From Lachnospiraceae bacterium (GTDB taxonomy: Bacteria > Bacillota > Clostridia > Lachnospirales > Lachnospiraceae), in assembly GCA_017619635.1 (NCBI GenBank), contig JAFZRZ010000071.1:186001-250000 (forward strand): a stretch of 64,000 bases of DNA. Reading direction: 5' to 3'. A model generated the notes under the pieces. It searched no databases. It was given only the letters and a program-made list of their open reading frames with translations, and was not told where the DNA came from. The translations under genes were made by a program, and so were the position numbers. This document shows, piece by piece, positions 1 to 64,000 of this stretch. How positions within the stretch are numbered: the stretch's first letter is position 1; every line of letters begins with the position of its first letter.

Positions 1-563
1 TGATATTTAAGCAGTGCTCCAAAATAAAGGCTATGATCCTGCAATCTGTGTCCGTATATAATGGTATGAGCATCGGGTAATTCAGATGCTTCTTCGTATC
101 TTATAAAAAGACTTCCGGTCTTGGATTTGTTACCAAGCGGATCTTTCCATAAATATTTATATGGCTCTGATGCATTGCCTTTCATTACTACATAATCGAT
201 CGTAGTATCCGGTACATAAAGCCAACCTGCGACTTCATCTTTGTTGACATCTTCAAGTTTCGAGAAATCAATCCTTTTATACATATAATCTGCAGTTAAT
301 GATATATCCTGAATATCTTGGGGTTCACCCTCTTTTACGCTTTCTTTTTTAGATGTATCCATTACAGATGATATGTCTATAACTGCTGCGTTTGCCATAT
401 CTTTTGCCATGGCTTCCTGTTTATCTGCGTTTTCATACAGATTCGAATCCATGTTATAAAGAACAATGGCAACGACGCCTATTATTAGCGATGTGATCGT
501 TACCACCAGAACTATTATCAACAGTTTTTTATGATGTTTTTCGAGAAATTCGTTTATATCCAT
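1..563 (-). CDS. Class B sortase, C-terminal part outside the window
   Basis: Sortases of class B are membrane-anchored transpeptidases that attach proteins to peptidoglycan or to other surface proteins. The visible 187 residues start MDINEFLEKHHKK, have one membrane anchor (about residues 13-36), then the sortase fold start (AGWLYVPDTTIDYVV, about 115-130) and the catalytic histidine motif IIYGHR (about 173). The TLxTC cysteine would lie beyond base 1. It is the last visible gene of the transfer block, which fits a role in displaying or anchoring a conjugation surface protein. The start ATG at 563 has only a weak upstream GGAA. Family assignment is good; the substrate is unknown. Confidence 0.8.
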   Translation of the reverse strand, partial: MDINEFLEKHHKKLLIIVLVVTITSLIIGVVAIVLYNMDSNLYENADKQEAMAKDMANAAVIDISSVMDTSKKESVKEGEPQDIQDISLTADYMYKRIDFSKLEDVNKDEVAGWLYVPDTTIDYVVMKGNASEPYKYLWKDPLGNKSKTGSLFIRYEEASELPDAHTIIYGHRLQDHSLYFGALLKY

Positions 564-578
564 ATCAGTTCCGACCGA

Positions 579-827
579 TTAGTTCTTTTTAGGCTTTTCT
601 GCCATAAGTATTGATCTTGCCGAGTACAGATTGTTTATGCCGGGTTCACTTTTACTCTTTCCCTGTTCGAGTAACACCCTGCATGCATAATTGAGAGACT
701 GTACTGCCAGATTGTAATCACCCTCCTTATATGTCTGTTCGGCTTTTAATATAAAGTTATAGGCAATTTTATTCTCTGCAAATACTTCTTTGGCTTTTTC
801 AATATGATCCATGAAAACCATTGCCAT
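579..827 (-). CDS. Small helical protein, TPR-like, unknown function
   Basis: An 82-residue protein without signal peptide or membrane segment. The middle (about residues 24-50) reads like a TPR half-repeat, with the pattern A-x3-YKEGDYNLAVQSLNYA. The rest is predicted helical and basic at the end (KPKKN). The start is set by AAGGAAG 12 bases upstream. It sits 15 bases before the sortase and follows the zinc protein, so the three are probably cotranscribed at the end of the transfer block. I do not recognise the family; a protein-protein adaptor is an inference from the repeat only. Confidence 0.7.
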   Translation of the reverse strand: MAMVFMDHIEKAKEVFAENKIAYNFILKAEQTYKEGDYNLAVQSLNYACRVLLEQGKSKSEPGINNLYSARSILMAEKPKKN

Positions 828-845
828 TTTTAGTTACTTCCTTTC

Positions 846-1259
846 TTACAGATGACCGATAGAATTGAAGATCGTACTTGCTATCGGACCTCTCTTGTCA
901 TCACGTTCCTTCTTTTCCTTCTTCTGTTGAGCATCAAATTCTGAAAACATCTCTGATGTTCCTCTCAACATCTTTTGTTCTGCTATCTGTTCTCCTGTGA
1001 GCATCATAAGCTGAACATTTGCATAAAATCCTGTGTCGCAATCAAGGCATACACAATTGTAGTCGTCAGGAATTTGAGGCATGAATTTGACTATCTCGCC
1101 ATTTTTGATCGATTCTTTAAATATCCAGTCATTATTATACTGGGACGATGATTTTACTATTCGTGCCGTTGCATGACTTCCACAAGCCGGACACTGCGGT
1201 ACATAGTAATAAGGTTTCTTTATCTTATTTGTGATCTTTTCAAAAAACGGATTATCCAT
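846..1259 (-). CDS. Zinc-ribbon protein of unknown function
   Basis: A 137-residue soluble protein. Two cysteine pairs, CPAC near residue 22 and CLDC near residue 72, form a likely zinc ribbon split by a 45-residue insert. The C-terminal third is charged and probably helical (EFDAQQKKEKKERDDKRG). The start is supported by GGAG nine bases upstream. It lies between a 226-residue unknown protein and the TPR-like gene, all on the minus strand with short gaps, so one transcript is likely. No nuclease or DNA-binding motif beyond the ribbon is visible, so the function stays open. Confidence 0.7.
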   Translation of the reverse strand: MDNPFFEKITNKIKKPYYYVPQCPACGSHATARIVKSSSQYNNDWIFKESIKNGEIVKFMPQIPDDYNCVCLDCDTGFYANVQLMMLTGEQIAEQKMLRGTSEMFSEFDAQQKKEKKERDDKRGPIASTIFNSIGHL

Positions 1260-1310
1260 ATTTGCTCCATTCTTATGTTCAACTGTCTTGTCCCTAAAAC
1301 TGCATTAAAT

Positions 1311-1337
1311 GGGCCCATATTAGCCTTATTTGGGCCC
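1311..1337. other. Inverted GGGCCC pair after a gene
   Basis: Two copies of GGGCCC, 15 bases apart, can pair into a strong stem just downstream of the stop at 1341 on the minus strand. No T-run follows on that strand, so it may be an RNA-stability or processing hairpin and not a classical terminator. Confidence 0.35.
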
Positions 1338-1340
1338 GCG

Positions 1341-2021
1341 TTATTCTTTCTTTTTCTCTTTTAAAACGTCCTTAATGACCTTGTTGTATAAAATCAGCTT
1401 ATCAGAATCGGGATTGATAATTATTGAATGTCCTTTTCTTTCCGGTTCTATCTTGCTAATCGTAGTTCCGAGTGGTCTCCACCTGTTTGCCTGCTTTGAA
1501 TTCCATTTCTCGAATTCCTGTACTGTGGTAAACAGTGGCATATACATCTCGTTGTTCTTAAGGGCGTTACAATAACTGACTTTGGGATACTGTCCTTTAA
1601 GCCTTATACTTATTGATATCGGACAGAACAACATGTTGTCTTTTAATGACCTGAGGTATTTCTTTTTTCTCGTCTCCATTAATCTGTAGACGTTGGCATT
1701 TGTTTCATCGTTTAAATACTGTCTGGGCTTAACATCTGCCTTTTCTATTGAAATACGAACCCGTTCGCCCTTTATCTTCTTTAAAACGATCGTTCTGATG
1801 CCATATGAATAATATTTACTGCAATATACTTTCTGACTGAGTTTTTCGCTCCTGTCGTTACGATAAAAACGCTTGTCTTCCCCGATGAATTTATCTGCTT
1901 CTTTCATCGTATCAAAGATAAAGCACTCTCTATCTTCGGATATATAGGGCTTTTTGGTGGCGTTTGAGTATATTACAAAGAAATCTCCGATCTCTATCAG
2001 ATTCTTTTCTTCTGTCGTCAT
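1341..2021 (-). CDS. Unknown protein, 226 aa
   Basis: A soluble, basic protein without recognisable motifs. The N-terminal half contains aromatic and charged strands (DFFVIYSNATKKPYI), the C-terminal third ends in a lysine-rich tail (LKEKKKE). I chose the ATG at 2021. An in-frame GTG 18 bases upstream exists, but neither start has a good ribosome binding site. A promoter-like CATATT box lies about 50 bases upstream (2074-2079), so the gene probably starts its own transcript that continues into the zinc-ribbon and TPR-like genes. Function unknown. Confidence 0.65.
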   Translation of the reverse strand: MTTEEKNLIEIGDFFVIYSNATKKPYISEDRECFIFDTMKEADKFIGEDKRFYRNDRSEKLSQKVYCSKYYSYGIRTIVLKKIKGERVRISIEKADVKPRQYLNDETNANVYRLMETRKKKYLRSLKDNMLFCPISISIRLKGQYPKVSYCNALKNNEMYMPLFTTVQEFEKWNSKQANRWRPLGTTISKIEPERKGHSIIINPDSDKLILYNKVIKDVLKEKKKE

Positions 2022-2064
2022 ATCATTTACCCGCAACACAAAGATTAATAAAACGATTTACGTT

Positions 2065-2104
2065 CTATTAATAAATATGGTGGAATTATTTAAAAAAAAT
2101 GCCT
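2065..2104 (-). promoter_or_regulatory. Promoter, class-2 form (GGCA-N20-CATATT)
   Basis: On the minus strand GGCATTTTTTTT is followed, 20 bases after GGCA, by CATATTTATTA. The same GGCA/TGCA-N20-CATA arrangement recurs at 11889-11925 and 22390-22426. It lies upstream of the gene starting at 2021. Confidence 0.5.
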
Positions 2105-2121
2105 TTTTGAGTGTTTTTGTA

Positions 2122-2448
2122 TCAACCTTCCACCGAACGCATCATCTGAAGTGCTATGGCTTGCTTATCCTGCTTTGGTCCTGTTTTACTCTGTATCGGT
2201 TTTACATTGTTCTTAACTTCTGCTTTCTTTGCAGGCTCGGGAAAGTTATTTTTAGGCTGAGTTATGCGCTCTGACGGACTATTCCCTTTAGGCTTGCTCT
2301 CATGTTCAGTGTTAAGGGCAGTATTTAAGGGCGTACACACCCTATTTGATGACATGTACGCCTCGTTAAGTTTTATATATTCGTCCACCGTCATGGTGGA
2401 TATCGGTCTGCCTGTGATCTTAAAGAACTCTTCTATCAATGGATTCAT
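2122..2448 (-). CDS. Putative adaptor of the actin-like segregation ATPase
   Basis: A 108-residue protein with a short folded N-terminus (MNPLIEEFFKITGRPISTMTVDEYIKLNEAYM) and a long, polar, lysine/proline-rich tail that looks disordered. Its ATG overlaps the stop codon of the ParM-like gene (ATGA), so translation is coupled. In plasmid actin systems the gene directly after the filament gene is usually the DNA-binding adaptor (ParR, AlfB, Alp7R). Position suggests such a role here, but no ribbon-helix-helix pattern is obvious. This is an inference from context only. Confidence 0.6.
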   Translation of the reverse strand: MNPLIEEFFKITGRPISTMTVDEYIKLNEAYMSSNRVCTPLNTALNTEHESKPKGNSPSERITQPKNNFPEPAKKAEVKNNVKPIQSKTGPKQDKQAIALQMMRSVEG

Positions 2449-3521
2449 GATGCCTTGCTCTCCTGATTCTTCATAGCGGAAACATCAGTTAACGATATAA
2501 CCTTGCTGATCTCGGGGATCTGTGAGCACATCATTCTGAGATATCCGAATGCGTTACAGAAAGTAGGATCTGTAAGAGTTACGATATTTCCGAACACTTC
2601 TTTGAGTTCATCTTCGATGTCCTTGCTTGTTCCACCGATAGCCACGATCTTTGTTACATCAAGGCTCCAGTTTCTTGCACGGCAGCATCTCTTGATCTTC
2701 TCTGCGTGATCCTTAAGAACTTTCTTTATAAGAGCCCTGCTCTGTTCAACCTTGTCGCTGTCAAGATTGAGATTATCGGGAAGATGTCTGTCATTAGGCG
2801 GAAGCTTGAGTATATTCGCTGTTATGAGTTCATCGCATGAGCAGATATTTGACGATATCTCCTGTGAAAGTTCCTGAATGAGAATAGCACCACCAAGTTC
2901 TGCAGTTGATGATTTATCCTCGATGAATTCTGTTCCCTGCCACAATGTTGCATTAAGGTTCAGATTACCTATATCCAGAACGCCTGTGATAGATGTGGGG
3001 GATATATCGAAGATCGTCTCGTCTGCAAACAGAGCTCCGATACTCTCGGGATATACGAACACCTTCTTTATATTGAACTTCTTGTCCTGAACCGGTGATG
3101 TACTGTTCTTCTTGAAAGGAACTGTGATCTCGCCTACGGGCAGGATATATTCCTTATAGTCCATTCTCTTTGATACATTAGCCCAGTCTTTAGCGGGAAG
3201 TCCTACTGCTACATAGAAGTCATCTACTTCGTTTGAAGATGCTGATGCAGCAAGAGCTGTTAATGCACAGATCTTATGAATTTCACTCATTTTATTGGTG
3301 TCTAGCGAAGCGCCTTCGCCTCTAGCACCGTTACCGATCTTATAACAGTTGCCGTCGATCTCGGCTATAACGGTATTTGCTTCGATAGCGTCATCTCTGA
3401 AATCACCCGGGGAAGCCTTTGTTCTTATCTGGAACTTCTTTATGCCGTCTTTCTTAAGATCGTATTCTGCTACCTTTGTACTGAATTTTCCCGGATCTAC
3501 CGCGATAAATCTTTTTGCCAT
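2445..3521 (-). CDS. Actin-like plasmid segregation ATPase (ParM family)
   Basis: ParM-type proteins polymerise with ATP and push plasmid copies apart. The 358 residues show the phosphate-1 loop VDPGKFSTKVAEYD at the N-terminus, a phosphate-2 type segment VLDIGNLNLNATLWQG (about residue 185) and a late glycine-rich adenosine segment VAIGGTSKDIEDEL (about 300). I start at the ATG at 3521 because AAAGGAG lies 10 bases upstream; a longer reading would begin inside the leader. A TTGCAC-type promoter precedes it. It is one of two actin-like genes in this window; the other is at 47178-48335 on the opposite strand. Confidence 0.8.
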   Translation of the reverse strand: MAKRFIAVDPGKFSTKVAEYDLKKDGIKKFQIRTKASPGDFRDDAIEANTVIAEIDGNCYKIGNGARGEGASLDTNKMSEIHKICALTALAASASSNEVDDFYVAVGLPAKDWANVSKRMDYKEYILPVGEITVPFKKNSTSPVQDKKFNIKKVFVYPESIGALFADETIFDISPTSITGVLDIGNLNLNATLWQGTEFIEDKSSTAELGGAILIQELSQEISSNICSCDELITANILKLPPNDRHLPDNLNLDSDKVEQSRALIKKVLKDHAEKIKRCCRARNWSLDVTKIVAIGGTSKDIEDELKEVFGNIVTLTDPTFCNAFGYLRMMCSQIPEISKVISLTDVSAMKNQESKAS

Positions 3522-3612
3522 TGTTACAATTCTCCTTTGCTTATAAACTGCTTTTGTGCCCATAACTGCCCTTTGTGACAGGACAAAATGGGGGTGTATA
3601 ATTCCTTTCAGT

Positions 3613-3655
3613 ATAAGTATGGTAGAAAAAATAAATTATTAAAAATTTTGTGCAA
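3613..3655 (-). promoter_or_regulatory. Class-1 promoter for the ParM-like operon
   Basis: Reading the minus strand: TTGCACAAAA, 28 bases from the end of TTGCAC to CATACT. The box points to the ParM-like gene at 3521. One of 15 such sites in the window. Confidence 0.6.
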
Positions 3656-3733
3656 GAATTTTAATATAGAAAAGAAGAGGATTTCTCCCCTCCTTTTCCA
3701 AGTATATTTACAAACTCGAAAGTATGTAGATAT

Positions 3734-6700
3734 CTAATAAATGTTTTCGGCTGGTGTCATCTTGTCATAATGAGATAAGATGTAAGCGGCTCTTTCCGGT
3801 GAACACTTTTGTGGTCCGTTAGCATGAGCCAGATATGATTTCTCTGTTGTAGATTCTACCAATATAGGCTGTCCGGAAGTATCTGTTCCACAGTACATAA
3901 CTACGTGGTTTTCGCTTATTCCACCTGCCCTTGTATTGTATATCAAAGAACCGGGCGTTAACGGAACGCTTCCCAAACTAACTGTTCCAAATCTGCTCAT
4001 CAATCCTGAACATGTTGGCTGAGAACCAGGAGGCAATGCTCCGGCTGCCTGTAGTGCCAAAGTGATATATCCAGAACAGTCATGTCTGGGTGTTGACCAG
4101 TTATCGTATTTATACTGTCCTAACATTGCGAGGGCTGCGTCTATGGCCGCTTGTTGTTCTTCTGTTATAGCGCCGTTTGCCAATATGATCTCATTGATCA
4201 TAGCCTCTATTTCAGCCTGACTTAATATAGGCTCCATCTGGCTTGGTAATACAACGCCTTCGTATAATGACATGAACGTGTCATCAGTAAATCCGTAAAG
4301 GTCTACTGCGTACATATAGTTTTCTGACATCGCTCCTGTTGTTGCAAGCCACCAACCTTTCCATTTATATTTCGGTACATATCTTCTTATCTTGCCGATG
4401 AAATCATCTATGACATCATCATTAAAATCAAATGTTGCAAGATCGATAAGACCTGTGTTCTTATATGTTGTCCATAAATGAAGGTCTGGCTGAACTACAT
4501 TGAATCCGTATCTTGTTGTTATAGTTCCGGCATTTGCAAAGCCCTGCTCAATGGTAACATACAGTGTCTTTGAAGTATCAACCATGTAATCGACTTCAAG
4601 TTCAACTTCAGCGGTTTCTATTACAGCATTAAAAATGTTGTCAGAATGAGTTCTGAAGAATTTTGTAGCAGATTTTGGTGTAATATGGTCTTTGTCTGAA
4701 AGATTTTCCGCTACTGCCTGAGGAAGTGCTACTAAACCACGATAGAAACTATTCATTGAGTATTCGTAGGTATTTTCGTCATCTGAACCAGTTTCATTTT
4801 GATGATTTACACCATCAAGGGCCTCTATTGACATGGTATCAAGTTCAGTTCCGTCTTTGTTGAATCCGAAGTGATATATATCAGATTCGTGCTCTGCTGC
4901 GCCGTAATCTGCACTGTAGTTGTTAAATTCGACTATATCTGAACCTTTGTAGTCGTACTCTCTGTAAACTTGGTTAAAACCTTCATTTCTGTTCTGGTAT
5001 GATGTATCCGTTTTGGGAATAACGTAATCATTTAATATAGAAATATCAAGGGGTTCACCATCGTTTATATCTCCATAAATACCCGCTTCACCGATAAGAG
5101 AAATTCTTCTTGTTTCTCCCGTAGGTCTTGTTCCGTAAATAGGGTTATTATAAGAATCGTAGTCGATAACATACTCCTCATAAATAGGAATATCTGCATA
5201 GTATCTATACATTTCTTTGCCCCAATACTGTGATAAAGTATAGCCGGCAAGCATTCCGAATGATGTATGCTTAACGGGATCATCTTCGATCGAATTATTT
5301 CTATAACCTGCAGTTTGAACGGAATCAGTAGAGATATATCCGTTTGTTACTTCTCTGTCATACAGATCCCAGTTTTGAGGAACAAGTTTTGATGAAAAGA
5401 TACTACCTTCTTTGTAGTCCCATTCATTCTGTTCGAAAGCCATCTGTTTTTCATATATATATTCGACAGCATCTGCCATGCATGCTGCTATATCTACATC
5501 AGAATCAGTTGTTGAGTCGGAAGTAAATAATGCAAATAAAGAAGCTATGCATATATAAACGACCAAATAGCCTATAAGCAAAAAGCCAACGGCTATTATC
5601 GCTTTTCTGAAGATTCTTTTAATCCCCGTTACAAATTTTTTGAGATATTTAACAGGAACTAATACAATGCTGGTCCCAGTCTGCACTTTTTTGAAAAATC
5701 TTCCCATAAGAGAAGCTTTAAATTTATTTCGAAGTGCATCCATTCTAAATTTTGCCGCTTTGTATACTTTTGATTTAAGCACCCTTTCGGATACGGCATT
5801 TTTTACGCTTGTTGCGGGATTGAATTTAACAATTTTATTTGATGCATTGAAAGATGCTTTTTGGAAGCCCTTAACTTTTGCATCAACTTTCTTTAGCCTT
5901 GACTGTGCATTAATAGCGCCTGTATGAACTTTGCTGAGTTTGTCAGCTGCTTTTGATGCCGGTTTAACCTTTTTAAGAGTGGCTCCGGTCACCTTGCTTA
6001 CTCCACCTGTTAAAGCGGCTCCACCTTTTGTTATAACTCTAGGAGCAGCGGCGGCGACTCCAAGTGTTCCGGGAATAGCTCCGAGAGCGCCTTTAGTTAA
6101 TGCGATTGAAGCTTTTGCTGCATTCTTTCCAGTTTTAACAACTTTATAGCCTTTCATCGCATCGGATTGACCTATAGCATTATCAACCCACGGGCGTGCA
6201 AGATCCATACCTTTTGTATGCCCTGCATCTCTGGCAACCTCTTCCATTTTCATAAGTTCTTTCTTGCGTTCCAAGAATTTTAATTCTTGTTCTGTAAGAA
6301 CTTTATCGCCGAGTTTGCCTGTTTTTAATCCTCTGGTTACTTGGCTGTCTGTAAGATTATATGCATTTATATGGAAATTTCTTTCCATATATTGGTTTAT
6401 TTCTTTGACATTTTTGTTGTATGCCTTAAGGGCGTCTCCGTGAACATGACCTGCAATAACATGTTGCATACCATCTTCACCTATGACTGTTATGCCGGAA
6501 CCCTTTTTGAGCATTTCACCAAGGGCTACTTTAGCCACTTGTGAGGAACCAAAACTTATTCCTGTAAGCTCTAATCCCTTTTTTATTTTTGAATATCCAC
6601 CATAAGCATCGGACTGTTTATATGTGGAAACAGTTGATTCGGCTGTTGTTCTGTATAAATCGTCTGTCGTGCCCCTTTGTTTTGCGTTATATGCTCCAAA

Positions 6701-7219
6701 CTGACCTAATTCAGTGTTACGGTCATAAGCCATCTGCTGAACTCTTGTAACATTTGCCCTTAATGCTTCGGGTGCTGCATGCTTTTCGTCTGTATGGACA
6801 TTAACAGTGTGTCTTACAGACGCCATTGTTTTAATATCACTTGCAGACGCTTTTATACGAGGAGCATTGCTTGGACTACTTGAGCCGCTTGGAGAACTTG
6901 ATGATTGAGAAATATACAGATTGTTTTCAGATAGTTTGGGAGCATGGTTTTTAAAGAGTTCTTCGTTGTTTCCTCCAAGTTCTCTTCGTCCATAACTATA
7001 ATGAGTCCTTGTTGAAGAACCACCAAAACCCTCACGCGAATTAAACCCTCCTGTAGACAATCCGCCTGTGCCGGATACGTCCATAGAGAATTTATATCTG
7101 TCATTTATAGAATCGCTGGCGTTTGATACTAACGTTTCAATCAGTTCAGCGGTTTTTTCACTTTTAGCGGATAGACCATCGGCGTCTATCAGATCGGGTG
7201 ATAAATCGTCTCTTGGCAT
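3734..7219 (-). CDS. Membrane-anchored NlpC/P60 peptidoglycan hydrolase of the transfer apparatus
   Basis: A 1161-residue protein that probably opens the cell wall for the conjugation channel, the VirB1-like role in Gram-positive type IV secretion. The N-terminal 500 residues are polar and low-complexity, rich in Ser/Gly and later Lys/Ala (no catalytic motif seen). One membrane segment lies near residues 535-565 (VGFLLIGYLVVYICIASLF). The extracellular part ends in an NlpC/P60 domain with the catalytic cysteine in HDCSGYITLAL (about 1046) and the histidine in ENHVVMY (about 1103). The start is set by AGAGG upstream of MPRDD. It closes the virB-like operon after virB4 and a small membrane protein. 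Confidence 0.8.
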   Translation of the reverse strand: MPRDDLSPDLIDADGLSAKSEKTAELIETLVSNASDSINDRYKFSMDVSGTGGLSTGGFNSREGFGGSSTRTHYSYGRRELGGNNEELFKNHAPKLSENNLYISQSSSSPSGSSSPSNAPRIKASASDIKTMASVRHTVNVHTDEKHAAPEALRANVTRVQQMAYDRNTELGQFGAYNAKQRGTTDDLYRTTAESTVSTYKQSDAYGGYSKIKKGLELTGISFGSSQVAKVALGEMLKKGSGITVIGEDGMQHVIAGHVHGDALKAYNKNVKEINQYMERNFHINAYNLTDSQVTRGLKTGKLGDKVLTEQELKFLERKKELMKMEEVARDAGHTKGMDLARPWVDNAIGQSDAMKGYKVVKTGKNAAKASIALTKGALGAIPGTLGVAAAAPRVITKGGAALTGGVSKVTGATLKKVKPASKAADKLSKVHTGAINAQSRLKKVDAKVKGFQKASFNASNKIVKFNPATSVKNAVSERVLKSKVYKAAKFRMDALRNKFKASLMGRFFKKVQTGTSIVLVPVKYLKKFVTGIKRIFRKAIIAVGFLLIGYLVVYICIASLFALFTSDSTTDSDVDIAACMADAVEYIYEKQMAFEQNEWDYKEGSIFSSKLVPQNWDLYDREVTNGYISTDSVQTAGYRNNSIEDDPVKHTSFGMLAGYTLSQYWGKEMYRYYADIPIYEEYVIDYDSYNNPIYGTRPTGETRRISLIGEAGIYGDINDGEPLDISILNDYVIPKTDTSYQNRNEGFNQVYREYDYKGSDIVEFNNYSADYGAAEHESDIYHFGFNKDGTELDTMSIEALDGVNHQNETGSDDENTYEYSMNSFYRGLVALPQAVAENLSDKDHITPKSATKFFRTHSDNIFNAVIETAEVELEVDYMVDTSKTLYVTIEQGFANAGTITTRYGFNVVQPDLHLWTTYKNTGLIDLATFDFNDDVIDDFIGKIRRYVPKYKWKGWWLATTGAMSENYMYAVDLYGFTDDTFMSLYEGVVLPSQMEPILSQAEIEAMINEIILANGAITEEQQAAIDAALAMLGQYKYDNWSTPRHDCSGYITLALQAAGALPPGSQPTCSGLMSRFGTVSLGSVPLTPGSLIYNTRAGGISENHVVMYCGTDTSGQPILVESTTEKSYLAHANGPQKCSPERAAYILSHYDKMTPAENIY

Positions 7220-7238
7220 TTTTAGTACCTCTTCAATT

Positions 7239-7262
7239 AAGGTCGGGTGTTACCCCGACCTT
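7239..7262. other. Strong hairpin between two transfer genes
   Basis: AAGGTCGGG and CCCGACCTT pair over a 5-6-base loop in the 48-base gap before the NlpC/P60 gene. No T-run follows on the minus strand. It may be an mRNA processing or stability element that separates the large hydrolase from virB4 expression. Confidence 0.5.
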
Positions 7263-7267
7263 AAATC

Positions 7268-7486
7268 TTACAAGTAATCGTCCGAAGTTCCACGCATATA
7301 ATCGTCGAGTTCTTTATCCTCTTTTGACTTACGCTTCACTTCATGTTCGTGTTCCCTCATTCTTTCGGTATATTCAGGATTTCTTCTCTTTCCTGCGTTC
7401 TGACTGGATCTTGCTTTATATCCAATATATCCGACTAATACAAGTATGAGTCCTATACCAGTGGCTATAAGATCGAATAAATCCAT
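7268..7486 (-). CDS. Small single-pass membrane protein
   Basis: A 72-residue protein with one N-terminal membrane helix (DLIATGIGLILVLVGYIGY, residues 5-23) and a charged cytoplasmic tail (KRRNPEYTERMREHEHEVKRKSKEDKELDDYMRG). The start has GGGAGG nine bases upstream. It lies between the VirB4 ATPase and the NlpC/P60 hydrolase with short gaps, so it is very likely a structural or accessory part of the transfer channel. I do not recognise a named family. Confidence 0.75.
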   Translation of the reverse strand: MDLFDLIATGIGLILVLVGYIGYKARSSQNAGKRRNPEYTERMREHEHEVKRKSKEDKELDDYMRGTSDDYL

Positions 7487-7497
7487 AAGCTACCTCC

Positions 7498-9990
7498 CTA
7501 CTCTTTATCGGCTGTCGCATTTTCATCATGCGATGTTGTCATTGCTTTGTAGAGTTCCGTATTCTTTGAGAATTTATTCATGAAAGGTATTGTTACCTTA
7601 CCATTGTAAAGAAGACCACAACCCTTGTCGGATTCTGTGATGTACTCTAACTGCGATACGCTCAAGTTGAGCAATAACTGCAAATTCTGTCTGTCCATCA
7701 TAGGTTCCTTTAACATAAGTATGAAAGAAGTATTGTTAAATATCGCACGGGTATCTTCATTTCTCAAAAGATCCTCTGTGTTCTGCATGATTCCTGTAGG
7801 AACACCGAACCATTTACGAGCCATCTTCCATATTCTCTTAAGGAATAGTGTCGAACCTTCTGATTCAAGCAGGATATGGAACTCATCAATGTAGAACCAT
7901 GTATATACATCACGCTTTGAATTAGCGATCATACGATTCCATATATCGTTTATACAAATGTGAAGTCCAAGTTCTCTCATGCCGTGGCCGAGCTGCTTGG
8001 TATTGTAAACAACGAATCTTGAGTTTGTCTCGATGTTTGTTCTGTGTGCAAATGTATCAAACGAACCTACTGCATACTGTGCAAGGATATCTGCGAGCTG
8101 TCCTGCTTCAAAATGTTCATTCTTGAGCATGTCAAGTTCCTGATACAGATCGCTCAATGTAGGACATTTTGTGATATCACATGTCATGCCGGTCTTTGCC
8201 AGTTCATCGATGTATGAACGATAGATCTTACGTACGCACTTATCAATAAGTGATGTATGGATAGGACTGAGTGAACGGTTCTTTCCTACGATTATTGAAA
8301 ACAGTGAGATAATGAAGTCAGACTTCATTGTTATAGGATCTATCTCATCTTCCTTGTCTGTTGATATATCAAGGTCAAGAGGGTTGATATATGAACTTGA
8401 ACCAGGTGAAAGATATATTTCTTCACCGTGAAGAGCAGTAACAAGTCTTCTATATTCACCCTGCGGATCGATAACGAATACCTGTGCGTTCGGCTTTGAT
8501 AACAAAACTGATACCATTTCATTCTTTGCTGCGAAAGATTTACCGGAACCAGAGTAACCAAATATAAGTCCGTTATAGTTATCACCCGTTGTTCTGTCAT
8601 ACAAAATCATGCTCTTTGAAACCTGATTAAGTCCGTAGAATATAGCATTCTTCTGCATGATCTCCTGTGAATTGAACGGAATGAATATTCCTGCTGATTC
8701 TGTTGTATAAAGTCTGTCAACGAATACATCGTTTCTGCAAAGAGGAAGTGCTGTGTTAAATGCAAATTCCTGCTGAAACTTCATAGGCTTGATAGCACAC
8801 ATGTGCTTGTCAGCTGTATCCTTGATCAACTTTACTGTCTCAAGAAGTTCTTCTTTTGTTCTAGCAAACGCAACGATTATAAATGTTACGTAGAAGATGT
8901 TCTGATCGCGGCTTGTGATATCGTTCATGAGTGAACGAACAGATTCCTGTGACTTCTCCAGATCCGGAGGAAGTACGCCGAAATAACCGCTTTCAGCATT
9001 TCTCTTGCTGACACTTGCTACGTTTGCTTCAATAGCCGCTAACTGCTCTTTTACAAGTTTACCTGCAGAAGCAGCATCGATCGTCTCAAAATATGAACTG
9101 ATGAGCATATTTGCTGAAATATCTTCGAGGTCAGCCATAAAGTTTGTGTTAAGATACGAAGGAATACGCTCCAGATATAATGCCTGAGCATATGTATCGC
9201 CGAGCATAAACATATCTTTTCTTCCGCCGGGGCTGAAATCCATTGAAGAAGGACCAACCAGATCTTTTATAGATAATCCACACTTCTCTAAATAAGGAAG
9301 GTTAAATACTTCTTTATTATCATAGATGCTTGTGGCCAATCTATAATCACTGTCCTGATTGTAGATGTTATATAACAGCTTGATTCGATCCTGTGATGTC
9401 ATAGGAGTTGTATCATATCCTGTGATACGACGGATCTTCTGTGATATAAGGGTATCAATATTATTGAACTGCATCGCTGCGTGCTTTGCATCGCTATCAT
9501 GGATAGAGATAGTGATCATCTTATCCTTTTTAGCAGAATTATTACCCTTTTTGAGATTATCAAGAAGCATTCCGTTCATTTCCTGACGATACTTGTTAAG
9601 ACCGTCTTTCTGCGGAAGCAAGCGGATTTCCTGTATAGTTCTCTTCTTTTCTATCTCATGCTTAAATGTTGTTATTTCCCACTGCACGTTCTCATTGAAT
9701 GAGTTGAGCATATCTATAAAATGCTGGAAGATGACCAACTGTTCATCATCGGGAGCTATCGTAAAATTGATATCCTGCAACATATATGTCTTTGTGAACG
9801 TACCGGGTGTTGTTTCGATAATGCCGTTACTCATTATTCCCTGGAAAGGAATTGACTGACGTACATTTTTAGGGAGCCTGTCGATCTTGGCTACCTTTTT
9901 AAGTCTATCCATCAGACCTGCATTAGTAGTTTTCTTTGCGGTCTTATCTGAGGTGATAGATCTTACATTTCCTCCACCTTGAGTTGCCAT
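7498..9990 (-). CDS. virB4: VirB4-type conjugation ATPase
   Basis: VirB4/TraE ATPases power assembly of the type IV secretion channel and sit at the cytoplasmic membrane. The 830 residues contain the Walker A loop GYSGSGKSF (about 480), the Walker B strand YTWFYIDEFHILLES (about 697) and the downstream QN-rich segment GIMQNTEDLLRNEDTRAIFNNTSFILM (about 745), which is typical of the family. The length is normal. The start has AGGAGG seven bases upstream. It lies directly after the PrgI-like gene (12-base gap), the same order as in Gram-positive integrative conjugative elements. Confidence 0.93.
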   Translation of the reverse strand: MATQGGGNVRSITSDKTAKKTTNAGLMDRLKKVAKIDRLPKNVRQSIPFQGIMSNGIIETTPGTFTKTYMLQDINFTIAPDDEQLVIFQHFIDMLNSFNENVQWEITTFKHEIEKKRTIQEIRLLPQKDGLNKYRQEMNGMLLDNLKKGNNSAKKDKMITISIHDSDAKHAAMQFNNIDTLISQKIRRITGYDTTPMTSQDRIKLLYNIYNQDSDYRLATSIYDNKEVFNLPYLEKCGLSIKDLVGPSSMDFSPGGRKDMFMLGDTYAQALYLERIPSYLNTNFMADLEDISANMLISSYFETIDAASAGKLVKEQLAAIEANVASVSKRNAESGYFGVLPPDLEKSQESVRSLMNDITSRDQNIFYVTFIIVAFARTKEELLETVKLIKDTADKHMCAIKPMKFQQEFAFNTALPLCRNDVFVDRLYTTESAGIFIPFNSQEIMQKNAIFYGLNQVSKSMILYDRTTGDNYNGLIFGYSGSGKSFAAKNEMVSVLLSKPNAQVFVIDPQGEYRRLVTALHGEEIYLSPGSSSYINPLDLDISTDKEDEIDPITMKSDFIISLFSIIVGKNRSLSPIHTSLIDKCVRKIYRSYIDELAKTGMTCDITKCPTLSDLYQELDMLKNEHFEAGQLADILAQYAVGSFDTFAHRTNIETNSRFVVYNTKQLGHGMRELGLHICINDIWNRMIANSKRDVYTWFYIDEFHILLESEGSTLFLKRIWKMARKWFGVPTGIMQNTEDLLRNEDTRAIFNNTSFILMLKEPMMDRQNLQLLLNLSVSQLEYITESDKGCGLLYNGKVTIPFMNKFSKNTELYKAMTTSHDENATADKE

Positions 9991-10002
9991 AATGCCCTCC
10001 TA

Positions 10003-10467
10003 TTATTTGTAGATTTTGAACTGCTTTTCAGCAGGGGTATTATTATAGTAACGTACGACCTTTTTTGATTCTTTGGCCGCATTATATTTCTTCAACTGTC
10101 TTTTTGTCATTTTAGACATCATTTTCTTTTCTTTTTGCTTATTAAGATATTCCAAATACTCTGCTATCGTGTTATGAGATACCTGTTTTCTTTTGGGAGA
10201 AGATAAAAACATCGTATATATAGCACGAAGCAATAATACTTCGAAATATGCTCCGTCAAGTTTTATGTATCCACATGCAACGATAGGAGCCATTGCGATA
10301 CAAAATACGAATATCTTATATGAAGGCTGTGATACCGGGAAAATGATTGTTATGGGAATCGCCACTATAAGTGCGATCAGAATACATACGCACTGCCTTG
10401 CAGTAAACGGTCCCATGAATTTGGGCTGATATTTTCTAATATCATCTGTCATTTCTACCTGTAACAT
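10003..10467 (-). CDS. PrgI/VirB3-like conjugation membrane protein
   Basis: A 154-residue protein of the PrgI type, which occupies the VirB3 position before virB4 in Gram-positive transfer operons. It begins with a short cytoplasmic arm (TDDIRKYQPKFMGPFTARQ), which is the usual PrgI start, then has two membrane helices (about residues 25-45 and 50-68), and a basic C-terminal tail (KMMSKMTKRQLKKYNAAKESKK). AGGAG upstream supports the first ATG. It overlaps nothing and sits four bases after the VirB6-like gene stop. Confidence 0.8.
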   Translation of the reverse strand: MLQVEMTDDIRKYQPKFMGPFTARQCVCILIALIVAIPITIIFPVSQPSYKIFVFCIAMAPIVACGYIKLDGAYFEVLLLRAIYTMFLSSPKRKQVSHNTIAEYLEYLNKQKEKKMMSKMTKRQLKKYNAAKESKKVVRYYNNTPAEKQFKIYK

Positions 10468-10471
10468 AATC

Positions 10472-11401
10472 TTACGCTCCTACTACATCGTTAGCTATTT
10501 CGCCTGTCTTAAATATAAATCCAACTGCTGTAAAGTTAAGAATCAACAATTCTGCTACACCCATTAAGACACCATGAGAATTACCCATTATATCAACACT
10601 TTCTGATAAACTTCCCATGATATTACAAATAAGTATGGCAGCAGCCAGCCTTATAAACAAAGCAACAAACTTTTTCAAATATCTTGCTCCCGGGCTTCTC
10701 AATCCTTCCTGATAAATATCTGCAACAGCTACAGGTGCAAAACACTTTCTAATACCGATTTCAAGAATGATCTGATAAAAAGCAAATTTGCAAGCTATCA
10801 TTGCAGCGAATGACAGGAAGAATGGTAAAGAAAGCATTGCGATTGCTCCAAGTCTCCAACCAAAACCACCGTCGTCATCTCCTGTAAGGGATACTAAAAG
10901 ATCACTTGCTGCTAAATGCGGGGATTTTGGTTCTACAGAATCACCTGCCGTTGTAATAAACCATGTGCCTAACTGACCTAAAATGGAAATTATCTTATCA
11001 AGATTCATGATTATGATAAGAGATATTCCTATTTCTATTAACACCTTAAATACACACTCAACAGGATCCTGTCCCTTTTCGATGTTTGAAATAAGATGCC
11101 CCATAGCCAGAATGATAACCAAAAAACCACCGATTACTTTTACGGCTTTGTAAAAATTCTCAAATTGAGCAATCCCCATAGGATTGGAAATTACGATTTT
11201 GTTATACAGACCATCGGGTTCTGATAAAATCTCTGCAGCCATCTCGCTCGTTCCCATGAGGATTGTTTCACTCATGTTGGCTATAGTCTCATTAAGATCA
11301 GCCTTTGCAAGAGGCATGCTGAACGAAAGGATAAAGCATACTATTACCAAGCAGACAGTTAATATATTGATTCTTTTACGCATGTCTATGCTATTAGTCA
11401 T
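10472..11401 (-). CDS. VirB6/TrbL-like polytopic transfer protein
   Basis: A 309-residue membrane protein with a signal-like first helix (residues 13-33), then about five more hydrophobic segments (VIGGFLVIILAMGHLI, IGISLIIIMNLDKII, LSLPFFLSFAAMIACKFAFYQII, LAAAILICNIMGSL, LLILNFTAVGFIF). A polytopic protein between the pilin-like gene and the PrgI-like gene corresponds to VirB6/TrbL in other systems. The motif ICKCFAPVAVADIYQEG-like stretch (IRKCFAPVAVADIYQEG) is a cytoplasmic loop. The start has AAAAGGAG upstream. Confidence 0.75.
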   Translation of the reverse strand: MTNSIDMRKRINILTVCLVIVCFILSFSMPLAKADLNETIANMSETILMGTSEMAAEILSEPDGLYNKIVISNPMGIAQFENFYKAVKVIGGFLVIILAMGHLISNIEKGQDPVECVFKVLIEIGISLIIIMNLDKIISILGQLGTWFITTAGDSVEPKSPHLAASDLLVSLTGDDDGGFGWRLGAIAMLSLPFFLSFAAMIACKFAFYQIILEIGIRKCFAPVAVADIYQEGLRSPGARYLKKFVALFIRLAAAILICNIMGSLSESVDIMGNSHGVLMGVAELLILNFTAVGFIFKTGEIANDVVGA

Positions 11402-11470
11402 TGTTGTTTGCTCCTTTTGTTAAAAAGGGATAGGCATATTACCTATCCCCTCCATAAACTTCGTCTTCGA

Positions 11471-11821
11471 TTAACCAAGATCGATATTGCCAACGAGGTC
11501 GCCAGCCTTAGCCTTAAGGATAATGCTGAGTGCTGCGAGCATAACGCCTGCTGCGATCTTACCAACTGCTTTGCTCTGTGCAGGGCCATCACCTTCAGAA
11601 TGAGCTGAAGCGTAGTTTACAATACCAACTACTGCCATGATAACTGCGAGAGCTGTGATCAACATTGCTATGATACCGATAATGTCTTCCATAAGCTTCT
11701 TTGCATCTGCACAAGCAAATGAACTTGTTCCAAATGCTACTGCAAGAGCCAGAACCTTGGGAGAAGTCTTTGTCATCAGCATCTGAGCTTTCTGTTCCAT
11801 TTCGAATAACTTTTTCTTCAT
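11471..11821 (-). CDS. VirB2/Maff2-like small membrane subunit
   Basis: A 116-residue protein with an N-terminal basic region and hydrophobic stretch (VLALAVAFGTSSFACA, possible signal or first helix), then two long hydrophobic helices (DIIGIIAMLITALAVIMAVVGIVNYA and GKIAAGVMLAALSIILKAKA) separated by a polar turn (SAHSEGDGPAQSKA). This two-helix layout is that of the VirB2/TrbC pilin-like and Maff2 proteins of Gram-positive transfer systems. It has its own promoter-like site upstream, separate from the VirD4 gene, as expected for a subunit needed in many copies. Confidence 0.75.
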   Translation of the reverse strand: MKKKLFEMEQKAQMLMTKTSPKVLALAVAFGTSSFACADAKKLMEDIIGIIAMLITALAVIMAVVGIVNYASAHSEGDGPAQSKAVGKIAAGVMLAALSIILKAKAGDLVGNIDLG

Positions 11822-11888
11822 TTTAGTTCTTCCTTTCTTGTAAAAGAGTTTGTAAATATATTTTTGTTAGGTCAAAATTTTCAAACCT

Positions 11889-11925
11889 AATAATAGTATG
11901 GTGAAAATAAAATAAAAAAATGCAC
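11889..11925 (-). promoter_or_regulatory. Promoter, class-2 form, before the pilin-like gene
   Basis: Minus strand TGCATTTTTTTATT with CATACTATTATTA starting 20 bases after TGCA. A small inverted repeat (TTAGG...CCTAA) follows in the presumed leader. It would drive the virB2-to-NlpC/P60 operon independently of virD4. Confidence 0.5.
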
Positions 11926-11928
11926 GTT

Positions 11929-14409
11929 TTAAGCTTCTACGTAAGAAAATTCATCATTTTCTTCTCCAATTGCTAGATTTACCATGGTTTCTATAGCCTC
12001 TTTTATCTGTGTATCAGACGCTCCAGGCGCTAAACCAAGCGTTTTCATGATATCTTCACCGAATGTTTCGATATTATTCTGATTAGCATCATCGAAGGTG
12101 TCTAATGCATCTTTAGCCAGTTGAGAAGTGGTCTTTCTAGCGGTATTTTGGTCATTTCTGAGCTTTTTGAGACGTTCTGCATCGTTGTTTAAGAAGTCGA
12201 AATCAGGCATTATCGCGTCATCGTCATTTTTTTGTGCAAAAATTTTGCTATTTTCTTTCACATTTTTGTCGATTTCCGGTTTCGGACCCTGCGAAACGGG
12301 TTCGTTTTGAGCATTTCCTATAGAAATAGGTGTCTGATTTTCTTTTTTATGCTTGTTTCTTAAATACAGAGGCAGTGCATCGTCCTCATTTTGAGAACCA
12401 AGTTTGGGAATATATATCTTACCCTGTGTTGCTTCCGACTCTTTATATCTCGGGTGCTTTGTAAGTTCATATTTCTTTCCATAGAACGGTCTGACACCTC
12501 TGATACATACGAGAGCTTCTGTATCGTCCATCATCTGGATCTGATCTGCTGTCAGAAGTTCGATAGACGACTTATTATATGAAGTATTACCACCGCTCTT
12601 ACCCGAACCCCAAGAGGTGTTCTCTACAGTGGTCGTCTTCTTTGCAAGTTTTTCTATGATCCATTTGATCGTTTCCATGTCGGCTGAACCGAGGAATAAA
12701 ACGGAGTCACAGTTACCTACGATAGTATTCCAATCTTTTTCATACAGTGATTTTAACTGTGACAGAGCCTGTAAGATGATAGAACAACTTATCTCGTATT
12801 TACGCATTGTAGCAAGTTTTTCGTTGAATGCCGGTATCTGACCGATATTAGCGAACTCGTCGAGCATAAATCTTACGTGGTTGAAAAGTCGTCTGCCTCC
12901 ATATGGCTCTATCTTCATATTTTTAAGACTTGCTATAAACTGTTTAGCAGCTTCCTGTGTACCTCTCCATGCAATAAGGTTGCCGTTTTTCTTTGTCACT
13001 ATCTCGTAAACGTTCTTCTTCTCGTTATGTCTGATAGTACAACCTTTGCTTATATCCTTTGCAAGAAGTCCCGCATATCTCTTTGCGTTTTCTGAATCCT
13101 TTTCGTCTTTTGCATGGAATACTGCTATATTATCTTTACCTACTGATAATCTCCAACCATACTTTGAATTTACTTCACAGTATGAATATAAGGTAGAGAA
13201 TATCTGTGAATAGAACATTGCAACAAGGAAGTTGAACGTCTTATCTGCAGTAGGGATAACAACGAAGATAGCCTTCTTTGTATCACCAAGACTAAATAGG
13301 TCGAAATCATCTGCTCCTGTAAGATACTGAATATCGGAAAGTCCGAATGCCTGCATACGTACGTTTACAGATATAAGGATAGATTTAAGTGTCTTACCTG
13401 CACCGATCTTAAACTTCTTGTACTGTTGTACTGCAAGATTTTCGGGATCTTCTTTTTCAAGGTCATCAAACAGTGCATCAAGAGGTGACTGTGCAGATGC
13501 ATCATTTTCATCTACTTCTGCGAGGGTTACCATTTGAGCAACCTTTGCAAATGTTCTGTCTTCAGGATTTTCCGCGTTATGCCACAGATAAAGTATCAAT
13601 GCAGTAAGTAACAGTTTTTCAGAGTTCTCCCAGAACGGATCTCCTCCACTCTTTCCATCAGGAGTGGTGTTACGTATAAACGCTTCAACCAGTGTGAATA
13701 CATCTTTTTCTTCTCTGATATATTCAAACGGGTTATATCTGCTGCTCGAATGTACATCAGTAAGATTGAATACCTTTACATCGTATCCCTGATCCTCAAG
13801 GTATTTACCATAGTCGTTCAATAACTCACCCGAAGGGTCTGTTACAACGTAGTTACAGTTCGCCTGTAAAAGATTGGGACCTACGAAGAATCTCGATTTA
13901 CCTGCACCAGAACCACCGATTGTAAGAATGTTACAGTTTCTTCTAGTACCTCTGTTATCGATAGCAAGTCTCACGTCCTGTGTGAGAATCATATTACCCT
14001 TACCGGTTATATCAACTGAACCGAATGGATCAACGAACCTTTTGTTATATTCTTTCAGTTCGTCCATGGTCATCAGATGGGCTTCACCGTTTACGGTCTC
14101 GGGATTATCATGCTTCCTGAGTTTGGCTGTTGATGCGTACATTATAAACAGCATCGCTGCCATTATTGAGAAGAGTAAGAAGTTTCCGATATCTGCCATT
14201 TTTGCCGGCAGAAATCCTAAAGGTTTTGTGAGTACCTGTGTTAATCCCTGCGAGAATGCTTCAGTAAAACCTATACGTCTTGATTCAGCCATTATATTCT
14301 TCGCCTGAAGGTATGCATCGAACAGATATATATAGAAGATACTGCCAACGATCGCATAGATTTTCAGGTTCTGTTTCTTGGCTTTCTCCTTATCTATTGG
14401 AGATTTCAT
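11929..14409 (-). CDS. virD4: VirD4/TraG-type coupling ATPase
   Basis: The type IV coupling protein brings the DNA-protein substrate to the secretion channel. The 826 residues show an N-terminal membrane pair (about 20-35 and 60-80), the Walker A loop GGSGAGKSRFF (about 168), the Walker B strand VRFMLDEFANIG (about 515) and the family block SIILQALSQLKSLY (about 545). The C-terminal 150 residues are acidic and disordered. The start overlaps the preceding 455-residue gene by 20 bases and has AAAGGAGG upstream, so the two are translationally coupled. No relaxase is encoded in this window. Confidence 0.93.
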   Translation of the reverse strand: MKSPIDKEKAKKQNLKIYAIVGSIFYIYLFDAYLQAKNIMAESRRIGFTEAFSQGLTQVLTKPLGFLPAKMADIGNFLLFSIMAAMLFIMYASTAKLRKHDNPETVNGEAHLMTMDELKEYNKRFVDPFGSVDITGKGNMILTQDVRLAIDNRGTRRNCNILTIGGSGAGKSRFFVGPNLLQANCNYVVTDPSGELLNDYGKYLEDQGYDVKVFNLTDVHSSSRYNPFEYIREEKDVFTLVEAFIRNTTPDGKSGGDPFWENSEKLLLTALILYLWHNAENPEDRTFAKVAQMVTLAEVDENDASAQSPLDALFDDLEKEDPENLAVQQYKKFKIGAGKTLKSILISVNVRMQAFGLSDIQYLTGADDFDLFSLGDTKKAIFVVIPTADKTFNFLVAMFYSQIFSTLYSYCEVNSKYGWRLSVGKDNIAVFHAKDEKDSENAKRYAGLLAKDISKGCTIRHNEKKNVYEIVTKKNGNLIAWRGTQEAAKQFIASLKNMKIEPYGGRRLFNHVRFMLDEFANIGQIPAFNEKLATMRKYEISCSIILQALSQLKSLYEKDWNTIVGNCDSVLFLGSADMETIKWIIEKLAKKTTTVENTSWGSGKSGGNTSYNKSSIELLTADQIQMMDDTEALVCIRGVRPFYGKKYELTKHPRYKESEATQGKIYIPKLGSQNEDDALPLYLRNKHKKENQTPISIGNAQNEPVSQGPKPEIDKNVKENSKIFAQKNDDDAIMPDFDFLNNDAERLKKLRNDQNTARKTTSQLAKDALDTFDDANQNNIETFGEDIMKTLGLAPGASDTQIKEAIETMVNLAIGEENDEFSYVEA

Positions 14410-15757
14410 GGTTCTCTCTCGCCTCCTTTACAACCTTTTCAGGTTTTTTAGATGCTTTATGTGTTTCCAGATTGTTGTTGACATGAAGATCTATCTTTGC
14501 CTTTATGGCATCGAAAGCGTGGTCGTTTATACTGATTCTGTCTAATGATTCCTTTACATTAGCAACAGTTTCGGCAGGATAGTCGATAGATTTACCTTCT
14601 ATAGCTGCATTCATAAGCTTGACAGACTCTCTGGCATAATATGAAAATGCTTCCTGCGGATCGTTAAATTTCATATTATTATCTATCATCTTTGTCTTAA
14701 CTGCCTCATTGATGATATTGCATGCCTGTGACTCAAGCTCTGATATCTTCTCTTCGTCGTATGTCTTTTCACTTCTTAACGAATCGAATATCTTTGCACC
14801 GGTAATATACTGTCCGAGCTGTTCAGAGTTTATAAGGATAGCCTTACTCTTTATTGTATCCAGATATCTCTGAAGTTCTGAATCATAGTTGATATCATAT
14901 TTCTTACAGCTGCCCTGGAGGGTTTCTATCTTCTCACCCTTTTTATTTGTTCCGACAGTATATGCGAGGAAACCTTCCTTATTCATTTCAACGTAATGTT
15001 TGAAGTTGGTATCCTTTGTTCCTATGATGAATTTTGTTTCGTCAGAAGACTTGATCTCATCGATCATGCCCTCGATCTTCTTATCAGATTCAATTTCCAT
15101 CTGCTTCTTTACAGCATTCTGTCCATACAAACTGAATATTGCTTCCAGATAAGCCTTGCAGAAATCTTTCTTTTCGGTATCCGGGATATAGACCTTATCA
15201 GCCATTACGGTTACCGTATATTTATTCTGATTGAGTTCTTCTCCATATTCTGTATTTGTAACGCCAACCATGAAACCTCTTGAGATGTCGTTACACTTAT
15301 TCTTAACAACCTGCTTCTCGTATTCGTTTATGTCTTTGATCGTAAATACAGTCTTGTCCTGAATCTTGTCGAATCTTGCGATGACATCTTCCATCTCGAC
15401 TCCGTCTACCTCTTGGAAGTAATTTGCTTTTGATACGAGGATAGAACGATTTATCTCTCTTATGTCTTCAAGATCAGGTGCTTTGATTATTATCTCGTTG
15501 GGATTGTTGTTCAGTTCCAGATAAGGAATGCCTTTATTTCTTAATTCCTTTATCAATTCCTGTTTACAACTTCCCTGTACTTCATAGAAGCAACACTCTC
15601 CTCCTTTACGGATCCACTTTGCAAATTCTTTCTGTGGCCCATATTTTGCTTCAGCCTCCAGATAAGCAGCGAGTGCCATCAGTATCTTCATTAAAGTGTC
15701 ACTAACGGTCTTGACATAATCGGCAGTATTTTTGTAATTACTTTCAGCAACGTCCAT
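14390..15757 (-). CDS. Coupling-protein companion of unknown family (PcfB position)
   Basis: A 455-residue soluble, charged protein. The segment IRKGGECCFYEVQGSCKQELIKELRNKGIPYLELNNNPNEIIIKAPD (broken here as residues about 48-95) resembles the small PcfB/DUF3801 proteins that precede the coupling ATPase in Gram-positive conjugation operons, but the protein is about three times longer. The C-terminal part is helical and ends in a lysine-rich stretch (HKASKKPEKVVKEARENHE). AAGGAGG precedes the ATG. It overlaps virD4 by 20 bases. A role in substrate recruitment is inferred from position. Confidence 0.6.
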   Translation of the reverse strand: MDVAESNYKNTADYVKTVSDTLMKILMALAAYLEAEAKYGPQKEFAKWIRKGGECCFYEVQGSCKQELIKELRNKGIPYLELNNNPNEIIIKAPDLEDIREINRSILVSKANYFQEVDGVEMEDVIARFDKIQDKTVFTIKDINEYEKQVVKNKCNDISRGFMVGVTNTEYGEELNQNKYTVTVMADKVYIPDTEKKDFCKAYLEAIFSLYGQNAVKKQMEIESDKKIEGMIDEIKSSDETKFIIGTKDTNFKHYVEMNKEGFLAYTVGTNKKGEKIETLQGSCKKYDINYDSELQRYLDTIKSKAILINSEQLGQYITGAKIFDSLRSEKTYDEEKISELESQACNIINEAVKTKMIDNNMKFNDPQEAFSYYARESVKLMNAAIEGKSIDYPAETVANVKESLDRISINDHAFDAIKAKIDLHVNNNLETHKASKKPEKVVKEARENHEISNR

Positions 15758-15861
15758 AAGAATCCCTCCTTATTTATTCAACTAATATAAATATATGAGA
15801 AATAAAACCAAATATCGTAGTTTTTGATGAGTTTTAAAATTATCGTCAATAAAAACCAAAA

Positions 15862-15912
15862 ATTTTTGCACAAAATTTTCAGTTTTGAAATCGATATCAT
15901 ATACTATATATA
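15862..15912 (+). promoter_or_regulatory. Class-1 promoter for a plus-strand gene
   Basis: Plus strand TTTTTGCACAAAATTTT at 15864 onward, then CATATACTATA starting 26 bases after TTGCAC. It is one of two class-1 sites on the plus strand, and both face a plus-strand gene, which shows that the motif is directional. Confidence 0.55.
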
Positions 15913-15972
15913 GAGAGGTTAAAAAATCTTGATATAATTGCTATAATATAAGGCAGAAAGGTAATGCTAATC

Positions 15973-16731
15973 ATGAAGACAGTAAAGAATACAAAAAGTA
16001 AGTCAACAAAAGAAATACTCAAGGAAGATATAATAAAGATATACGGTAAAGAAGCACTTGATATCTGCATGAAGGAAAATGGTTCTTATGAACCCATATG
16101 TACAGCAGCGTGGTTTAGGAAGCATGGCTCTAATGTAGAATATGATCCCAGAGATAAGATGTGCAGGATCCGATTTAAGGATACCGGAGAGATTTATTAC
16201 ATGGGACATATGAACTGTGCCGAGATATTCGACAGAAGTTATCCTTTAGCCACTGTAATGGCAGATGGAAAATTTGATGTTGATGGAATATACGTAGAAG
16301 ATGCTCAAGTTGAGATAATGAAATACGCAGTAGATAATAATATTCCATTGTTTGGTTGGGCATACTCCGGTGTGAATTCAAAACAGATGAGCATGATCGT
16401 TGACGGGCTGTTCGTAAATAGGAACGGAAATTATATACCGACAAACTTTGAAGTATATAAGCTCGTTAATTCAAAACTTCTTGAAGATGATGTGAAGTTT
16501 AAATTCGCGATGTATGCGTTAAATAACAATGTCAGCATTGTAGATTGTCTTGAGAATGCAGTAAATCACAGTTACAGAGAATTTGAATGTATCGCATCTG
16601 CTTCTGAAAAAGGTGTAAATATATGTCCTGCTATAGCTAAAGGAATCAATAATGCTGAACTGGATAATCTCATGAAGCTCGTAAATGATAATCCTGAAAA
16701 GGCAAAAAGACATTTAAAAAGTATTTCATAA
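15973..16731 (+). CDS. Helical-repeat protein of unknown function
   Basis: A 252-residue soluble protein and an isolated plus-strand gene between minus-strand operons. The N-terminus is lysine-rich; about residues 45-80 form a beta-rich domain (WFRKHGSNVEYDPRDKMCRI). The C-terminal half has repeated helical units of the kind QM-x-I-x-GL (SKQMSMIVDGLF, ECIASASEKGVN), common in large Lachnospiraceae proteins of unknown role. I start at the second ATG (15973) because GAAAGG is too close to the ATG at 15964. A class-1 promoter and an own terminator frame it. Confidence 0.75.
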   Translation: MKTVKNTKSKSTKEILKEDIIKIYGKEALDICMKENGSYEPICTAAWFRKHGSNVEYDPRDKMCRIRFKDTGEIYYMGHMNCAEIFDRSYPLATVMADGKFDVDGIYVEDAQVEIMKYAVDNNIPLFGWAYSGVNSKQMSMIVDGLFVNRNGNYIPTNFEVYKLVNSKLLEDDVKFKFAMYALNNNVSIVDCLENAVNHSYREFECIASASEKGVNICPAIAKGINNAELDNLMKLVNDNPEKAKRHLKSIS

Positions 16732-16749
16732 TATGATATCAAAGTAAGT

Positions 16750-16779
16750 AGGTGGAACTTATTTCCACCTATTTTTTTT
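16750..16779 (+). terminator. Intrinsic terminator of the plus-strand gene
   Basis: Stem AGGTGG/CCACCT followed by A and eight T. Ends the gene at 16731. Confidence 0.8.
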
Positions 16780-16783
16780 GCAC

Positions 16784-16816
16784 AAAAAAAACTCCGGATA
16801 AAACCGGAGTCTTTTT
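16784..16816 (-). terminator. Intrinsic terminator of the ssb gene
   Basis: Stem ACTCCGG/CCGGAGT with a T-run on the minus strand. Its tail converges with the plus-strand terminator, and the shared tract reads TTTTTTTTGCACAAAAAAAA. Confidence 0.8.
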
Positions 16817-16831
16817 AAACATGATAACGAT

Positions 16832-17257
16832 TTAGTTGAAAGGAAGATCGTCGTCGATGTTGTCAGGGATATCTACATATCCGTTAGCACCGTTTGAAGT
16901 AGGTGCAGGTGCGGGAGCGTCCTGAGCAGCTGTATTCTTGCTCTCTACAAACTCCTGTGACTCTACAACAACGTCTGTTGTGTAGACCTTCTGACCATCC
17001 TTGTTGGTGTAATTACCGGTCTGAATGCGACCTTCAATACCAAATTTTACACCCTTATTTCCGTACTTTTCGAAGAACTCTGCGTTCTTTCCAAAAGCAA
17101 CGCACTGTATGAAGTCGGCTGAAGGCTGATCGCCCTGCTTCTGTCTTCTGTCTACAGCAACCGTAAAGCGTGCGATAGCTGTCTGGCTATCTCCATTCTG
17201 AGAGTATCTAACCTCTGCATCTCTTGTCAAACGACCTATAAGTACAACTTTATTCAT
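16832..17257 (-). CDS. ssb: Single-stranded DNA-binding protein
   Basis: A 141-residue SSB that coats single-stranded DNA during replication, repair and entry after conjugation. It has the full OB-fold start (NKVVLIGRLTRDAEVRY), the WQ-type region in altered form (FIQCVAFGKNAEFFEKYGNKG) and the acidic C-terminal tip DDDLPF used to recruit partners. It ends with an extra N after the usual final F. AAGGAG precedes the ATG. It lies next to the Rad52-like gene, a typical recombination pairing, and is the first of three OB-fold proteins in the window. Confidence 0.93.
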   Translation of the reverse strand: MNKVVLIGRLTRDAEVRYSQNGDSQTAIARFTVAVDRRQKQGDQPSADFIQCVAFGKNAEFFEKYGNKGVKFGIEGRIQTGNYTNKDGQKVYTTDVVVESQEFVESKNTAAQDAPAPAPTSNGANGYVDIPDNIDDDLPFN

Positions 17258-17336
17258 GTTCTTATTCTCCTTTTCTTAAATAAATTTTTATGAACATTTT
17301 TAACATATCAGAAATAACGAATAATAAATAGCGTTT

Positions 17337-17609
17337 TTATACAAAATCCAATTCGCTGATAAATTTCTTTAAATATTGGACTGTTTTATCATACTCCTCT
17401 CTTGCTTCATCTGACATTTCTTTGTCCTTGTACGGATCCTGGGCAAAATAAACTATCGTTGGCAAAAACCTTGCCGGAAACTGATCGATTTTGTGTGCGA
17501 TCAATTCTTCCACAGTAGGGAAATAATTTCCCAATAGCCTTGAGTCTACGCTTTCTGCGGCATCACAAAGATTGTAGAACGCGTCCTCTTTTACTGTCAT
17601 CTTTTTCAT
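17337..17609 (-). CDS. Small acidic protein, unknown function
   Basis: A 90-residue protein starting MKKMTVKEDAFYNL. I chose the ATG at 17609 because GGAAAG lies just upstream, and the class-1 promoter at 17673-17715 would place the transcript start near 17670; a longer open frame reaches into the preceding terminator and is not credible. It is mostly helical with a negatively charged C-terminal half (DPYKDKEMSDEAREEYDKT). It lies between ssb and the Rad52-like gene. No family recognised. Confidence 0.7.
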   Translation of the reverse strand: MKKMTVKEDAFYNLCDAAESVDSRLLGNYFPTVEELIAHKIDQFPARFLPTIVYFAQDPYKDKEMSDEAREEYDKTVQYLKKFISELDFV

Positions 17610-17672
17610 CGCGCTTTCCTTTCTAAATAATGACTTTATAAATCTTCTTTTTAAAAAAAAGAACTCTTTAAA

Positions 17673-17715
17673 AGAAGTATGTATTATATAAAATATTTTT
17701 TGAAATTTTGTGCAA
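17673..17715 (-). promoter_or_regulatory. Class-1 promoter
   Basis: Minus strand TTGCACAAAATTTC, 28 bases to CATACTTC. Faces the gene at 17609. Its upstream T-tract is shared with the terminator of the Rad52-like gene. Confidence 0.6.
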
Positions 17716-17745
17716 AAATTAAAAGCCCCTTTCGGAGCTTTCAAT
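17715..17745 (-). terminator. Terminator of the Rad52-like gene
   Basis: Minus strand hairpin AAAGCTCC-GAAA-GGGGCTTTT followed by AATTTTT, directly abutting the TTGCAC element. Confidence 0.7.
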
Positions 17746-17752
17746 TATGGCT

Positions 17753-18604
17753 TTAAAGAAGTTCGTCGGCGAGCTGCTTGAATTTCTTATACTGGACTTC
17801 CATATCGGGAACGTCTTTGTAATTTCGATTGCTTGACTTAACATATTTAAGGAAAGCTATGAAATTAGCAGAATTCTTTGCGTTTCCGAAAGTCTGATTT
17901 TTGCAATTGCCGATCAGAATTATCTCGTCGTCCTTAAAGAGTTTAGCTGCTTCGCAATCAGAGACCTTCTTCTGAACAGGTGTAGCCTGTGGAGCTGACT
18001 GCTGTACAGGTGCTGCAGTCTGTCTAGGCTGCGGGGCGGGATTGCTTGCCTGCTGATTCTGATCTGTGAACCTTCTGAATGTTTTTGTATGATGCTTTTT
18101 ATTGTTGCAGTATATATCGATGGTTATGGATTTGATAAATCCTTCTCCATACTCTATAGCTACAGGAATAAAGACATCGTAACAAACATATCCATTGTTG
18201 CCTTTGGCTTTCAAGCCCTGAAGACAATCTTTGGTTACAAACAGATTGAGTTTATCTGCAGTGTAAAGTTCTCTTCCTATGCCCCAGTTGAAGCATGCTC
18301 TTTTGAAACTGTCAGAAGCAAGACCTTTGGCTGCCTGAGTATTGGATTCAACACCGGTATCTTCCTTTGAAACCCAGAGCTTCTTTTCATCGTCCCAAAT
18401 GCTTACAGTACAGTTCGCATTGTCACGACTATGAGTTCTCTGCCAGTTCATAGGACCTACCGTTTCGTCCAGGATCTTCTGATCTACTCTGGCATCTTTG
18501 TAAAGAAGTATCTGCACTCCATTTTCAGTTACTCTAGCCAGTCTGCATTCTATCTCGTCTGCTGTAAGTGGACGAAAATCGAATTTCTTATTTTCTGCTC
18601 CCAT
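17753..18604 (-). CDS. Rad52-like single-strand annealing protein
   Basis: Rad52/22-type annealing proteins of phages and plasmids pair complementary single strands. The N-terminal 160 residues carry the family pattern: LDETVGPMNWQRTHS (about 46-60), then a strand with WVSKEDTGVESNTQAAKGLASDSFKRACFNWGIGRELY (residues about 80-118, given here as a position), where GLASDSFKRA and GIGRELY are the conserved core. A glutamine/proline linker follows (about 190-220), then a 60-residue C-terminal domain probably for SSB or partner contact. GGAG precedes the start. It neighbours ssb. Confidence 0.8.
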   Translation of the reverse strand: MGAENKKFDFRPLTADEIECRLARVTENGVQILLYKDARVDQKILDETVGPMNWQRTHSRDNANCTVSIWDDEKKLWVSKEDTGVESNTQAAKGLASDSFKRACFNWGIGRELYTADKLNLFVTKDCLQGLKAKGNNGYVCYDVFIPVAIEYGEGFIKSITIDIYCNNKKHHTKTFRRFTDQNQQASNPAPQPRQTAAPVQQSAPQATPVQKKVSDCEAAKLFKDDEIILIGNCKNQTFGNAKNSANFIAFLKYVKSSNRNYKDVPDMEVQYKKFKQLADELL

Positions 18605-18711
18605 AATCTTTCTCCTTTCTTATTATTATCTACTTAATAAATATGTCGTATAAATAGATTAATAATAATCGGGTGCGTCGGCTTTTTTCTTGCCTTTGTT
18701 TAATGTTGCTT

Positions 18712-18757
18712 ATATATAATATGGTTTATTTTTATGGCTCCGAAAAATTTTGTGCAA
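18712..18757 (-). promoter_or_regulatory. Class-1 promoter for the Rad52-like gene
   Basis: Minus strand TTTTTGCACAAAATTTTT, 28 bases to CATATTATATATAAG. A second simple CATATTTATTAAG box lies nearer the gene at about 18635-18648. Confidence 0.6.
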
Positions 18758-18772
18758 AAATTTTGTTATCTG

Positions 18773-18810
18773 CAAAAAAAATGCCGTGGTGGAAAAATCC
18801 ATCACGACAC
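18773..18810 (-). terminator. Terminator of the 430-residue gene
   Basis: Minus strand imperfect hairpin GTGTCGTGATGG ... CCACCACGGCAT followed by eight T, 14 bases after the stop at 18825. Confidence 0.7.
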
Positions 18811-18824
18811 TTTAGAGGCTATTA

Positions 18825-20117
18825 TTAAATTTTTAAAGTTTTGCAGCAGGTGTCTGCCACTTTACCACAGTTCTCACGAAGCACGTCCAAAAGATAAGGG
18901 TGAACCTTTTTCTCTTTCTTCTCGTCCTCGTTTTCATCTGTAATATCTTCCTTGTCTACGCCAAACGACATAGCCTTTTCGGGAAGAGACAGACAACTAA
19001 TCACAAGATCCATAACAGAATACTTTCTGTCGGATTCTACTTCATCGCATACAAGCCTTACAAGACCTTTTCTGGTCTTTGCCGGTAATGAATCGCATAT
19101 AGCGCTTACCAACTTGTCCAGAGCCTTTTTAGTCTCCTCGTAATTCAATGCAGAACCTTCTTCTGTAGAAATGTCTACATCTTTTACAGCGGGAAGATAA
19201 ACGTTCGACAATTTTGTGATATTGCCGGTAGCCGTCTTCATCTCTGCAAGAAGCTCTTTTACGTCTGCAAGAGAATCTTCGTATGTGATCTCTGAAGTAT
19301 GCTTACGTGCCAGTTTCTTATAGATACTGTAGGTTTCGCCGACTCTTAATGTCAGCATCGTGGTGTAACTGCAAAAACCGGTATCACTCGTTATGATCGC
19401 TATTCCGGGGATAACGCCCTCTACTGCGGGGAACTCACAAAGAACCTCCGTATATTCTGTACTGATCTTATAACGTGTGAATGTTGCACCTTTTGTTGTT
19501 AAATACTTGCAGACATCAACCAGATTATACTGATTAGAAAGTGAGAAGTAGTTAGCAAATACAGATACAACTTTCCTGATAGGCTTACCGTTACCACAAT
19601 TGCCCTCTCTGACAACAAATGAAAGATTCTTGATCTTTCCTTCAGTCACCTTCGTTCTTGCAGCATCTGCAATCTGAAGATTTCTGAAAAGGCTTGCCCT
19701 GTTGACCATCATACTTCCTCCAAGTGAAAGAAGTTTCAACAGCTGAGGCATTGCACTCTGTCCGATGAGATATTTCTCGTCATCTACGATCGCAACTAAT
19801 TGTGTGGTGTTGTCAAGTTCTTCGATAAGTTGGTCATTACCAAGGTCTTCAAGAAGAACCTTACCAACCTTAAAGAAACTCGTCATACCCAGATATTCGT
19901 CAAGAAGCTCGGGTTTTAACACTACGAAAGCCTTTTTACCTTCAAGCTTTGCTTTGTCAGCAAATGTTCCGACTGCACAACTTGAGATAAACTTTAACAG
20001 GATCGGCGTGGTCTTAACCACATGTGTGTCCTGTGACAACTTCTTGATTGTTTCCGAAAAGTCGGCAAGAGATTTCCCCTCTTCTACAAAGCCGTCACTT
20101 AACATTTTTAAATCCAT
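18825..20117 (-). CDS. DUF932-like plasmid/phage protein, unknown role
   Basis: A 430-residue soluble protein. The central region (VREGNCGNGKPIRKVVSVFANYFSLSNQYN at about 165-195; VEGVIPGIAIITSDTGFCSYTTMLTLRV at about 235-262) has the look of the DUF932 family of plasmid and phage proteins whose role is not settled. The C-terminus is acidic and lysine-rich. AAAGGAGG precedes the ATG. It sits in an operon with the ribbon-helix-helix gene and the interrupted small frame upstream, and before the Rad52-like gene, so a DNA-related role is likely. The family assignment is tentative. Confidence 0.65.
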   Translation of the reverse strand: MDLKMLSDGFVEEGKSLADFSETIKKLSQDTHVVKTTPILLKFISSCAVGTFADKAKLEGKKAFVVLKPELLDEYLGMTSFFKVGKVLLEDLGNDQLIEELDNTTQLVAIVDDEKYLIGQSAMPQLLKLLSLGGSMMVNRASLFRNLQIADAARTKVTEGKIKNLSFVVREGNCGNGKPIRKVVSVFANYFSLSNQYNLVDVCKYLTTKGATFTRYKISTEYTEVLCEFPAVEGVIPGIAIITSDTGFCSYTTMLTLRVGETYSIYKKLARKHTSEITYEDSLADVKELLAEMKTATGNITKLSNVYLPAVKDVDISTEEGSALNYEETKKALDKLVSAICDSLPAKTRKGLVRLVCDEVESDRKYSVMDLVISCLSLPEKAMSFGVDKEDITDENEDEKKEKKVHPYLLDVLRENCGKVADTCCKTLKI

Positions 20118-20219
20118 TTATCATATCCTCCTTTTCTCCGGATTGTAAATTTCAATTGATACACATAGTATGCTTGATGAATTGAAAAATAAAAACGATT
20201 TATAAAATCTTCGGAGAAA

Positions 20220-20441
20220 TCATGAGTCACAACTGATACAATCAAGTTCATAATCGATATCTTGAGCATTCTTGGCGTTTGGGAACAGATTGTAGAAGAT
20301 ATCATCATAATCATCTTCCTGTGAGTTTTATGGCAGTTCGTCCAGCTCATCGAAGAATTCGTCAATATTTTCTGACGGATCTACATTCAAAAATGGATCT
20401 GCAATAGATAAATCTTTTTCATAGTCTCTGACGTACAACAT
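20220..20441 (-). pseudogene. Small acidic gene with an in-frame TAA
   Basis: The ATG at 20441 has AGAGGAGGG upstream and overlaps the stop of the ribbon-helix-helix gene. The frame reads MLYVRDYEKDLSIADP... for 37 codons, meets TAA at 20328-20330, then stays open for 35 more codons (NSQEDDYDDIFYNLFPNA...CISCDS). Both halves are strongly acidic and similar in composition, which suggests one 73-codon gene with a nonsense mutation. A 37-residue protein, restart downstream or readthrough are alternatives. Confidence 0.5.
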
Positions 20442-20442
20442 T

Positions 20443-20904
20443 TTAACCCTCCTCTGAATCATTGAGTTTGACCAGTATCTGGTCAATGATCTGTAGTTGT
20501 TGCTCGACCTGTGACCTTAAAAATGTCATTTGGTCCTTTATCTCTGATAACTTCATGTCTGAAGTTTTATCAGCATTTTGATCTTCGTTTAAGACAGTGT
20601 AGTATAATATCCTTCTTATGACTTCTGACTCTGATATATTTAATGTCTTTGCCAATAAGGATACTCTCTCACTGCAGCTTGACCTCAAATTTATTGATTT
20701 AGGCATCTTTTTTGATGATTTTTCTTTTGTCTCTATGTCTTTTGACATTAATCTTTGAGGTGACGATATAAACGATTCCACTGAATGGTTGATCACGAAT
20801 GATTCTTTATAATCTTTAGGAGAAGCATTGTTCCCATAAAATCTGTTTCTTAATTCAGAACAGATGTCTCCTATATTATCCATAACAAAGTAGCTTTTGA
20901 TCAT
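20443..20904 (-). CDS. Ribbon-helix-helix DNA-binding protein
   Basis: A 153-residue protein with a ribbon-helix-helix core at about residues 70-110: the basic strand KSINLRSSCSERV, then helix A (SLLAKTLNI) and helix B after the turn SESEVIRRILYYTV. The C-terminal 35 residues form a coiled coil (MKLSEIKDQMTFLRSQVEQQLQIIDQILVKL) suited to oligomerisation. Such proteins act as plasmid regulators or as partition/relaxosome accessory factors. GAAAGG precedes the ATG. It starts an operon with the interrupted small gene and the DUF932-like gene. A long intergenic stretch upstream could hold its binding sites. Confidence 0.8.
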   Translation of the reverse strand: MIKSYFVMDNIGDICSELRNRFYGNNASPKDYKESFVINHSVESFISSPQRLMSKDIETKEKSSKKMPKSINLRSSCSERVSLLAKTLNISESEVIRRILYYTVLNEDQNADKTSDMKLSEIKDQMTFLRSQVEQQLQIIDQILVKLNDSEEG

Positions 20905-21103
20905 ATTTCGACCTTTCTATATATCTTTTTTAATTATTATAATTTGTTATATTATATTTTGCAAGAGATAATTTAAAATTTATAAAAAGGGCAAAAAAAT
21001 GCCCTTGATTTGAGAGATATAAACTGCTATGTTTGATTCAGGTCGGCGTATATGCGGGTAAACAATGTAAGAAATAAGTAAAATAAGGTATGAAAGGAGA
21101 TGA

Positions 21104-21175
21104 ATGATTGAATTTTGGATAATAAAAAAGCCGATACGTTATTGCATCGACCCTTTTACGTCGCAAGGCGACTGA
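21104..21175 (+). CDS. Possible 23-residue leader peptide
   Basis: ATG at 21104 preceded by AAAGGAGATGA. It encodes MIEFWIIKKPIRYCIDPFTS-QGD. The frame ends inside a hairpin (GTCGCAAGGCGAC). It is the only plus-strand frame here with a good ribosome binding site, and a plus-strand terminator lies 230 bases downstream. It could be a leader peptide or chance. Confidence 0.3.
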   Translation: MIEFWIIKKPIRYCIDPFTSQGD

Positions 21176-21260
21176 ATAGAAATATTTGTATAATGCTTTT
21201 TTATATTAACACGCTTGGCGTGTTAGTTTCAACTGTTATTTAAAAATTTTTATATTCCCC

Positions 21261-21313
21261 AATTTAGTAATAATTGGTAAAAAACAGGGAGCATTTAGTA
21301 AAATTTGGTAAAT
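21261..21313. repeat. Two imperfect direct repeats, possible iterons
   Basis: ATTTAGTAATAATTGGTAAA and ATTTAGTAAAATTTGGTAAA start 31 bases apart in a very AT-rich stretch. Spacing near three helical turns fits a protein-binding site. Confidence 0.45.
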
Positions 21314-21373
21314 AATAGTCCTTTTTTCCTATTTTTAAAGCTCCAGTAAAAAATTTCAGCTCCCATTCACGAT

Positions 21374-21393
21374 ATCTACATTAGTAGACATTT
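21374..21393 (-). repeat. Cas12a-handle-like solitary unit, copy 1
   Basis: Minus strand AAATGTCTACTAATGTAGAT: 5-bp stem TCTAC/GTAGA, loop TAAT. It lies downstream of the double OB-fold gene, beyond a strong hairpin. The bases after GTAGAT would be the guide (21350-21373). Confidence 0.7.
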
Positions 21394-21400
21394 CATATCC

Positions 21401-21432
21401 GCCCCGGTATTCCCGGGGCAGATATTTTTTTT
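21401..21432 (+). terminator. Plus-strand intrinsic terminator
   Basis: Perfect stem GCCCCGG/CCGGGGC with a 5-base loop, followed by AGATATTTTTTTT on the plus strand. No annotated plus-strand gene precedes it, which implies a plus-strand transcript in 21000-21400. The stem may also end the minus-strand gene at 21435. Confidence 0.65.
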
Positions 21433-21434
21433 AT

Positions 21435-22352
21435 TTATGAATCTATATCGTCGCTCTTAAGATCAGACTCTGTCGTCTCATTAATCTCGTCTTTGTAACC
21501 AGACGTAAAGAGCATCTGTTTGATATCTTCAACGGGCTTCTGAGCTTCTGCTTCCACTTCTTCTTTGCTCTTAAAGCCGTTCAGATACTCTACTGCGAAT
21601 GGAACAAGCTCCATTGTGTGGTCTTTCCATTCATATATCTCTCCACAGTAAGGACATTTCTGTTTACGCGTTACTGTTCTAGCCTGCAGGAATCCGTCGA
21701 TAAGGACATCAGCCTGATATTTCAGATATATCTTGTCATCTCTTGCCTGCTCACCATAAGACTTAACGATGGGCCAGTCTGTTCTTACAGACGGATCATC
21801 AGTTCTTATTGTATACTTGCGGTTGATCGCAAGCCTGTACTGGCAGAACTGTATGCCCTTCTTTGTTGTGATGAGTTTCGGATCGTTAAGGACTGTACCA
21901 ACAACAAGTATCTGGTTTGAAACTTCCTTGTTCTCAACAATATACTCTGTCGCCTCAAGCTTGTTATCAAATTCTTTGACAACTTCCACATGAATAGGTG
22001 TGACGTAGACGATATTTCCTTTGTTGACAACCTTGTGTTTCTCTCCGTCTTTCTCCTCACAGAAAGGGCAGTAGGAAGTCTTTGTTCCCTGTGCTGTTGT
22101 TAATGGTCCCTTTACCAAAACGACCATGTTTTCTTTCCAGTTGACGATCTGGTCTATGATCTCCTTATCCTTGGTCATGATCATAGGTTTATCGTGTTTA
22201 ATAAACTTTATATCATCCCCAACGTCTCTAGGAGGTCTGACCACGTCGATGTAGCATGCTGCGTACTTGTACTCGCCGGTCTCATTATCGTATGCGATAA
22301 CAGGATCTTTGTGTACTCGTCCGAACAGATACGCCATATTCTGTCGTGCCAT
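21435..22352 (-). CDS. Tandem OB-fold protein with two zinc ribbons
   Basis: A 305-residue SSB-like protein. Two OB-type domains: the first at about residues 1-125 (MAYLFGRVHKDPVI), the second at about 145-245, which is clearly SSB-like (ILVVGTVLNDPKLITTKKG, CQYRLAINRKY, IYLKYQADVLIDGFLQARTV). Each carries an inserted CxxC pair (YCPFCEEKDGEKH; CPYCGEIYEWKDH) that should bind zinc. The C-terminus is acidic. AAGGAG precedes the ATG. It lies just before the DNA polymerase gene in the operon order and may be the element's replication SSB or a polymerase partner. The zinc inserts are unusual for SSB. Confidence 0.75.
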   Translation of the reverse strand: MARQNMAYLFGRVHKDPVIAYDNETGEYKYAACYIDVVRPPRDVGDDIKFIKHDKPMIMTKDKEIIDQIVNWKENMVVLVKGPLTTAQGTKTSYCPFCEEKDGEKHKVVNKGNIVYVTPIHVEVVKEFDNKLEATEYIVENKEVSNQILVVGTVLNDPKLITTKKGIQFCQYRLAINRKYTIRTDDPSVRTDWPIVKSYGEQARDDKIYLKYQADVLIDGFLQARTVTRKQKCPYCGEIYEWKDHTMELVPFAVEYLNGFKSKEEVEAEAQKPVEDIKQMLFTSGYKDEINETTESDLKSDDIDS

Positions 22353-22389
22353 AGTAATTCTCCTTTTCTTAAAAATGATTGATGCTTAT

Positions 22390-22426
22390 ATTTGTAGTAT
22401 GAAATATATAAAATAAAAAAATGCCG
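22390..22426 (-). promoter_or_regulatory. Promoter, class-2 form, before the tandem OB-fold gene
   Basis: Minus strand GGCATTTTTTTATTTTA with CATACTAC starting 20 bases after GGCA, the same geometry as at 2065 and 11889. A partial class-1 element (TTTTTTTTGCAAAAATTTC) lies just upstream. Confidence 0.55.
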
Positions 22427-22441
22427 TTTTTTGAAATTTTT

Positions 22442-22480
22442 GCAAAAAAAAGAGTTTGTTATAAAACAAACCCTTCTTTT
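22442..22480 (-). terminator. Terminator of the DNA polymerase gene
   Basis: Minus strand AGGGTTTGTT-TTAT-AACAAACTCT followed by eight T, overlapping a partial TTGCA element of the next promoter. Confidence 0.75.
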
Positions 22481-22490
22481 TTAATGAAAT

Positions 22491-25400
22491 TTACAGATTT
22501 ACCTCACATACGTCCGGAACACATTTCAGTACGCTTGGATCAACTTTATAAGTCATCTTACGTACTTCATTTAACTGTTCGTCATGTATGTAGAACACTC
22601 TTCCATCTTCTTTTTGGAACATTTCAATGAAATTTTTCTCATGATAAAGATGAAAGATTGCATAACTTGGAACTTTTTTGATTATAGAGGGAGCCTTTTC
22701 CTTAACATCTTCGACTGTCTCGACCATAAACTTATAAGAAGTTTCAATCTCGCCGTCAATGTTTTCGTACTCCTCTGTCTGGATACTTCCATAGAGCTTT
22801 ACAGCTTTTCCTTCTTCTATAAGATGTTTGTTTCTCTGATATTGCTTAACGAAACAACAAACATCTATAGAACCTGACTTATCTTCAAGAGTAAAGAATG
22901 CCATGTCCGCACCATCTTTCTTTCTCTGCTTGATAGAGAGATTTGTGATAGCGCCGTAACATATATCATCTGTCACATCAAGAGCATCAATCTCCTTACA
23001 GCCCATTTCAGAGGCCAAAGGATAACGATCAAGCGGGTGCATTGTGATGTACATTCCAAGATACTCTTTTTCAAGAGACATCTTTTCTTTGAAATCCTCC
23101 TCTTCATTTGTGAATCTGACACAGTCAAGATCCTTTCTTAATACAGAGAGGGATTTCTTTGCATTTTCTATCCTCTTTAAAAGATTTTCCGGTGTTGTAA
23201 CCTCTTTTATCTCGGTCTTAAGTCCTGCTCCTTCCTGACAAGATATAATATCTTGAGAAGTTGCTTCCTTATTTGCTAAAAGATATGTATATACACATTC
23301 AGCGCTCTTTACGAACGAAACCTTCTTATTGATATCTGATATGATACCCTTGGTCTCGTCCACATATCTCTTAAGAGATGCTCTGTTAGTATTAAACTCG
23401 TCAAAAGCACCTGCCGAGATGAGATTCTTGCATACATCGCTGTGTATGTTTATAGAAGTAAGGAAATCTTTAAAGTTATTAAAAGCACCATTTTTGTTTC
23501 TGTATGCGATTATGCTGTTTGCCTGGTTCTTTACGCCTGCTACCATTGCAAGACCAAGTCTGATCTCGCCATTTGAAGCGACTACCTTCTTATCAGATAT
23601 GTTCACATCAGGTGTTCTTATCTTAACACCCATTTCACTTGCTTCGTGTACAAGTCCGGGCAACTTTTTGTTGCTTACCCAGTTAAGTGCTGAAGCATAG
23701 AACTCTGCTGAATAATGATACTTAAGCCATGCTGTTATATATGCTATATAAGCATATGCGGCAGCATGTGACTTGTTGAATGCGTATCTTGCAAAATCCT
23801 GCATCTGCGCGAACAGTGTTGTTGCAACTTCCTGAGATATCCCATTCTTTTTACAACCTTCGATGAAAGTATCTACTTCATGTGCAAGTTTATCAGCCTT
23901 TTTCTTTGACATGTAACGTCTTACAGTATCAGCACCGCCAAGTGTGTAACCGGCAAGCTTCTGACAGATCTCCATAACCTGTTCCTGATAAACGATTCCA
24001 CCATATGTCTTTGACAATATAGGCTTTAATTCGTCACACAGGAAAGTCATTTCCTTCTTGCCATTCTTGACATCGATAACTCCGTCAAGATACTGCAGTG
24101 GACCAGGTCTGTACATTGATACCAGAATTATCAGATCTTCAAAACATGTAGGTTTGAATCTCTTAAGCATTGTTTTCATGCCCGATGATTCAAACTGAAA
24201 TACTGAATTTGTTCTTCCGTTTGAAAGAATGTTTTTATAAACGTCAGCATCTTCAATATCTATCTTGAGAGGATCTAATATAACTCCGTGCTCTTTTTCG
24301 ACAAGACGTATCGTATCTGTGATGATATCCAATGTCTTAAGTCCAAGCATATCGAATTTTAATAATCCGTTATCTTCTACCTGAACCATATCGCACTGTG
24401 TTGAGAACATGTTCATTTCTGAATTGTATCTCAAAGGAATGTAATCACTTACATCCTGATTATCTGATATTACCACACCTGCCGCATGAGCACCGTATGC
24501 TGTAAACGAGCCTTCGAGTACACTTGCCCACCTGATTATCTCTAAAGCATCTTTGCTAGAAGCGTACTTTTTATTGAGATATTCTATAAGGTTTGTGCCT
24601 TCTTCTGCTACTTTTCCATTTGCATCTACGATCGTAGAGAAAGATGTACCTACATCTGACGGAACGTCTTTTGCTATCGCTCTTCCGAGTGTGAGCATTG
24701 ACTCTCCGTAGTTTTTGATGCCATAGTATTTAGCTGCTATGTTGATAGCACCCTTGGGGGCCTGCATCGTAGTAGTCATGATAGCGCATACAGCCATGTT
24801 GCCGTATTTATTGCGAACATATTCTATAACTTTCTGACGTGTGGTGTTTGCTATATCGGAATCGATATCAGGCATACTTACACGCTCGGGGTTAAGGAAT
24901 CTTTCAAACAATAATCCGTACTTGATAGGATCAAGTGCTGTTATACCTAAAAGGAAGCACGCTTCACTACCAACTGCTGAACCTCTTCCGGGACCAATTG
25001 GGAAGCCGGCGTTCTTATACCCTTTGAAATCGATGTAATCCTTGAGTTCTGCTATAGTAAGAGGTGCTTCATCAAGTTCATCTTCAGGTATATAGCCGAG
25101 TAAACGACCATATTCAAGGAAGTCTTTAACTATCAGATGATAATCTGCATATCCCATTTCCTTGATTATCTTAAGTTCGTAATCAAGACGGGCTTTGTGC
25201 TCATCGTCCATTCCTTCCGGAAAACGCCATTTAATACCTCTCTCGATTTCTGCATCAAGGAGTGTATTGGCATCTTCTGTAGAAGAAAACTTCGGATAGT
25301 GCTTACCTACTTCGAACTGTACGTCGCAGGCATCTGTTATGACATCTATGTTATTGATCGCTTCTACTGCCATATCTTCAGGGAATATCTTTACGAGCCA

Positions 25401-26600
25401 ATCATATAACTCATAATTGTCCTTGAGATATAATTCTTTTTCAGAATCACAACTGCTGTAGAATGTATCATCTTTATTGCTGCTTAAAGCAATACTTCTT
25501 AAGATGTCTCTCTTCAATACTTCTTCTTCGGTATTGAAAAGCATATGCACATCATTTGTTGCCACTACCGGTATCTGCAGTTCAGTTACCAGTTTAGCTA
25601 AAGCCTGATAACTTTCAGCTTCCTGCTGCAATCCATGGTACTGGAGTTCTGCGTAGAAGTTGCCTTCACCGAACTCGTTAATGTAAGTAAGAGCCATTTC
25701 TCTGGCATCTGCCATCAATTCTTCTTCAGTCTTGATCGTAGATTTGAGTGACTCTATCTCTTCATTTATCTGATTCCATTTAGCAACAGATGCTTCAACT
25801 TCCTTATATACCTTTCTGGCATTTGCTAATGACTTTTTTGTATCATTAACTGCGTCCTTGCATTGGCCCAGTTCAGACATAGCTTTTTCTTTTCTTGCTA
25901 TATCTGCATTGAGTTCTGCTTCAAATTGAGCATAGTCTTCGCCATTCTTCTTTAAAAGTTCCAGAGTTTTCATTCTCTTTGTGAACTTCATTTCAGCTAT
26001 GGCTTTTGTTTCGTCTCTTAATCTTATCGTATCTTCGTAATCCCATGTACAGCTGTTAAAGACATCATGAGAGCTTATAGCAGCGTTACTTCCCGGTGCA
26101 TAATATGTGTCACGCTCTTTTGTGAGTTCTCTTATCTTTGATTCCGTACCCGCATTGGAGAGGAACAAAGTATTGAGAACACCATTAAAACAACCGGACA
26201 AGCCGATGATATCGCCCTTGTAGTCTTTAAGTATGTCAAACAGTCTATCTTCGGTTATTGACGGAAAATCGTCAAGAAGAGTCTTATTTGACTCTGTAAC
26301 GATCTTCGATATACCCTTGTAACCATTATCGTTTTTCGCGATTATGACAAGGTGACACTTTCCTGCGTCACGAGATATGAACAATTCACACCCCGGTATC
26401 AGTTTTATCCCTGCATCTTTAAATACAGGGCGATAATCCTCGATAGCTGATAAAACAGCATGGTCTGTTATGGCTACTGCTTTTCCGCCAAGCTCTGAAA
26501 CTCTTTTTACGAGATCCTTTGCCTTAATATCTGCATCAAGCAGTGACCTTACGTGCGTATGTAAAGAGGCGGTAAATCTGTTTTTGATCTGTGTATTCAT
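22491..26600 (-). CDS. dnaE: DNA polymerase III alpha subunit (DnaE type) with PHP domain
   Basis: A 1369-residue C-family replicative polymerase. The PHP domain motifs are all present: SLHTHVRSLLDA (about 12), AITDHAVLS (about 42), IPGCELFI, HLVIIAKN, LSGCFNG and VVATNDVHMLF (about 360), so the PHP nuclease site looks intact. A coiled-coil insert of about 120 residues (about 175-295) lies inside the PHP domain and explains the extra length over usual DnaE (about 1160). Catalytic core: GPGRGSAVGS and PDIDSD (about 575), and GADTVRRYMSKKK. An OB fold (FFTLEDKSGSIDVCCF) and a short C-terminus follow. It lacks the PolC exonuclease. AGGAGG precedes the ATG. Confidence 0.93.
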   Translation of the reverse strand: MNTQIKNRFTASLHTHVRSLLDADIKAKDLVKRVSELGGKAVAITDHAVLSAIEDYRPVFKDAGIKLIPGCELFISRDAGKCHLVIIAKNDNGYKGISKIVTESNKTLLDDFPSITEDRLFDILKDYKGDIIGLSGCFNGVLNTLFLSNAGTESKIRELTKERDTYYAPGSNAAISSHDVFNSCTWDYEDTIRLRDETKAIAEMKFTKRMKTLELLKKNGEDYAQFEAELNADIARKEKAMSELGQCKDAVNDTKKSLANARKVYKEVEASVAKWNQINEEIESLKSTIKTEEELMADAREMALTYINEFGEGNFYAELQYHGLQQEAESYQALAKLVTELQIPVVATNDVHMLFNTEEEVLKRDILRSIALSSNKDDTFYSSCDSEKELYLKDNYELYDWLVKIFPEDMAVEAINNIDVITDACDVQFEVGKHYPKFSSTEDANTLLDAEIERGIKWRFPEGMDDEHKARLDYELKIIKEMGYADYHLIVKDFLEYGRLLGYIPEDELDEAPLTIAELKDYIDFKGYKNAGFPIGPGRGSAVGSEACFLLGITALDPIKYGLLFERFLNPERVSMPDIDSDIANTTRQKVIEYVRNKYGNMAVCAIMTTTMQAPKGAINIAAKYYGIKNYGESMLTLGRAIAKDVPSDVGTSFSTIVDANGKVAEEGTNLIEYLNKKYASSKDALEIIRWASVLEGSFTAYGAHAAGVVISDNQDVSDYIPLRYNSEMNMFSTQCDMVQVEDNGLLKFDMLGLKTLDIITDTIRLVEKEHGVILDPLKIDIEDADVYKNILSNGRTNSVFQFESSGMKTMLKRFKPTCFEDLIILVSMYRPGPLQYLDGVIDVKNGKKEMTFLCDELKPILSKTYGGIVYQEQVMEICQKLAGYTLGGADTVRRYMSKKKADKLAHEVDTFIEGCKKNGISQEVATTLFAQMQDFARYAFNKSHAAAYAYIAYITAWLKYHYSAEFYASALNWVSNKKLPGLVHEASEMGVKIRTPDVNISDKKVVASNGEIRLGLAMVAGVKNQANSIIAYRNKNGAFNNFKDFLTSINIHSDVCKNLISAGAFDEFNTNRASLKRYVDETKGIISDINKKVSFVKSAECVYTYLLANKEATSQDIISCQEGAGLKTEIKEVTTPENLLKRIENAKKSLSVLRKDLDCVRFTNEEEDFKEKMSLEKEYLGMYITMHPLDRYPLASEMGCKEIDALDVTDDICYGAITNLSIKQRKKDGADMAFFTLEDKSGSIDVCCFVKQYQRNKHLIEEGKAVKLYGSIQTEEYENIDGEIETSYKFMVETVEDVKEKAPSIIKKVPSYAIFHLYHEKNFIEMFQKEDGRVFYIHDEQLNEVRKMTYKVDPSVLKCVPDVCEVNL

Positions 26601-26679
26601 TTTTATTCCTCCTTTAAAACAATGTTATAAGAGAAATATACTTTTTATTTGGGATAATAAAACATTCTGTTTTTGTTTT

Positions 26680-26699
26680 ATCTACAATAGTAGACATTT
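26680..26699 (-). repeat. Cas12a-handle-like solitary unit, copy 2
   Basis: Minus strand AAATGTCTACTATTGTAGAT, abutting the stop codon (26700-26702) of the sigma-like gene with no gap. Loop TATT. Confidence 0.75.
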
Positions 26700-27005
26700 T
26701 TATCGATTATTCTTTCGATATTCAAAATATTTGATCTTGAGCATTTCGGCGATATAGATCTTGATTTGATTATTCTCTATGCTTTTAGATATGCCCGTCA
26801 AATCCTCTATCATAGCCATGTATGCATCTTGGATTATATCATCGATCTGCATATGATCCGTTATGCCTTTGAATGCCTGTTGAGATAAGAATGCGTATGA
26901 AAATGTACGCATCTCTGAATAAAGCGCAGTCATGAACGCTTTTTTGTCTTCATCTTCATTTGTTGATTTCCATTTGTTGTAATACTGTTTGATTTTTGTT
27001 TCCAT
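26700..27005 (-). CDS. Short sigma-factor-like protein (region 2 only)
   Basis: A 101-residue helical protein. Residues about 30-98 resemble sigma-70 region 2: the segment MQIDDIIQDAYMAMIEDL corresponds to the core-binding helix DLxQexxl, and IKIYIAEMLKIKYFEYRKNNR ends like the -10-reading helix. There is no region 3 or 4. It could be a split sigma subunit, an anti-sigma decoy or a regulator of the full sigma factor at 30671. A class-1 promoter lies upstream and a Cas12a-like unit follows the stop directly. Confidence 0.55.
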   Translation of the reverse strand: METKIKQYYNKWKSTNEDEDKKAFMTALYSEMRTFSYAFLSQQAFKGITDHMQIDDIIQDAYMAMIEDLTGISKSIENNQIKIYIAEMLKIKYFEYRKNNR

Positions 27006-27050
27006 GAGCGTTGTTAGTATACCTACACATATACAAGTAGACGTTTATAA

Positions 27051-27095
27051 TATAAATATATGAGAAATAAAAATAATAATAAAAATTTTGTGCAA
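27051..27095 (-). promoter_or_regulatory. Class-1 promoter for the sigma-like gene
   Basis: Minus strand TTTTTTTTGCACAAAATTTT, 27 bases from TTGCAC to CATATATTTATA. It also fits TTTTAT-N16-CATATA. Fused to the preceding terminator. Spacing: transcript would start near 27045. Confidence 0.6.
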
Positions 27096-27127
27096 AAAAA
27101 AGAATGAAGTATAAACCTCACTCTTTT
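27093..27127 (-). terminator. Terminator of the primase gene
   Basis: Minus strand hairpin GAGTGAGG ... CTTCATTC (with G-U pairs) followed by eight T. The T-run continues into TTGCAC of the next promoter. Confidence 0.65.
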
Positions 27128-28374
27128 TTAGATAAATCTGAGCCGAAAAACTTCATCATATCGGTATATTTCTTACCTTTTGTGATGATGTAATTGAGGA
27201 ATTTTTCCGTATCCTTGTATTCTACAAGAAAATCGTCCAATCCTTTTATATTACCATTCCATTTTTCGGTCTTTGGATCGAAATCCCATCTTAACGGGTG
27301 AGTCTTAAATCCATACTCATCTTCCAAGATGCTCATAAGATCCTTTGTTGCTTTCATAAGGTTATCAACTTTTTCCTGCTCCTTTGGAGTTGTTGCTACT
27401 GCATATTTATCCATATCAAATGCCTCGTAAGCATATGCGTATGAATATCTATCCAGAACGCCTCTTAAAGAACTCTTGGCATTTACGCCGGGAACGCCGA
27501 TAACTGTCACTTCTCCTTTTAGGAGATACCAGATGATCGTTGATTTTAAGATACCCTCGGTCACGATAAGAATGTTGTCATTCTTGCCTGGCAAGTAATT
27601 TGTAAGAGCACCGCTAGATACTCCACTTGGCTTGCCTGCACTCGATATCCATAGATACTTTGACTTCTCTATCGGGTTATCCAGACGTATCTGAAATCCC
27701 AATATGTAACCATGTTCACCGTCAAATACCGGACAAAGATAACCTTCGCCTGCTATATACAGATTCCACCTGCCGTATTTATCTTTATAAAAACCGGGTA
27801 CACCTTCAAGAGTACAACCTTCTGATATAAGTTGCTTACAGATACCTGCAGTTTCCTTATAACTCGGCGTTGATCTGAATTTAAGACTATAGATGATCTC
27901 CTGACTTAAACCTCTTTTTAAAAGGTTGTCATTATGCTCTTTCTTCAGTCTTAACTTCTTTAACAGTGCTCTATAGGTCTTATCTCTTACGGAGTCGGCT
28001 GCAATCGCAACATCGTCATCTTTTGTTTTTAAGATAGCGATCTCCTTACGGTGAAAATCCTGTAATATAGAATCTCCGTTGATAGCAGCGAAGATATCTT
28101 TAATGGCGTTTTTGGAACCATCGATTCCACTGTAATCCTTGGAGTAATCATAGTTCGTTTCTATGAAAAACTTAACAGAATTACCCGAAGCTCCACACTT
28201 CCAACAATGGTAGGTGTTCTTCTTGTTATTGTAAGAGAATTTGCCTCTGGTGTCCCCACAAAAAGGACAGTCGCAATAGGTTTCATTCCCGTTTGTTTTT
28301 GGGGAATGTCCCCTTAAGCTGTTATAGCCGCGTATCTCAACGACATCGGCTATAGTGAATCTGTCACTACCCAT
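27118..28374 (-). CDS. DnaG-like primase, short form
   Basis: A 418-residue primase that should make the RNA primers for the element's polymerase. The N-terminus has a CHC2-type zinc finger (CDCPFCGDTRGKFSY ... YHCWKCGASG, residues about 34-64). The middle shows the DnaG pattern YLCPVFDGEHGYILGFQIR, and the TOPRIM glutamate is in ILIVTEGILKS (about 270). The C-terminal helicase-binding domain of DnaG (normal length about 600) is missing. No DnaB-type helicase lies in this window. AAAGGAGG precedes the ATG. Confidence 0.8.
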   Translation of the reverse strand: MGSDRFTIADVVEIRGYNSLRGHSPKTNGNETYCDCPFCGDTRGKFSYNNKKNTYHCWKCGASGNSVKFFIETNYDYSKDYSGIDGSKNAIKDIFAAINGDSILQDFHRKEIAILKTKDDDVAIAADSVRDKTYRALLKKLRLKKEHNDNLLKRGLSQEIIYSLKFRSTPSYKETAGICKQLISEGCTLEGVPGFYKDKYGRWNLYIAGEGYLCPVFDGEHGYILGFQIRLDNPIEKSKYLWISSAGKPSGVSSGALTNYLPGKNDNILIVTEGILKSTIIWYLLKGEVTVIGVPGVNAKSSLRGVLDRYSYAYAYEAFDMDKYAVATTPKEQEKVDNLMKATKDLMSILEDEYGFKTHPLRWDFDPKTEKWNGNIKGLDDFLVEYKDTEKFLNYIITKGKKYTDMMKFFGSDLSKKE

Positions 28375-28496
28375 ATTTATCTGTCCTCCTTTTTATAATC
28401 ATATATTACAAGATAAGTATGAGTAAATTAGTCAATTATAAAATTATCAAGAACAATGGTGTATTTCAACCGTCTTTTCCGACAGGGAACTGGTCC

Positions 28497-28516
28497 ATCT
28501 ACAATAGTAGACATTT
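28497..28516 (-). repeat. Cas12a-handle-like solitary unit, copy 3
   Basis: Minus strand AAATGTCTACTATTGTAGAT, five bases after the stop of the 52-residue frame at 28522. It is 212 bases from copy 4, too far for a CRISPR spacer. Guide side: 28473-28496. Confidence 0.75.
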
Positions 28517-28521
28517 TTTAA

Positions 28522-28680
28522 TTACACGTTAAATTTCCAACGTGAATATAATAATCCTGCGCATGCCCTTGCATAGTCAGTATTACATCCGCAAATTTGT
28601 TTAATGTATTTATAGGCAGGTACGATTTCTTCACTTACCGAATCCCCAAATATATAGGCATAACAAAGAATAACATTCAT
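28522..28680 (-). CDS. Possible 52-residue protein between two repeat units
   Basis: Frame MNVILCYAYIFGDSVSEEIV...SRWKFNV with three cysteines. No ribosome binding site is seen before the ATG, and the open frame extends about 15 codons upstream without a start. It may be the remnant of a larger gene or a translated cargo between the two repeat units. Unknown family. Confidence 0.35.
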   Translation of the reverse strand: MNVILCYAYIFGDSVSEEIVPAYKYIKQICGCNTDYARACAGLLYSRWKFNV

Positions 28681-28727
28681 ATTGTCATCGTATACGCTGA
28701 CATTTTCAGATTCTGTACGCTCAGATT

Positions 28728-28747
28728 ATCTACAATAGTAGACATTA
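28728..28747 (-). repeat. Cas12a-handle-like solitary unit, copy 4
   Basis: Minus strand TAATGTCTACTATTGTAGAT; its first three bases are the TAA stop codon of the NERD gene. Guide side 28704-28727. Confidence 0.75.
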
Positions 28748-29668
28748 CTTGCGATTTTTCTTCATCTTTTTTAACATATCTTTTTGTCTTTCACGTTCCC
28801 AATACTGCTGATATTCTTCTTCAACCTGTAATCTTTCCTGATCCTTTTTGAACTGTCTTAACTGCTTTTTAGTCGCTTCGTATTTTTTAAGTTCTGTATA
28901 TAACTGTTCTACTTCGGCAGCAGTGTATATATCGGGCATAGATTCGAGATGTTTTTTAAATGTGATGATTCCCGGATCGAGCATCTTTGTCACAAATCTG
29001 AATAGATATTCTTTGTTTATTTTAAGTAAAAATGAACCCTCTCCTTCAAGTGGGGCAAGTCCTTTGTTTTCAAAGGATCTGAATTCCAATCCCAGATGAC
29101 TGAATGTCCATTCAAAATTGACTATTACCATATTGTAAATGCCCTTTGCTGATAAAGGAACGTTATCTGCCAGGGCTGCAATATGTGTCTTATTCTGTAT
29201 AAATGGATTGTGCAATGATATACCATTTTGTGGATCCAGTACCCATGTGTCTGACATGAGTTTTATATATGGAATATGCTCAAGATCATTGAAAGACCTA
29301 TGTTTACATTCACAACAGAATACGCCTTTTTGGTTTATGAATACCATATCCGCCTCTGTCTTTTTTAGTGGAATGAAGTCACATGGCAGAAGCAGACTGT
29401 GTAACATCTTTGCCTTTAAGTGCTTTTTAATGACATTGGATACCAATTCTTCATATCTTGCGCCAACTTTGTTTGGAGAGTTATGGATACATCTGTAAAT
29501 ATATTGGAGCGTAAAGAATATCGTTATTGTTATCCCTAACAATACCACATTTACAAAGAATCCTGCGATCAATCCATATTTATGAAAATTGTCGAGATAT
29601 AAGCCGATATACCAACTTAATAATTCACCTATCAGCCTAATCAGCTGACGAAGTGGGTTCGTTCTCAT
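28745..29668 (-). CDS. Membrane-anchored NERD-domain (nuclease-related) protein
   Basis: A 307-residue protein. Two N-terminal hydrophobic segments (about residues 8-25 and 34-54), then a NERD domain (about 65-190) with the nuclease-like core TEADMVFINQKGVFCCECKHRSF, where D-x-C-x-E-C-K fits the D-ExK site of this family. A charged coiled coil ends the protein (LKKYEATKKQLRQFKKDQERLQVEEEY). NERD proteins are linked to DNA processing, often on plasmids. GCAGGAG precedes the ATG. It overlaps the upstream gene by 32 bases. Confidence 0.75.
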   Translation of the reverse strand: MRTNPLRQLIRLIGELLSWYIGLYLDNFHKYGLIAGFFVNVVLLGITITIFFTLQYIYRCIHNSPNKVGARYEELVSNVIKKHLKAKMLHSLLLPCDFIPLKKTEADMVFINQKGVFCCECKHRSFNDLEHIPYIKLMSDTWVLDPQNGISLHNPFIQNKTHIAALADNVPLSAKGIYNMVIVNFEWTFSHLGLEFRSFENKGLAPLEGEGSFLLKINKEYLFRFVTKMLDPGIITFKKHLESMPDIYTAAEVEQLYTELKKYEATKKQLRQFKKDQERLQVEEEYQQYWERERQKDMLKKMKKNRK

Positions 29669-30518
29669 TGTTCTTTCTCCTGCTTGCTTCGTAATCCTCA
29701 GCCATTTTGAGGCCCTTGTTAAAATTTATCATATAGTATGCATTCATTGCCATACTCATCTTTTCTACCGTATCAAGCCATTCTGATGCTGTCATGCTGA
29801 ATTCATGTATCACTTCTGCATCTTTCTGCTTGATATTAACGTTTATAGTACCGCCCTCTTTCTTTTCGAACGGAGCATAGTAATTCTTGATCACAAATGA
29901 TACCGGATAGTTCTTGGCATAATCCCATGTAGCCTTACATTCATAACATAAGCACTTGCCGTCTTCTCTTGTCTTTCTGATAAGAGGTCTGACTCCGATC
30001 TCATATATTGTCATTGGAGCATATGAAGATATGTTGCCAATGGCGTTTTTTACGTCTTCAAACTCGTATTTAGAAACTTCTTTTATAGCGTCCATTAACT
30101 TCTGATTGCCGGGAAACTTTTCAAGGTTCTTCTTTAAGAACGAATACTGCTCCCGGAGAAGTTCCTTGCCGTCTGGTTTCTTTACGAGAACTTCTGCTGC
30201 GCTCATACCTTTAAGAGCACCTGTGTTAAACTTTTCTGTAAATGCGGGAGTATTGTGCTCGCTGTCTATATTGTCTGCTGTTTTTGTCTCAAGATATCTG
30301 TTGTAGGCAAAATCCGTATTTTTCTTGATCCTTGCCAAATGTTCAAGCTGAATATTGCATGTCAGAGCCTTCTTTTCCTGTATTATTGTTGCGACAAAAC
30401 GTGAAAAGTGATTAAACACCTTTAAAGGACTTTCTTCTGTTTCCTGCGAAAATCTTGCTTCAACTGAAAATGTCTTGTTTGTTCTTACGTGACTTACTAT
30501 ATCAAATGGATATTTCAT
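29637..30518 (-). CDS. Unknown protein, first gene of the NERD operon
   Basis: A 293-residue soluble protein. A CxxC pair (CLCYEC, about 193) lies between a helical N-terminal half and a beta-rich C-terminal part (YPVSFVIKNYYAPFEKKEGGTINVNIKQKDAEVIHEFSM as positions about 205-243). AAAGGAAA lies 11 bases before the ATG. It is preceded by a class-1 promoter and a perfect 16-base palindrome, and it overlaps the NERD gene. I do not recognise the family. Confidence 0.7.
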   Translation of the reverse strand: MKYPFDIVSHVRTNKTFSVEARFSQETEESPLKVFNHFSRFVATIIQEKKALTCNIQLEHLARIKKNTDFAYNRYLETKTADNIDSEHNTPAFTEKFNTGALKGMSAAEVLVKKPDGKELLREQYSFLKKNLEKFPGNQKLMDAIKEVSKYEFEDVKNAIGNISSYAPMTIYEIGVRPLIRKTREDGKCLCYECKATWDYAKNYPVSFVIKNYYAPFEKKEGGTINVNIKQKDAEVIHEFSMTASEWLDTVEKMSMAMNAYYMINFNKGLKMAEDYEASRRKNNENEPTSSAD

Positions 30519-30543
30519 GATACTGATATTTCCTTTCTCAATT

Positions 30544-30559
30544 CATACCTGCAGGTATG
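30544..30559. promoter_or_regulatory. Perfect 16-bp palindrome, candidate operator
   Basis: CATACCTGCAGGTATG lies between the -10 box of the class-1 promoter and the ribosome binding site of the gene at 30518, in the place of a repressor operator. Confidence 0.5.
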
Positions 30560-30575
30560 CTTAACTATTGTTTCT

Positions 30576-30621
30576 ATAATAAATATGTATTATTTTTATT
30601 TTTACTAAAAATTTTGTGCAA
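30576..30621 (-). promoter_or_regulatory. Class-1 promoter for the NERD operon
   Basis: Minus strand TTTTTTTTGCACAAAATTTT, 28 bases to CATATTTATTATAG. Its T-tract is the tail of the sigma-factor terminator. Confidence 0.65.
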
Positions 30622-30650
30622 AAAAAATAGAGGCATATAGCCTCTATTTT
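30619..30650 (-). terminator. Terminator of the sigma-factor gene
   Basis: Minus strand AATAGAGG-CTATATG-CCTCTATT followed by T-run that leads into TTGCAC. Confidence 0.8.
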
Positions 30651-30670
30651 AATGAACATAATATTAAGTT

Positions 30671-31648
30671 TTAGATGTCTTCAGCGGTATCCATGAAACT
30701 GTCCATGTCTTCGGTTGCGATCATGTCCTCTACGTCACCGTAAGGATCCTCTTTGATTACGTAGTTGTAATCTTTTGCGTAAGGATGCAATAAGGTGCAG
30801 TGTTTCATTTTATCAAGCGCCTGTAAATAGGTGTTTCTTAAGAAGTTCTGCTGAAGTTTTTTCTGTCCTGACGGCAAATAGCACTCAAACTGCTTACGAT
30901 ATTCTTCGTTTGTGTCGAATGCTTTCTTGAGCCTTACAAAAGACATGTTCTCATTGAGTTTAACCTGTGTGAGAACTTCTTTTTCAAGAGGAGTGAGCGT
31001 CTCGTCCATTGCTTTAAGAATGAGTTCGGCTTTCTCTCTCTTGATCGCTGCTTCTTCAGGAGTATCTTTAGAGCTTACTTCCAGAGTATTGTCATGTTCG
31101 TCAATAGACATTACATGAATTCTGCTGCCCTCGATAGTCTTCCTGATAGTTGTGAGCGGAATACTGGTTGCCAGTGACAGTCTAACAGGAATATCCGCAT
31201 CTAAATTAGGATCTGCACATGTCGTATCGTATCCCCATAATTTAAGTGTTGCATCAAGTACCCTTCTGGTGTTCAGGTAATGACCTGACTGTTGATTAGA
31301 TAAAGGAGCCTTGGAGAACTCAATTATAGGTTTGTCAAAATACGACGTCAGTGTTGACTGATAAGGATCGTATTCGGGTAATTTTTTGATTATTCCCGCA
31401 TACACTTCCTGCTGAAGATCGCTCATCTCTGCACCTTGAGTACGGTGCAGTTTTGTAAGTTTGGACACGATGTAGTAGCTTAAACGGTCGCATACAAATG
31501 CGCAATAGTCTTTCCACTCTTGTGTGCCAACTCCGCCAGCTGCAATGGCTTTGCTATACATCTCTATGACATCGTCATGAGAATAGCTTTCACTGGTCTT
31601 AAAGTTTTTCTTGTTGGGCTCTTCTGCCGCATTACTTACTCTTGCCAC
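30671..31648 (-). CDS. Sigma-70 family RNA polymerase sigma factor
   Basis: A 325-residue sigma factor that could direct host RNA polymerase to the element's promoters. Region 2 is at about residues 65-105 (EMSDLQQEVYAGIIKKLPEYDPYQSTLTSYFDKPI as positions); regions 3-4 follow, with ETLTPLEKEVLTQVKLNENMSFVRLKKAF (about 220-248) as the region-4-like start. It ends in an acidic tail (DVEDMIATEDMDSFMDTAEDI). I start at GTG 31648 because AAAGGAGG lies six bases upstream; the earlier TTG would lie inside that site. It overlaps the 60-residue gene upstream by 17 bases. Confidence 0.8.
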   Translation of the reverse strand: MARVSNAAEEPNKKNFKTSESYSHDDVIEMYSKAIAAGGVGTQEWKDYCAFVCDRLSYYIVSKLTKLHRTQGAEMSDLQQEVYAGIIKKLPEYDPYQSTLTSYFDKPIIEFSKAPLSNQQSGHYLNTRRVLDATLKLWGYDTTCADPNLDADIPVRLSLATSIPLTTIRKTIEGSRIHVMSIDEHDNTLEVSSKDTPEEAAIKREKAELILKAMDETLTPLEKEVLTQVKLNENMSFVRLKKAFDTNEEYRKQFECYLPSGQKKLQQNFLRNTYLQALDKMKHCTLLHPYAKDYNYVIKEDPYGDVEDMIATEDMDSFMDTAEDI

Positions 31649-31814
31649 GTCTTTCCTCCTTTGCAAGATTCAACAATTCCTTGTCGGAATTGGATACATG
31701 CTTGATGGCTTCCAATCTCCTTGATACCTCAAAAATGTCTTTAACAACAGATTTTGGCTCAGAATTGTTATATTCTTCTACGGGAGAAAAAAGACTTTGG
31801 TTCCTTGCGTTCAT
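31632..31814 (-). CDS. Small charged protein upstream of the sigma factor
   Basis: A 60-residue soluble helical protein (MNARNQSLFSPVEEYNNSEP...ERRGKSK). AAAGGAGG sits seven bases before the ATG. Its 3' end contains the ribosome binding site and start of the sigma gene (17-base overlap), so the two are translationally coupled. By position it could be an anti-sigma or co-regulator, but no motif shows this. A CATACTTACC box about 30 bases upstream is a likely promoter. Confidence 0.65.
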   Translation of the reverse strand: MNARNQSLFSPVEEYNNSEPKSVVKDIFEVSRRLEAIKHVSNSDKELLNLAKEERRGKSK

Positions 31815-32425
31815 ATTTCCTCCTTTTCAACTTATACATTGTTACATGGTAAGTATGTATAAAAGAGGGAAACATAAAGACTTGTATTTTGATGTGGCTG
31901 CTGTCAGTTGTCAGCAGTTTTTGATCCCTACGTGAACAAGCATTAAACAATTATTTCTATTAGTCGCCACTTTCCCTTGGGCTAAGTTTAATTTACTCCT
32001 CACACCTTTCAATGTCAATCTTTAAATTTTTGTAAAAACGTCTATTTTTGCCCGAAAATACGACATTTATCCCCATTTTCGTATGGGTTTAACACAACAT
32101 CTTGTGGTGATAGTGCAAAATTTCACTACATATATACAATATACAAAATATATGTTCGATAATAACATTTCAGAACATCTTACAAAAACCTACTTAAATA
32201 TTTGGTTATTATTTCAATGAAAAATTTTAAAAAACCACTTGACACGGGACTTAACCCAACATACATTTTTAAGCACTTTTCAAGTGATGATTTTTTGTGT
32301 TATCCCATTGCGTGCATTTTTCGTGCCTTTTCTTTTCTTAATAAATCTTAAGGTTTAAAATTAAATATGAAAAAGTAACGATTTTTAGATAAGTCTGCAA
32401 TTTGCCAGAACGGTATATCGCGTTT

Positions 32426-32470
32426 AAGTAAAACAAAAGAGAGCTGAACGATTACGAACAGCTCTCTTTC
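32426..32470 (-). terminator. Terminator of the candidate small RNA
   Basis: Perfect 10-bp stem AAGAGAGCTG/CAGCTCTCTT with a 12-base loop, followed on the minus strand by TTGTTTTAC. Confidence 0.7.
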
Positions 32471-32616
32471 GCTTCACCAATTATCATGCAAGTGAGGTAA
32501 TCTTGCTATATATGAAAGTCTGGAGGTTTAGACTGTCATATCAATGGAAAGGAGGTCCCCATGAGGCCCATGGCCAAGCCCCATGGGGGTTTATTGAATC
32601 AAATTTATAAATACCT
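32437..32616 (-). ncRNA. Candidate structured small RNA of about 180 nt
   Basis: A class-1 promoter (32618-32662) points into this stretch and a perfect terminator ends it, with no minus-strand gene between. Near its 5' end (32556-32590) CCCCATG and CATGGGG form a 7-bp stem enclosing GGCC-rich inner pairs. Family unknown; it could be a replication-control RNA, a regulatory RNA or the attenuated leader of the sigma operon. On the other strand the same stretch has a 20-codon frame (MRPMAKPHGGLLNQ...) behind AAAGGAGG. Confidence 0.5.
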
Positions 32617-32617
32617 A

Positions 32618-32662
32618 TCTTGAGTATGGAATATTTTTATTATTGATAAATATTTTGTGCAA
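32618..32662 (-). promoter_or_regulatory. Class-1 promoter of the candidate small RNA
   Basis: Minus strand TTTTTGCACAAAATATTT, 28 bases to CATACTCAAGATA. No gene start follows for 800 bases, but a terminator follows within 180. Confidence 0.6.
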
Positions 32663-32693
32663 AAATTTTAAATAGTTATTGTATTCATACAAC

Positions 32694-32713
32694 ATCTACA
32701 ATAGTAGACATTT
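32694..32713 (-). repeat. Cas12a-handle-like solitary unit, copy 5
   Basis: Minus strand AAATGTCTACTATTGTAGAT, one base after the stop codon (32715-32717) of the RecD-like gene. Guide side 32670-32693, which runs up to the small RNA promoter. Confidence 0.75.
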
Positions 32714-32714
32714 T

Positions 32715-35078
32715 TTACTCTTCTCTTAACATTTCAGAGAGCATCGTATTTCTTTTCGAATCGCCTGTCTTGCCGACGGCAACATCGAATGCTGATAGCA
32801 TTTTTCCATACATAAACTTTTCTTCACCGTAAAATCTGAACTCTTTCTTGGCTCTTGTTTCACCGGTGTAGAATAATGCACGGTTAAGGAGAAGGTAATC
32901 ACCATGCAGGTATCCCATCATCATGCAGGCCGCTTCAGATCCCTGACATTTATGAAGTGTTGTTGCATATGCGAGTGTAAGGTTTGCTACCGTTGATTTT
33001 GTGTACCCGCCAAGGCTTCCGTCATCGAACTGTACTACCATTTTGTAAGCTTCTTCTTCCGGATCGAATGTTACCTTTACTACTGTTCCACGCTCTCCGT
33101 TGAATATGCCCTTTTCCTGTTTGCCATTCCTTACTACTACGAAATCATAATCATTCTTTGTCTGCATAACCCTGTCGCCGACTCTGAATATTCTCTTATC
33201 CTGATATGTAGCCTCGGGATTACCTGTGGTGAATTCTTTCTGTAAGGCAGCGTTAAGTTTGTTTACTGCGATCTCGCCACGTTCTTTCATGGCTGTACAG
33301 AGCATTACATTCTTTATTCCGTATTTGCTTACCATTGCCTTATAATCGTTGATCATATTGCTTGATATGGTCTCTATCTTTGACGGTATATATACGAAAT
33401 GCTCGTCATAGCAATACTTGTCCAATGTCTTGCCGGCATTGATCAGTTCTGAGTTCTTGGCTATAGTTCCGCTGTTTCTGTGTCCCTCTTTAAGAAGTAT
33501 GCAGGGAACAACTTTTGAATCTATAAGATCCTTTAATACCTTACCAGGGCCAACTGATGCTATCTGATCCACATCGCCTACGAATACCAGATTGCAATCT
33601 TTTGCGTATTCTATAACACTTCTTGCAAGGTATATATCTACCATTGAACTCTCATCTACGAGAATGAGCTTGCCTTTAGGTCTGTCATCTTCGTCATGAG
33701 CACTCATTACTGCTCTGTGTACTGTCATTGCGGGGTAACCGGTTGATTCTGTTATCCTCTGTGCTGCTCTTCCTGTAGGAGCGAGCATTATGATATCGTC
33801 TGTGCAACCATATTTGCCTGACATTATAAAGCTTAATGCTACTATCTCTGAAATGGCAGTCTTACCACGTCCGGGGCCACCGGATATGATAGATACTCTG
33901 TTCATAAGGGAAAGATAAACGGCATCTCTCTGCTCGGTCGTTATATTGAACTCACCGGGTCTGCCTTCGGCATTCATTGCCTCTGTCTTTCTCTTTTCAA
34001 CAGTCTTTATCGCACTCTTAATAGTTTCCGTATTGATAAATCTTACCGGATTGCTTGCAATCATCTCTTTTAACATATCAGCAGTCTGCTTTTCTGCTTC
34101 ATACATACGCTTTGTATATATGTTACCACCGACATTTACAAGAATATTTTCATTTATAGCATCAAGGATAGCCTCTGAAAGAGATTCTCTGATGAGCCTT
34201 CTTGAGTCGTTAATGTTATCGATCTCTGCAAGAGTTTCGGCTGAAGGAGAGTGTGATGTTATAAACTTTTCTCTCTTATCTGACCATTCTTTCAGAGCGT
34301 TTTCTACGACTCTCTTTGAGATCTTCTTCTCATCATATGTCTCTTTTACGGGTACAAGAAGCGGAAGAAGTCTTTCTTCTATCTCTTCCATTGACAGATA
34401 GCAGTGACCTTCTTTTGAAGATGCATCGTCAAGAACATACTTTGTTCCTGCCATGATACGCTCTTTTGAATCAAGTTTTACGCCACTTGCTATTGCCAGA
34501 GTATCAGTCTTCTTGAATCCGAAGCCGTCTATATCCAAAAGAAGCCTGTATGGATTTTTCCTTAATATAGTTCCTGCGTTCTCTTTATACTTCTTGTATA
34601 TCTTCTCTACCTGAAGTTTTGTACCACAGCCACCAAGGAATGTAACGATATCCTTGTATTTCTTATTTTCCTCGTATGATTCGATGATCTTCTCAAGCTT
34701 CTTTGCTGCGATACCCTTTACTTCAAGGAGCATCTTTCTGCCATCTTCTGATTCGAAAAGATCAAGAGTATCCTTGCCATACATGCGGATTATCTCATTC
34801 GCTGTTGTTGTTCCTATACACTTTAGATATCCGTCTGTAAGAAAACGTCTTATTCCGGCACACTGATCAGCCTCAGTAGAGATTACTGAAGTTATCTTGT
34901 ATTGCTTACCGTACGTGTTATTTTCTTCGGTTCCTTCTATGACAACTGTCATTCCGACAGATGCCTCCTTTATTATGCCGACAGCGATGAATTCTCTGCC
35001 GGATTCGTCTTCGATCTTATATCTACCCCAGTCGTTTTCTTTCTGGGTGAGTATGTTTATTATAGTGCCTCTTACCAT
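32715..35078 (-). CDS. RecD2-like DNA helicase, first copy
   Basis: RecD2-type helicases are 5'-3' superfamily 1 motors. The 787 residues have an N-terminal OB-like part (MVRGTIINILTQKENDWGRY), helix-hairpin-helix segments typical of RecD2 (CIGTTTANEIIRMYG, DGFGFKKTDTLA), then the motor: Walker A GGPGRGKTA (about 401), LVDESSMVD (about 476), GDVDQIASVGPG, and the C-terminal TLAYATTLHKCQGSEA motif. I start at 35078 because GGAGGCGGG lies upstream and because the promoter at 35117-35162 excludes the longer frame that begins at 35162. A Cas12a-like unit follows the stop. Confidence 0.88.
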   Translation of the reverse strand: MVRGTIINILTQKENDWGRYKIEDESGREFIAVGIIKEASVGMTVVIEGTEENNTYGKQYKITSVISTEADQCAGIRRFLTDGYLKCIGTTTANEIIRMYGKDTLDLFESEDGRKMLLEVKGIAAKKLEKIIESYEENKKYKDIVTFLGGCGTKLQVEKIYKKYKENAGTILRKNPYRLLLDIDGFGFKKTDTLAIASGVKLDSKERIMAGTKYVLDDASSKEGHCYLSMEEIEERLLPLLVPVKETYDEKKISKRVVENALKEWSDKREKFITSHSPSAETLAEIDNINDSRRLIRESLSEAILDAINENILVNVGGNIYTKRMYEAEKQTADMLKEMIASNPVRFINTETIKSAIKTVEKRKTEAMNAEGRPGEFNITTEQRDAVYLSLMNRVSIISGGPGRGKTAISEIVALSFIMSGKYGCTDDIIMLAPTGRAAQRITESTGYPAMTVHRAVMSAHDEDDRPKGKLILVDESSMVDIYLARSVIEYAKDCNLVFVGDVDQIASVGPGKVLKDLIDSKVVPCILLKEGHRNSGTIAKNSELINAGKTLDKYCYDEHFVYIPSKIETISSNMINDYKAMVSKYGIKNVMLCTAMKERGEIAVNKLNAALQKEFTTGNPEATYQDKRIFRVGDRVMQTKNDYDFVVVRNGKQEKGIFNGERGTVVKVTFDPEEEAYKMVVQFDDGSLGGYTKSTVANLTLAYATTLHKCQGSEAACMMMGYLHGDYLLLNRALFYTGETRAKKEFRFYGEEKFMYGKMLSAFDVAVGKTGDSKRNTMLSEMLREE

Positions 35079-35116
35079 GTATCCCGCCTCCGTATCGGGC
35101 TTTGGTCTTTCCGTTA

Positions 35117-35162
35117 CATATATAGTATGTATTATTTTAAAATCTTTTAAAATTTTGTGCAA
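35117..35162 (-). promoter_or_regulatory. Class-1 promoter for the RecD-like gene
   Basis: Minus strand TTTTTTTTGCACAAAATTTT, 27 bases to CATACTATATATG. Predicted transcript start about 35110, between the two possible gene starts, so it decides for the downstream one. Confidence 0.65.
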
Positions 35163-35195
35163 AAAAAATTAGCACCCCGATGATTCGAGATGCTT
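35161..35195 (-). terminator. Terminator of the 110-residue gene
   Basis: Minus strand AGCATCTCGA-ATCA-TCGGGGTGCT (two G-U pairs) then AATTTTTTTT, fused to the TTGCAC of the RecD promoter. Confidence 0.7.
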
Positions 35196-35204
35196 TTACT
35201 GATA

Positions 35205-35537
35205 TTAGCGTTTTCTTCTATAGCCTAACGGATCCATGGTAGAACACAAAAGATATTCTACGTCTCCAAGAAAATGATTCTCAACGTAGTTCTCTGCTTT
35301 TAGCATTTCCTCAAATATATCAAGAACTTCGTAAACATTCTCGATATTTATAGGCTTTTCTGCAAATGCCTCAAGTTCGTCCTTATGAACTACGAAACTC
35401 CCTTTTAATAAAGGAGTAGTGTACTCTACAAGAACACAAGGCTTTCCTATTTGTGACCACCTATTCTTTGAAAGCTCATTGTCGATCATTGCGTCAAGAG
35501 CTTCGTGAATGCTATAGCTATATTCAATAGAAGCCAT
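35205..35537 (-). CDS. Small unknown protein, 110 aa
   Basis: Start at ATG 35537, with GGAGAG eight bases upstream; the longer frame from 35597 lacks a site. The protein (MASIEYSYSIHEALD...MDPLGYRRKR) is soluble and mildly acidic, with a helical segment INIENVYEVLDIFEEMLKAENYV and a basic end. It lies downstream of the methyltransferase gene with a 119-base gap. No family recognised. Confidence 0.65.
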   Translation of the reverse strand: MASIEYSYSIHEALDAMIDNELSKNRWSQIGKPCVLVEYTTPLLKGSFVVHKDELEAFAEKPINIENVYEVLDIFEEMLKAENYVENHFLGDVEYLLCSTMDPLGYRRKR

Positions 35538-35656
35538 TAAACTCTCCAATCTGCCACTATCCCGCCGTATCGGGTAGTGATTGTAAAGTGTGCCCATACG
35601 GGGGTGTTTAGGATCGGATTATATCCGTTAATATTCAGTTGTGAGAATAAATGATA

Positions 35657-37093
35657 TCAGGAAGCGATTGCTAACGCTGTTTTACTGTTTACGTATCCGT
35701 AAAGAGAATTCTTGACAATACTCTTTACAAATGATGCGATCGCCTGCGTTACACCGTTTCCTACCTGCTGCTGTCTGTCGTTGAGGCTTCCAAGGAACTT
35801 ATATGATGAATCAAGTCCCATTAAAGCGGCGGCTTCTGCTACCGATAACACTCTGTTACCCTCTGGTGGCATCAGATTTACTTTGCGCCAGTTTGTGATC
35901 GTGACAGCCGGTTCGTCATATGAGAGTCTTCTATAAACATTTGAATGTCTATCAAGATCTTTCATTGACGGAATATCTTTGTAATTATGTCCGGGTCTTA
36001 CATAATTCATGTTGGCCTTCGTTGATGCTGAGGCTTTTGTAATATCCGTGTAGTTAAACCATTCGGAAGTTACCTTCTTTAGTGCGTCTCTTGTAGTTTT
36101 CTTTGTTGTGAGTTCTACGTTGGGGATTATTACTTTTCCCATATCCTTAACGGATCCGATCAGCACCATTCTCTTTCTTACAGTATAGCCTCCAACTTCA
36201 TTATCATCTACTACAGAGTAAGTGATATTGTAATCAGAAAGTTCTGTAAAAACCTTTTCAAGATATCTTCCATTTTCCTTGGTTATGAATTGGGGGACAT
36301 TCTCAATAACGAACATCAGAGGTCTTTTTGCCTTGACCATGCGGATATAATCATCTATAAGAAGTCTTTTTGACACGTCCTGAACGGTATTCCCCGCCCT
36401 GTTGGCATTTGAATAGCCCTGGCAACATGGACCGCCGATTATCAATTCGGCAGCAGGAACGTTTGATTCGTCAAGATCTCTTATATCCATACACATGATG
36501 TGGTCACCGATATTTTCCCGATATGTCTTGCATGCTGATTCATCAAAATCTACTGCAAACTTTATATCAAATGAGTCGTCTTTCTTGAACGGATAGTCCA
36601 AAAGTCCGGCTCCGGAAAATAGCGATATGGTATCAAAGACATATGTAATGTCGTTTCGGAATCTTTCAGAATATAAACCGGCAGCTGACAACATGTCGTT
36701 TAAAGCCGAATTATTCTGTTCGAGATCCTCCTTACTGATTGTGAAGGTTACCTGCTCTGATGAATCAATGACCTTGCTTAATTCAACATCGGATAGATTG
36801 TCTGTATTAACAGATATCTTAACGATATGAACTACGATCTTATCATCAAGAACTTCTACCTCCATGTACCTTGCCATATTCATGGCGTTTCGTATCTCCT
36901 CGTTTCTGAGATCTACGAGTGGCTTTGACATTGTCCCTTTACGTGACATCTTGTACTTACCGTTTTCATCTGGCAGAATGATCACTTCGTTAAGCTTGTT
37001 GTCTACGATATATCTATATCGTGTACCTGCTTTGAAATGATCAGTTTCGCTAAACGAAAACGTAAGACCACGATTTGAAAACTTTATTCTCAT
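35657..37093 (-). CDS. DNA C5-cytosine methyltransferase with N-terminal extension
   Basis: The enzyme transfers a methyl group to C5 of cytosine in DNA; on an element it usually serves to evade host restriction. A 145-residue N-terminal domain of unknown type precedes the methyltransferase domain: motif I ISLFSGAGLLDYPF (about 153), motif IV GGPCCQGYS (about 221) with the catalytic Cys before Gln, motif VI VIENVPQFI (about 262), and motif IX/X RQQQVGNGV (about 450). The second proline of the usual GGPPCQ is a cysteine here. No restriction partner is adjacent, so it looks solitary. AAAGGAG precedes the ATG. Confidence 0.88.
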   Translation of the reverse strand: MRIKFSNRGLTFSFSETDHFKAGTRYRYIVDNKLNEVIILPDENGKYKMSRKGTMSKPLVDLRNEEIRNAMNMARYMEVEVLDDKIVVHIVKISVNTDNLSDVELSKVIDSSEQVTFTISKEDLEQNNSALNDMLSAAGLYSERFRNDITYVFDTISLFSGAGLLDYPFKKDDSFDIKFAVDFDESACKTYRENIGDHIMCMDIRDLDESNVPAAELIIGGPCCQGYSNANRAGNTVQDVSKRLLIDDYIRMVKAKRPLMFVIENVPQFITKENGRYLEKVFTELSDYNITYSVVDDNEVGGYTVRKRMVLIGSVKDMGKVIIPNVELTTKKTTRDALKKVTSEWFNYTDITKASASTKANMNYVRPGHNYKDIPSMKDLDRHSNVYRRLSYDEPAVTITNWRKVNLMPPEGNRVLSVAEAAALMGLDSSYKFLGSLNDRQQQVGNGVTQAIASFVKSIVKNSLYGYVNSKTALAIAS

Positions 37094-37210
37094 GTTCTTT
37101 CTCCTTTCCTTTGTTTGACATATTAAAGATGATTTATTGAGGAAGAAATAAAGAATATGTGTGATTTATAGCATAAAAATAGAGCCAACTGATGTTGACT
37201 CTTTTAGCAT

Positions 37211-37666
37211 TTAACGTTGTTTTAAAAACTCCTCAAGTTCTGACCTGCCAACGCATGAATACTGTGTATCCAAAAGCATATCGGCAACAGTCTGTACGTC
37301 CATATCCGGAGCGATATAATAGTCGTCTGTTATCAGATCAAGCCATTCGTCATCGTTGCGAACTGTACATTCAGAAAGGGCTTTTGCAAAAAATCTTAAA
37401 TCAGTACCGGGGATATAGCCGGCTGTATCCAAATTTTCCAACTCGCTGCTTTCTGTTACAATGGAAAGTCCACAATTAGAATCGAAATTGGTGTATGTTA
37501 CATAGATACAACCGTCCTGAAAAACAATCTTTCCAACCGAATCTTTTAATATGAGATAAAGATCCGCTGTAAGATTATCCAGTAACCTCATTCTTTTTCC
37601 AACATCTTCGCATGTGTTGATATCGTTGATACGACTAACAAGAGTTTCCTTTGTTAATAATTGCAT
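37211..37666 (-). CDS. Unknown acidic protein, 151 aa
   Basis: A soluble acidic protein (MQLLTKETLVSRINDINT...SELEEFLKQR) with a beta-rich centre (KIVFQDGCIYVTYTNFDSNCGLSIV) and an acidic C-terminal third (NDDEWLDLITDDYYIAPDMD). AAAGGAGG lies seven bases before the ATG. It lies 117 bases upstream of the methyltransferase on the same strand. The composition would suit a DNA-mimic or an immunity-type protein, but that is speculation. Confidence 0.65.
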   Translation of the reverse strand: MQLLTKETLVSRINDINTCEDVGKRMRLLDNLTADLYLILKDSVGKIVFQDGCIYVTYTNFDSNCGLSIVTESSELENLDTAGYIPGTDLRFFAKALSECTVRNDDEWLDLITDDYYIAPDMDVQTVADMLLDTQYSCVGRSELEEFLKQR

Positions 37667-37758
37667 ATTGACCTCCTTTAATAATGTTATAAATTCAACA
37701 TGGAGTTTTATGCTGACAATAAAATAGCACCGGAACCATGTCCAATGCTATCTATTAC

Positions 37759-39096
37759 CTATGATATATTCTGATATTGTTTTCTCATCGGCGAAGTGAA
37801 TCTACATGACGGGAAGTTACTGCAGCCATAGAAATCTCCATATCTTCCTTGTTTTACTCTTAACTCTCCGCCGCATTCGGGACAGCATAATGCTCGTTCT
37901 CTCTTTGATGTCATCGCAATAAATCTTTCACTTCTTTCTTTTGCGAGTTCCTTGCTGTTTTTATTGCAATCTTTGCATGTACCGACATTGACACCCATTG
38001 AACCGCCATAGTTTATGAAATCTTTGTCGGTTGAAACTTTTCCGCAATACTTACATTTGATAAAACGAACGCCATCAGGATCCACGGCTACGTATTTCTG
38101 TTGAACTACGATAGAGTCAATGTTTTTATAGAAGTTTTCTCTTTCTTTACGCTGCTTTTCAAGAAGTTCTTCTCGTTGTCTAGCTTCTTCTTCTAATCTT
38201 TTTTGTGCTTCGATCCTTCTTTTTTCGCGTTCAAGAAGTTCTCGTTCTATGGCTTCTCTGCGTTTTCTCTCTTCTTCAGCACGTATCAGTTTCTTATTTT
38301 CAATTTGAGTCTTAAAAGTTTCTTTTTCTCTGTCGCATATAAGGTTTAGACTTTTGTCTCTGAATAAAACATCGCCGTTATCTGATATATTATAATCGCT
38401 TAACGGCCCGGATACCAAGGGCACTTCTGTCCATAATTCGTCTTCATTTTGAGCATAGAAAACTGCTGATAAAGAGGCTTTTTTATATTCACGTCCATCT
38501 ATGGATAACAGGAGACAGTATCCCTGCCTTTTCTGTATCTTCATCAACCATTCGGGATACTGCCCGTCTGTGCCACCATTTTCTTCATCAACAATATGTA
38601 TGACTTTGATACCCTTGCTGTTTTTGTCGAGTATAGACAGTTTCGCGTCTGACAGATTTTCCTTAAGGTGACAATAACTTACAGCAACCTTTTTGTCCCG
38701 GGATATGAAACTAAATTCATATTTCCTCTTGGAATTGTTTACTGCATATATAGGAACTCTTGATTCGATATCATCAGCTTGTAATTTGTCGTCAAGCCAG
38801 CATTTTAAAACAATTTTGGAATTGACGGATACAATACCTTCTGTGACTATATGGCATTCGCTTTCCTTTTCGGCGTCTTTAATCCTGAAATGTTGCTCCC
38901 TGAGTTGCTTGTCTCCTGCGACAAGAACCAGATTTGCACCACAACCACAAGGGCAAAATAGTTTATTATCTCTGCTCTTTTCTCTCAAAGCTTCAACTTT
39001 GCCTTTGATATTGATCTGTCTTCCATTTATGATTGTAAATATGGATTCTATTCCTATTATTTTGTCATCACATAAAGCTTCTGTTCTCTGTGCCAT
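37759..39096 (-). CDS. CoiA-like / topoisomerase-zinc-finger protein
   Basis: A 445-residue mosaic. The N-terminus (about 1-90) resembles the zinc-binding start of competence-type CoiA proteins (LFCPCGCGANLVLV ... REQHFRI). A long coiled coil with many Arg/Glu follows (about 270-325). Two zinc motifs are at the C-terminus: CKYCG...CKDC (about 350-380) and a topoisomerase-I-type C4 finger CCPECGGEL...YGCSNFPSC (about 405-435). The mix suggests binding to single-stranded or incoming DNA. GGAG precedes the start. It is co-directional with the 293-residue gene, with a 21-base gap. Confidence 0.7.
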   Translation of the reverse strand: MAQRTEALCDDKIIGIESIFTIINGRQINIKGKVEALREKSRDNKLFCPCGCGANLVLVAGDKQLREQHFRIKDAEKESECHIVTEGIVSVNSKIVLKCWLDDKLQADDIESRVPIYAVNNSKRKYEFSFISRDKKVAVSYCHLKENLSDAKLSILDKNSKGIKVIHIVDEENGGTDGQYPEWLMKIQKRQGYCLLLSIDGREYKKASLSAVFYAQNEDELWTEVPLVSGPLSDYNISDNGDVLFRDKSLNLICDREKETFKTQIENKKLIRAEEERKRREAIERELLEREKRRIEAQKRLEEEARQREELLEKQRKERENFYKNIDSIVVQQKYVAVDPDGVRFIKCKYCGKVSTDKDFINYGGSMGVNVGTCKDCNKNSKELAKERSERFIAMTSKRERALCCPECGGELRVKQGRYGDFYGCSNFPSCRFTSPMRKQYQNIS

Positions 39097-39117
39097 TCAA
39101 TCATTTTCTCCAATATC

Positions 39118-39999
39118 TTATATCTTGCCGAAAAGATTTTCGTAACCCTTTGTATCTACGAGTTTTCTTAAGAATATGCCTCTGTAGTGAGCCTCAAGCC
39201 TTGTTTCGACCGGACGACCATCTTCTGTAAGAAGGAAGCCGTTCTCATCGAAGAATCTGGGATCAGAGTAAATATCGATGTCTGACTTGCATGTGAGAGT
39301 TAAGATGTTTCTCATTCTCTTTGCGATCTCCCATGCATTCTTGAATGCTTCCTTGCTGATGAAGTCCTCGTATGTATTTTTTACAATTTTCTCAGGCATA
39401 GGGGGTTTTTTGCCCTGTTTGATGTATTCCCCTCTTTCATCTAAACTTAAATCTTTATATTCAAAAACGCTTGTTCTTTTGAATAAATCCGGATCGTTTT
39501 TGATAAAAGCAATCGCTTCTTTGCATGTAGCTGCAAGATATATATCTTCCAGTACATCATCGCTCATACCTGAAACCGGAGTATTTACAGTGTCGGGACT
39601 GAAAATTCCCTCTAAATTAACATACAGCATGCCTAAATTTGTGAAGTATAACGCTTTTTTCATCTCCATGGTGGTTTTGCAGTCATCTGCAGTCATGCTA
39701 TATGACTTTATTACTGTCTTTTCGAGAGCTGCCATTTTCTTCTCTTCAGGTGACATATTGTCTAACCTGTTGATAAATTCTATGACATTATTTCGGTTAT
39801 CTTCTAGTCTCAGGATATTATCTTCTATATTTTTATTTCCCTTTTCGTTATAAACTGTAAATATACCAAATGAAAGAGACAGAGAATTTAAATATTGAGC
39901 TTCTGTGATTTTTCCTTCATCATATAATTTTCCTGTCATTACATCAGCGAACGGGCTGTAGTAATTCTGTGTTAAATCTAGCTTTTTCTTACCAAACAT
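39118..39999 (-). CDS. Unknown protein, 293 aa
   Basis: A mostly helical soluble protein (MFGKKKLDLTQNYYSPF...GYENLFGKI). No cofactor or metal motif is visible; the centre is rich in charged helices (NNVIEFINRLDNMSPEEKKMAALEK). AGGAGG lies 13 bases before the ATG, with a class-1 promoter behind it, so it begins the two-gene operon with the CoiA-like protein. Function unknown. Confidence 0.65.
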   Translation of the reverse strand: MFGKKKLDLTQNYYSPFADVMTGKLYDEGKITEAQYLNSLSLSFGIFTVYNEKGNKNIEDNILRLEDNRNNVIEFINRLDNMSPEEKKMAALEKTVIKSYSMTADDCKTTMEMKKALYFTNLGMLYVNLEGIFSPDTVNTPVSGMSDDVLEDIYLAATCKEAIAFIKNDPDLFKRTSVFEYKDLSLDERGEYIKQGKKPPMPEKIVKNTYEDFISKEAFKNAWEIAKRMRNILTLTCKSDIDIYSDPRFFDENGFLLTEDGRPVETRLEAHYRGIFLRKLVDTKGYENLFGKI

Positions 40000-40055
40000 T
40001 TTTTCATTTATCCTCCTACTCTATATATTAAGCGTAAATGTTTGTTTTCCTTTTC

Positions 40056-40102
40056 TATATATAGTATGACATATTTGTATTAAAAGCGAAAATTTTGTGC
40101 AA
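40056..40102 (-). promoter_or_regulatory. Class-1 promoter
   Basis: Minus strand TTTTTGCACAAAATTTTC, 28 bases to CATACTATATATAG. Faces the gene at 39999. Confidence 0.65.
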
Positions 40103-40123
40103 AAATTTTAAACTAATATTTTC

Positions 40124-40158
40124 AATAAAAATAGGGAGCCGTTAAGCTCCCTATCTGT
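40124..40158 (-). terminator. Terminator of the 531-residue gene
   Basis: Minus strand ATAGGGAGC-TTAACG-GCTCCCTAT followed by TTTTATT. Confidence 0.8.
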
Positions 40159-40166
40159 CATTTTAT

Positions 40167-41762
40167 TTATCTGGCTTCTTTGCTCGTGTCATCGGATCTT
40201 GAATCTTTTGCGTGTGGATTTGCATTAGACCTATGTTCTTTGGCGTAAGAAACTTTTTGTCTAGCAGCAGCGATCTTATCGTCCATTCTTGAACTACGGT
40301 TAATACCGCTTGCTTCTCTGTTCTCCTGTACGGATGCCATGTTTACTACTGATACGGCAGCAGAAAGAGAAATATCTTCGGCAAGCTGATTATTTCTTTC
40401 AACGTTCTCGTTGATGTGTGCCTGTATCCTTGAAAGAACGTTTAATTCAGCATTGGATACATATCCAGGATTTTCGAGAGCTTCTTTACCTGCCATAGCA
40501 CGTCCGACATTTCCTATAGCCGTCTTTACATCTCCGGATCTTTCAAATGCTGTTTCTGCTACCTGATAAAGTGACTTATAAGCTCTTTCCTGTAAGATGC
40601 CGAGACCTCTATCAATCTGCTTATATCCGCGAACCATTGAATGAAGATTTTCAGAAAGTCCTGCGTATGCGGATTTTCCGACAGCAAACGCTTTCTGGTT
40701 TGCGTTATGAACGGCTTCGCCTGCTCTTCCAAGAACTTCTCTACCTGCCTCGATCTTGATATCAAGATATGTTTTAAGTTTATTAAGGATAGGGCTGGCT
40801 TTTGCTTTTGTAGATTCTTTTAATTCTTCTGATTTTTCAGCAGCGGCTTTTGCAATTGTAGCTCCCATGCTTGGAATTTCCTGACGTGCCTCTACTGCTT
40901 TAAAAGATCTTTCATAAACATTTTTAAATTCATTGCTGAAATACTCTGCATCTTTTGCGGTATAGCCGTTCATCTTGGCTATTGAAAGCTCATTTTGAAG
41001 TTTGTCGTATCTCGCGTTAATATCAACCTTGAGTTCTTTATATCTGTTAACGGCTTCACGTCTTTTATCGAACGCTGAAGGGTTAAGCCTTCTCTTTTCT
41101 TCTTTGGCCTCTCTTTTAGCTTCCCTCTTTTCTTCCTTGGCAAGCTGCTTGTCGAGCTTTTCTTTCATATGCTCTGTCTTATCGATCTGCTTCTGGAGCC
41201 ATTTAGGAAGTTTGTCCGTATCATCGAATGTCTTGTTATCGTTGCCGGTAACAAAGTCTTCTTTTTCTGCTTTAACTTCCTGCTGAGGAGCACCCCAACT
41301 TGGAGTCGCCTGAGGAATAACTTCCGGTTCTACGGATTCAGGCTGAATATCGTTCTTTTCCTGCTCAAGTTCTTTCATTACTTCAACGACATCTCTTTCA
41401 GTGTTCTTAGAGAGATTAGCCATGACTGCTTTGTATATCTCGTTGTCTTTTAAGTCTGGCTCAATATCCTTAAGTTCGTGCATAGCCTCGATAGCATTGT
41501 CTGTTCTTGGATCGTTAACTAAGTTCGAATAAAGATCCATTGTGTCAATTGTTCCGACATACTCGGTTCCTACTATCATATCTAATGTGTCATGACCTAG
41601 TCTTCTGATGTCAAGTTCGCCTTCTCTGAGGTTATATTTTTCTGCAAGAGAATCTACTAAAACTCCTACCGTCTGTCGAGCGTCATTGCTCATGTCCATG
41701 CTCTCTAAAAGAGCTTTTGCTTCATCGCTTAAAAAGTCGCGACCTTCTGTTGATACTGCCAT
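40167..41762 (-). CDS. Large helical, coiled-coil protein of unknown function
   Basis: A 531-residue, highly charged helical protein. A folded N-terminal part (about 1-130) is followed by a glutamate/proline linker, a lysine-glutamate coiled coil (EKLDKQLAKEEKREAKREAKEE-type, about 210-245), and an alanine-rich helical C-terminus with late low-complexity tail (KDSRSDDTSKEAR). AAGGAGG before the ATG at 41762 decides the start over a longer frame. It lies alone between terminators. Scaffolding or DNA-packaging roles are possible, but nothing visible proves one. Confidence 0.7.
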   Translation of the reverse strand: MAVSTEGRDFLSDEAKALLESMDMSNDARQTVGVLVDSLAEKYNLREGELDIRRLGHDTLDMIVGTEYVGTIDTMDLYSNLVNDPRTDNAIEAMHELKDIEPDLKDNEIYKAVMANLSKNTERDVVEVMKELEQEKNDIQPESVEPEVIPQATPSWGAPQQEVKAEKEDFVTGNDNKTFDDTDKLPKWLQKQIDKTEHMKEKLDKQLAKEEKREAKREAKEEKRRLNPSAFDKRREAVNRYKELKVDINARYDKLQNELSIAKMNGYTAKDAEYFSNEFKNVYERSFKAVEARQEIPSMGATIAKAAAEKSEELKESTKAKASPILNKLKTYLDIKIEAGREVLGRAGEAVHNANQKAFAVGKSAYAGLSENLHSMVRGYKQIDRGLGILQERAYKSLYQVAETAFERSGDVKTAIGNVGRAMAGKEALENPGYVSNAELNVLSRIQAHINENVERNNQLAEDISLSAAVSVVNMASVQENREASGINRSSRMDDKIAAARQKVSYAKEHRSNANPHAKDSRSDDTSKEAR

Positions 41763-41867
41763 TTTATCTACCTCCTTATAAATTTGGCTAATCGTTGCGC
41801 CTTTTAGCCACATGATGACTAAATGCGATTTATTTTCCTTGTTATAACTGAATATGAAAAAAGTTAG

Positions 41868-41903
41868 ATAAAATAAATAAGACTTCCATTTTAGGAAGTC
41901 CTA
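41868..41903 (-). terminator. Terminator of the second RecD-like gene
   Basis: Minus strand GACTTCC-TAAAAT-GGAAGTC followed by TTATTTATTTT. A CATATT box for the 531-residue gene follows at about 41851. Confidence 0.7.
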
Positions 41904-41921
41904 TTAGATATAAATCATTCT

Positions 41922-44036
41922 TTATACAAACTGTAAAAGTTTCTTAACAAGTTGATCTTTTAACTGCGTTTTTCTTCCATACTCGCCGTATGAACTGATA
42001 CATATCTCAAGTGAGTTTTTTTCTGTCAGTATGACTACATTCTTTCTTGCCCTGGTAACTTCTACATATAATAACTGACGCTTGAGCATGTTGGTAGGTT
42101 CTTTTGATATCACGATCAGAGCGTTATCACATTCTCCGCCCTGTGCTTTATGAGCAGTCAATGCATAACTTAACTCTATATCGTCAAGATCGTCTCCATT
42201 TATTGTTATCTCGTCGTCATCATCTGTCCTGATAGTTACGAAATGGTCGTTGGAATGATTCTGTATGAATGTAATGACACCTTCCTGTCCATTGTAGTAA
42301 TTTGTCTTGTAATTATTCCTGCAGAAGATGATCTTATCGCCTACGGAGAAAGTATTAAATCCGTATTCAAAAGATGATTCACCGCTTTCTTTCTGAAGAA
42401 GTTTATTGATGTTGATAGTCGATGTCTTGAATTTATTCTTTCTGCATGATGTATATATCTTATAACTGGCATCTTCTTCTTCGAATTTCTTTGCGTATTC
42501 CTGTGTTGCCTCAAGAAGTTCGTCATCTGTGTCATATCTTATCACAGTGAAGTTATCATCTTTTTCAAAGTCATTCCTTCCTGATATGATCTTATAACTA
42601 TTTGATATAATGGAATCTCTTCCGCTTTGTCTGAATATGGTCTTTAATCTGTATTTTTCTATATGTCCACATTCAAGCAGGTCTTTAAATACATTACCGG
42701 AACCGACCGGAGGGAGCTGATTTGGATCTCCCATTATTATAACAAGCGAACCTGTCTCTATAGAAGACAGTAATAGGTAGAATATATACATATCTACCAT
42801 TGAACCTTCGTCTACGACTATTATACCGGACAACTTTTCTCTTGATGCTGCAAATACATTCTCGTAAGGCTTAAAGTCGAGCATTTTGTGTATCGTCAGT
42901 GCCTTTATCCCAGTGCTTTCCGTCATTCTTCTTGCAGCACAGCCTGTTGGAGCACATAAGTGTACCGGAGCATCGGGGTGTTCTATCTTGCTGTATTCCA
43001 GTATTCCATTTAAGAGAGTTGTCTTTCCTGTACCGGGACCACCCGTTATCAGTTTTATACCCGTTTTTCCAAGGCAGTTAAATACTCTTTTCTGATCCAG
43101 AGAATATTCGATGTTGCCATTTTTCTCTACGACTGATATTAAGTAAGGCTCTATACTGCAAAAATCTACGGCTCCATCATTTAATCTCTTGATATGGTCA
43201 GCCACTTTTATTTCGGTATTATAGTCTGTCTTTAAGAATATCCTGTATCCTTCGTACTGCTTATCTATTATGTACTTATCTGACAGTATCTCTTCTGCGA
43301 TAAACAAAGGGTCTGTATGATATCCGCAACCTGCCATATTTTCGATTCTTGCCACAAGTCTGCATAGCCCATGAAAATCGGTATAAGTATTGCCATTCTG
43401 CGAGTTGGAATTCATCGCATAATATACTATAGCCTCTGTTCTTCTTTTATCATATTCTTTGATACCTGCATCTTTGGCTATGTGTTCGCACAATGAGAAT
43501 TCGGTCTTTGAGTTTACGAGGATATATGGATTACGGAGAAGATTATTCTTCGCGTTTTCTTTCCCATAATGCTCGAATATGTATTTTGCGTCTTTATACG
43601 TACCTACATAACTGATTATAAAATCGAACAGGACTTCAAAATTATAATAATGACGCAGTCTTTCTATTACCGGATACTCTGCTTTCTTAAACTTTCCTGT
43701 ATCAATAGTGTCGCTATTCTTTACATAAGCATAAGGATCCAGATCGGTCTTTCTCATTATCTCATCTGCCACAAAAGGGCCTGTGCCCATAAATGTAGAA
43801 GAACAGATAAAATCGATCGTGGACGAAGTATCGTACTGTTCGATATTGCATGTCTCTGCGATAAAATAGCCGTTCTCTTCGTATTCGCCTATCAGTTTTA
43901 ATCCAATCCCTTTGGGATATGACGGAATGACTCCTGAGCAATAAGTGATGATATCACCACTCTTGATAGCAAAGAACGTGAGCCCGGTTCTTTCATTTCT
44001 TTTTTTAGTTAAATGGTATATACCTTTAATTTCCAT
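41922..44036 (-). CDS. RecD2-like DNA helicase, second copy
   Basis: A 704-residue superfamily 1 helicase. Helix-hairpin-helix-like N-terminal segments (STFMGTGPFVADEIMRKTD) precede the motor: Walker A TGGPGTGKTTL (about 334), VVDEGSMVDMY (about 409), GDPNQLPPVGSGNVF, and ELSYALTAHKAQGGECDNALI near the end. It differs strongly from the first copy at 32715, so it is not a recent duplication. Its ATG overlaps the end of the HNH-acetyltransferase gene by 11 bases, with no own ribosome binding site, which implies translational coupling. Confidence 0.88.
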   Translation of the reverse strand: MEIKGIYHLTKKRNERTGLTFFAIKSGDIITYCSGVIPSYPKGIGLKLIGEYEENGYFIAETCNIEQYDTSSTIDFICSSTFMGTGPFVADEIMRKTDLDPYAYVKNSDTIDTGKFKKAEYPVIERLRHYYNFEVLFDFIISYVGTYKDAKYIFEHYGKENAKNNLLRNPYILVNSKTEFSLCEHIAKDAGIKEYDKRRTEAIVYYAMNSNSQNGNTYTDFHGLCRLVARIENMAGCGYHTDPLFIAEEILSDKYIIDKQYEGYRIFLKTDYNTEIKVADHIKRLNDGAVDFCSIEPYLISVVEKNGNIEYSLDQKRVFNCLGKTGIKLITGGPGTGKTTLLNGILEYSKIEHPDAPVHLCAPTGCAARRMTESTGIKALTIHKMLDFKPYENVFAASREKLSGIIVVDEGSMVDMYIFYLLLSSIETGSLVIIMGDPNQLPPVGSGNVFKDLLECGHIEKYRLKTIFRQSGRDSIISNSYKIISGRNDFEKDDNFTVIRYDTDDELLEATQEYAKKFEEEDASYKIYTSCRKNKFKTSTININKLLQKESGESSFEYGFNTFSVGDKIIFCRNNYKTNYYNGQEGVITFIQNHSNDHFVTIRTDDDDEITINGDDLDDIELSYALTAHKAQGGECDNALIVISKEPTNMLKRQLLYVEVTRARKNVVILTEKNSLEICISSYGEYGRKTQLKDQLVKKLLQFV

Positions 44037-45093
44037 GTTCTTTTACTGCGTTCTGATTTATAGGTGTAAGATCGAATAATTTCTGTAACATGTCTGACGA
44101 TTCTCTTGCATCTTTTGGTGTTACCGGAGCATCGTCATGATAACCATTTCCTCTGTTTGTACTGGACAGTCTGAGAGGAATGAAAGCATGCAACGTTTTA
44201 TCATCTTCACACAATTCTGGTTCAGTATCGAATATATTTGTTATCAGTTCATTTATGAAATCGTCTTTAACGGGATAACCTATCATCAAAGGAAGACTTC
44301 CGCCTACATTTGTGATGATATCTTCTATCAATGTAATTATCACGTTGTAAAGCAGATATTTGTAATACCACTTTTTGTATTTAAAGGGGAGTCCGCAAAA
44401 TCTGAGCCCATATAGTTTTATATCCTTGAAGTTCCAAGTGTCTATCTGCATGGGGATCGCGCCTATGAACTCTCCTTTTCTTTTTATTATATAAATGCAG
44501 CCGTCTTTCATGATGCCGTTTACTATATTTCGGACATCGGACTTGTCTGATTCCCAATCATGTTCCTGATTGTACTGTGCGACGAAATCTACTATGTCAT
44601 CAACATCATCTGCAGTAGCCTTGAACAGATATGCTTCAAGTTCCATTCCTGCATAGTTGTTTCCGCCACGTCTTTTGTGCGATTCAAGGCTGCGTACGGG
44701 AATGAGATAGCTTACAGACATCAATGTGGCTTTGGTATAGTTTGTCTTTGTCGCCCATTTGTATTTAGAACAGTATTCCTTATACAAGTCATTAAGTTCT
44801 CTCATATAATGAGTTGATACATGTTTGTAAAAATCTTCCGGGTGGACTATATAGTCACCTTTGAGCTGATTGCAATCATAACATAGGGGAACAAGATTCT
44901 CTGTCTGGTTTGTACCTGACTTGCTGATCGGTATAAAGTGATCTGTCGTATATTTTTCACTGTCTATGGTCAGTTTCTGACCGCAGTGAGCGCATCTTCT
45001 ATGCGTTTTTGACAGGATATATTGCTTTTCTTCTTTCGAGATAGAATCTCTTCTTGACTCTATCTTTTCTCTTTTATTAGTTATCGTAGTCAT
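44026..45093 (-). CDS. HNH endonuclease fused to an acetyltransferase-like domain
   Basis: A 355-residue fusion. Residues about 25-85 form an HNH nuclease domain (CAHCGQKL, TDHFIPISKSGTNQTENLVPLCYDCNQLKGD) with the zinc cysteines and catalytic histidine in place. Residues about 145-300 look like a GNAT-type N-acyltransferase (LFKATADDVDDIVDFV, GCIYIIKRKGEFIGAIPMQID). This combination is unusual. It is cotranscribed between a cysteine-rich small protein and the second RecD helicase, with overlaps on both sides, so a joint DNA-processing or defence function is plausible. Confidence 0.75.
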   Translation of the reverse strand: MTTITNKREKIESRRDSISKEEKQYILSKTHRRCAHCGQKLTIDSEKYTTDHFIPISKSGTNQTENLVPLCYDCNQLKGDYIVHPEDFYKHVSTHYMRELNDLYKEYCSKYKWATKTNYTKATLMSVSYLIPVRSLESHKRRGGNNYAGMELEAYLFKATADDVDDIVDFVAQYNQEHDWESDKSDVRNIVNGIMKDGCIYIIKRKGEFIGAIPMQIDTWNFKDIKLYGLRFCGLPFKYKKWYYKYLLYNVIITLIEDIITNVGGSLPLMIGYPVKDDFINELITNIFDTEPELCEDDKTLHAFIPLRLSSTNRGNGYHDDAPVTPKDARESSDMLQKLFDLTPINQNAVKEHGN

Positions 45094-45232
45094 GTGCTAT
45101 ACTCTCCGCTTCGAGCATGTTCTCGTCATGAGTGATGATCTGGGGCTTCTTATTTGCTACACATTTCTTGTCTTCACAATAGTCTTTGTGCTGACAGTTG
45201 CCACACAGGCAATCATATACATATGCGTTCAT
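45077..45232 (-). CDS. Small cysteine-rich protein (51 aa)
   Basis: Frame MNAYVYDCLCGNCQHKDYCEDKKCVANKK... with C8, C10, C13, H15, C19 and C24, a compact zinc knuckle. GGAAAGGAA precedes the ATG. Its end overlaps the HNH-acetyltransferase start by 17 bases, and its start follows a class-1 promoter, so it leads the HNH-RecD operon. Confidence 0.65.
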   Translation of the reverse strand: MNAYVYDCLCGNCQHKDYCEDKKCVANKKPQIITHDENMLEAESIAHDYDN

Positions 45233-45278
45233 TTCTTATATTCCTTTCCTTGATGAAATATAGGTTATTATCGTTCTG

Positions 45279-45323
45279 TTTATAGTATGAAATATTATTA
45301 TTGTTCTTAAAATTTTTGTGCAA
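45279..45323 (-). promoter_or_regulatory. Class-1 promoter for the cysteine-rich/HNH/RecD operon
   Basis: Minus strand TTTTTTTGCACAAAAATTTT, 28 bases to CATACTATAAAC. Confidence 0.65.
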
Positions 45324-45352
45324 AAAAACCGCCTCATGATGAAGCGGTCTTT
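45321..45352 (-). terminator. Terminator of the OB-fold gene
   Basis: Minus strand ACCGC ... GCGGT hairpin with an 11-base loop, followed by a T-run that joins TTGCAC of the next promoter. Confidence 0.7.
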
Positions 45353-45376
45353 GTCGTGATATTTAATTGTAAAGCA

Positions 45377-45982
45377 TCACTCAACAACGCATATATCCTG
45401 GGCGATGATATTGTGACGGTATGAGCCATTTTTGCTTTTTCCCATTACGGAGCAAACGGTTTTGACGAATTTATTTACTTCGAGATTATCGGGAAGCTTT
45501 GATCTGTCTCCGTCTATGCTTACCTGAATGATGTTCTTTTCTTCACCCTTTTCGTCTGTGGAGATAAACAGGCGTACCCATGAACCTCTTTCGGTCTTAT
45601 CCTCGATTATATTTACGAGTTTACCTGCCAGGAACGTTTCGCTGTCGCTTCGATGAAAAGCACCTTTTGAGCCTGCTCCAAAATATTTTTCACAGATGGT
45701 CTGACCAGACTCTAGCGCGTCTCCCATCAATTGCGGAAATCCATTGTTGCTTGTAAAGTGACCGTATACTGATATATAGTCCTTTTCGTGATATCCGCTC
45801 GATCTCAAGACGTTGTTGCTGAACCTAAACTGCAGCGTTGTGGTCGTGTCCCCGTGACTATTTCCGGATTTAGTTATCACGTATACTTCGGAATAAGTTC
45901 CCTTATCGACGATACTTGATATCCGTCCGTACGAAACGATGGAATTAGTATAAATTCCTTTGTTGTTTTCGGTGTCGTTCAT
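45377..45982 (-). CDS. Tandem OB-fold (SSB-like) protein
   Basis: A 201-residue protein with two OB-type domains, about residues 10-95 (SIVSYGRISSIVDKGTYSEVYVITKSG; ISVYGHFTSNNGFPQL) and about 105-200 (FLAGKLVNIIEDKTERGSWVRLFISTD). The pattern fits nucleic-acid binding, and it is the third OB protein here after ssb and the zinc protein. AAGGAGG decides for the ATG at 45982. A class-1 promoter is upstream, divergent to another class-1 promoter. Confidence 0.65.
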   Translation of the reverse strand: MNDTENNKGIYTNSIVSYGRISSIVDKGTYSEVYVITKSGNSHGDTTTTLQFRFSNNVLRSSGYHEKDYISVYGHFTSNNGFPQLMGDALESGQTICEKYFGAGSKGAFHRSDSETFLAGKLVNIIEDKTERGSWVRLFISTDEKGEEKNIIQVSIDGDRSKLPDNLEVNKFVKTVCSVMGKSKNGSYRHNIIAQDICVVE

Positions 45983-46035
45983 ATAACGATCCTCCTTATG
46001 AATCATTTCTTCAATATGACCTTCATATAGAAGTA

Positions 46036-46082
46036 TATCGTAAATATGTGTTTTTTATTTTAGTTCTGAAAATTTTGTGCAA
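46036..46082 (-). promoter_or_regulatory. Class-1 promoter for the OB-fold gene
   Basis: Minus strand TTCTTGCACAAAATTTTC, 28 bases to CATATTTACGATATAC. Confidence 0.6.
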
Positions 46083-46173
46083 GAATTTTTAGTTTCAAGA
46101 GAAAGATGGTATGATTAAGTTGCCCAAAATAGTGGTTTTATGGCATATCTTTATCATAAATAATGCATTTTGA

Positions 46174-46222
46174 AATTTTTGCACAAAAAATCAAAAAATA
46201 TTTAATATAATTCATGTTTATG
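46174..46222 (+). promoter_or_regulatory. Class-1 promoter for the plus-strand operon
   Basis: Plus strand TTTTTGCACAAAAAAT, exactly 28 bases from TTGCAC to CATGTTTATG. It faces the plus-strand operon that starts at 46301, divergent from the site at 46036. Confidence 0.55.
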
Positions 46223-46300
46223 TTAAAGGGTACTCTGTATCCAAAAATCTCAAGAAAGGGAAACTGGCATTGATTGTTATGATAATGCCCTATTTATCGT

Positions 46301-46651
46301 ATGCAAAATGAGATGAAAGGTATCTGGAACAGGATTACCATCTACTGTATGAACCATGATGAACCCAAACCTATGGAGATACTTCAAAACCTTGAGCAGA
46401 TCAAGACTCCTTTTTATGCGTGTACCGATGAACATTGCCCTAATAGACTAAATTTTGATGATTATCAGGGGCTTGTCCTTGAATTCATCAAAGCTATAGA
46501 TGAAGAGGGATATTTTGGTACTGATTTTACTAACTATACCTACACATATAAAGGAACCAGGCATAAGATCAAAGCAAAAATTCTTAAGTACAGTGGCAGC
46601 GAGATCCGCATAGGTATCCTTAATACTACTGTTTTAGGTATTAAGAAGTAA
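46301..46651 (+). CDS. Small protein of unknown function, first gene of the plus-strand operon
   Basis: A 116-residue protein with a CxxxxC pair (YACTDEHCPNRLNFDDY, about 40-55) and a basic, beta-rich C-terminus (YKGTRHKIKAKILKYSGSEIRIGIL). A stop lies just upstream in frame, so the start is ATG 46301 or the one four codons later; neither has a clear ribosome binding site. It is followed by signal peptidase I after 13 bases. Unknown family. Confidence 0.65.
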   Translation: MQNEMKGIWNRITIYCMNHDEPKPMEILQNLEQIKTPFYACTDEHCPNRLNFDDYQGLVLEFIKAIDEEGYFGTDFTNYTYTYKGTRHKIKAKILKYSGSEIRIGILNTTVLGIKK

Positions 46652-46664
46652 GAAAGGCTGAAAG

Positions 46665-47165
46665 ATGAACGAAAATAAAGAAAACACTGCGGTCGCTACA
46701 TTTAAGGTAGTGCTTCCGTATATTGTTGCCATTATAGTCGGTCTGTTTATTTCTTTTGCAGTAAAAGTTCTGTTTAGCCCTTATATTATAAGTGGGCCAT
46801 CAATGCTTCCTACTTATAAATCAGGAAGTGTTGTAAAGATAGACAGGGAATTTGATGAGTCGGATCTTAAAAAGGATACTGTTGTTATATATAAGTACAA
46901 AGGTAAAGATATCGTTAAACGTATAGTTGCTACCCCGGGTGATTTTTTGGTGATAGTCAATGGAGAGCTTCGTGTTAATCATGAAGAGGGTATCAATTTT
47001 GACGAGATAGACGAGCCTGGCATACTTAAAGATGAAATGATACTTGAAGAAGGCGAATATTTCTGTATGGGCGATAATCGTAATAACAGCCGTGACTGCA
47101 GAGAATATGGTCCGATCACAAAAGATGATATCATTGGCGTGGTAGAAAAAATATACATTCAATAG
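46665..47165 (+). CDS. lepB: Signal peptidase I
   Basis: Removes signal peptides from exported proteins at the outer face of the membrane. The 166 residues have one membrane helix (about 17-38), the catalytic serine in GPSMLPTYKSG (about 45), the lysine in VKRIVATPGD (about 83), and the C-terminal box GDNRNNSRD (about 137), as in Gram-positive SipS. Its place beside the second actin system and the presence of an exported nuclease, a sortase and an NlpC/P60 protein suggest that the element processes its own exported proteins. GAAAGG precedes the ATG. Confidence 0.92.
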   Translation: MNENKENTAVATFKVVLPYIVAIIVGLFISFAVKVLFSPYIISGPSMLPTYKSGSVVKIDREFDESDLKKDTVVIYKYKGKDIVKRIVATPGDFLVIVNGELRVNHEEGINFDEIDEPGILKDEMILEEGEYFCMGDNRNNSRDCREYGPITKDDIIGVVEKIYIQ

Positions 47166-47177
47166 AAAGGTGAGATT

Positions 47178-48335
47178 ATGAACACAAAGAGATTTAGAAC
47201 CAAGACAGAGTTTATTCCCAAGGATAACCTTAAGGTTGATGGGATATGGGAGGTAGGAATAGATATCGGCTATTCGGCAGTTAAGTTTATCTCTCCGAAT
47301 ATGGTCGGAAGTTTTCCCAGTTATGCAAGACGTGTAAGTGATGATTTTCAGTATGTTTCAGAACCCCCGGAAAGTTCTATCCTTTATAGGAATGATGATA
47401 CCGGTGAACTTTGGCTCGTTGGTGAAATGGCTCAGAACACCATGGCTACAGGTGATACATCTGATTCTGAAGCTTCTTTGTATGGAAGAGGCCGCTACTC
47501 TTCTGCTATGTTTGATGTTATCTCAAAGGCTGGTCTTGGAATGTGCCGCATGTCTAACGAAATAAGAAATTTTGATGAAAACGATAAAATGATCATTCAG
47601 ACCGGTCTGCCCGAGAGATATATGGACGATGAGGACGAACTTAAAGAAGCTCTTGCCAAGGATTATAATTTCTCACTTAAAGTTGGTAAGGGTGACTGGG
47701 TAGAGCATAGATTCAGTGTAGATATTGATGATATAGAGGTAATGAGTCAGCCGAGAGGAACATTATTCTCTGTATGTATTGATAAGTTTGGTAACTTCCG
47801 TAGCGAAGCAGAAAGTTATCTTTCTTCCAGTGTACTGGTATTTGATCCAGGTTTTGGTACACTGGATATATTCCCTATAAAAAACGGTTTTGTGGAAAAT
47901 GGAGGGGAAACGTTCCCTGATCTTGGAATGAAACGTGTGTTGAGTGAGACTGCTCGTAAGATAAGGTCTAAATATGGTGTCAATGTTGAAGTTCCTGCCA
48001 TGCAGAAATATCTTGAGACAGGATTTGTTAAGTATTTTAATAAAAAGACTTTTGAATCTGGTGAAAAACCCTTTGGCAAGTTCCTTGATGAAGCAAGCCG
48101 TGAGGTTTGTGAAGAAGCTCTCTCCCGTATGAGTTCAGTTTTTAATCTTATTGATTATAATTATCTTATCGTTACCGGAGGAACAGGTGCTGCATGGCTC
48201 GATCAGATTCGCGAAAAATTCAAAGCATCAGATACACTTACAATACTTAATGGCAACCAGAATGATAACCTGCCGTTTATCTATAACAACGTGAGAGGAT
48301 ATTATCTTTACAGATACATGAAGCTTAAGAGATAA
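47178..48335 (+). CDS. Second actin-like ATPase (ParM/Alp family)
   Basis: A 385-residue actin-like protein: phosphate-1 loop EVGIDIGYSAVKF (about 28), a phosphate-2 type segment VLVFDPGFGTLDIF (about 220) and the adenosine segment YLIVTGGTGAAWLDQI (about 335). The aspartate and glycine positions needed for ATP binding are kept. It differs clearly from the protein at 2445, so the element has two filament systems. GAAAGGTG precedes the ATG. The following gene is the likely DNA adaptor. Confidence 0.8.
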   Translation: MNTKRFRTKTEFIPKDNLKVDGIWEVGIDIGYSAVKFISPNMVGSFPSYARRVSDDFQYVSEPPESSILYRNDDTGELWLVGEMAQNTMATGDTSDSEASLYGRGRYSSAMFDVISKAGLGMCRMSNEIRNFDENDKMIIQTGLPERYMDDEDELKEALAKDYNFSLKVGKGDWVEHRFSVDIDDIEVMSQPRGTLFSVCIDKFGNFRSEAESYLSSSVLVFDPGFGTLDIFPIKNGFVENGGETFPDLGMKRVLSETARKIRSKYGVNVEVPAMQKYLETGFVKYFNKKTFESGEKPFGKFLDEASREVCEEALSRMSSVFNLIDYNYLIVTGGTGAAWLDQIREKFKASDTLTILNGNQNDNLPFIYNNVRGYYLYRYMKLKR

Positions 48336-48347
48336 AAGGTATATGTA

Positions 48348-49187
48348 ATGAGATTTAACATAAGAATTTATAAAAGGTGGGACGTTGATCTTATCGCTCT
48401 TTTAGATGCCGGATACCCTGTTATTAAGATGATGCAGCAGGCGATAATCAGTTACGCAAAAGGCGAGCCGTTGTTTTACTATATCGATGAATTGTCAGAT
48501 TTTAATCCATCGGATAAAAAACATATGACAATCAAACTTTTTATCCCTGATACGGAAAAGGAAGCGGTATATCTGATGACGCACTCCCGCCCCAATAAAA
48601 ACTATGTCGCAAAAATGATATTGAGGAATTCTCTGGTACAGCAAAACATAGGTTGCTGTATTACGGATCCTAACCTTGCACAGCTCATAAACATTAATAA
48701 TGAACACAGACGTATCATGATGCTTAACAACGTGATACCGTTAAGTTCTATTAAAGAAGCAAAGGTAATAGATATCAAACCTCTTAATAAGACGATCGTT
48801 ATCGATAATCCTAAATCAGTCTTGATGTCGAATATCGGTCAAGTTAATCCTTATGCGAACATGGTTGATGTGCCGGTGGCTAAAAAACCTCCTGCTAAAC
48901 CTGAAAAGAAACCCGAACAGAGAATTGCGCCGGTTTCGGTGAACGTACCGACTCCTGCTCCTGTAGTAACTGTTCCTGAAGTGATTACAGAACCGATAAC
49001 GCCTATAGAACAGCCACAGGTTCAGCAGACTGCTCCACCTGTTAAGAAAACACCTTCATGGGTGGTGAGCGAGGTATCTATAGATGATGGAAAAGAAAGT
49101 GTTTCTATTCCAAACCCGGATAAATCAGCCGGTGATGATACTCAAAAGAGAAATGAACGGTTACTCAGTATGTTTGACCGATTGTAG
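48348..49187 (+). CDS. Putative DNA adaptor of the second actin system
   Basis: A 279-residue protein. About residues 60-105 have a ribbon-helix-helix-like layout (MTIKLFIPDTEKEAVYLM, then KNYVAKMILRNSLVQ), as in ParR-type proteins that link filaments to centromere DNA. A proline-rich linker follows (about 180-245). It starts 12 bases after the actin-like gene with AAAAGG upstream. The order filament then adaptor is the usual one. The assignment rests on fold pattern and position. Confidence 0.6.
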   Translation: MRFNIRIYKRWDVDLIALLDAGYPVIKMMQQAIISYAKGEPLFYYIDELSDFNPSDKKHMTIKLFIPDTEKEAVYLMTHSRPNKNYVAKMILRNSLVQQNIGCCITDPNLAQLININNEHRRIMMLNNVIPLSSIKEAKVIDIKPLNKTIVIDNPKSVLMSNIGQVNPYANMVDVPVAKKPPAKPEKKPEQRIAPVSVNVPTPAPVVTVPEVITEPITPIEQPQVQQTAPPVKKTPSWVVSEVSIDDGKESVSIPNPDKSAGDDTQKRNERLLSMFDRL

Positions 49188-49208
49188 ATATAGTATAAGG
49201 AGATACAC

Positions 49209-49769
49209 ATGAACAAGGACGAAAAATTTGATCTCGCCGAAGAACTTAGGGTTAAACCTGGAGACATTTTTGATAAAGAAAAACTGTATGAGGACGAATT
49301 GGAACTTTTGGTTAAAAGCATGAGAGCTATTTGTGCCAGGGAGCGTATTCCGTTCGTTATAAGTACAGCTGTTAAAAATTCTGAATCAGAAACTGTATAT
49401 AGGAATGACGGGGTTCTTACCGGCTCACTGAGAATGAATCTGTTTGATGATCACTTTGAGAAATTCCTTCTTGTGCTTAACGGCGGAACAATCGAAGGTG
49501 ATAGGGTTATTGCAAAAGGTGTTATTACGAATCTTGAAGAAGACGATGAGCTTAAACTTCATGAGGCGCTTCTGGACGACGAATATGTCGATCCTGATAT
49601 TGATGAAGAGGAAGACGAACTCAGTGCTCTTTTCGATGCGTTTGACGCTGATATCAATGCCAAAGCAGAAAAGGCTATCAACACGAAGAAGTATATCACC
49701 GAGGACGGTGAGGTTATTTCATCAGATTCGATCATGCCTCTTGATCTTGTCGTTATGGAAGATATTTAA
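49209..49769 (+). CDS. Acidic protein at the end of the plus-strand operon
   Basis: A 186-residue, strongly acidic soluble protein (DDEYVDPDIDEEEDELSALFDAFDADINA, about 125-153). The first half looks folded (RIPFVISTAVKNSES, EKFLLVLNGG). AAGGAG lies seven bases before the ATG. It ends the operon at a bidirectional terminator. Charge distribution suits a DNA mimic or a partner of the basic adaptor; no family recognised. Confidence 0.65.
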   Translation: MNKDEKFDLAEELRVKPGDIFDKEKLYEDELELLVKSMRAICARERIPFVISTAVKNSESETVYRNDGVLTGSLRMNLFDDHFEKFLLVLNGGTIEGDRVIAKGVITNLEEDDELKLHEALLDDEYVDPDIDEEEDELSALFDAFDADINAKAEKAINTKKYITEDGEVISSDSIMPLDLVVMEDI

Positions 49770-49782
49770 AACAAATTCATGT

Positions 49783-49819
49783 AAAAAGAAAGGCTCCGGT
49801 TTTACCGGAGCTTCTTTTA
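49783..49819. terminator. Bidirectional terminator
   Basis: Perfect stem GCTCCGGT/ACCGGAGC with T-tracts on both strands. It separates the plus-strand operon from the convergent nuclease gene. Confidence 0.85.
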
Positions 49820-50920
49820 TGGGTTGCATCGTTGACAGGGTGTGTACCCTTCGTTTATAAGATCTTCTCTGCTTCCACTATATTCTTTCTTATTACGTTC
49901 CTTTATATCGTTTACACTCTCACATGTAGGAGTGTGAAACTTCTTGGAATTTTTATTAAGAATATAGGTTACCGGCTGATCAGACACTTCTTTACTCATT
50001 GGCTGCGCGTCTGCTGCCACACGGCTGTCACCTGTAGCATAATCGATCTCGATATAGGGCTGTACGTTAAATGCATAAATACAAAAACTTAAAGCACCTT
50101 TATCTTCTACTGAACACGCTTCCATGACAACACCACGACATAAAAGTTCATCACCATTATAAACAGGGGTTACTCTGTAAAGAACATGGTTTCCAGTCTG
50201 TTCTACATACTGTGCTACCATTACTTCGTGATCGAGCATTCCGTCTACGTTAAGATAACGTGTACCGGTAATGAGATTACGTTCGTCCGCGTTAATTCCG
50301 CTGACGCAATGAGCGATTAAATGACACCTGTTATATAAATAGTTATCCTCGATAAAATCGGGATATTTGACCGTGTGCCAACCTGCAGGCTTAACCTGTC
50401 CGATCTCGCCACGTTCTTCTGTAGGCATTGTGAGTGGACTTACGTTGATAAAACACCCTATAGGTCTTTTTAAACTGTCAAGCTCACCACAGATTGTAAA
50501 TTCTTCAGTAGTCATGTTGTCAGATATAAAATATGGTCTGCCCCCATGTATGTCTACCCATGCACTGCCATTATATTCAGGCATGTCGGATATGTTGAAT
50601 GTCATTAAAGATTTATCAACCTTATCAGCTGATGTTTCTTCTTTAGTCGGCAGGATATCGTTTATGTCCGGGATATTCTCATCTGTAAATTCAGAGATCT
50701 TATCCGGCATTGTATCGATTGCCTCTGACACTCTTTCCTTGGCATCATTTACTGCTTCTGAATTCTTAACGTCATTATATACGTCTGTGGCTGTTTCTTT
50801 GGCCGAATCGATCTTTTCCGCTACATCTTCCTGTGTAAACGGTAATTCAACCGTACAGCCGGTCAATGTCAGCGCCAAAGCCATTGTAAGCATCGCGATG
50901 CATATTTTTATTTTCCTCAT
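49817..50920 (-). CDS. Secreted nuclease lipoprotein (DNA/RNA non-specific endonuclease family)
   Basis: A 367-residue exported protein. It has a lipoprotein signal (KICIAMLTMALALTLTGC, Cys 22), a helical spacer (about 25-95), then a nuclease domain of the EndA/NucA type with the catalytic box YNRCHLIAHCVSG (about 195) and the metal-site region DERNLITGTRYLNVDGM. The C-terminus (about 322-366) is an extra cysteine-rich module (FHTPTCESV ... YTPCQRCNP) like the Ada-type metal-binding domain found on such nucleases. It may digest DNA outside the cell. AAAGGAG precedes the ATG. Confidence 0.85.
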   Translation of the reverse strand: MRKIKICIAMLTMALALTLTGCTVELPFTQEDVAEKIDSAKETATDVYNDVKNSEAVNDAKERVSEAIDTMPDKISEFTDENIPDINDILPTKEETSADKVDKSLMTFNISDMPEYNGSAWVDIHGGRPYFISDNMTTEEFTICGELDSLKRPIGCFINVSPLTMPTEERGEIGQVKPAGWHTVKYPDFIEDNYLYNRCHLIAHCVSGINADERNLITGTRYLNVDGMLDHEVMVAQYVEQTGNHVLYRVTPVYNGDELLCRGVVMEACSVEDKGALSFCIYAFNVQPYIEIDYATGDSRVAADAQPMSKEVSDQPVTYILNKNSKKFHTPTCESVNDIKERNKKEYSGSREDLINEGYTPCQRCNP

Positions 50921-50951
50921 ATTTGACTCCTTTCTCGGTTTTGATATATGA

Positions 50952-50979
50952 AGTATGATATTTTCTATTGTAAATAAAA
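50952..50979 (-). promoter_or_regulatory. Simple promoter TTTTAT-N16-CATACT for the nuclease gene
   Basis: Minus strand TTTTAT, exactly 16 bases, CATACT. It faces the nuclease start at 50920. The same spacing occurs at 57552 and 59829. Confidence 0.5.
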
Positions 50980-50998
50980 GGCGCCCGTAAGCGCCTTT
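50973..50998 (-). terminator. Terminator of the 45-residue gene
   Basis: Minus strand AGGCGC-TTACGG-GCGCCT followed by TTTATTT, overlapping the next promoter. Confidence 0.75.
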
Positions 50999-51016
50999 TT
51001 AACAGTATTAAGTTGT

Positions 51017-51154
51017 TCAAGCTACTTCGGACATCTCTTCGATAGTGTCCTCAAGCTCATTGCTGTCACAGGAGATGGAATAAATTCCATTAGACACCTC
51101 CCAGTGACCTTCGCCGTTCTCAACTACCCATCTCTTGGTAATGAACTTAGGCAT
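51017..51154 (-). CDS. Small acidic protein (45 aa)
   Basis: Frame MPKFITKRWVVENGEG...ELEDTIEEMSEVA with AGGAGGG nine bases upstream and a terminator after its stop. The signals are strong for such a small gene. It lies 21 bases after the 130-residue gene and is probably cotranscribed with it. Function unknown. Confidence 0.65.
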   Translation of the reverse strand: MPKFITKRWVVENGEGHWEVSNGIYSISCDSNELEDTIEEMSEVA

Positions 51155-51175
51155 TTTCGTTCCCTCCTAACACTA

Positions 51176-51568
51176 CTAAAAGCAATCTATATCGCTCCAA
51201 TAAAGGGTTAGTTCGTCAGTTTCGTATCCGGGGAATTTTAACAGTCTTGTGACATTTCCCTCGCTTGATTCACTGTAAGGCAGATCAACATAGCTGTCAT
51301 ACCCGGTTTCAGGACTGTACCAGTGGTTTGAGTATCCTGTCTGCAGAAAATGTGCTCTGCATGTTAATACGAATTTGTCTTCCTGCTCTTCGATCCCTAT
51401 GTCTCCGATGTCGTAATCTGTCACAAAAAGTTTATAAAGGGCTTTATCTAACAGATTTTCAAACTCCTTACTGACATCTTCCATGTTGCGAGAGTTGATA
51501 TCTGTAGATACGCATATATCTATGTTTATATCCTGAGAGCATTCTCTTGAAATCACTTCTTCTCGCAT
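51176..51568 (-). CDS. Unknown acidic protein, 130 aa
   Basis: A soluble acidic protein (MREEVISRECSQDINIDICV...LYWSDIDCF) with an N-terminal strand-helix part and an aromatic C-terminal half (FLQTGYSNHWYSPETGYDSY). AGGAGG precedes the ATG. It starts a small operon with the 45-residue gene. No family recognised. Confidence 0.65.
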   Translation of the reverse strand: MREEVISRECSQDINIDICVSTDINSRNMEDVSKEFENLLDKALYKLFVTDYDIGDIGIEEQEDKFVLTCRAHFLQTGYSNHWYSPETGYDSYVDLPYSESSEGNVTRLLKFPGYETDELTLYWSDIDCF

Positions 51569-51651
51569 TTTTGTTTCCTCCTATACTGTTGTTCTCCAAT
51601 TTAAATGCTTATATCAGTAATATGGTCTAAAGGGACAAATATAATTTTGTA

Positions 51652-51684
51652 CAAAAAAATATCGAGATTTCTCTCGATACTTTT
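51652..51684 (-). terminator. Terminator of the small membrane-peptide gene
   Basis: Minus strand TATCGAGA-GAAA-TCTCGATA followed by seven T. Confidence 0.8.
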
Positions 51685-51693
51685 TCTTTGAGA

Positions 51694-51795
51694 TTAAATG
51701 TCGTAATCTTCAAGCAAAAATAATCTGATACCGTAGATCAGCATTATTATGAAGAATATACCTAACCCAATACCCAAAATAAGCATTTTCGCCAT
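51694..51795 (-). CDS. 33-residue single-pass membrane peptide
   Basis: Frame MAKMLILGIGLGIFFIIMLIYG-IRLFLLEDYDI, nearly all one membrane helix. GGAAGGTGG lies five bases before the ATG and a perfect terminator follows the stop. It could be a small membrane regulator or a type-I-toxin-like peptide; the composition alone does not decide. Confidence 0.55.
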   Translation of the reverse strand: MAKMLILGIGLGIFFIIMLIYGIRLFLLEDYDI

Positions 51796-51835
51796 ACGAC
51801 CACCTTCCTTCTTTCATAACCCCTTAAAATGCTTA

Positions 51836-52699
51836 TTATACGTTGTGAAGTTTCATCAATGGATTATCCATGTTGATCTTCTCCAACCTGTTCACTGTGT
51901 TTAACTGATCGTTGTGGACTATCCTTCCTCCCATTTCACGAGCCTTTTCATAGGCAAATGATGAATTAAGAGTATCCACATCTACGTTTGTACGTATTTG
52001 GATCATATATCCGTTATGTGTCTTCCAGAGTATACTTTCCGTTCTCTTTATAAAAGGTTCAGCAACCAAACGTGCGAAGTCTATAAGCTGGCTCATATTC
52101 GGGAATTCTGCATTCAGAATATGAGTCTTGCCCGTATCTTCAATATTGCTGCTATCCTGTGTTAACTTCTTTAATCTATCAGCTTCTATAGACTTATTTA
52201 TCACGATGTCGTATTTCATCTCTCGGATCCTGCGTCTGATATCTCGACATAACAGATCCTGAACATCGTGTAACTTGTCAGAAGTCATTTTTGACAGAGA
52301 CTCATAATCTCCTGCATCTATACCCTTGCTGTTTAACAAAGATTCTCTGCAGTATTCCATCAGATCTACAAGCTCTCCGAAGTTTATATTGGCTACTCGC
52401 ATACCATATGAAACACTGGCAGCCGGAAGATTTTCATAGTTGTTAAATATAACCATTCCTTCCTTGTAAACAGCCATGCATACATGGTTATATGTTGGTA
52501 TGTCGTATCCACAAGCCTCAAGAAGATTTAATGTGACAACGTTTGAAGCTTCCATGAATTCTTCTGCGCATTTCTTGGAAAGAGCCCCAGTCTCTTCGTC
52601 AAAATCTAAAGCCATAAAATCTTCCATCTCTGCGAATGTATGATGTGTTACAAATTGGTTTTCTTCTTGTGTTTTTCCTTCTTTAAAAAATATTTCCAT
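51836..52699 (-). CDS. Unknown protein, MecA-like C-terminus
   Basis: A 287-residue soluble protein. The C-terminal 95 residues (FPNMSQLIDFARLVAEPF, ILWKTHNGYMIQIRTN, FAYEKAREMGGRIVHND) follow the order of the MecA adaptor C-terminal domain: helix, strand pair, helix ending in EYG/EMG. The N-terminal 190 residues are helical and not MecA-like. If right, it would feed proteins to ClpC. The match is weak. GAAAGG precedes the ATG and a class-1 promoter lies upstream. Confidence 0.55.
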   Translation of the reverse strand: MEIFFKEGKTQEENQFVTHHTFAEMEDFMALDFDEETGALSKKCAEEFMEASNVVTLNLLEACGYDIPTYNHVCMAVYKEGMVIFNNYENLPAASVSYGMRVANINFGELVDLMEYCRESLLNSKGIDAGDYESLSKMTSDKLHDVQDLLCRDIRRRIREMKYDIVINKSIEADRLKKLTQDSSNIEDTGKTHILNAEFPNMSQLIDFARLVAEPFIKRTESILWKTHNGYMIQIRTNVDVDTLNSSFAYEKAREMGGRIVHNDQLNTVNRLEKINMDNPLMKLHNV

Positions 52700-52740
52700 T
52701 AAGTCCTTTCCGCGTCATAGCATACGCGTTTATCTATTTA

Positions 52741-52785
52741 ATAATAGTATGGTGGAAATTATTTTAAATTAATTATTTTGTGCAA
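52741..52785 (-). promoter_or_regulatory. Class-1 promoter
   Basis: Minus strand ATTGCACAAAATAATT, 28 bases from TTGCAC to CATACTATTATT. Faces the gene at 52699. Confidence 0.6.
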
Positions 52786-52879
52786 TAAATTTATCGGCAA
52801 TTTTTAAAAGATTATCTATAGCAAATTCTCTCATGTTTTGAGTAACAGAAAAAACTAAAGGAGAAAGGAGACTATAGAT

Positions 52880-53536
52880 ATGGAGTTCGTTAGAGAAAAT
52901 AATAAGGTGAGGTTTTTATCCACCGAAGGAATATCTTATGATATCTGGGATAAACTTTTGAAACGCATCAATTATCTCGGTTATGCAATACCTGATATCG
53001 ATGCACTTAAGTCATATTTTGACAGAGGCTGTCTTCTTAACGAAGATCAGACTGTTGAAGTTCTTCGTGTATTCGGTGAGGAACATGAGACACTCTCATA
53101 CTCCGAAGATATGATAGAGAGAGACAATCTCAATGCAAAGAAAGTATTCGGTGTTACCGATGATCTTAAATTTGCAGGATATATCTTACTCGACGGAGAT
53201 ATGCTTAACTTTTCTTACGAAGGGTATATGAGAGATATCGATCATCGAGATATCAAAGATGCTATGGAAGAATATGGTGATGAATATGATGATGCAATGA
53301 TCCAGTTCATTAATTACGGAAATATTCGTCTCAATTTCGCCGGTTTTGAATTGTGTAAGAAACCGACTTTGAAACAAAGACGAACTCTTGCTGAATTCAT
53401 CAGAAAAAATCCGGAAATGCATGTTGATATAGCAAATACCGAGGGTTATGTCATTAAGAAATTTTCTTATCAAATGGCTTATCCGAGTGATGTGTTAAAA
53501 GATATCGACGATTATTTTGATTCCATAGAAGTCTAA
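52880..53536 (+). CDS. Unknown protein, plus strand, 218 aa
   Basis: A soluble, acidic protein (MEFVRENNKVRFLSTEGI...DIDDYFDSIEV) with a basic stretch at about 160-175 (KKPTLKQRRTLAEFIRK). GAAAGGAG precedes the ATG, and a strong plus-strand terminator follows. It is an isolated plus-strand gene between minus-strand genes. No family recognised. Confidence 0.7.
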   Translation: MEFVRENNKVRFLSTEGISYDIWDKLLKRINYLGYAIPDIDALKSYFDRGCLLNEDQTVEVLRVFGEEHETLSYSEDMIERDNLNAKKVFGVTDDLKFAGYILLDGDMLNFSYEGYMRDIDHRDIKDAMEEYGDEYDDAMIQFINYGNIRLNFAGFELCKKPTLKQRRTLAEFIRKNPEMHVDIANTEGYVIKKFSYQMAYPSDVLKDIDDYFDSIEV

Positions 53537-53537
53537 A

Positions 53538-53578
53538 AATCCCTGGCAGCTTGACTGCGACAGGGATTCTTTTTTTTT
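53538..53578 (+). terminator. Intrinsic terminator of the plus-strand gene
   Basis: Stem AATCCCTG/CAGGGATT followed by CTTTTTTTTT. Confidence 0.85.
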
Positions 53579-53582
53579 ACCG

Positions 53583-53651
53583 TTGATGACTTTGGCATAT
53601 TTTCATTGATGGTTTTGGCGAGTTTTTATTGATGACTTTGGCTTTTTTCTC
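53583..53651. repeat. Three tandem 23-nt repeats (iteron-like)
   Basis: TTGATGACTTTGGC, TTGATGGTTTTGGC and TTGATGACTTTGGC start at 53583, 53606 and 53629, exactly 23 bases apart, each with a 9-base variable T-rich spacer. Regular spacing suggests binding of a multimeric protein. Two Cas12a-like units follow within 120 bases. Confidence 0.7.
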
Positions 53652-53673
53652 ACCTTTGTCATTACCCGATGGC

Positions 53674-53693
53674 ATCTACATTAGTAGACATTT
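53674..53693 (-). repeat. Cas12a-handle-like solitary unit, copy 6
   Basis: Minus strand AAATGTCTACTAATGTAGAT, loop TAAT. Located 93 bases from copy 7, downstream of the PARG-like gene. Guide side 53650-53673. Confidence 0.7.
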
Positions 53694-53766
53694 AAATTTA
53701 GTTATAATGCAGTTTGTTAGCAATTTTATTGATGGTCGAGCAGGGAAAACTGTACTTAGATATAGC

Positions 53767-53786
53767 ATCTACGTTAGTAGACATTT
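53767..53786 (-). repeat. Cas12a-handle-like solitary unit, copy 7
   Basis: Minus strand AAATGTCTACTAACGTAGAT, loop TAAC, 11 bases after the stop codon of the PARG-like gene. Guide side 53743-53766. Confidence 0.7.
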
Positions 53787-53797
53787 ATTAAATAATT

Positions 53798-54613
53798 CTA
53801 TTCGCCCTTTATTACACGTTTGAATATTGTATATGAGCCCTCTTTTGAATGCCCTCCTCTGTCTATAATAGCATAGATCACTCTGACAGGGATAGTGCTA
53901 AATTCTTCTTTGAGTAGTTGAGCTACCGCTGCAGGTTCCTGCCCAAATACTCCACAACCAAAAGCACCGAGTATTACGGTTTCAAGTTCTTTATCTGCAT
54001 GATATCTTACGATATCTCCTATAAATTCGATCCTTGATTTAAGAGCCTTATAATTAGTGTTTGGATCTTCGTTAGGATTATATTCCGTGAATGCAGTATT
54101 GTTTGGTGCTGCGCATGTTATAACATCTGCAAGTATTGATTTATCATCTTTAAAAAACATTATCTCTGGCGAATATATTGCCCTGTTTGTATATAAAGCT
54201 CTGTTCTTGTGAAGATTATTGTATGCATAATAATCAGACAATCTATTATCGCTTAATACTTCATAAAGGAATGAACCATGGCATAATGATTCTTCCTGAG
54301 CAGAACTTCCGGCTAAAAATCCGCCACCTGCGTTTTTGTATGATGCAAAATTGAGTACGGCTGTATGAAAATCTTTTCCGTATTTCATTACTGCAGAGAC
54401 TGTATCTATATTGTCGATAATGACTTCATTGTCGCATTTTTGGGGAGACCTGTTTATGTCAGATAATTTCACTCTGTTATCGTCCCATATTTCGGATCCT
54501 TTTACGGATCTGTCGATCTCTTTTTTGTATACCTTCTGCATCTTCTGATGATGCATCATCGCTGTTTTTGCTCTGTTTTCTTTTCCGTTCCAATACGTAC
54601 TATTCCAACCCAT
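53798..54613 (-). CDS. Bacterial PARG-like macrodomain protein
   Basis: The family removes ADP-ribose from proteins or nucleic acids. The 271 residues hold the PARG signature GGGFLAGSSAQEESLCHGS (about 96-114, with the catalytic Glu pair), a preceding VLNFASYKNA strand, and ILGAFGCGVFGQEPAAVAQLL (about 215) that binds the distal ribose. AAAAGGG sets the start at 54613, which excludes 13 residues of a longer frame. On a mobile element it may reverse host ADP-ribosylation defences; this is an inference. A Cas12a-like unit follows its stop. Confidence 0.85.
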   Translation of the reverse strand: MGWNSTYWNGKENRAKTAMMHHQKMQKVYKKEIDRSVKGSEIWDDNRVKLSDINRSPQKCDNEVIIDNIDTVSAVMKYGKDFHTAVLNFASYKNAGGGFLAGSSAQEESLCHGSFLYEVLSDNRLSDYYAYNNLHKNRALYTNRAIYSPEIMFFKDDKSILADVITCAAPNNTAFTEYNPNEDPNTNYKALKSRIEFIGDIVRYHADKELETVILGAFGCGVFGQEPAAVAQLLKEEFSTIPVRVIYAIIDRGGHSKEGSYTIFKRVIKGE

Positions 54614-54790
54614 TTTTATTCCCTTTTCAAAATAGTTTTCCATCCGTTTCAACCGTCTTATTAATCCAACAAGAATAAGTTACTTCTTTAGCATTCGACT
54701 CAGGTTCCTTCGGAGTTGATTCTTCAAGACTAAAAGAAGAGTCAGCTTGAACAAAAGAACAATCGACCTTAAGCGAATTGATATAAACAT

Positions 54791-54810
54791 ACCTACATTA
54801 GTAGGCATTA
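54791..54810 (-). repeat. Cas12a-handle-like unit, copy 8, with paired stem change
   Basis: Minus strand TAATGCCTACTAATGTAGGT. Both stem ends changed together (CCTAC/GTAGG), so the pairing is kept. The TAA stop of the gene at 54798 lies in its loop. Guide side 54767-54790. Confidence 0.65.
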
Positions 54811-55595
54811 ATTGCAAACCACAATGGTCCTTTTGCTATACCCTTTTCGTATAAGATCTTGAACATATCTTTTGGCGTATCAAGTTCCGGTTCATTGTTT
54901 TTATACTTCCAATATAGATAATATTCATTATAAACTTTATCATAGACTATCGATATCTTTATATCGTATGGTGTACTACCCTGCCTGTTTCTGAATATAG
55001 GGTGATTTGCATCTTCTACCATATAGTTGACACTATCATCTTTTATCTCTTTAATATCGTTTATGGTGGTTTTTGCTATTACACCGTCTTCATATACTAC
55101 AAGGTATTTATCGTCAAGATACATCGCCTGGTCGTGTAATCTGAATAGTACAAGGAATTTAATTCCATATTCGTCTATACAGACATTGCCAAAATACTGC
55201 ATTATCTTCTTGGTTGTTCTGAATCTGTCTTTATAATCTTTTGAGAGATAGGTGTAGTAATCTCTTGATTTCTTCAATGACCATAACAAGTGCTGCTTTG
55301 GAGTGTATTCTGAATGTATGTATGATGAAAGAATGCCCCAACAAAATGGATATTCCAGTCCATATTTTGACATTTTTTCGTATAGTTCCAATGACGGATC
55401 CGTAAGAATGGTATTGAACAATGATTCTATTTCTTCGTCTGACACTTTCTTAAAACAAAATCCGTCATCACAAATATATTCGACATAAGAATATTTACTT
55501 TTACCTAAAACTGCTTCATCAGCAAAAGTATCTTCGAATAAATATCCGTCAAATTGCGGCATATAAAATTGTTCTGATTTTTTATCTTGTGTCAT
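54798..55595 (-). CDS. Unknown protein, ended by a repeat unit inside a longer frame
   Basis: A 265-residue soluble protein (MTQDKKSEQFYMPQFDGYLFE...GPLWFAINAY) rich in aromatic residues, without known motif. The start ATG 55595 is preferred to the TTG two codons upstream; no clear ribosome binding site. The last residues (NAY) and the stop are encoded by Cas12a-like unit copy 8. Beyond that TAA the same frame stays open for 56 more codons to a TGA at 54627, just before the PARG-like gene's ribosome binding site. The unit may have cut a 322-residue gene. Confidence 0.65.
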   Translation of the reverse strand: MTQDKKSEQFYMPQFDGYLFEDTFADEAVLGKSKYSYVEYICDDGFCFKKVSDEEIESLFNTILTDPSLELYEKMSKYGLEYPFCWGILSSYIHSEYTPKQHLLWSLKKSRDYYTYLSKDYKDRFRTTKKIMQYFGNVCIDEYGIKFLVLFRLHDQAMYLDDKYLVVYEDGVIAKTTINDIKEIKDDSVNYMVEDANHPIFRNRQGSTPYDIKISIVYDKVYNEYYLYWKYKNNEPELDTPKDMFKILYEKGIAKGPLWFAINAY

Positions 55596-55635
55596 AGTCA
55601 ATAATTATTTATGTGACGCCGTCATATATATCGAT

Positions 55636-55655
55636 ATCTACTTTAGTAGACATTT
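55636..55655 (-). repeat. Cas12a-handle-like solitary unit, copy 9
   Basis: Minus strand AAATGTCTACTAAAGTAGAT, loop TAAA, between the small gene at 55693 and the 265-residue gene. Guide side 55612-55635. Confidence 0.7.
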
Positions 55656-55692
55656 TTGGAGGGCCGGAAGTTCCGACCCCCATTTTATATCA

Positions 55693-55857
55693 TTAATGTT
55701 CATTCTGTTGAGGGGGATTTTCAACCATGAACCTTATGATTTCTTTTGGCGTTCTGCCAAACTTATCGCATACCTTTAATAATGTCAGTACCTGCGGTGA
55801 GTGATTCTGATACGCTCTTTCATATTCTTCATATGTTCTGAAATCTTCAGCATGCAT
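55693..55857 (-). CDS. Small protein (54 aa), third of three overlapping genes
   Basis: Frame MHAEDFRTYEEYERAYQNHSPQVLT...ENPPQQNEH. Its ATG overlaps the end of the 71-residue gene by 11 bases. The segment TLLKVCDKFGRTPKEIIRFMVEN could be a small helical DNA-binding or dimer motif. A fusion by frameshift with the preceding frame is an alternative. Confidence 0.5.
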   Translation of the reverse strand: MHAEDFRTYEEYERAYQNHSPQVLTLLKVCDKFGRTPKEIIRFMVENPPQQNEH

Positions 55858-56062
55858 CGTCTACGTATTTTACGATAGTTCTCGATATTTGCTTTTCGGT
55901 AGCAGTTCTTTCTTTCTTTTCTTCCTGATCAAGAATCGAGAAGTTTATCTTGGCGTCTTCTATTGATTCCAGAGCCGTGTTTGTGATAAGTCTGATAACA
56001 GCATTGATGTATGGCGTTGTATCATCAATGATACCTCTTACTTTTTCATCGAATGCGTTCAT
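55847..56062 (-). CDS. Small protein (71 aa), second of three overlapping genes
   Basis: MNAFDEKVRGIIDDTTPYIN...TIVKYVDDAC, helical and charged. Its ATG lies within the last codons of the 45-residue gene (17-base overlap) and its end overlaps the 54-residue frame. The overlaps indicate translational coupling, or a region that has shifted frame. Function unknown. Confidence 0.5.
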   Translation of the reverse strand: MNAFDEKVRGIIDDTTPYINAVIRLITNTALESIEDAKINFSILDQEEKKERTATEKQISRTIVKYVDDAC

Positions 56063-56183
56063 GTTCAGATTCTCGATCGTTTCGAGGGGTCTTTCCCTGC
56101 GGGATCAGCTCTACGCTGCCAGCTTTGACTATTGATGACCTTTTTGTGAATTGGTCAAAGATGTGCTTTTGATCTTTTTTCAT
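56046..56183 (-). CDS. Small basic protein (45 aa), first of three overlapping genes
   Basis: MKKDQKHIFDQFTKRSSIVKA...RESEHERIR, basic and probably partly disordered. AAGGAGG lies nine bases before the ATG. A class-1 promoter and Cas12a-like unit copy 10 lie in its leader. Function unknown. Confidence 0.55.
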   Translation of the reverse strand: MKKDQKHIFDQFTKRSSIVKAGSVELIPQGKTPRNDRESEHERIR

Positions 56184-56218
56184 TTTTTTTCCTCCTTGGG
56201 GATGAAAAATGGAACATC

Positions 56219-56238
56219 GCCTACTATAGTAGGTATTA
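56219..56238 (-). repeat. Cas12a-handle-like unit, copy 10, in a 5' leader
   Basis: Minus strand TAATACCTACTATAGTAGGC, loop TATA. The stem again carries the paired change CCTAC/GTAGG. It lies some 10 bases after the predicted transcript start, upstream of a gene and not downstream like most other copies. Guide side 56195-56218, which covers the ribosome binding site. Confidence 0.6.
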
Positions 56239-56249
56239 TTTGAAGTGTT

Positions 56250-56297
56250 ACATTAAGAGTATGAATTATTTATTTTGAAAGTTAAAATTTTGTGCAA
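56250..56297 (-). promoter_or_regulatory. Class-1 promoter for the three small genes
   Basis: Minus strand TTTTTGCACAAAATTTTA, 28 bases to CATACTCTTAATG. Confidence 0.65.
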
Positions 56298-56371
56298 AAA
56301 TTTCTTTAGGGAACATTTATTATAATAATTTGATAAAAAGTTCCCTAAAATAAATTGTCCTTTATAGACAT

Positions 56372-56399
56372 AAAAAAAAGAGCCCGTAAGCTCTTTTTA
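56372..56399 (-). terminator. Terminator overlapping the stop of the 99-residue gene
   Basis: Minus strand AGAGC-TTACGG-GCTCT followed by eight T. The TAG stop is within the ascending side. Confidence 0.75.
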
Positions 56400-56696
56400 G
56401 ACCGGATACAACTTATTTGGGTCGTTTAGACCAAATTCCTTGGCGTAAGAGATAATCTTTCCTTCCTTTGCATCGAACTCTGCTATCATTATAGGACGAG
56501 TATCGTTCTTGTCGCCGTCTTCAAGGTCGATATACTTACCGTCAACAGTTATAAATCTCTGTATCGGCTTTGCATTGAATTCTATAGCGCCGGGAATGGA
56601 TTTTTCTTTCTTTACTCTCATTGCTGCCTGAAAACCATAGGCTTCCTTGTCAACGAAATATGATTCTCCAAGGATATTACAAATAAATGATGCCAT
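56397..56696 (-). CDS. Unknown small protein, 99 aa
   Basis: Start ATG 56696 with AAAGGAG upstream (a longer frame starts seven codons before and lacks a site). The protein (MASFICNILGESYFVDKEAY...DPNKLYPV) is soluble and beta-rich. It has its own terminator. No family recognised. Confidence 0.65.
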   Translation of the reverse strand: MASFICNILGESYFVDKEAYGFQAAMRVKKEKSIPGAIEFNAKPIQRFITVDGKYIDLEDGDKNDTRPIMIAEFDAKEGKIISYAKEFGLNDPNKLYPV

Positions 56697-56793
56697 GTTG
56701 ATATCTCCTTTCATCATCTGATGATATAAATATATAAATTCATGAGCATTATAAAAGCAGAGAATTAAATCTCTCCCTTTTAAAATGAATCTT

Positions 56794-57516
56794 TTACAGA
56801 CTAAGAAGGAATGTGCCGGGATTCTGTTCCTCGTATGCCTTCATCTTCATGTTTGCCTTAAACCATGTATCGAAATTACGTGATTCTGTGTCAGCAACAG
56901 AAGCAATCTGGACTACTTTTGCAGTGTCATATCCTTCACGAGAATCTGGAATACGATCAAGTGCCTCTTTAGCCTCTTTATAAGTCTTAAAAGGTTTTTC
57001 ATATATTCTTTGAATAGTGTATGCGCCTTTGTATGGAGCATATATCTCTTCCAAAGCCAGATAAAGAACGTCCTTATCAGGAATATCTTTTACTCTGTAA
57101 CTTGTGTTGTACTGAAAACCATTGGTATTTGTACATAATGAGATTGCCCCGTCATCTTTAAAGCAGATTTCTGCGGAGTAATCATACACATCGTTATCAA
57201 GAGTCCATTCTCTTTTTTCTGATAAGCAGGTTACGATCTCTTGAAATCTGGGTATCTTTTCTTTTGGAATCGATTCTTTTTCAACAATCCCATCGATACT
57301 AGATGTTTCAATACCCATATCATTGAGAATGTTATAAATGTCATCTGCAATAAGAAGATCCGGTGAAAGTCCTGTGATGTCGAAGTTAGGTTCGTTAGCG
57401 TTTTTGATCGGCTCGGAAAGAACTGTAGTTGTATTGTGTCTGTTGATATAATCAATTAAAATACACATATCATGCCAGTCCATTCCCTGAATGATTGTCT
57501 TTTCAATAATCTTCAT
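56794..57516 (-). CDS. Unknown acidic protein, 240 aa
   Basis: A soluble protein (MKIIEKTIIQGMDWHDMC...NPGTFLLSL), acidic in the first half, with a C-terminal helical part. AAAGGAG precedes the ATG and a CATATT promoter lies upstream at 57552. No motif recognised. Confidence 0.65.
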   Translation of the reverse strand: MKIIEKTIIQGMDWHDMCILIDYINRHNTTTVLSEPIKNANEPNFDITGLSPDLLIADDIYNILNDMGIETSSIDGIVEKESIPKEKIPRFQEIVTCLSEKREWTLDNDVYDYSAEICFKDDGAISLCTNTNGFQYNTSYRVKDIPDKDVLYLALEEIYAPYKGAYTIQRIYEKPFKTYKEAKEALDRIPDSREGYDTAKVVQIASVADTESRNFDTWFKANMKMKAYEEQNPGTFLLSL

Positions 57517-57551
57517 TTTTGTTTTTTCTCCTTTCTTAGTTTTATATACTG

Positions 57552-57579
57552 AATATGTAATAATCTTGGCATAATAAAA
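57552..57579 (-). promoter_or_regulatory. Simple promoter TTTTAT-N16-CATATT
   Basis: Minus strand TTTTAT, 16 bases, CATATT. Faces the gene at 57516. No TTGCAC element upstream. Confidence 0.5.
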
Positions 57580-57602
57580 GGAGCCTTAAGGCCCCTTTTT
57601 TA
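57576..57602 (-). terminator. Terminator of the DNA ligase gene
   Basis: Minus strand GGGGCC-TTAA-GGCTCC (one G-U pair) followed by TTTTATT, whose T-run is also the -35 part of the next promoter. Confidence 0.75.
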
Positions 57603-57626
57603 TGGAAATATTTAATTGTTGTCGGA

Positions 57627-59798
57627 TCATTTTCCGTATCTTCTTATGAATTCTTCCTCGGAAATTATCTCAACTCCCTGTGAAATCGCAGCTTTGTTCT
57701 TTGATGACGTACTTGTAATATCATTGTTGATCAAGGCTGTCGTTTTAGAGCTGATAGAACCAGATACCTTACCACCACGAGCTTCAACGGAAGCTTTGAA
57801 CTCATCTCTGTTCTTGTAGATATGAACATTTCCGGTTATAACAAATGTTAATCCTGCAAGAGAATTATCATTTGCAGTTGTTACCGGCTTTTCAAATTCA
57901 AGTTCATTGACGAGATTGATAAAATCTTCCCATTTTTCGCGGTATGCAGTAACTTCTTCTGCCCATTCAACGATGTTTCTTGCCTTTTCGTCTCCGACGC
58001 CGTCAATGGATACTAGCATGTTGAAAGCTCTTTCCTTACCGTAGTCATCATATCCACCGGCTCCTTCGTCAACTCTGCTGACAAATTCTACGAATTCATT
58101 AACATCGTTATTCCAGTATTTCGCCAGTTTCTTTGACAGGTCGTTGCCCAATAACGGAATATTAAGGCTATACAGGAACTTCTGAAGTGTTGTATTCCTT
58201 GATGCGTTTATAGCATCTATAAGGTTATCCCACTTTTTCTGTCCCCAGCCATCACGTTCGAGTAATCTGGTATAGTATTTGTGACTATATCCGTTGTTGT
58301 TTACTCTGTCTTCCATCTTGTAAACGGAAAGTGTGTCTGCGTCGATAAGTCCTACATTTAAAAGATCTATAATCTGGCTTTCGCCAAGACCTTTTATAAA
58401 TAGACCGTCTTTGCTGAAAGTGTTCATCAGCATACCCACTAACTGTGCCGGACAACTGTCTTTGTTTGTGCAATACAGCACATTGACATTATTATCTGGA
58501 TTCCAGACTACAGTTGTTTTGTGACTGCATGACGGACAGTGGCAAGGTGTCTGAACAGGAGTTGTAGACTCTGTTTCTTCGATACTTGCTATCTGCGGGA
58601 TTATCATGTTTGCCAGATAAACTTCTGCTTTTGAGCCTATAAGCTTTATATACTTATAATTGACATCGTCTTCATTTGCAAGCCTCTTCATTATCGAAAG
58701 ATTATGAAGTGATGCTCTTGTGACTGTGCTGCCAAGTCCAAGTCTTACAGGATCAAATATTGCTACCGGTGTGATAACTCCGGTCTTGCCTACTGACCAT
58801 TCGATATCTCTTATGGTCGTTGTTTTTGTCTCATCAGTCCATTTTAGAGCCATTCCCCATCTCGGATGATGTGTCGTGACACCTAAATTCATTCCTTTTT
58901 CAAGGTCGTTATAAAAAAATACGAGACCATCTGTAGGATATTCAAGATCCTTTATCCTTGATTTCCATTCTTCAATTTTGTCAAGGACATTTTTTGACGA
59001 TACAAGCTCACGCTCTACTACATCAAAACCAAGCGCCTCTAACCAGTCGTATCGGTCGGACATAAATCTGAGATTGTAATCATGATCAAGACTGCTTCTT
59101 GTATCATCACCGATATAAACGTCTGTACCGGGGGTTACAAGTTCGTGAGCCTTAATGATTATCTCTCGTTTTCTACTCTCATTTGAATCGAGCATCTGAA
59201 TGGTTGCTGTAGCAAGATTTCTTGGATTCTCATATGTTCCTCCAAGCTCTTCGTTGATCCTCTCAAACTCTGAATAAGTCATCATCGATTCGCAGCGTAC
59301 AACGACATGTTCCTTGCAAGGTATCTCCAATGGCAATCCTTTAAAATATCTGGCATTGTGGGTTATATCACTGCCCTCAACGCCATTATTACCTCTTGTA
59401 ACAACCTGTTTAAGCCTGCCATCATCATAAGTGGCCACAATAGTACCACCATCACATTTCCAACTCATCATGGCTGAATCATCACATGCTTTTAACCAAC
59501 CGATCAGGTTTTCCCGTTCTGCGTATTTGGTCTTGTCCAATGACAATGCTGGCTTTTCATGACGTACAGTTTTTAAGCCGTTTACAACCTGTGCTCCTAC
59601 GAATGTTGTAGGACTGCCCTGATAAACAAATCCATTGTCCTGCTCTAACTGCCTTAATTGGGCCAAATAGCCATCAAATTCGATGTCTGACATAAATATA
59701 GCCTTACCGCCATAATATGCCTCAGAAGCCTCAATTAAACGTCTTGTTAGAATAGCCTGTTCTGACGTGTCATTCGCGTCAAGTTTTCTTATTTCCAT
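57627..59798 (-). CDS. ligA: NAD-dependent DNA ligase
   Basis: Seals nicks with NAD as cofactor; needed for lagging-strand replication. The 723 residues are of near normal length (about 670): Ia/NAD-binding start (about 1-60, with SDIEFDGYLAQLRQLE), the adenylation motif WKCDGGTIVATY with the active lysine (about 114), the zinc finger CHCPSC ... CTNKDSC (about 421-450), helix-hairpin-helix segments (LNVGLIDADTL; VSIDGVGDEKARNIVEW) and a C-terminal BRCT domain (LAGLTFVITGNVHIYKNRDEF, about 650-723). GAAAGGAG precedes the ATG. It extends the element's private replication set. Confidence 0.95.
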   Translation of the reverse strand: MEIRKLDANDTSEQAILTRRLIEASEAYYGGKAIFMSDIEFDGYLAQLRQLEQDNGFVYQGSPTTFVGAQVVNGLKTVRHEKPALSLDKTKYAERENLIGWLKACDDSAMMSWKCDGGTIVATYDDGRLKQVVTRGNNGVEGSDITHNARYFKGLPLEIPCKEHVVVRCESMMTYSEFERINEELGGTYENPRNLATATIQMLDSNESRKREIIIKAHELVTPGTDVYIGDDTRSSLDHDYNLRFMSDRYDWLEALGFDVVERELVSSKNVLDKIEEWKSRIKDLEYPTDGLVFFYNDLEKGMNLGVTTHHPRWGMALKWTDETKTTTIRDIEWSVGKTGVITPVAIFDPVRLGLGSTVTRASLHNLSIMKRLANEDDVNYKYIKLIGSKAEVYLANMIIPQIASIEETESTTPVQTPCHCPSCSHKTTVVWNPDNNVNVLYCTNKDSCPAQLVGMLMNTFSKDGLFIKGLGESQIIDLLNVGLIDADTLSVYKMEDRVNNNGYSHKYYTRLLERDGWGQKKWDNLIDAINASRNTTLQKFLYSLNIPLLGNDLSKKLAKYWNNDVNEFVEFVSRVDEGAGGYDDYGKERAFNMLVSIDGVGDEKARNIVEWAEEVTAYREKWEDFINLVNELEFEKPVTTANDNSLAGLTFVITGNVHIYKNRDEFKASVEARGGKVSGSISSKTTALINNDITSTSSKNKAAISQGVEIISEEEFIRRYGK

Positions 59799-59828
59799 AT
59801 TTTTCTCCTTTCCAATATGTGTGTAATA

Positions 59829-59856
59829 AATATGTCGATTTTAGGGAAAAATAAAA
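59829..59856 (-). promoter_or_regulatory. Simple promoter TTTTAT-N16-CATATT for ligA
   Basis: Minus strand TTTTAT, 16 bases, CATATTTATTAC, pointing to ligA at 59798. Confidence 0.5.
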
Positions 59857-59876
59857 GAGCCGCAGGCTCTTTTTAA
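59850..59876 (-). terminator. Terminator of the HipA-like gene
   Basis: Minus strand AAAGAGCC-TGC-GGCTCTTT followed by TATTTTT; its tail forms the -35 part of the ligA promoter. Confidence 0.75.
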
Positions 59877-59879
59877 AGT

Positions 59880-61064
59880 TTAAATTGTATGATCTTTTAA
59901 TGAACAATATTTAGGCTCATACCCTTGAATATCTACACAGTTTTTCCAAAAATGCTCACTTATTTTTTTATTGGGTTCAACGTTTTCCCTTTGACATTTT
60001 GATATGTATATATCGTCAAATTCGGATATTCTAATCTTTTTACCTCCCCATTCAATGCCGGATTTCTTATCTTCTTTAGGTAGAGTCATAAATTTATTCC
60101 ATGAAGATTCCATATCTTTAATAGATGAAATCGATGATATATTATCCGTTATGTTGATTTGATAAAGTTTTTCTTGCTGCTTTATGTTTGGCAATATCAG
60201 ATGTTCCATACGTTCATCGATCATTGTCTTATATAATTCACGACGTAAATCAGAAATTAATGGCGTATCCTCTATTATCTTTTCAACCTTTTCCTTGTCA
60301 AATCTTTCATATATTTTCTTTATGGATTTACATGCACAAGGATCTTTTAAAACTCTATCGCTTAATAAAAAATCATGATATGATATCTGTTTTCCTTCAA
60401 AAGAAAATGCGGCTTTAGGATACGAATATAGCCTTTCATCAATCATTGAACGATCTGACAGTAGTTGCTCGATACCCTTGTCTGCTAACATTGGATACAA
60501 GCATGAACCACAGTCATATATGGGAGCTAATTTAATTTTATCTGAAATTGCATCATCGTTATACAGATATCCCCAGTTGCCAGTATGTCTATCAAAATTT
60601 CCTAATAAAGTGTCTATAGCAAAAGTATCCCAGAATCTTTCTGTGGCTTTTTCTTGGAGGCTTTTTTCGTAATCGCCTATTGCTTCGACAACATTGTCTA
60701 TTTCGGGATAATGAACCTCTTTAAACCGTCCGTCATTTGAACTGTTATATTCTTGAAATTCATTTAATTGGTATCCATCTGTACAAAAATCTTTGCATGC
60801 TACAACAACGCGATCTTTGTAAACTCCCAATATGGTTGATTGTACCGGAATATCTAAAGTTTCTATAATATGGCATGATACATATTCTGAAAAAATATTA
60901 TTGCGATAACTGGAGTTTAGTTCATTCCTTTTATCATCTGGAACTTTGTCGGGAAATTTCAACATGTATCGTTCCCCATTAAAATATATTGTTTTCTTCT
61001 CGTCGCTGCCGCCGTATCTTTTATGTCCTTGAGGACAATCTGAAAAATCAAAATACTTCTCCAT
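59880..61064 (-). CDS. HipA/CtkA-like protein kinase
   Basis: HipA-type Ser/Thr kinases are toxins of persistence modules that phosphorylate host translation factors. The 394 residues show an ATP-binding start (KKTIYFNGERYMLKFP, about 24-38), the catalytic box LLGNFDRHTGNWGYL (about 158) and the metal loop LAPIYDCGSCLYP (about 188), where the usual D-x-G/A-S is present as DCGS. GGAGGG lies seven bases before the ATG. It overlaps the 79-residue gene upstream by 17 bases, like a toxin gene behind its partner. Confidence 0.7.
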   Translation of the reverse strand: MEKYFDFSDCPQGHKRYGGSDEKKTIYFNGERYMLKFPDKVPDDKRNELNSSYRNNIFSEYVSCHIIETLDIPVQSTILGVYKDRVVVACKDFCTDGYQLNEFQEYNSSNDGRFKEVHYPEIDNVVEAIGDYEKSLQEKATERFWDTFAIDTLLGNFDRHTGNWGYLYNDDAISDKIKLAPIYDCGSCLYPMLADKGIEQLLSDRSMIDERLYSYPKAAFSFEGKQISYHDFLLSDRVLKDPCACKSIKKIYERFDKEKVEKIIEDTPLISDLRRELYKTMIDERMEHLILPNIKQQEKLYQINITDNISSISSIKDMESSWNKFMTLPKEDKKSGIEWGGKKIRISEFDDIYISKCQRENVEPNKKISEHFWKNCVDIQGYEPKYCSLKDHTI

Positions 61065-61287
61065 ACTTACCCTCCGTAAAATCGTACACGTAACATTGTC
61101 TTAATTCTTTTGCGAGGCTAGAACTTATCATTCTGTAACTTTCAGATGCGTTAATATCTCCAAGAACTTGAGATATTTCGCAATCCAGTGGATATTTTCC
61201 CTTATTATAACTATCAATTAAAGTTGTGATACTAGAATCTAATTCTGTTGGAAGATTGTCATATATTTTTTTTATTTGAATTTTCAT
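61048..61287 (-). CDS. Small partner of the HipA-like kinase, possible antitoxin
   Basis: A 79-residue soluble protein (MKIQIKKIYDNLPTELDSS...DFTEGKYGEVF). It overlaps the kinase gene by 17 bases and follows a class-1 promoter. Its position is that of the antitoxin or N-subdomain protein (HipB/HipS) in such modules. No helix-turn-helix is obvious, so a HipS-like or unknown inhibitor is more likely than HipB. AAAGG precedes the ATG. Confidence 0.6.
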   Translation of the reverse strand: MKIQIKKIYDNLPTELDSSITTLIDSYNKGKYPLDCEISQVLGDINASESYRMISSSLAKELRQCYVYDFTEGKYGEVF

Positions 61288-61308
61288 AATCTAACCTTTG
61301 TATATGTT

Positions 61309-61355
61309 TGCTATTAATATATAATATTATACTTAAAATATAATATTTTGTGCAA
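61309..61355 (-). promoter_or_regulatory. Class-1 promoter for the kinase module
   Basis: Minus strand TTTTTTGCACAAAATATT, 28 bases to TATATTAATAG; here the CATA box is TATA. Confidence 0.5.
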
Positions 61356-61386
61356 AAAATAAAAGAGCCCGCAGGCTCTTTTTTAA
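61354..61386 (-). terminator. Terminator of the 66-residue gene
   Basis: Minus strand AAGAGCC-TGCG-GGCTCTT followed by TTATTTTTT, which runs into TTGCAC of the kinase promoter. Confidence 0.75.
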
Positions 61387-61435
61387 TGGGAGGAATGAAA
61401 TTAGTTGCTGATAATTAAACAATCAGCTATAAAAG

Positions 61436-61636
61436 TCAACTGTTTGCAGTAGGATCGTCTACTTCCGGATAATAACAATTATCACAGATGATCAATGAGT
61501 CAGTTCCGGGAATCTGTATAGCCCTGACATCGTCATCGGCGTTATATTCGCTCAGATATCCCTGGCAACCGATTATTACCCTGCTGTCTTCAGCTTTATT
61601 GTCTTTTATTATTTTGATAAGTTCTTTTCCTGTCAT
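61436..61636 (-). CDS. Small protein of unknown function, 66 aa
   Basis: MTGKELIKIIKDNKAEDSRVI...VDDPTANS, soluble and acidic with a CxxC-like pair (IICDNC). AAAGGAG lies nine bases before the ATG. Its start resembles small phage proteins that begin TVKELI(D/E)xL, whose role is unknown. It has its own promoter-like CATATT box upstream and a terminator after it. Confidence 0.65.
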   Translation of the reverse strand: MTGKELIKIIKDNKAEDSRVIIGCQGYLSEYNADDDVRAIQIPGTDSLIICDNCYYPEVDDPTANS

Positions 61637-61692
61637 GATTGACTCCTTTCTCGGTTAGATATTATAAATATGGCAGTTTATGAAAACAATAA

Positions 61693-61720
61693 AAAAGAAC
61701 CGGCCAAAACCGATTCTTTA
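61693..61720 (-). terminator. Terminator of the 179-residue gene
   Basis: Minus strand AAGAATCGG-TTTTGG-CCGGTTCTT followed by TTTTATTG. Confidence 0.75.
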
Positions 61721-61724
61721 AATG

Positions 61725-62264
61725 TTATGCGATTGCTTCGTAGAGTTCCTGCAAGGCATTCTCCTCTTTGCATTTTACTGCCCAGAGATAAGTATCCTCT
61801 TTGTAACCCTTGATGTCGTTCAGGGTGAAACCTGCATCAAAGAGATCCTGCAGAGAGTCTGCATCGGAGAAGTTTGAGTCAAGATACATCTCAAAACGCG
61901 CATCAAGCTCGTTATTGATGTCTTCGCCCCTCTTATCGTTAAGAAAGATCTTCTTGTTTTCTGCGTCATAAACGCTCCAACGATATACATTGTACTGGTT
62001 CTGCAAAAACTTGGGAATCTCTGTTACAACAAAAGGGTTCTTGCCCATCTTTTGCAGCTCGGCATATATCTCTTTCAAGTTTCCGACTGTAAAAGGCTCC
62101 TTATAATATGTTCCGAAGTCGTCTTCGTAATATCTTCCTACGAATGCAATCAGAGAACAGTTAAGATTAAAGGCTACTCCCTCAACATCTGTTCCTCCGT
62201 CAAGAGAAATGACTACATCATCAGGAAGTTCCCTGACACGATCGATAAAATCACTTATTAACAT
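61725..62264 (-). CDS. Unknown acidic protein, 179 aa
   Basis: MLISDFIDRVRELPDDVVISL...ALQELYEAIA, soluble, acidic. The N-terminus resembles that of the 66-residue protein at 61436 (a short helix followed by a DxxVxI strand), so the two may share a small domain. AAGGAGG precedes the ATG. Function unknown. Confidence 0.65.
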   Translation of the reverse strand: MLISDFIDRVRELPDDVVISLDGGTDVEGVAFNLNCSLIAFVGRYYEDDFGTYYKEPFTVGNLKEIYAELQKMGKNPFVVTEIPKFLQNQYNVYRWSVYDAENKKIFLNDKRGEDINNELDARFEMYLDSNFSDADSLQDLFDAGFTLNDIKGYKEDTYLWAVKCKEENALQELYEAIA

Positions 62265-62325
62265 TGTTAATCCTCCTTTTCTGTGTTATTACATAGAAAA
62301 CATGGAGAATTGTTATGATCATAAG

Positions 62326-62655
62326 TTATTGTTCTTGTTGTGTAAGTTTGCCCTTGTTTTCTTCGGATATGCGTTTGGATATTTGACGCAATTTACGAAG
62401 AGTTGGATCGTATATACCTGTGATTGTGATCATGTAATAATTATGTATTGAATAGAATCTAGGAAACAGGCTTAATAGTATTTTAGGATTTCCTTTATTA
62501 TCCAATATTTCACATATAACATATAGCGGAAAAATTATTATTAAAATTAGAATATTGACAATATTATCCATTAAAAATAAAGGAAAAAACCATGGACGTA
62601 GACGTATGATGAAACATGTTAGAGTATCGACTCCATTTAAAATCATAACTACCAT
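62326..62655 (-). CDS. Membrane protein fragment, possibly frameshifted from the gene upstream
   Basis: A 109-residue frame with hydrophobic segments (PWFFPLFLM, VNILILIIIFPLYVICEIL) and a basic end. No ribosome binding site precedes its ATG. It overlaps the 106-residue membrane gene by 92 bases in another frame, and both contain a VVMILN stretch encoded by a short direct duplication. One gene of about 180 residues broken by a duplication/frameshift is the simplest reading. Confidence 0.45.
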   Translation of the reverse strand: MVVMILNGVDTLTCFIIRLRPWFFPLFLMDNIVNILILIIIFPLYVICEILDNKGNPKILLSLFPRFYSIHNYYMITITGIYDPTLRKLRQISKRISEENKGKLTQQEQ

Positions 62656-62884
62656 TATATCTGATATGATATTTTTTATGGTTCAAAATCATAACCACTA
62701 TAAAAACCGGAACTATTAATAATACATATCTAAAATAATAATCTGCATAAGAATCTTCCCAACCTGCAATTGTTTCTGAACATTCTAACCAATTTATAGT
62801 ATCAGAAACGACTTTTATTCCAATTCCTACAATAGTGATTATCTTTAGTATTTCTATTATGGTGGTCCATTCGATATGTGGCAT
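62564..62884 (-). CDS. Small membrane protein, probably broken
   Basis: A 106-residue frame with two membrane helices (IIEILKIITIVGIGIKVV and YYFRYVLLIVPVFIVVMIL). CAGGAG lies nine bases before the ATG, so this is the true start. The last 25 residues (FKWSRYSNMFHHTSTS...) lack membrane character, while another frame continues with hydrophobic sequence, which suggests a frameshift near 62660-62700. Confidence 0.55.
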   Translation of the reverse strand: MPHIEWTTIIEILKIITIVGIGIKVVSDTINWLECSETIAGWEDSYADYYFRYVLLIVPVFIVVMILNHKKYHIRYNGSYDFKWSRYSNMFHHTSTSMVFSFIFNG

Positions 62885-63062
62885 ATGTTATTCTCCTGAA
62901 TAGATTTGAATTAAATGTATTGCTATATATAATATGATTTATATAAAATAAAAAGGCCCCATATGAGATATGGGTATTTTGAAAAGATTTTTTTATTTTT
63001 GACAATCTCTGTCATACTTATCGATATAAACATTGCAAAAGCGGAGGATAAACCGAATAATT

Positions 63063-63122
63063 CAGACGCTCCATACCGTCTGATAGCCTAAACAGGCTTT
63101 TGTTTATTAACGACAGCCTGTT
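63063..63122 (+). promoter_or_regulatory. Two stem-loops in the leader of a plus-strand gene
   Basis: CAGACG/CGTCTG (63063-63082) and AACAGGCT/AGCCTGTT (63091-63122) precede the gene at 63164. They may be a structured leader or an upstream terminator; no T-run follows. Confidence 0.35.
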
Positions 63123-63163
63123 GGAGAGGTTGTCAGTATGAGTAAAGGAGAACATAAATAAAA

Positions 63164-63466
63164 ATGGCAAAGAACCAGGAAGTAAAGAAATGGATCATCG
63201 GAATGTCCGGTAGTGAATGGGACGATGTATGCGTCTACTCATTCGAGGGAACAAAATCACAGGCAAAGAAGGTTTTGGTTGATCTCGTTAAATCCGACAA
63301 GAAAGAATTTGACAATTACGATTATGGGACCGAAAAAGTTTCAGAAATTGAAGAGGACAAATTTGGCGTGTTACATGCCGGGACAACCTTCAGTGATTGT
63401 CATAATGATTATACTGCCACTCCCATGGAAGCTATCAGTGATATCTCAACACGGCATTGGTGGTAA
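63164..63466 (+). CDS. Unknown small protein, plus strand, 100 aa
   Basis: MAKNQEVKKWIIGMSGSEWDD...ISTRHWW, soluble and acidic, with a central lysine/aspartate-rich helix. AAAGGAG lies 14 bases before the ATG; a seven-codon frame overlaps that site. The 279-base gap upstream holds hairpins. No family recognised. Confidence 0.65.
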   Translation: MAKNQEVKKWIIGMSGSEWDDVCVYSFEGTKSQAKKVLVDLVKSDKKEFDNYDYGTEKVSEIEEDKFGVLHAGTTFSDCHNDYTATPMEAISDISTRHWW

Positions 63467-63576
63467 GTAGCATAAGGAAAATAATGCGGCAATCTGAATT
63501 ATAATTAAATACGGTTAAAAAGACTCTCGATTAACTCGGGGGTTTTATTTATGTCTGACGGGATATATTGTCGAAC

Positions 63577-63607
63577 AAAATAAAAAAATCCCCGAAGGGA
63601 CTTTTTA
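63577..63607 (-). terminator. Terminator of the kinase-like gene
   Basis: Minus strand TCCC-TTCG-GGGA, a UUCG tetraloop stem, followed by seven T. Confidence 0.8.
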
Positions 63608-64000
63608 TCTGCGATATTCAAGAGTTGCAAACATTGGCTTGTCACCGTTGTTGTCGATGATTGTGATCGGCTTATTAAGCATCTTTGACAGTTCTTCGAG
63701 TTTTTCGATGGAAAACTTATCATTGTCGTCTTCGAGACGCCTGTTCCATTCCTCTTCACTAAACGTCCCCCTCATCATGGCACGCGATTTACGAATATCG
63801 TCATTGACCGATACGTAGACAACATCAACGTTTTCGGATCCATATGCCTTGACATAGCTCATAGCACCTGTAAGATCTACTACGCATGAATAATCATCTG
63901 AAGGGTCTATCATGGGTGAACCATAATACCAGATGTCCGGTTTGCCATTGAACAGTGTATTATATGATCTGTGCTCTATTAAAGAATTATTCTTGATCAT
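63605..64000 (-). CDS. Guanylate-kinase-like protein, N-terminal part outside the window
   Basis: The visible 131 residues match the second half of guanylate kinase: a substrate-region tyrosine (PDIWYYGSP), CVVDLTGAMSYVKAYG, the strand VDVVYVSV followed by the lid segment RKSRAMMRGTFSEEEWNRRLEDDNDKF (about 70-96). The P-loop would lie beyond base 64000. The ATG at the window edge is therefore probably internal. Phage and plasmid kinases of this type phosphorylate GMP/dGMP or serve other nucleotides. A terminator follows the stop. Confidence 0.65.
   Translation of the reverse strand: MIKNNSLIEHRSYNTLFNGKPDIWYYGSPMIDPSDDYSCVVDLTGAMSYVKAYGSENVDVVYVSVNDDIRKSRAMMRGTFSEEEWNRRLEDDNDKFSIEKLEELSKMLNKPITIIDNNGDKPMFATLEYRR

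Follow-up and report, generated by a model that had tools for sequence, protein, structure and literature searches.

A diverged sigma-70-family protein as the probable reader of CATAYT promoters on a conjugative element of Lachnospiraceae

The sigma operon and other sigma-like genes

The window analyzed here, a stretch of 64,000 nt, comes from a 280,068-bp circular conjugative element (a giant plasmid of a Lachnospiraceae bacterium) that encodes a type IV secretion system. The gene of a 325-aa sigma-70-family protein (hereafter protein A) lies on its minus strand at 30671..31648, with a GTG start at 31648, AGGAGG 6 bases upstream of this start, and the stop at 30671. Directly upstream of the sigma gene and overlapping it is a 60-aa ORF (31632..31814, minus strand), and the two are probably translationally coupled. 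A 57-aa ORF occupies the equivalent position on the related Lachnospira element, the sequence similarity between the two small ORFs being not significant. The operon is preceded by a class I promoter (31837..31878, minus strand; TTTATG-N15-CATACT-TACCAT-GTAACAATG), which forms a row in the CATAYT alignment; its CATACT box is located at 31857-31852 and transcription would start near 31845. The presence of this promoter in front of the sigma gene suggests autoregulation.

Two other genes were considered as sources of a second sigma-like piece. A 101-aa protein, encoded at 26700..27005 (minus strand) immediately before the gene for DNA polymerase III alpha, had been described in a previous sequence-only reading as resembling region 2 alone and as a possible half of a split sigma. 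The ORF exists and its best NCBIfam matches are two sigma models (E = 0.007 and 0.01), but 60 of 2000 shuffled copies scored equally well against the region-2 profile, and the match is therefore not significant. At best, the protein appears to be a weak region-2 look-alike; it was rejected as a proven region 2, and its role as a split-sigma half was not established. A stronger candidate is a fusion protein encoded outside the window (contig positions 119988-120950), which combines Sigma70_r4 (E = 3e-10) with an alpha-CTD (E = 2e-11), lacks region 2, and whose gene carries a class II promoter. Dispersed repeat hairpins were also present; Cas12a was rejected as their partner, a search of the genome for the RuvC_1 family (PF18516) having given no match.

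The assignment of protein A to the sigma-70 family, which had already been proposed from the sequence, was borne out by several profile comparisons. By itself, the protein scores below the curated cut-offs of both Pfam and NCBIfam: the match to TIGR02937 (sigma-70 superfamily; aa 53-230, E = 3.2e-7) reached 30.1 bits, below the 42.9-bit cut-off, and that to Sigma70_r2 (E = 0.004) was also under the cut-off. Two of its homologues matched Sigma70_r2 with E = 3e-4, and the homologue from element G450 exceeded the TIGR02937 cut-off (E = 4e-19). With hhalign, protein A was aligned to group 1/3 sigmas over aa 41-227 (probability 82, E = 1e-5) and ranked second among 271 element proteins; apart from it and the region-4 fusion, no element protein scored above 15. 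A two-member profile (protein A and its Lachnospira homologue) retrieved the housekeeping SigA from dozens of genomes (profile positions about 60-266) and had 57 matches in the PDB, nearly all of them sigma factors (best E = 1.3e-4). Region 2, responsible for core binding and -10 recognition, was found in protein A, and the matches to SigA in genomes and in the PDB gave the order of regions 2-3-4 together with homology to the housekeeping sigma. Of region 4, which serves -35 recognition, part 4.1 could be aligned at aa 205-230 approximately; the helix-turn-helix part is too diverged in protein A and was weakly recognized in the G450 homologue (Sigma70_r4, E = 2.5e-4). AlphaFold2 models of protein A alone and with one homologue (pLDDT 38 and 46.5) were uninformative. 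By these homologies, protein A belongs to the sigma-70 family and, although very diverged, appears to be complete. Direct relatives were absent from phages, PLSDB plasmids (zero tblastn matches), IMG/VR and GTDB contigs, and homologues were reached solely via related elements and the two-member profile.

Two classes of CATAYT promoters

CATAYT occurs 139 times in the window, compared to 103 ± 10 in shuffled sequences (0 of 100 shuffles as high). When combined with an upstream box as TTTTAT-N15-17-CATAYT, 8 sites were found vs. 0.33 expected, and on the whole 280-kb element TTTTAT-N16-CATAYT was present 18 times (0.2 in shuffles). Among the other spacings between 10 and 23, only 11 was prominent (9 matches); several of the spacing-11 sites coincide with class II promoters. 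Of the 18 sites with spacing 16, 15 are situated 31-50 bp upstream of a start codon and the others at a distance of 139-170 bp. TTTTAT-N16-CATAYT had zero occurrences in 118 kb of the host chromosome. In 194 upstream zones of the element, picked with a simple home-made gene caller, CATACT and CATATT exceeded expectation (29 observed vs. 3.0 expected and 46 vs. 13.3, respectively) and TATAAT was below it (17 vs. 25.8). The host chromosome uses TATAAT (10 vs. 2.7) and not CATAYT (CATACT: 0 vs. 0.7).

Two promoter classes were distinguished. A TTTATT-like box precedes the -10 box of class I (simple) promoters by about 15-16 bp, and the start often lies in GTAACAAT. The three sites already named from the sequence alone were recovered, all on the minus strand: 50952..50979 (before ORF 49817-50920), 57552..57579 (before ORF 56794-57516), and 59829..59856, followed after 31 bp by the gene of the NAD-dependent DNA ligase (57627-59798). 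Further minus-strand sites precede ORF 18825-20117 (20167..20194, TTTTAT-N16-CATACT), the primase gene at 27118-28374 (28416..28443, same pattern, at a distance of 42 bp), ORF 37211-37666 (37697..37724, TTTTAT-N16-CATGTT) and ORF 61436-61636 (61667..61694). A class I-like site on the plus strand (62991..63018) lies 146 bp before ORF 63164-63466.

In class II promoters, the CATAYT -10 box is accompanied by TTGCACAAAA exactly 34 bp upstream, which replaces the -35 box. On the minus strand, such promoters were found before a ParM-like actin gene (3616..3655, TTGCACAAAA-N24-CATACT), ORF 17753-18604 (18718..18757), ORF 29637-30518 just downstream of the sigma gene (30582..30621, TTGCACAAAA-N24-CATATT), ORF 39118-39999 (40063..40102), ORF 45377-46006 (46043..46082) and ORF 51836-52699 (52746..52785), as well as at 17676..17715 and 45284..45323. 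One class II promoter on the plus strand (46179..46218, CATGTT) precedes the operon 46301-49769, which includes a signal peptidase and a ParM-like actin. At the level of sequence, two features of a plasmid regulon were hence found, i.e., promoters restricted to the element and a sigma operon headed by a class I promoter.

Homologues and private -10 motifs on related elements

Homologues of protein A, identified through protein similarity, are encoded by three related Lachnospiraceae elements (G392:C16 from Lachnospira multipara, G159:C2 and G450:C18), each with a private -10 motif of its own (CTTATATATTTA, TGGCATACT and CCATATT, respectively). Observed vs. expected counts were 23 vs. 0.5 for CTTATATA on G392:C16, 15 vs. 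0.0 for GGCATACT on G159:C2 and 7 vs. 0.1 for CCATATT on G450:C18, and the same motifs were absent from the chromosome samples of their own hosts (0 vs. 0.4, 0.0 and 0.7, respectively), so that in none of the four hosts did the chromosome sample contain the private motif of its element. The element studied here has a start signature in common with the Lachnospira element (CATATTTATTATG / TATATTTATTATG) and shares a GTAAC start signature with G450.

Eight examined relatives have neither protein A nor a clear CATAYT enrichment and were for this reason used as controls (G216, G410, G032, G047, G385, pCY186 and the Subdoligranulum and Vescimonas elements); none of them had a private motif. The sigma homologue and the private motif were associated (Fisher p = 0.007), a value that overstates independence because no more than four elements show the association and these are of common ancestry. 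The region surrounding a fifth homologue (G401) was without a private motif.

Candidate readers of the promoters and known systems

Sequence comparison establishes that protein A is a member of the sigma-70 family, that the promoter classes are confined to the element, and that homologous sigmas occur together with diverged private motifs on three related elements. As three independent lines, the family membership, the element-specific signal and the homologues found alongside private -10 motifs support the earlier proposal that an element-encoded sigma reads CATAYT, and protein A very probably is this reader. We consider it highly likely that it acts as a dedicated sigma of the 280-kb element, in which case it would join the host core RNA polymerase and itself steer it to the CATAYT -10 boxes by which the genes of the element are marked. 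As the sigma gene lies behind a class I promoter, protein A, once made, should amplify its own synthesis in a feedback loop.

Class II promoters probably need an additional DNA-binding factor, given that TTGCACAAAA stands in place of the -35 box. Tentatively, a two-factor initiation can be envisaged, in which the diverged sigma provides -10 specificity everywhere and the fusion serves as a portable activator for class II: bound to TTGCACAAAA, roughly a helical turn farther upstream than a -35 box usually lies, it would recruit the sigma holoenzyme to these promoters. Two observations hint at this: among the elements examined, the TTGCACAAAA promoter class and full-length fusion relatives were both found only on this one, and a class II promoter precedes the fusion gene itself.

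A stricter form, a split or two-component sigma in which protein A is insufficient alone and depends on the 101-aa protein or the fusion as obligate partner, seems unlikely. In its favour, the fusion offers clear region 4 and alpha-CTD domains without region 2, and sigma factors are the top NCBIfam matches of the short protein; however, protein A spans regions 2 to 4.1, its region 2-like part being followed by a region 4.1-like one, the region-2 match of the 101-aa protein is not significant, and no fusion-like protein was found on the three related elements by blastp. Slightly less probable still is that host SigA reads CATAYT with the aid of an element-encoded activator or AT-rich flanks, protein A controlling a few genes only or being vestigial. 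Two positions distinguish CATAYT from TATAAT, class II sites bear an activator-like upstream box, and a motif scan by itself cannot identify the reader; against this stand the preference of the host for TATAAT, the depletion of TATAAT in the promoter zones of the element, and a private motif that is absent from four host chromosome samples and co-varies with the sigma homologue across elements.

The -10 boxes of the B. subtilis sigma E/G/K consensus begin with CATA, and the similarity to CATAYT had been noted in the sequence-only reading. Nevertheless, a sporulation-type host sigma (E, G or K) active during sporulation is very unlikely and was rejected as the reader, since the host genome (96.8% complete) encodes SigA, FliA-like, SigH-like and ECF-type sigmas and a further 251-aa group 3-like protein, with no sigma E/F/G/K recognized among its region-2/region-3 matches, CATAYT promoters precede element housekeeping genes (e.g., ligase, primase), and the motif was not found in the host chromosome sample.

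Plasmids are usually viewed as borrowing transcription specificity from their host. This conjugative family of Lachnospiraceae appears to carry its own core sigma, with a promoter signal that differs from that of the host and among elements, as in viruses. If true, each element would have an insulated transcription programme, working wherever the host core polymerase accepts the sigma; the natural series of sigma/promoter pairs could serve the study of how -10 specificity evolves and possibly supply orthogonal expression parts for gut Clostridia.

Among known systems, SigN (ZpdN) of the Bacillus subtilis plasmid pBS32 comes closest, a plasmid sigma only weakly similar to known classes, with > 20 plasmid-restricted promoters and positive autoregulation (PMC6751061, PMC10601692). 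Both are diverged, plasmid-encoded sigmas with plasmid-restricted promoters and autoregulation (here suggested by sequence), but DNA damage induces SigN and its plasmid contains a cryptic prophage-like region, whereas protein A belongs to a conjugative backbone, and its homologues on related elements are accompanied by diverged promoters. Phage middle/late sigmas (T4 gp55, SPO1 gp28/gp33/gp34) are likewise element-encoded specificity factors with a dedicated -10 signal dispersed genome-wide; in our case, the element is conjugative and plasmid-like, protein A, instead of being limited to region 2, appears complete with regions 2 to 4, and it had no match in the phage collection. In SigO-RsoA (YvrI-YvrHa) of B. 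subtilis, the sigma regions are divided between two proteins, while splitting is weakly supported here and the second protein would be the region-4/alpha-CTD fusion, whose gene lies at another place on the element. Finally, the sigmas of the UviA, BotR, TetR and TcdR group, found on mobile DNA of Clostridia, each serve one toxin or bacteriocin locus, whereas the promoters described here are spread across the whole element, replication genes included.

The element, its sigma-70-family protein and the CATAYT signal

Contig C6 (JAFZRZ010000071.1; 280,209 bp, of which the window comprises bases 186001–250000) belongs to a 3.04-Mb genome, 96.8% complete, whose organism is in the same family as Lachnospira multipara, the Lachnospiraceae. 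Since the two contig ends are identical over 141 bp, C6 is read as a 280,068-bp circular element. Within the window it has the backbone of a conjugative replicon, with a VirB4-like ATPase (CD1110 family; NCBIfam, E = 1e-231), PrgI, a type IV coupling protein, ParM-like actins and SSBs, together with genes for a DNA polymerase III alpha subunit, a DnaG-type primase, two RecD2-like helicases, an NAD-dependent ligase and a cytosine methylase. A masked run of 2,022 bases lies inside the element (contig C6 165220–167241). About 30 tRNA genes form a single block outside the window (locus L003, contig C6 5373–12495), with genes for a tmRNA and an RtcB-type RNA ligase also on the element, and no tRNA genes were found within the window; of the related elements, G392:C16 (genome:contig; Lachnospira multipara) carries three, G159:C2 and G450:C18 none.

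The assignment of the 325-residue protein A (window 30671–31648, minus strand) to the sigma-70 family in the sequence-only reading was borne out by profile comparisons. By itself it matched Pfam region 2 only weakly (E = 0.004), residues 53–230 matched the NCBIfam sigma-70 superfamily (E = 3.2e-7), and against a profile of the group 1/3 sigmas collected here it reached a probability of 82 (E = 1e-5, 169 columns), with all remaining element proteins except a region-4/alpha-CTD fusion at about 15 or less. A two-row profile of protein A and its Lachnospira multipara relative (27% identity over 217 aa, blastp E = 6e-17) was searched over 397 genomes and the PDB, repeatedly retrieving housekeeping SigA from the former and 57 chains, nearly all sigma factors, from the latter. 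The homologues in G450 and G159 matched TIGR02937 (E = 4e-19 and 7e-7), and AlphaFold2 models of protein A were poor. Judging from these matches, protein A is a sigma factor.

The proposed CATAYT signal (Y = C or T) likewise held up and is real, being above shuffles, fixed at a spacing of 16 and placed ahead of start codons. The window has 139 copies of CATAYT, against 103 ± 10 in shuffles, and eight of TTTTAT-N15–17-CATAYT, against 0.33. Over the whole element, TTTTAT-N16-CATAYT was found 18 times against 0.2 in shuffles, spacings besides 16 and 11 yielding 0–3 each; a start codon follows 31–50 bp downstream at 15 of the 18 sites and 139–170 bp downstream at the remaining three. The shorter TTTAT-N16-CATAYT had 30 copies on the element vs. 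none in a 118-kb chromosome sample. The top enriched hexamers in 194 element upstream zones were CATACT (29, 3.0 expected), GTAACA (23, 2.9 expected) and CATATT (46, 13.3 expected), with TATAAT under expectation (17 vs. 25.8); in 43 host chromosome upstream zones TATAAT was enriched (10/2.7), and the counts for CATACT and CATATT were 0/0.7 and 2/1.6.

Candidate readers and related elements

The host sigmas found were SigA, a FliA-like and a SigH-like sigma and ECF-type sigmas, plus one further 251-aa group 3-like protein, with no recognisable sporulation sigma among them in this 96.8%-complete genome. Reading of the CATAYT promoters by host SigA is conceivable, but SigA would need to disregard its own TATAAT preference.

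The proposal that the element-encoded sigma reads these promoters is supported by its homologues on G392:C16, G159:C2 and G450:C18, which share backbone genes with C6 and each carry a private signal. On G392:C16, polymerase III alpha (50%), VirB4 (56%), primase (39%) and others match those of C6, and the sigma gene lies upstream of primase in the same arrangement. Its signal is CTTATATATTTA, with CTTATATA in 23 of 52 upstream zones vs. 0.5; that of G159:C2 is TGGCATACTT, with GGCATACT in 15 of 69 vs. 0.0; and that of G450:C18 is CCATATT (7 of 16 vs. 0.1). None of the three was enriched in 120–160 kb of its own organism's chromosome, and of the four chromosome samples, three had TATAAT clearly in excess and that of Lachnospira only slightly (11/8.2). 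The C6 element has the TATTTATTATG start region in common with the Lachnospira signal and the GTAAC start with G450. No such motif was found on eight related contigs or plasmids that lack the sigma, nor in the region surrounding a fifth homologue, in G401. Because the four cases are related by descent, the Fisher value for sigma presence vs. private motif (0.007) is only indicative. The most economical interpretation is that members of this sigma family read these promoters, sigma and signal having diverged together.

Two predicted promoter classes and putative control of the sigma gene

Aligning the sites on CATAYT defined two classes, which, like their start positions, are predictions from sequence. 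Class I has a TTTATT-like box 15–16 bp before the -10, frequently lying on the T-run that ends the preceding gene's terminator hairpin, and transcription would start 12 bases past the C of CATAYT. A subset of these starts opens with GTAACAAT, e.g., CATATT-N6-GTAACAATT; the conserved GTAACAAT (e.g., window 31845–31837) is possibly a 5' RNA signal. The class II box, TTGCACAAAA, has 71 copies on the element and one in the chromosome sample, and in 25 cases it starts exactly 34 bases ahead of CATAYT, so that it covers about -46 to -37, where class II activators have their site. Examples lie at window 3616–3655, 30582–30621 and 46043–46082. All listed places of the 25 TTGCACAAAA-N24-CATAYT matches in this genome are on C6, and none of 396 other family genomes has more than one.

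The 320-aa fusion protein (contig 119988–120950, outside the window) is a promising candidate activator of the class II promoters; it combines Sigma70_r4 (E = 3e-10) with an RNA polymerase alpha C-terminal domain (E = 2e-11) and has no region 2. Its gene has a class II promoter upstream and a topoisomerase gene just downstream, and no full-length relative was found in 299 family genomes. The suggestion that the 101-aa protein (window 26700–27005, minus strand) is half of a split sigma was not convincing. In its place, between primase and polymerase III, the Lachnospira element encodes a 177-aa protein (G392:C16 50131–50664) with a weak sigma-70 superfamily match (E = 0.007).

The protein A gene follows a 60-aa ORF (31632–31814) that overlaps its start, and a class I promoter (TTTATG-N15-CATACT-TACCAT-GTAACAATG) precedes the pair, which predicts positive feedback: through this promoter the sigma would amplify its own synthesis. 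The Lachnospira sigma gene likewise lies behind, and overlaps, a 57-aa ORF; as the two small proteins have no detectable similarity, to call them anti-sigmas or cofactors would be guesswork. In role, the element's sigma most resembles SigN, which is encoded on plasmid pBS32, has more than 20 promoters confined to that plasmid and takes part in an autoregulatory loop (PMC6751061, PMC10601692). Unlike pBS32, the replicon here is a conjugative element that carries replication genes of its own, diverged sigma/promoter pairs are spread across related elements, and there is a second promoter class, for which the region-4/alpha-CTD protein is a candidate activator.

Dispersed hairpin repeats

The hairpin AAATGTCTACTATTGTAGAT, which looks like a Cas12a direct repeat, occurs in about 30 dispersed intergenic copies on C6, all in a single orientation (window 21375, 26681, 28498, 28729, 32695, 53675, 53768 and 55637, and elsewhere on C6, with a cluster at 68194–68628). 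No match to the Cas12a RuvC_1 family was found in this genome. Some copies sit directly behind class II promoters, and the hairpins resemble the solitary repeat units that occur in RNA anti-CRISPRs (PMC10651486).
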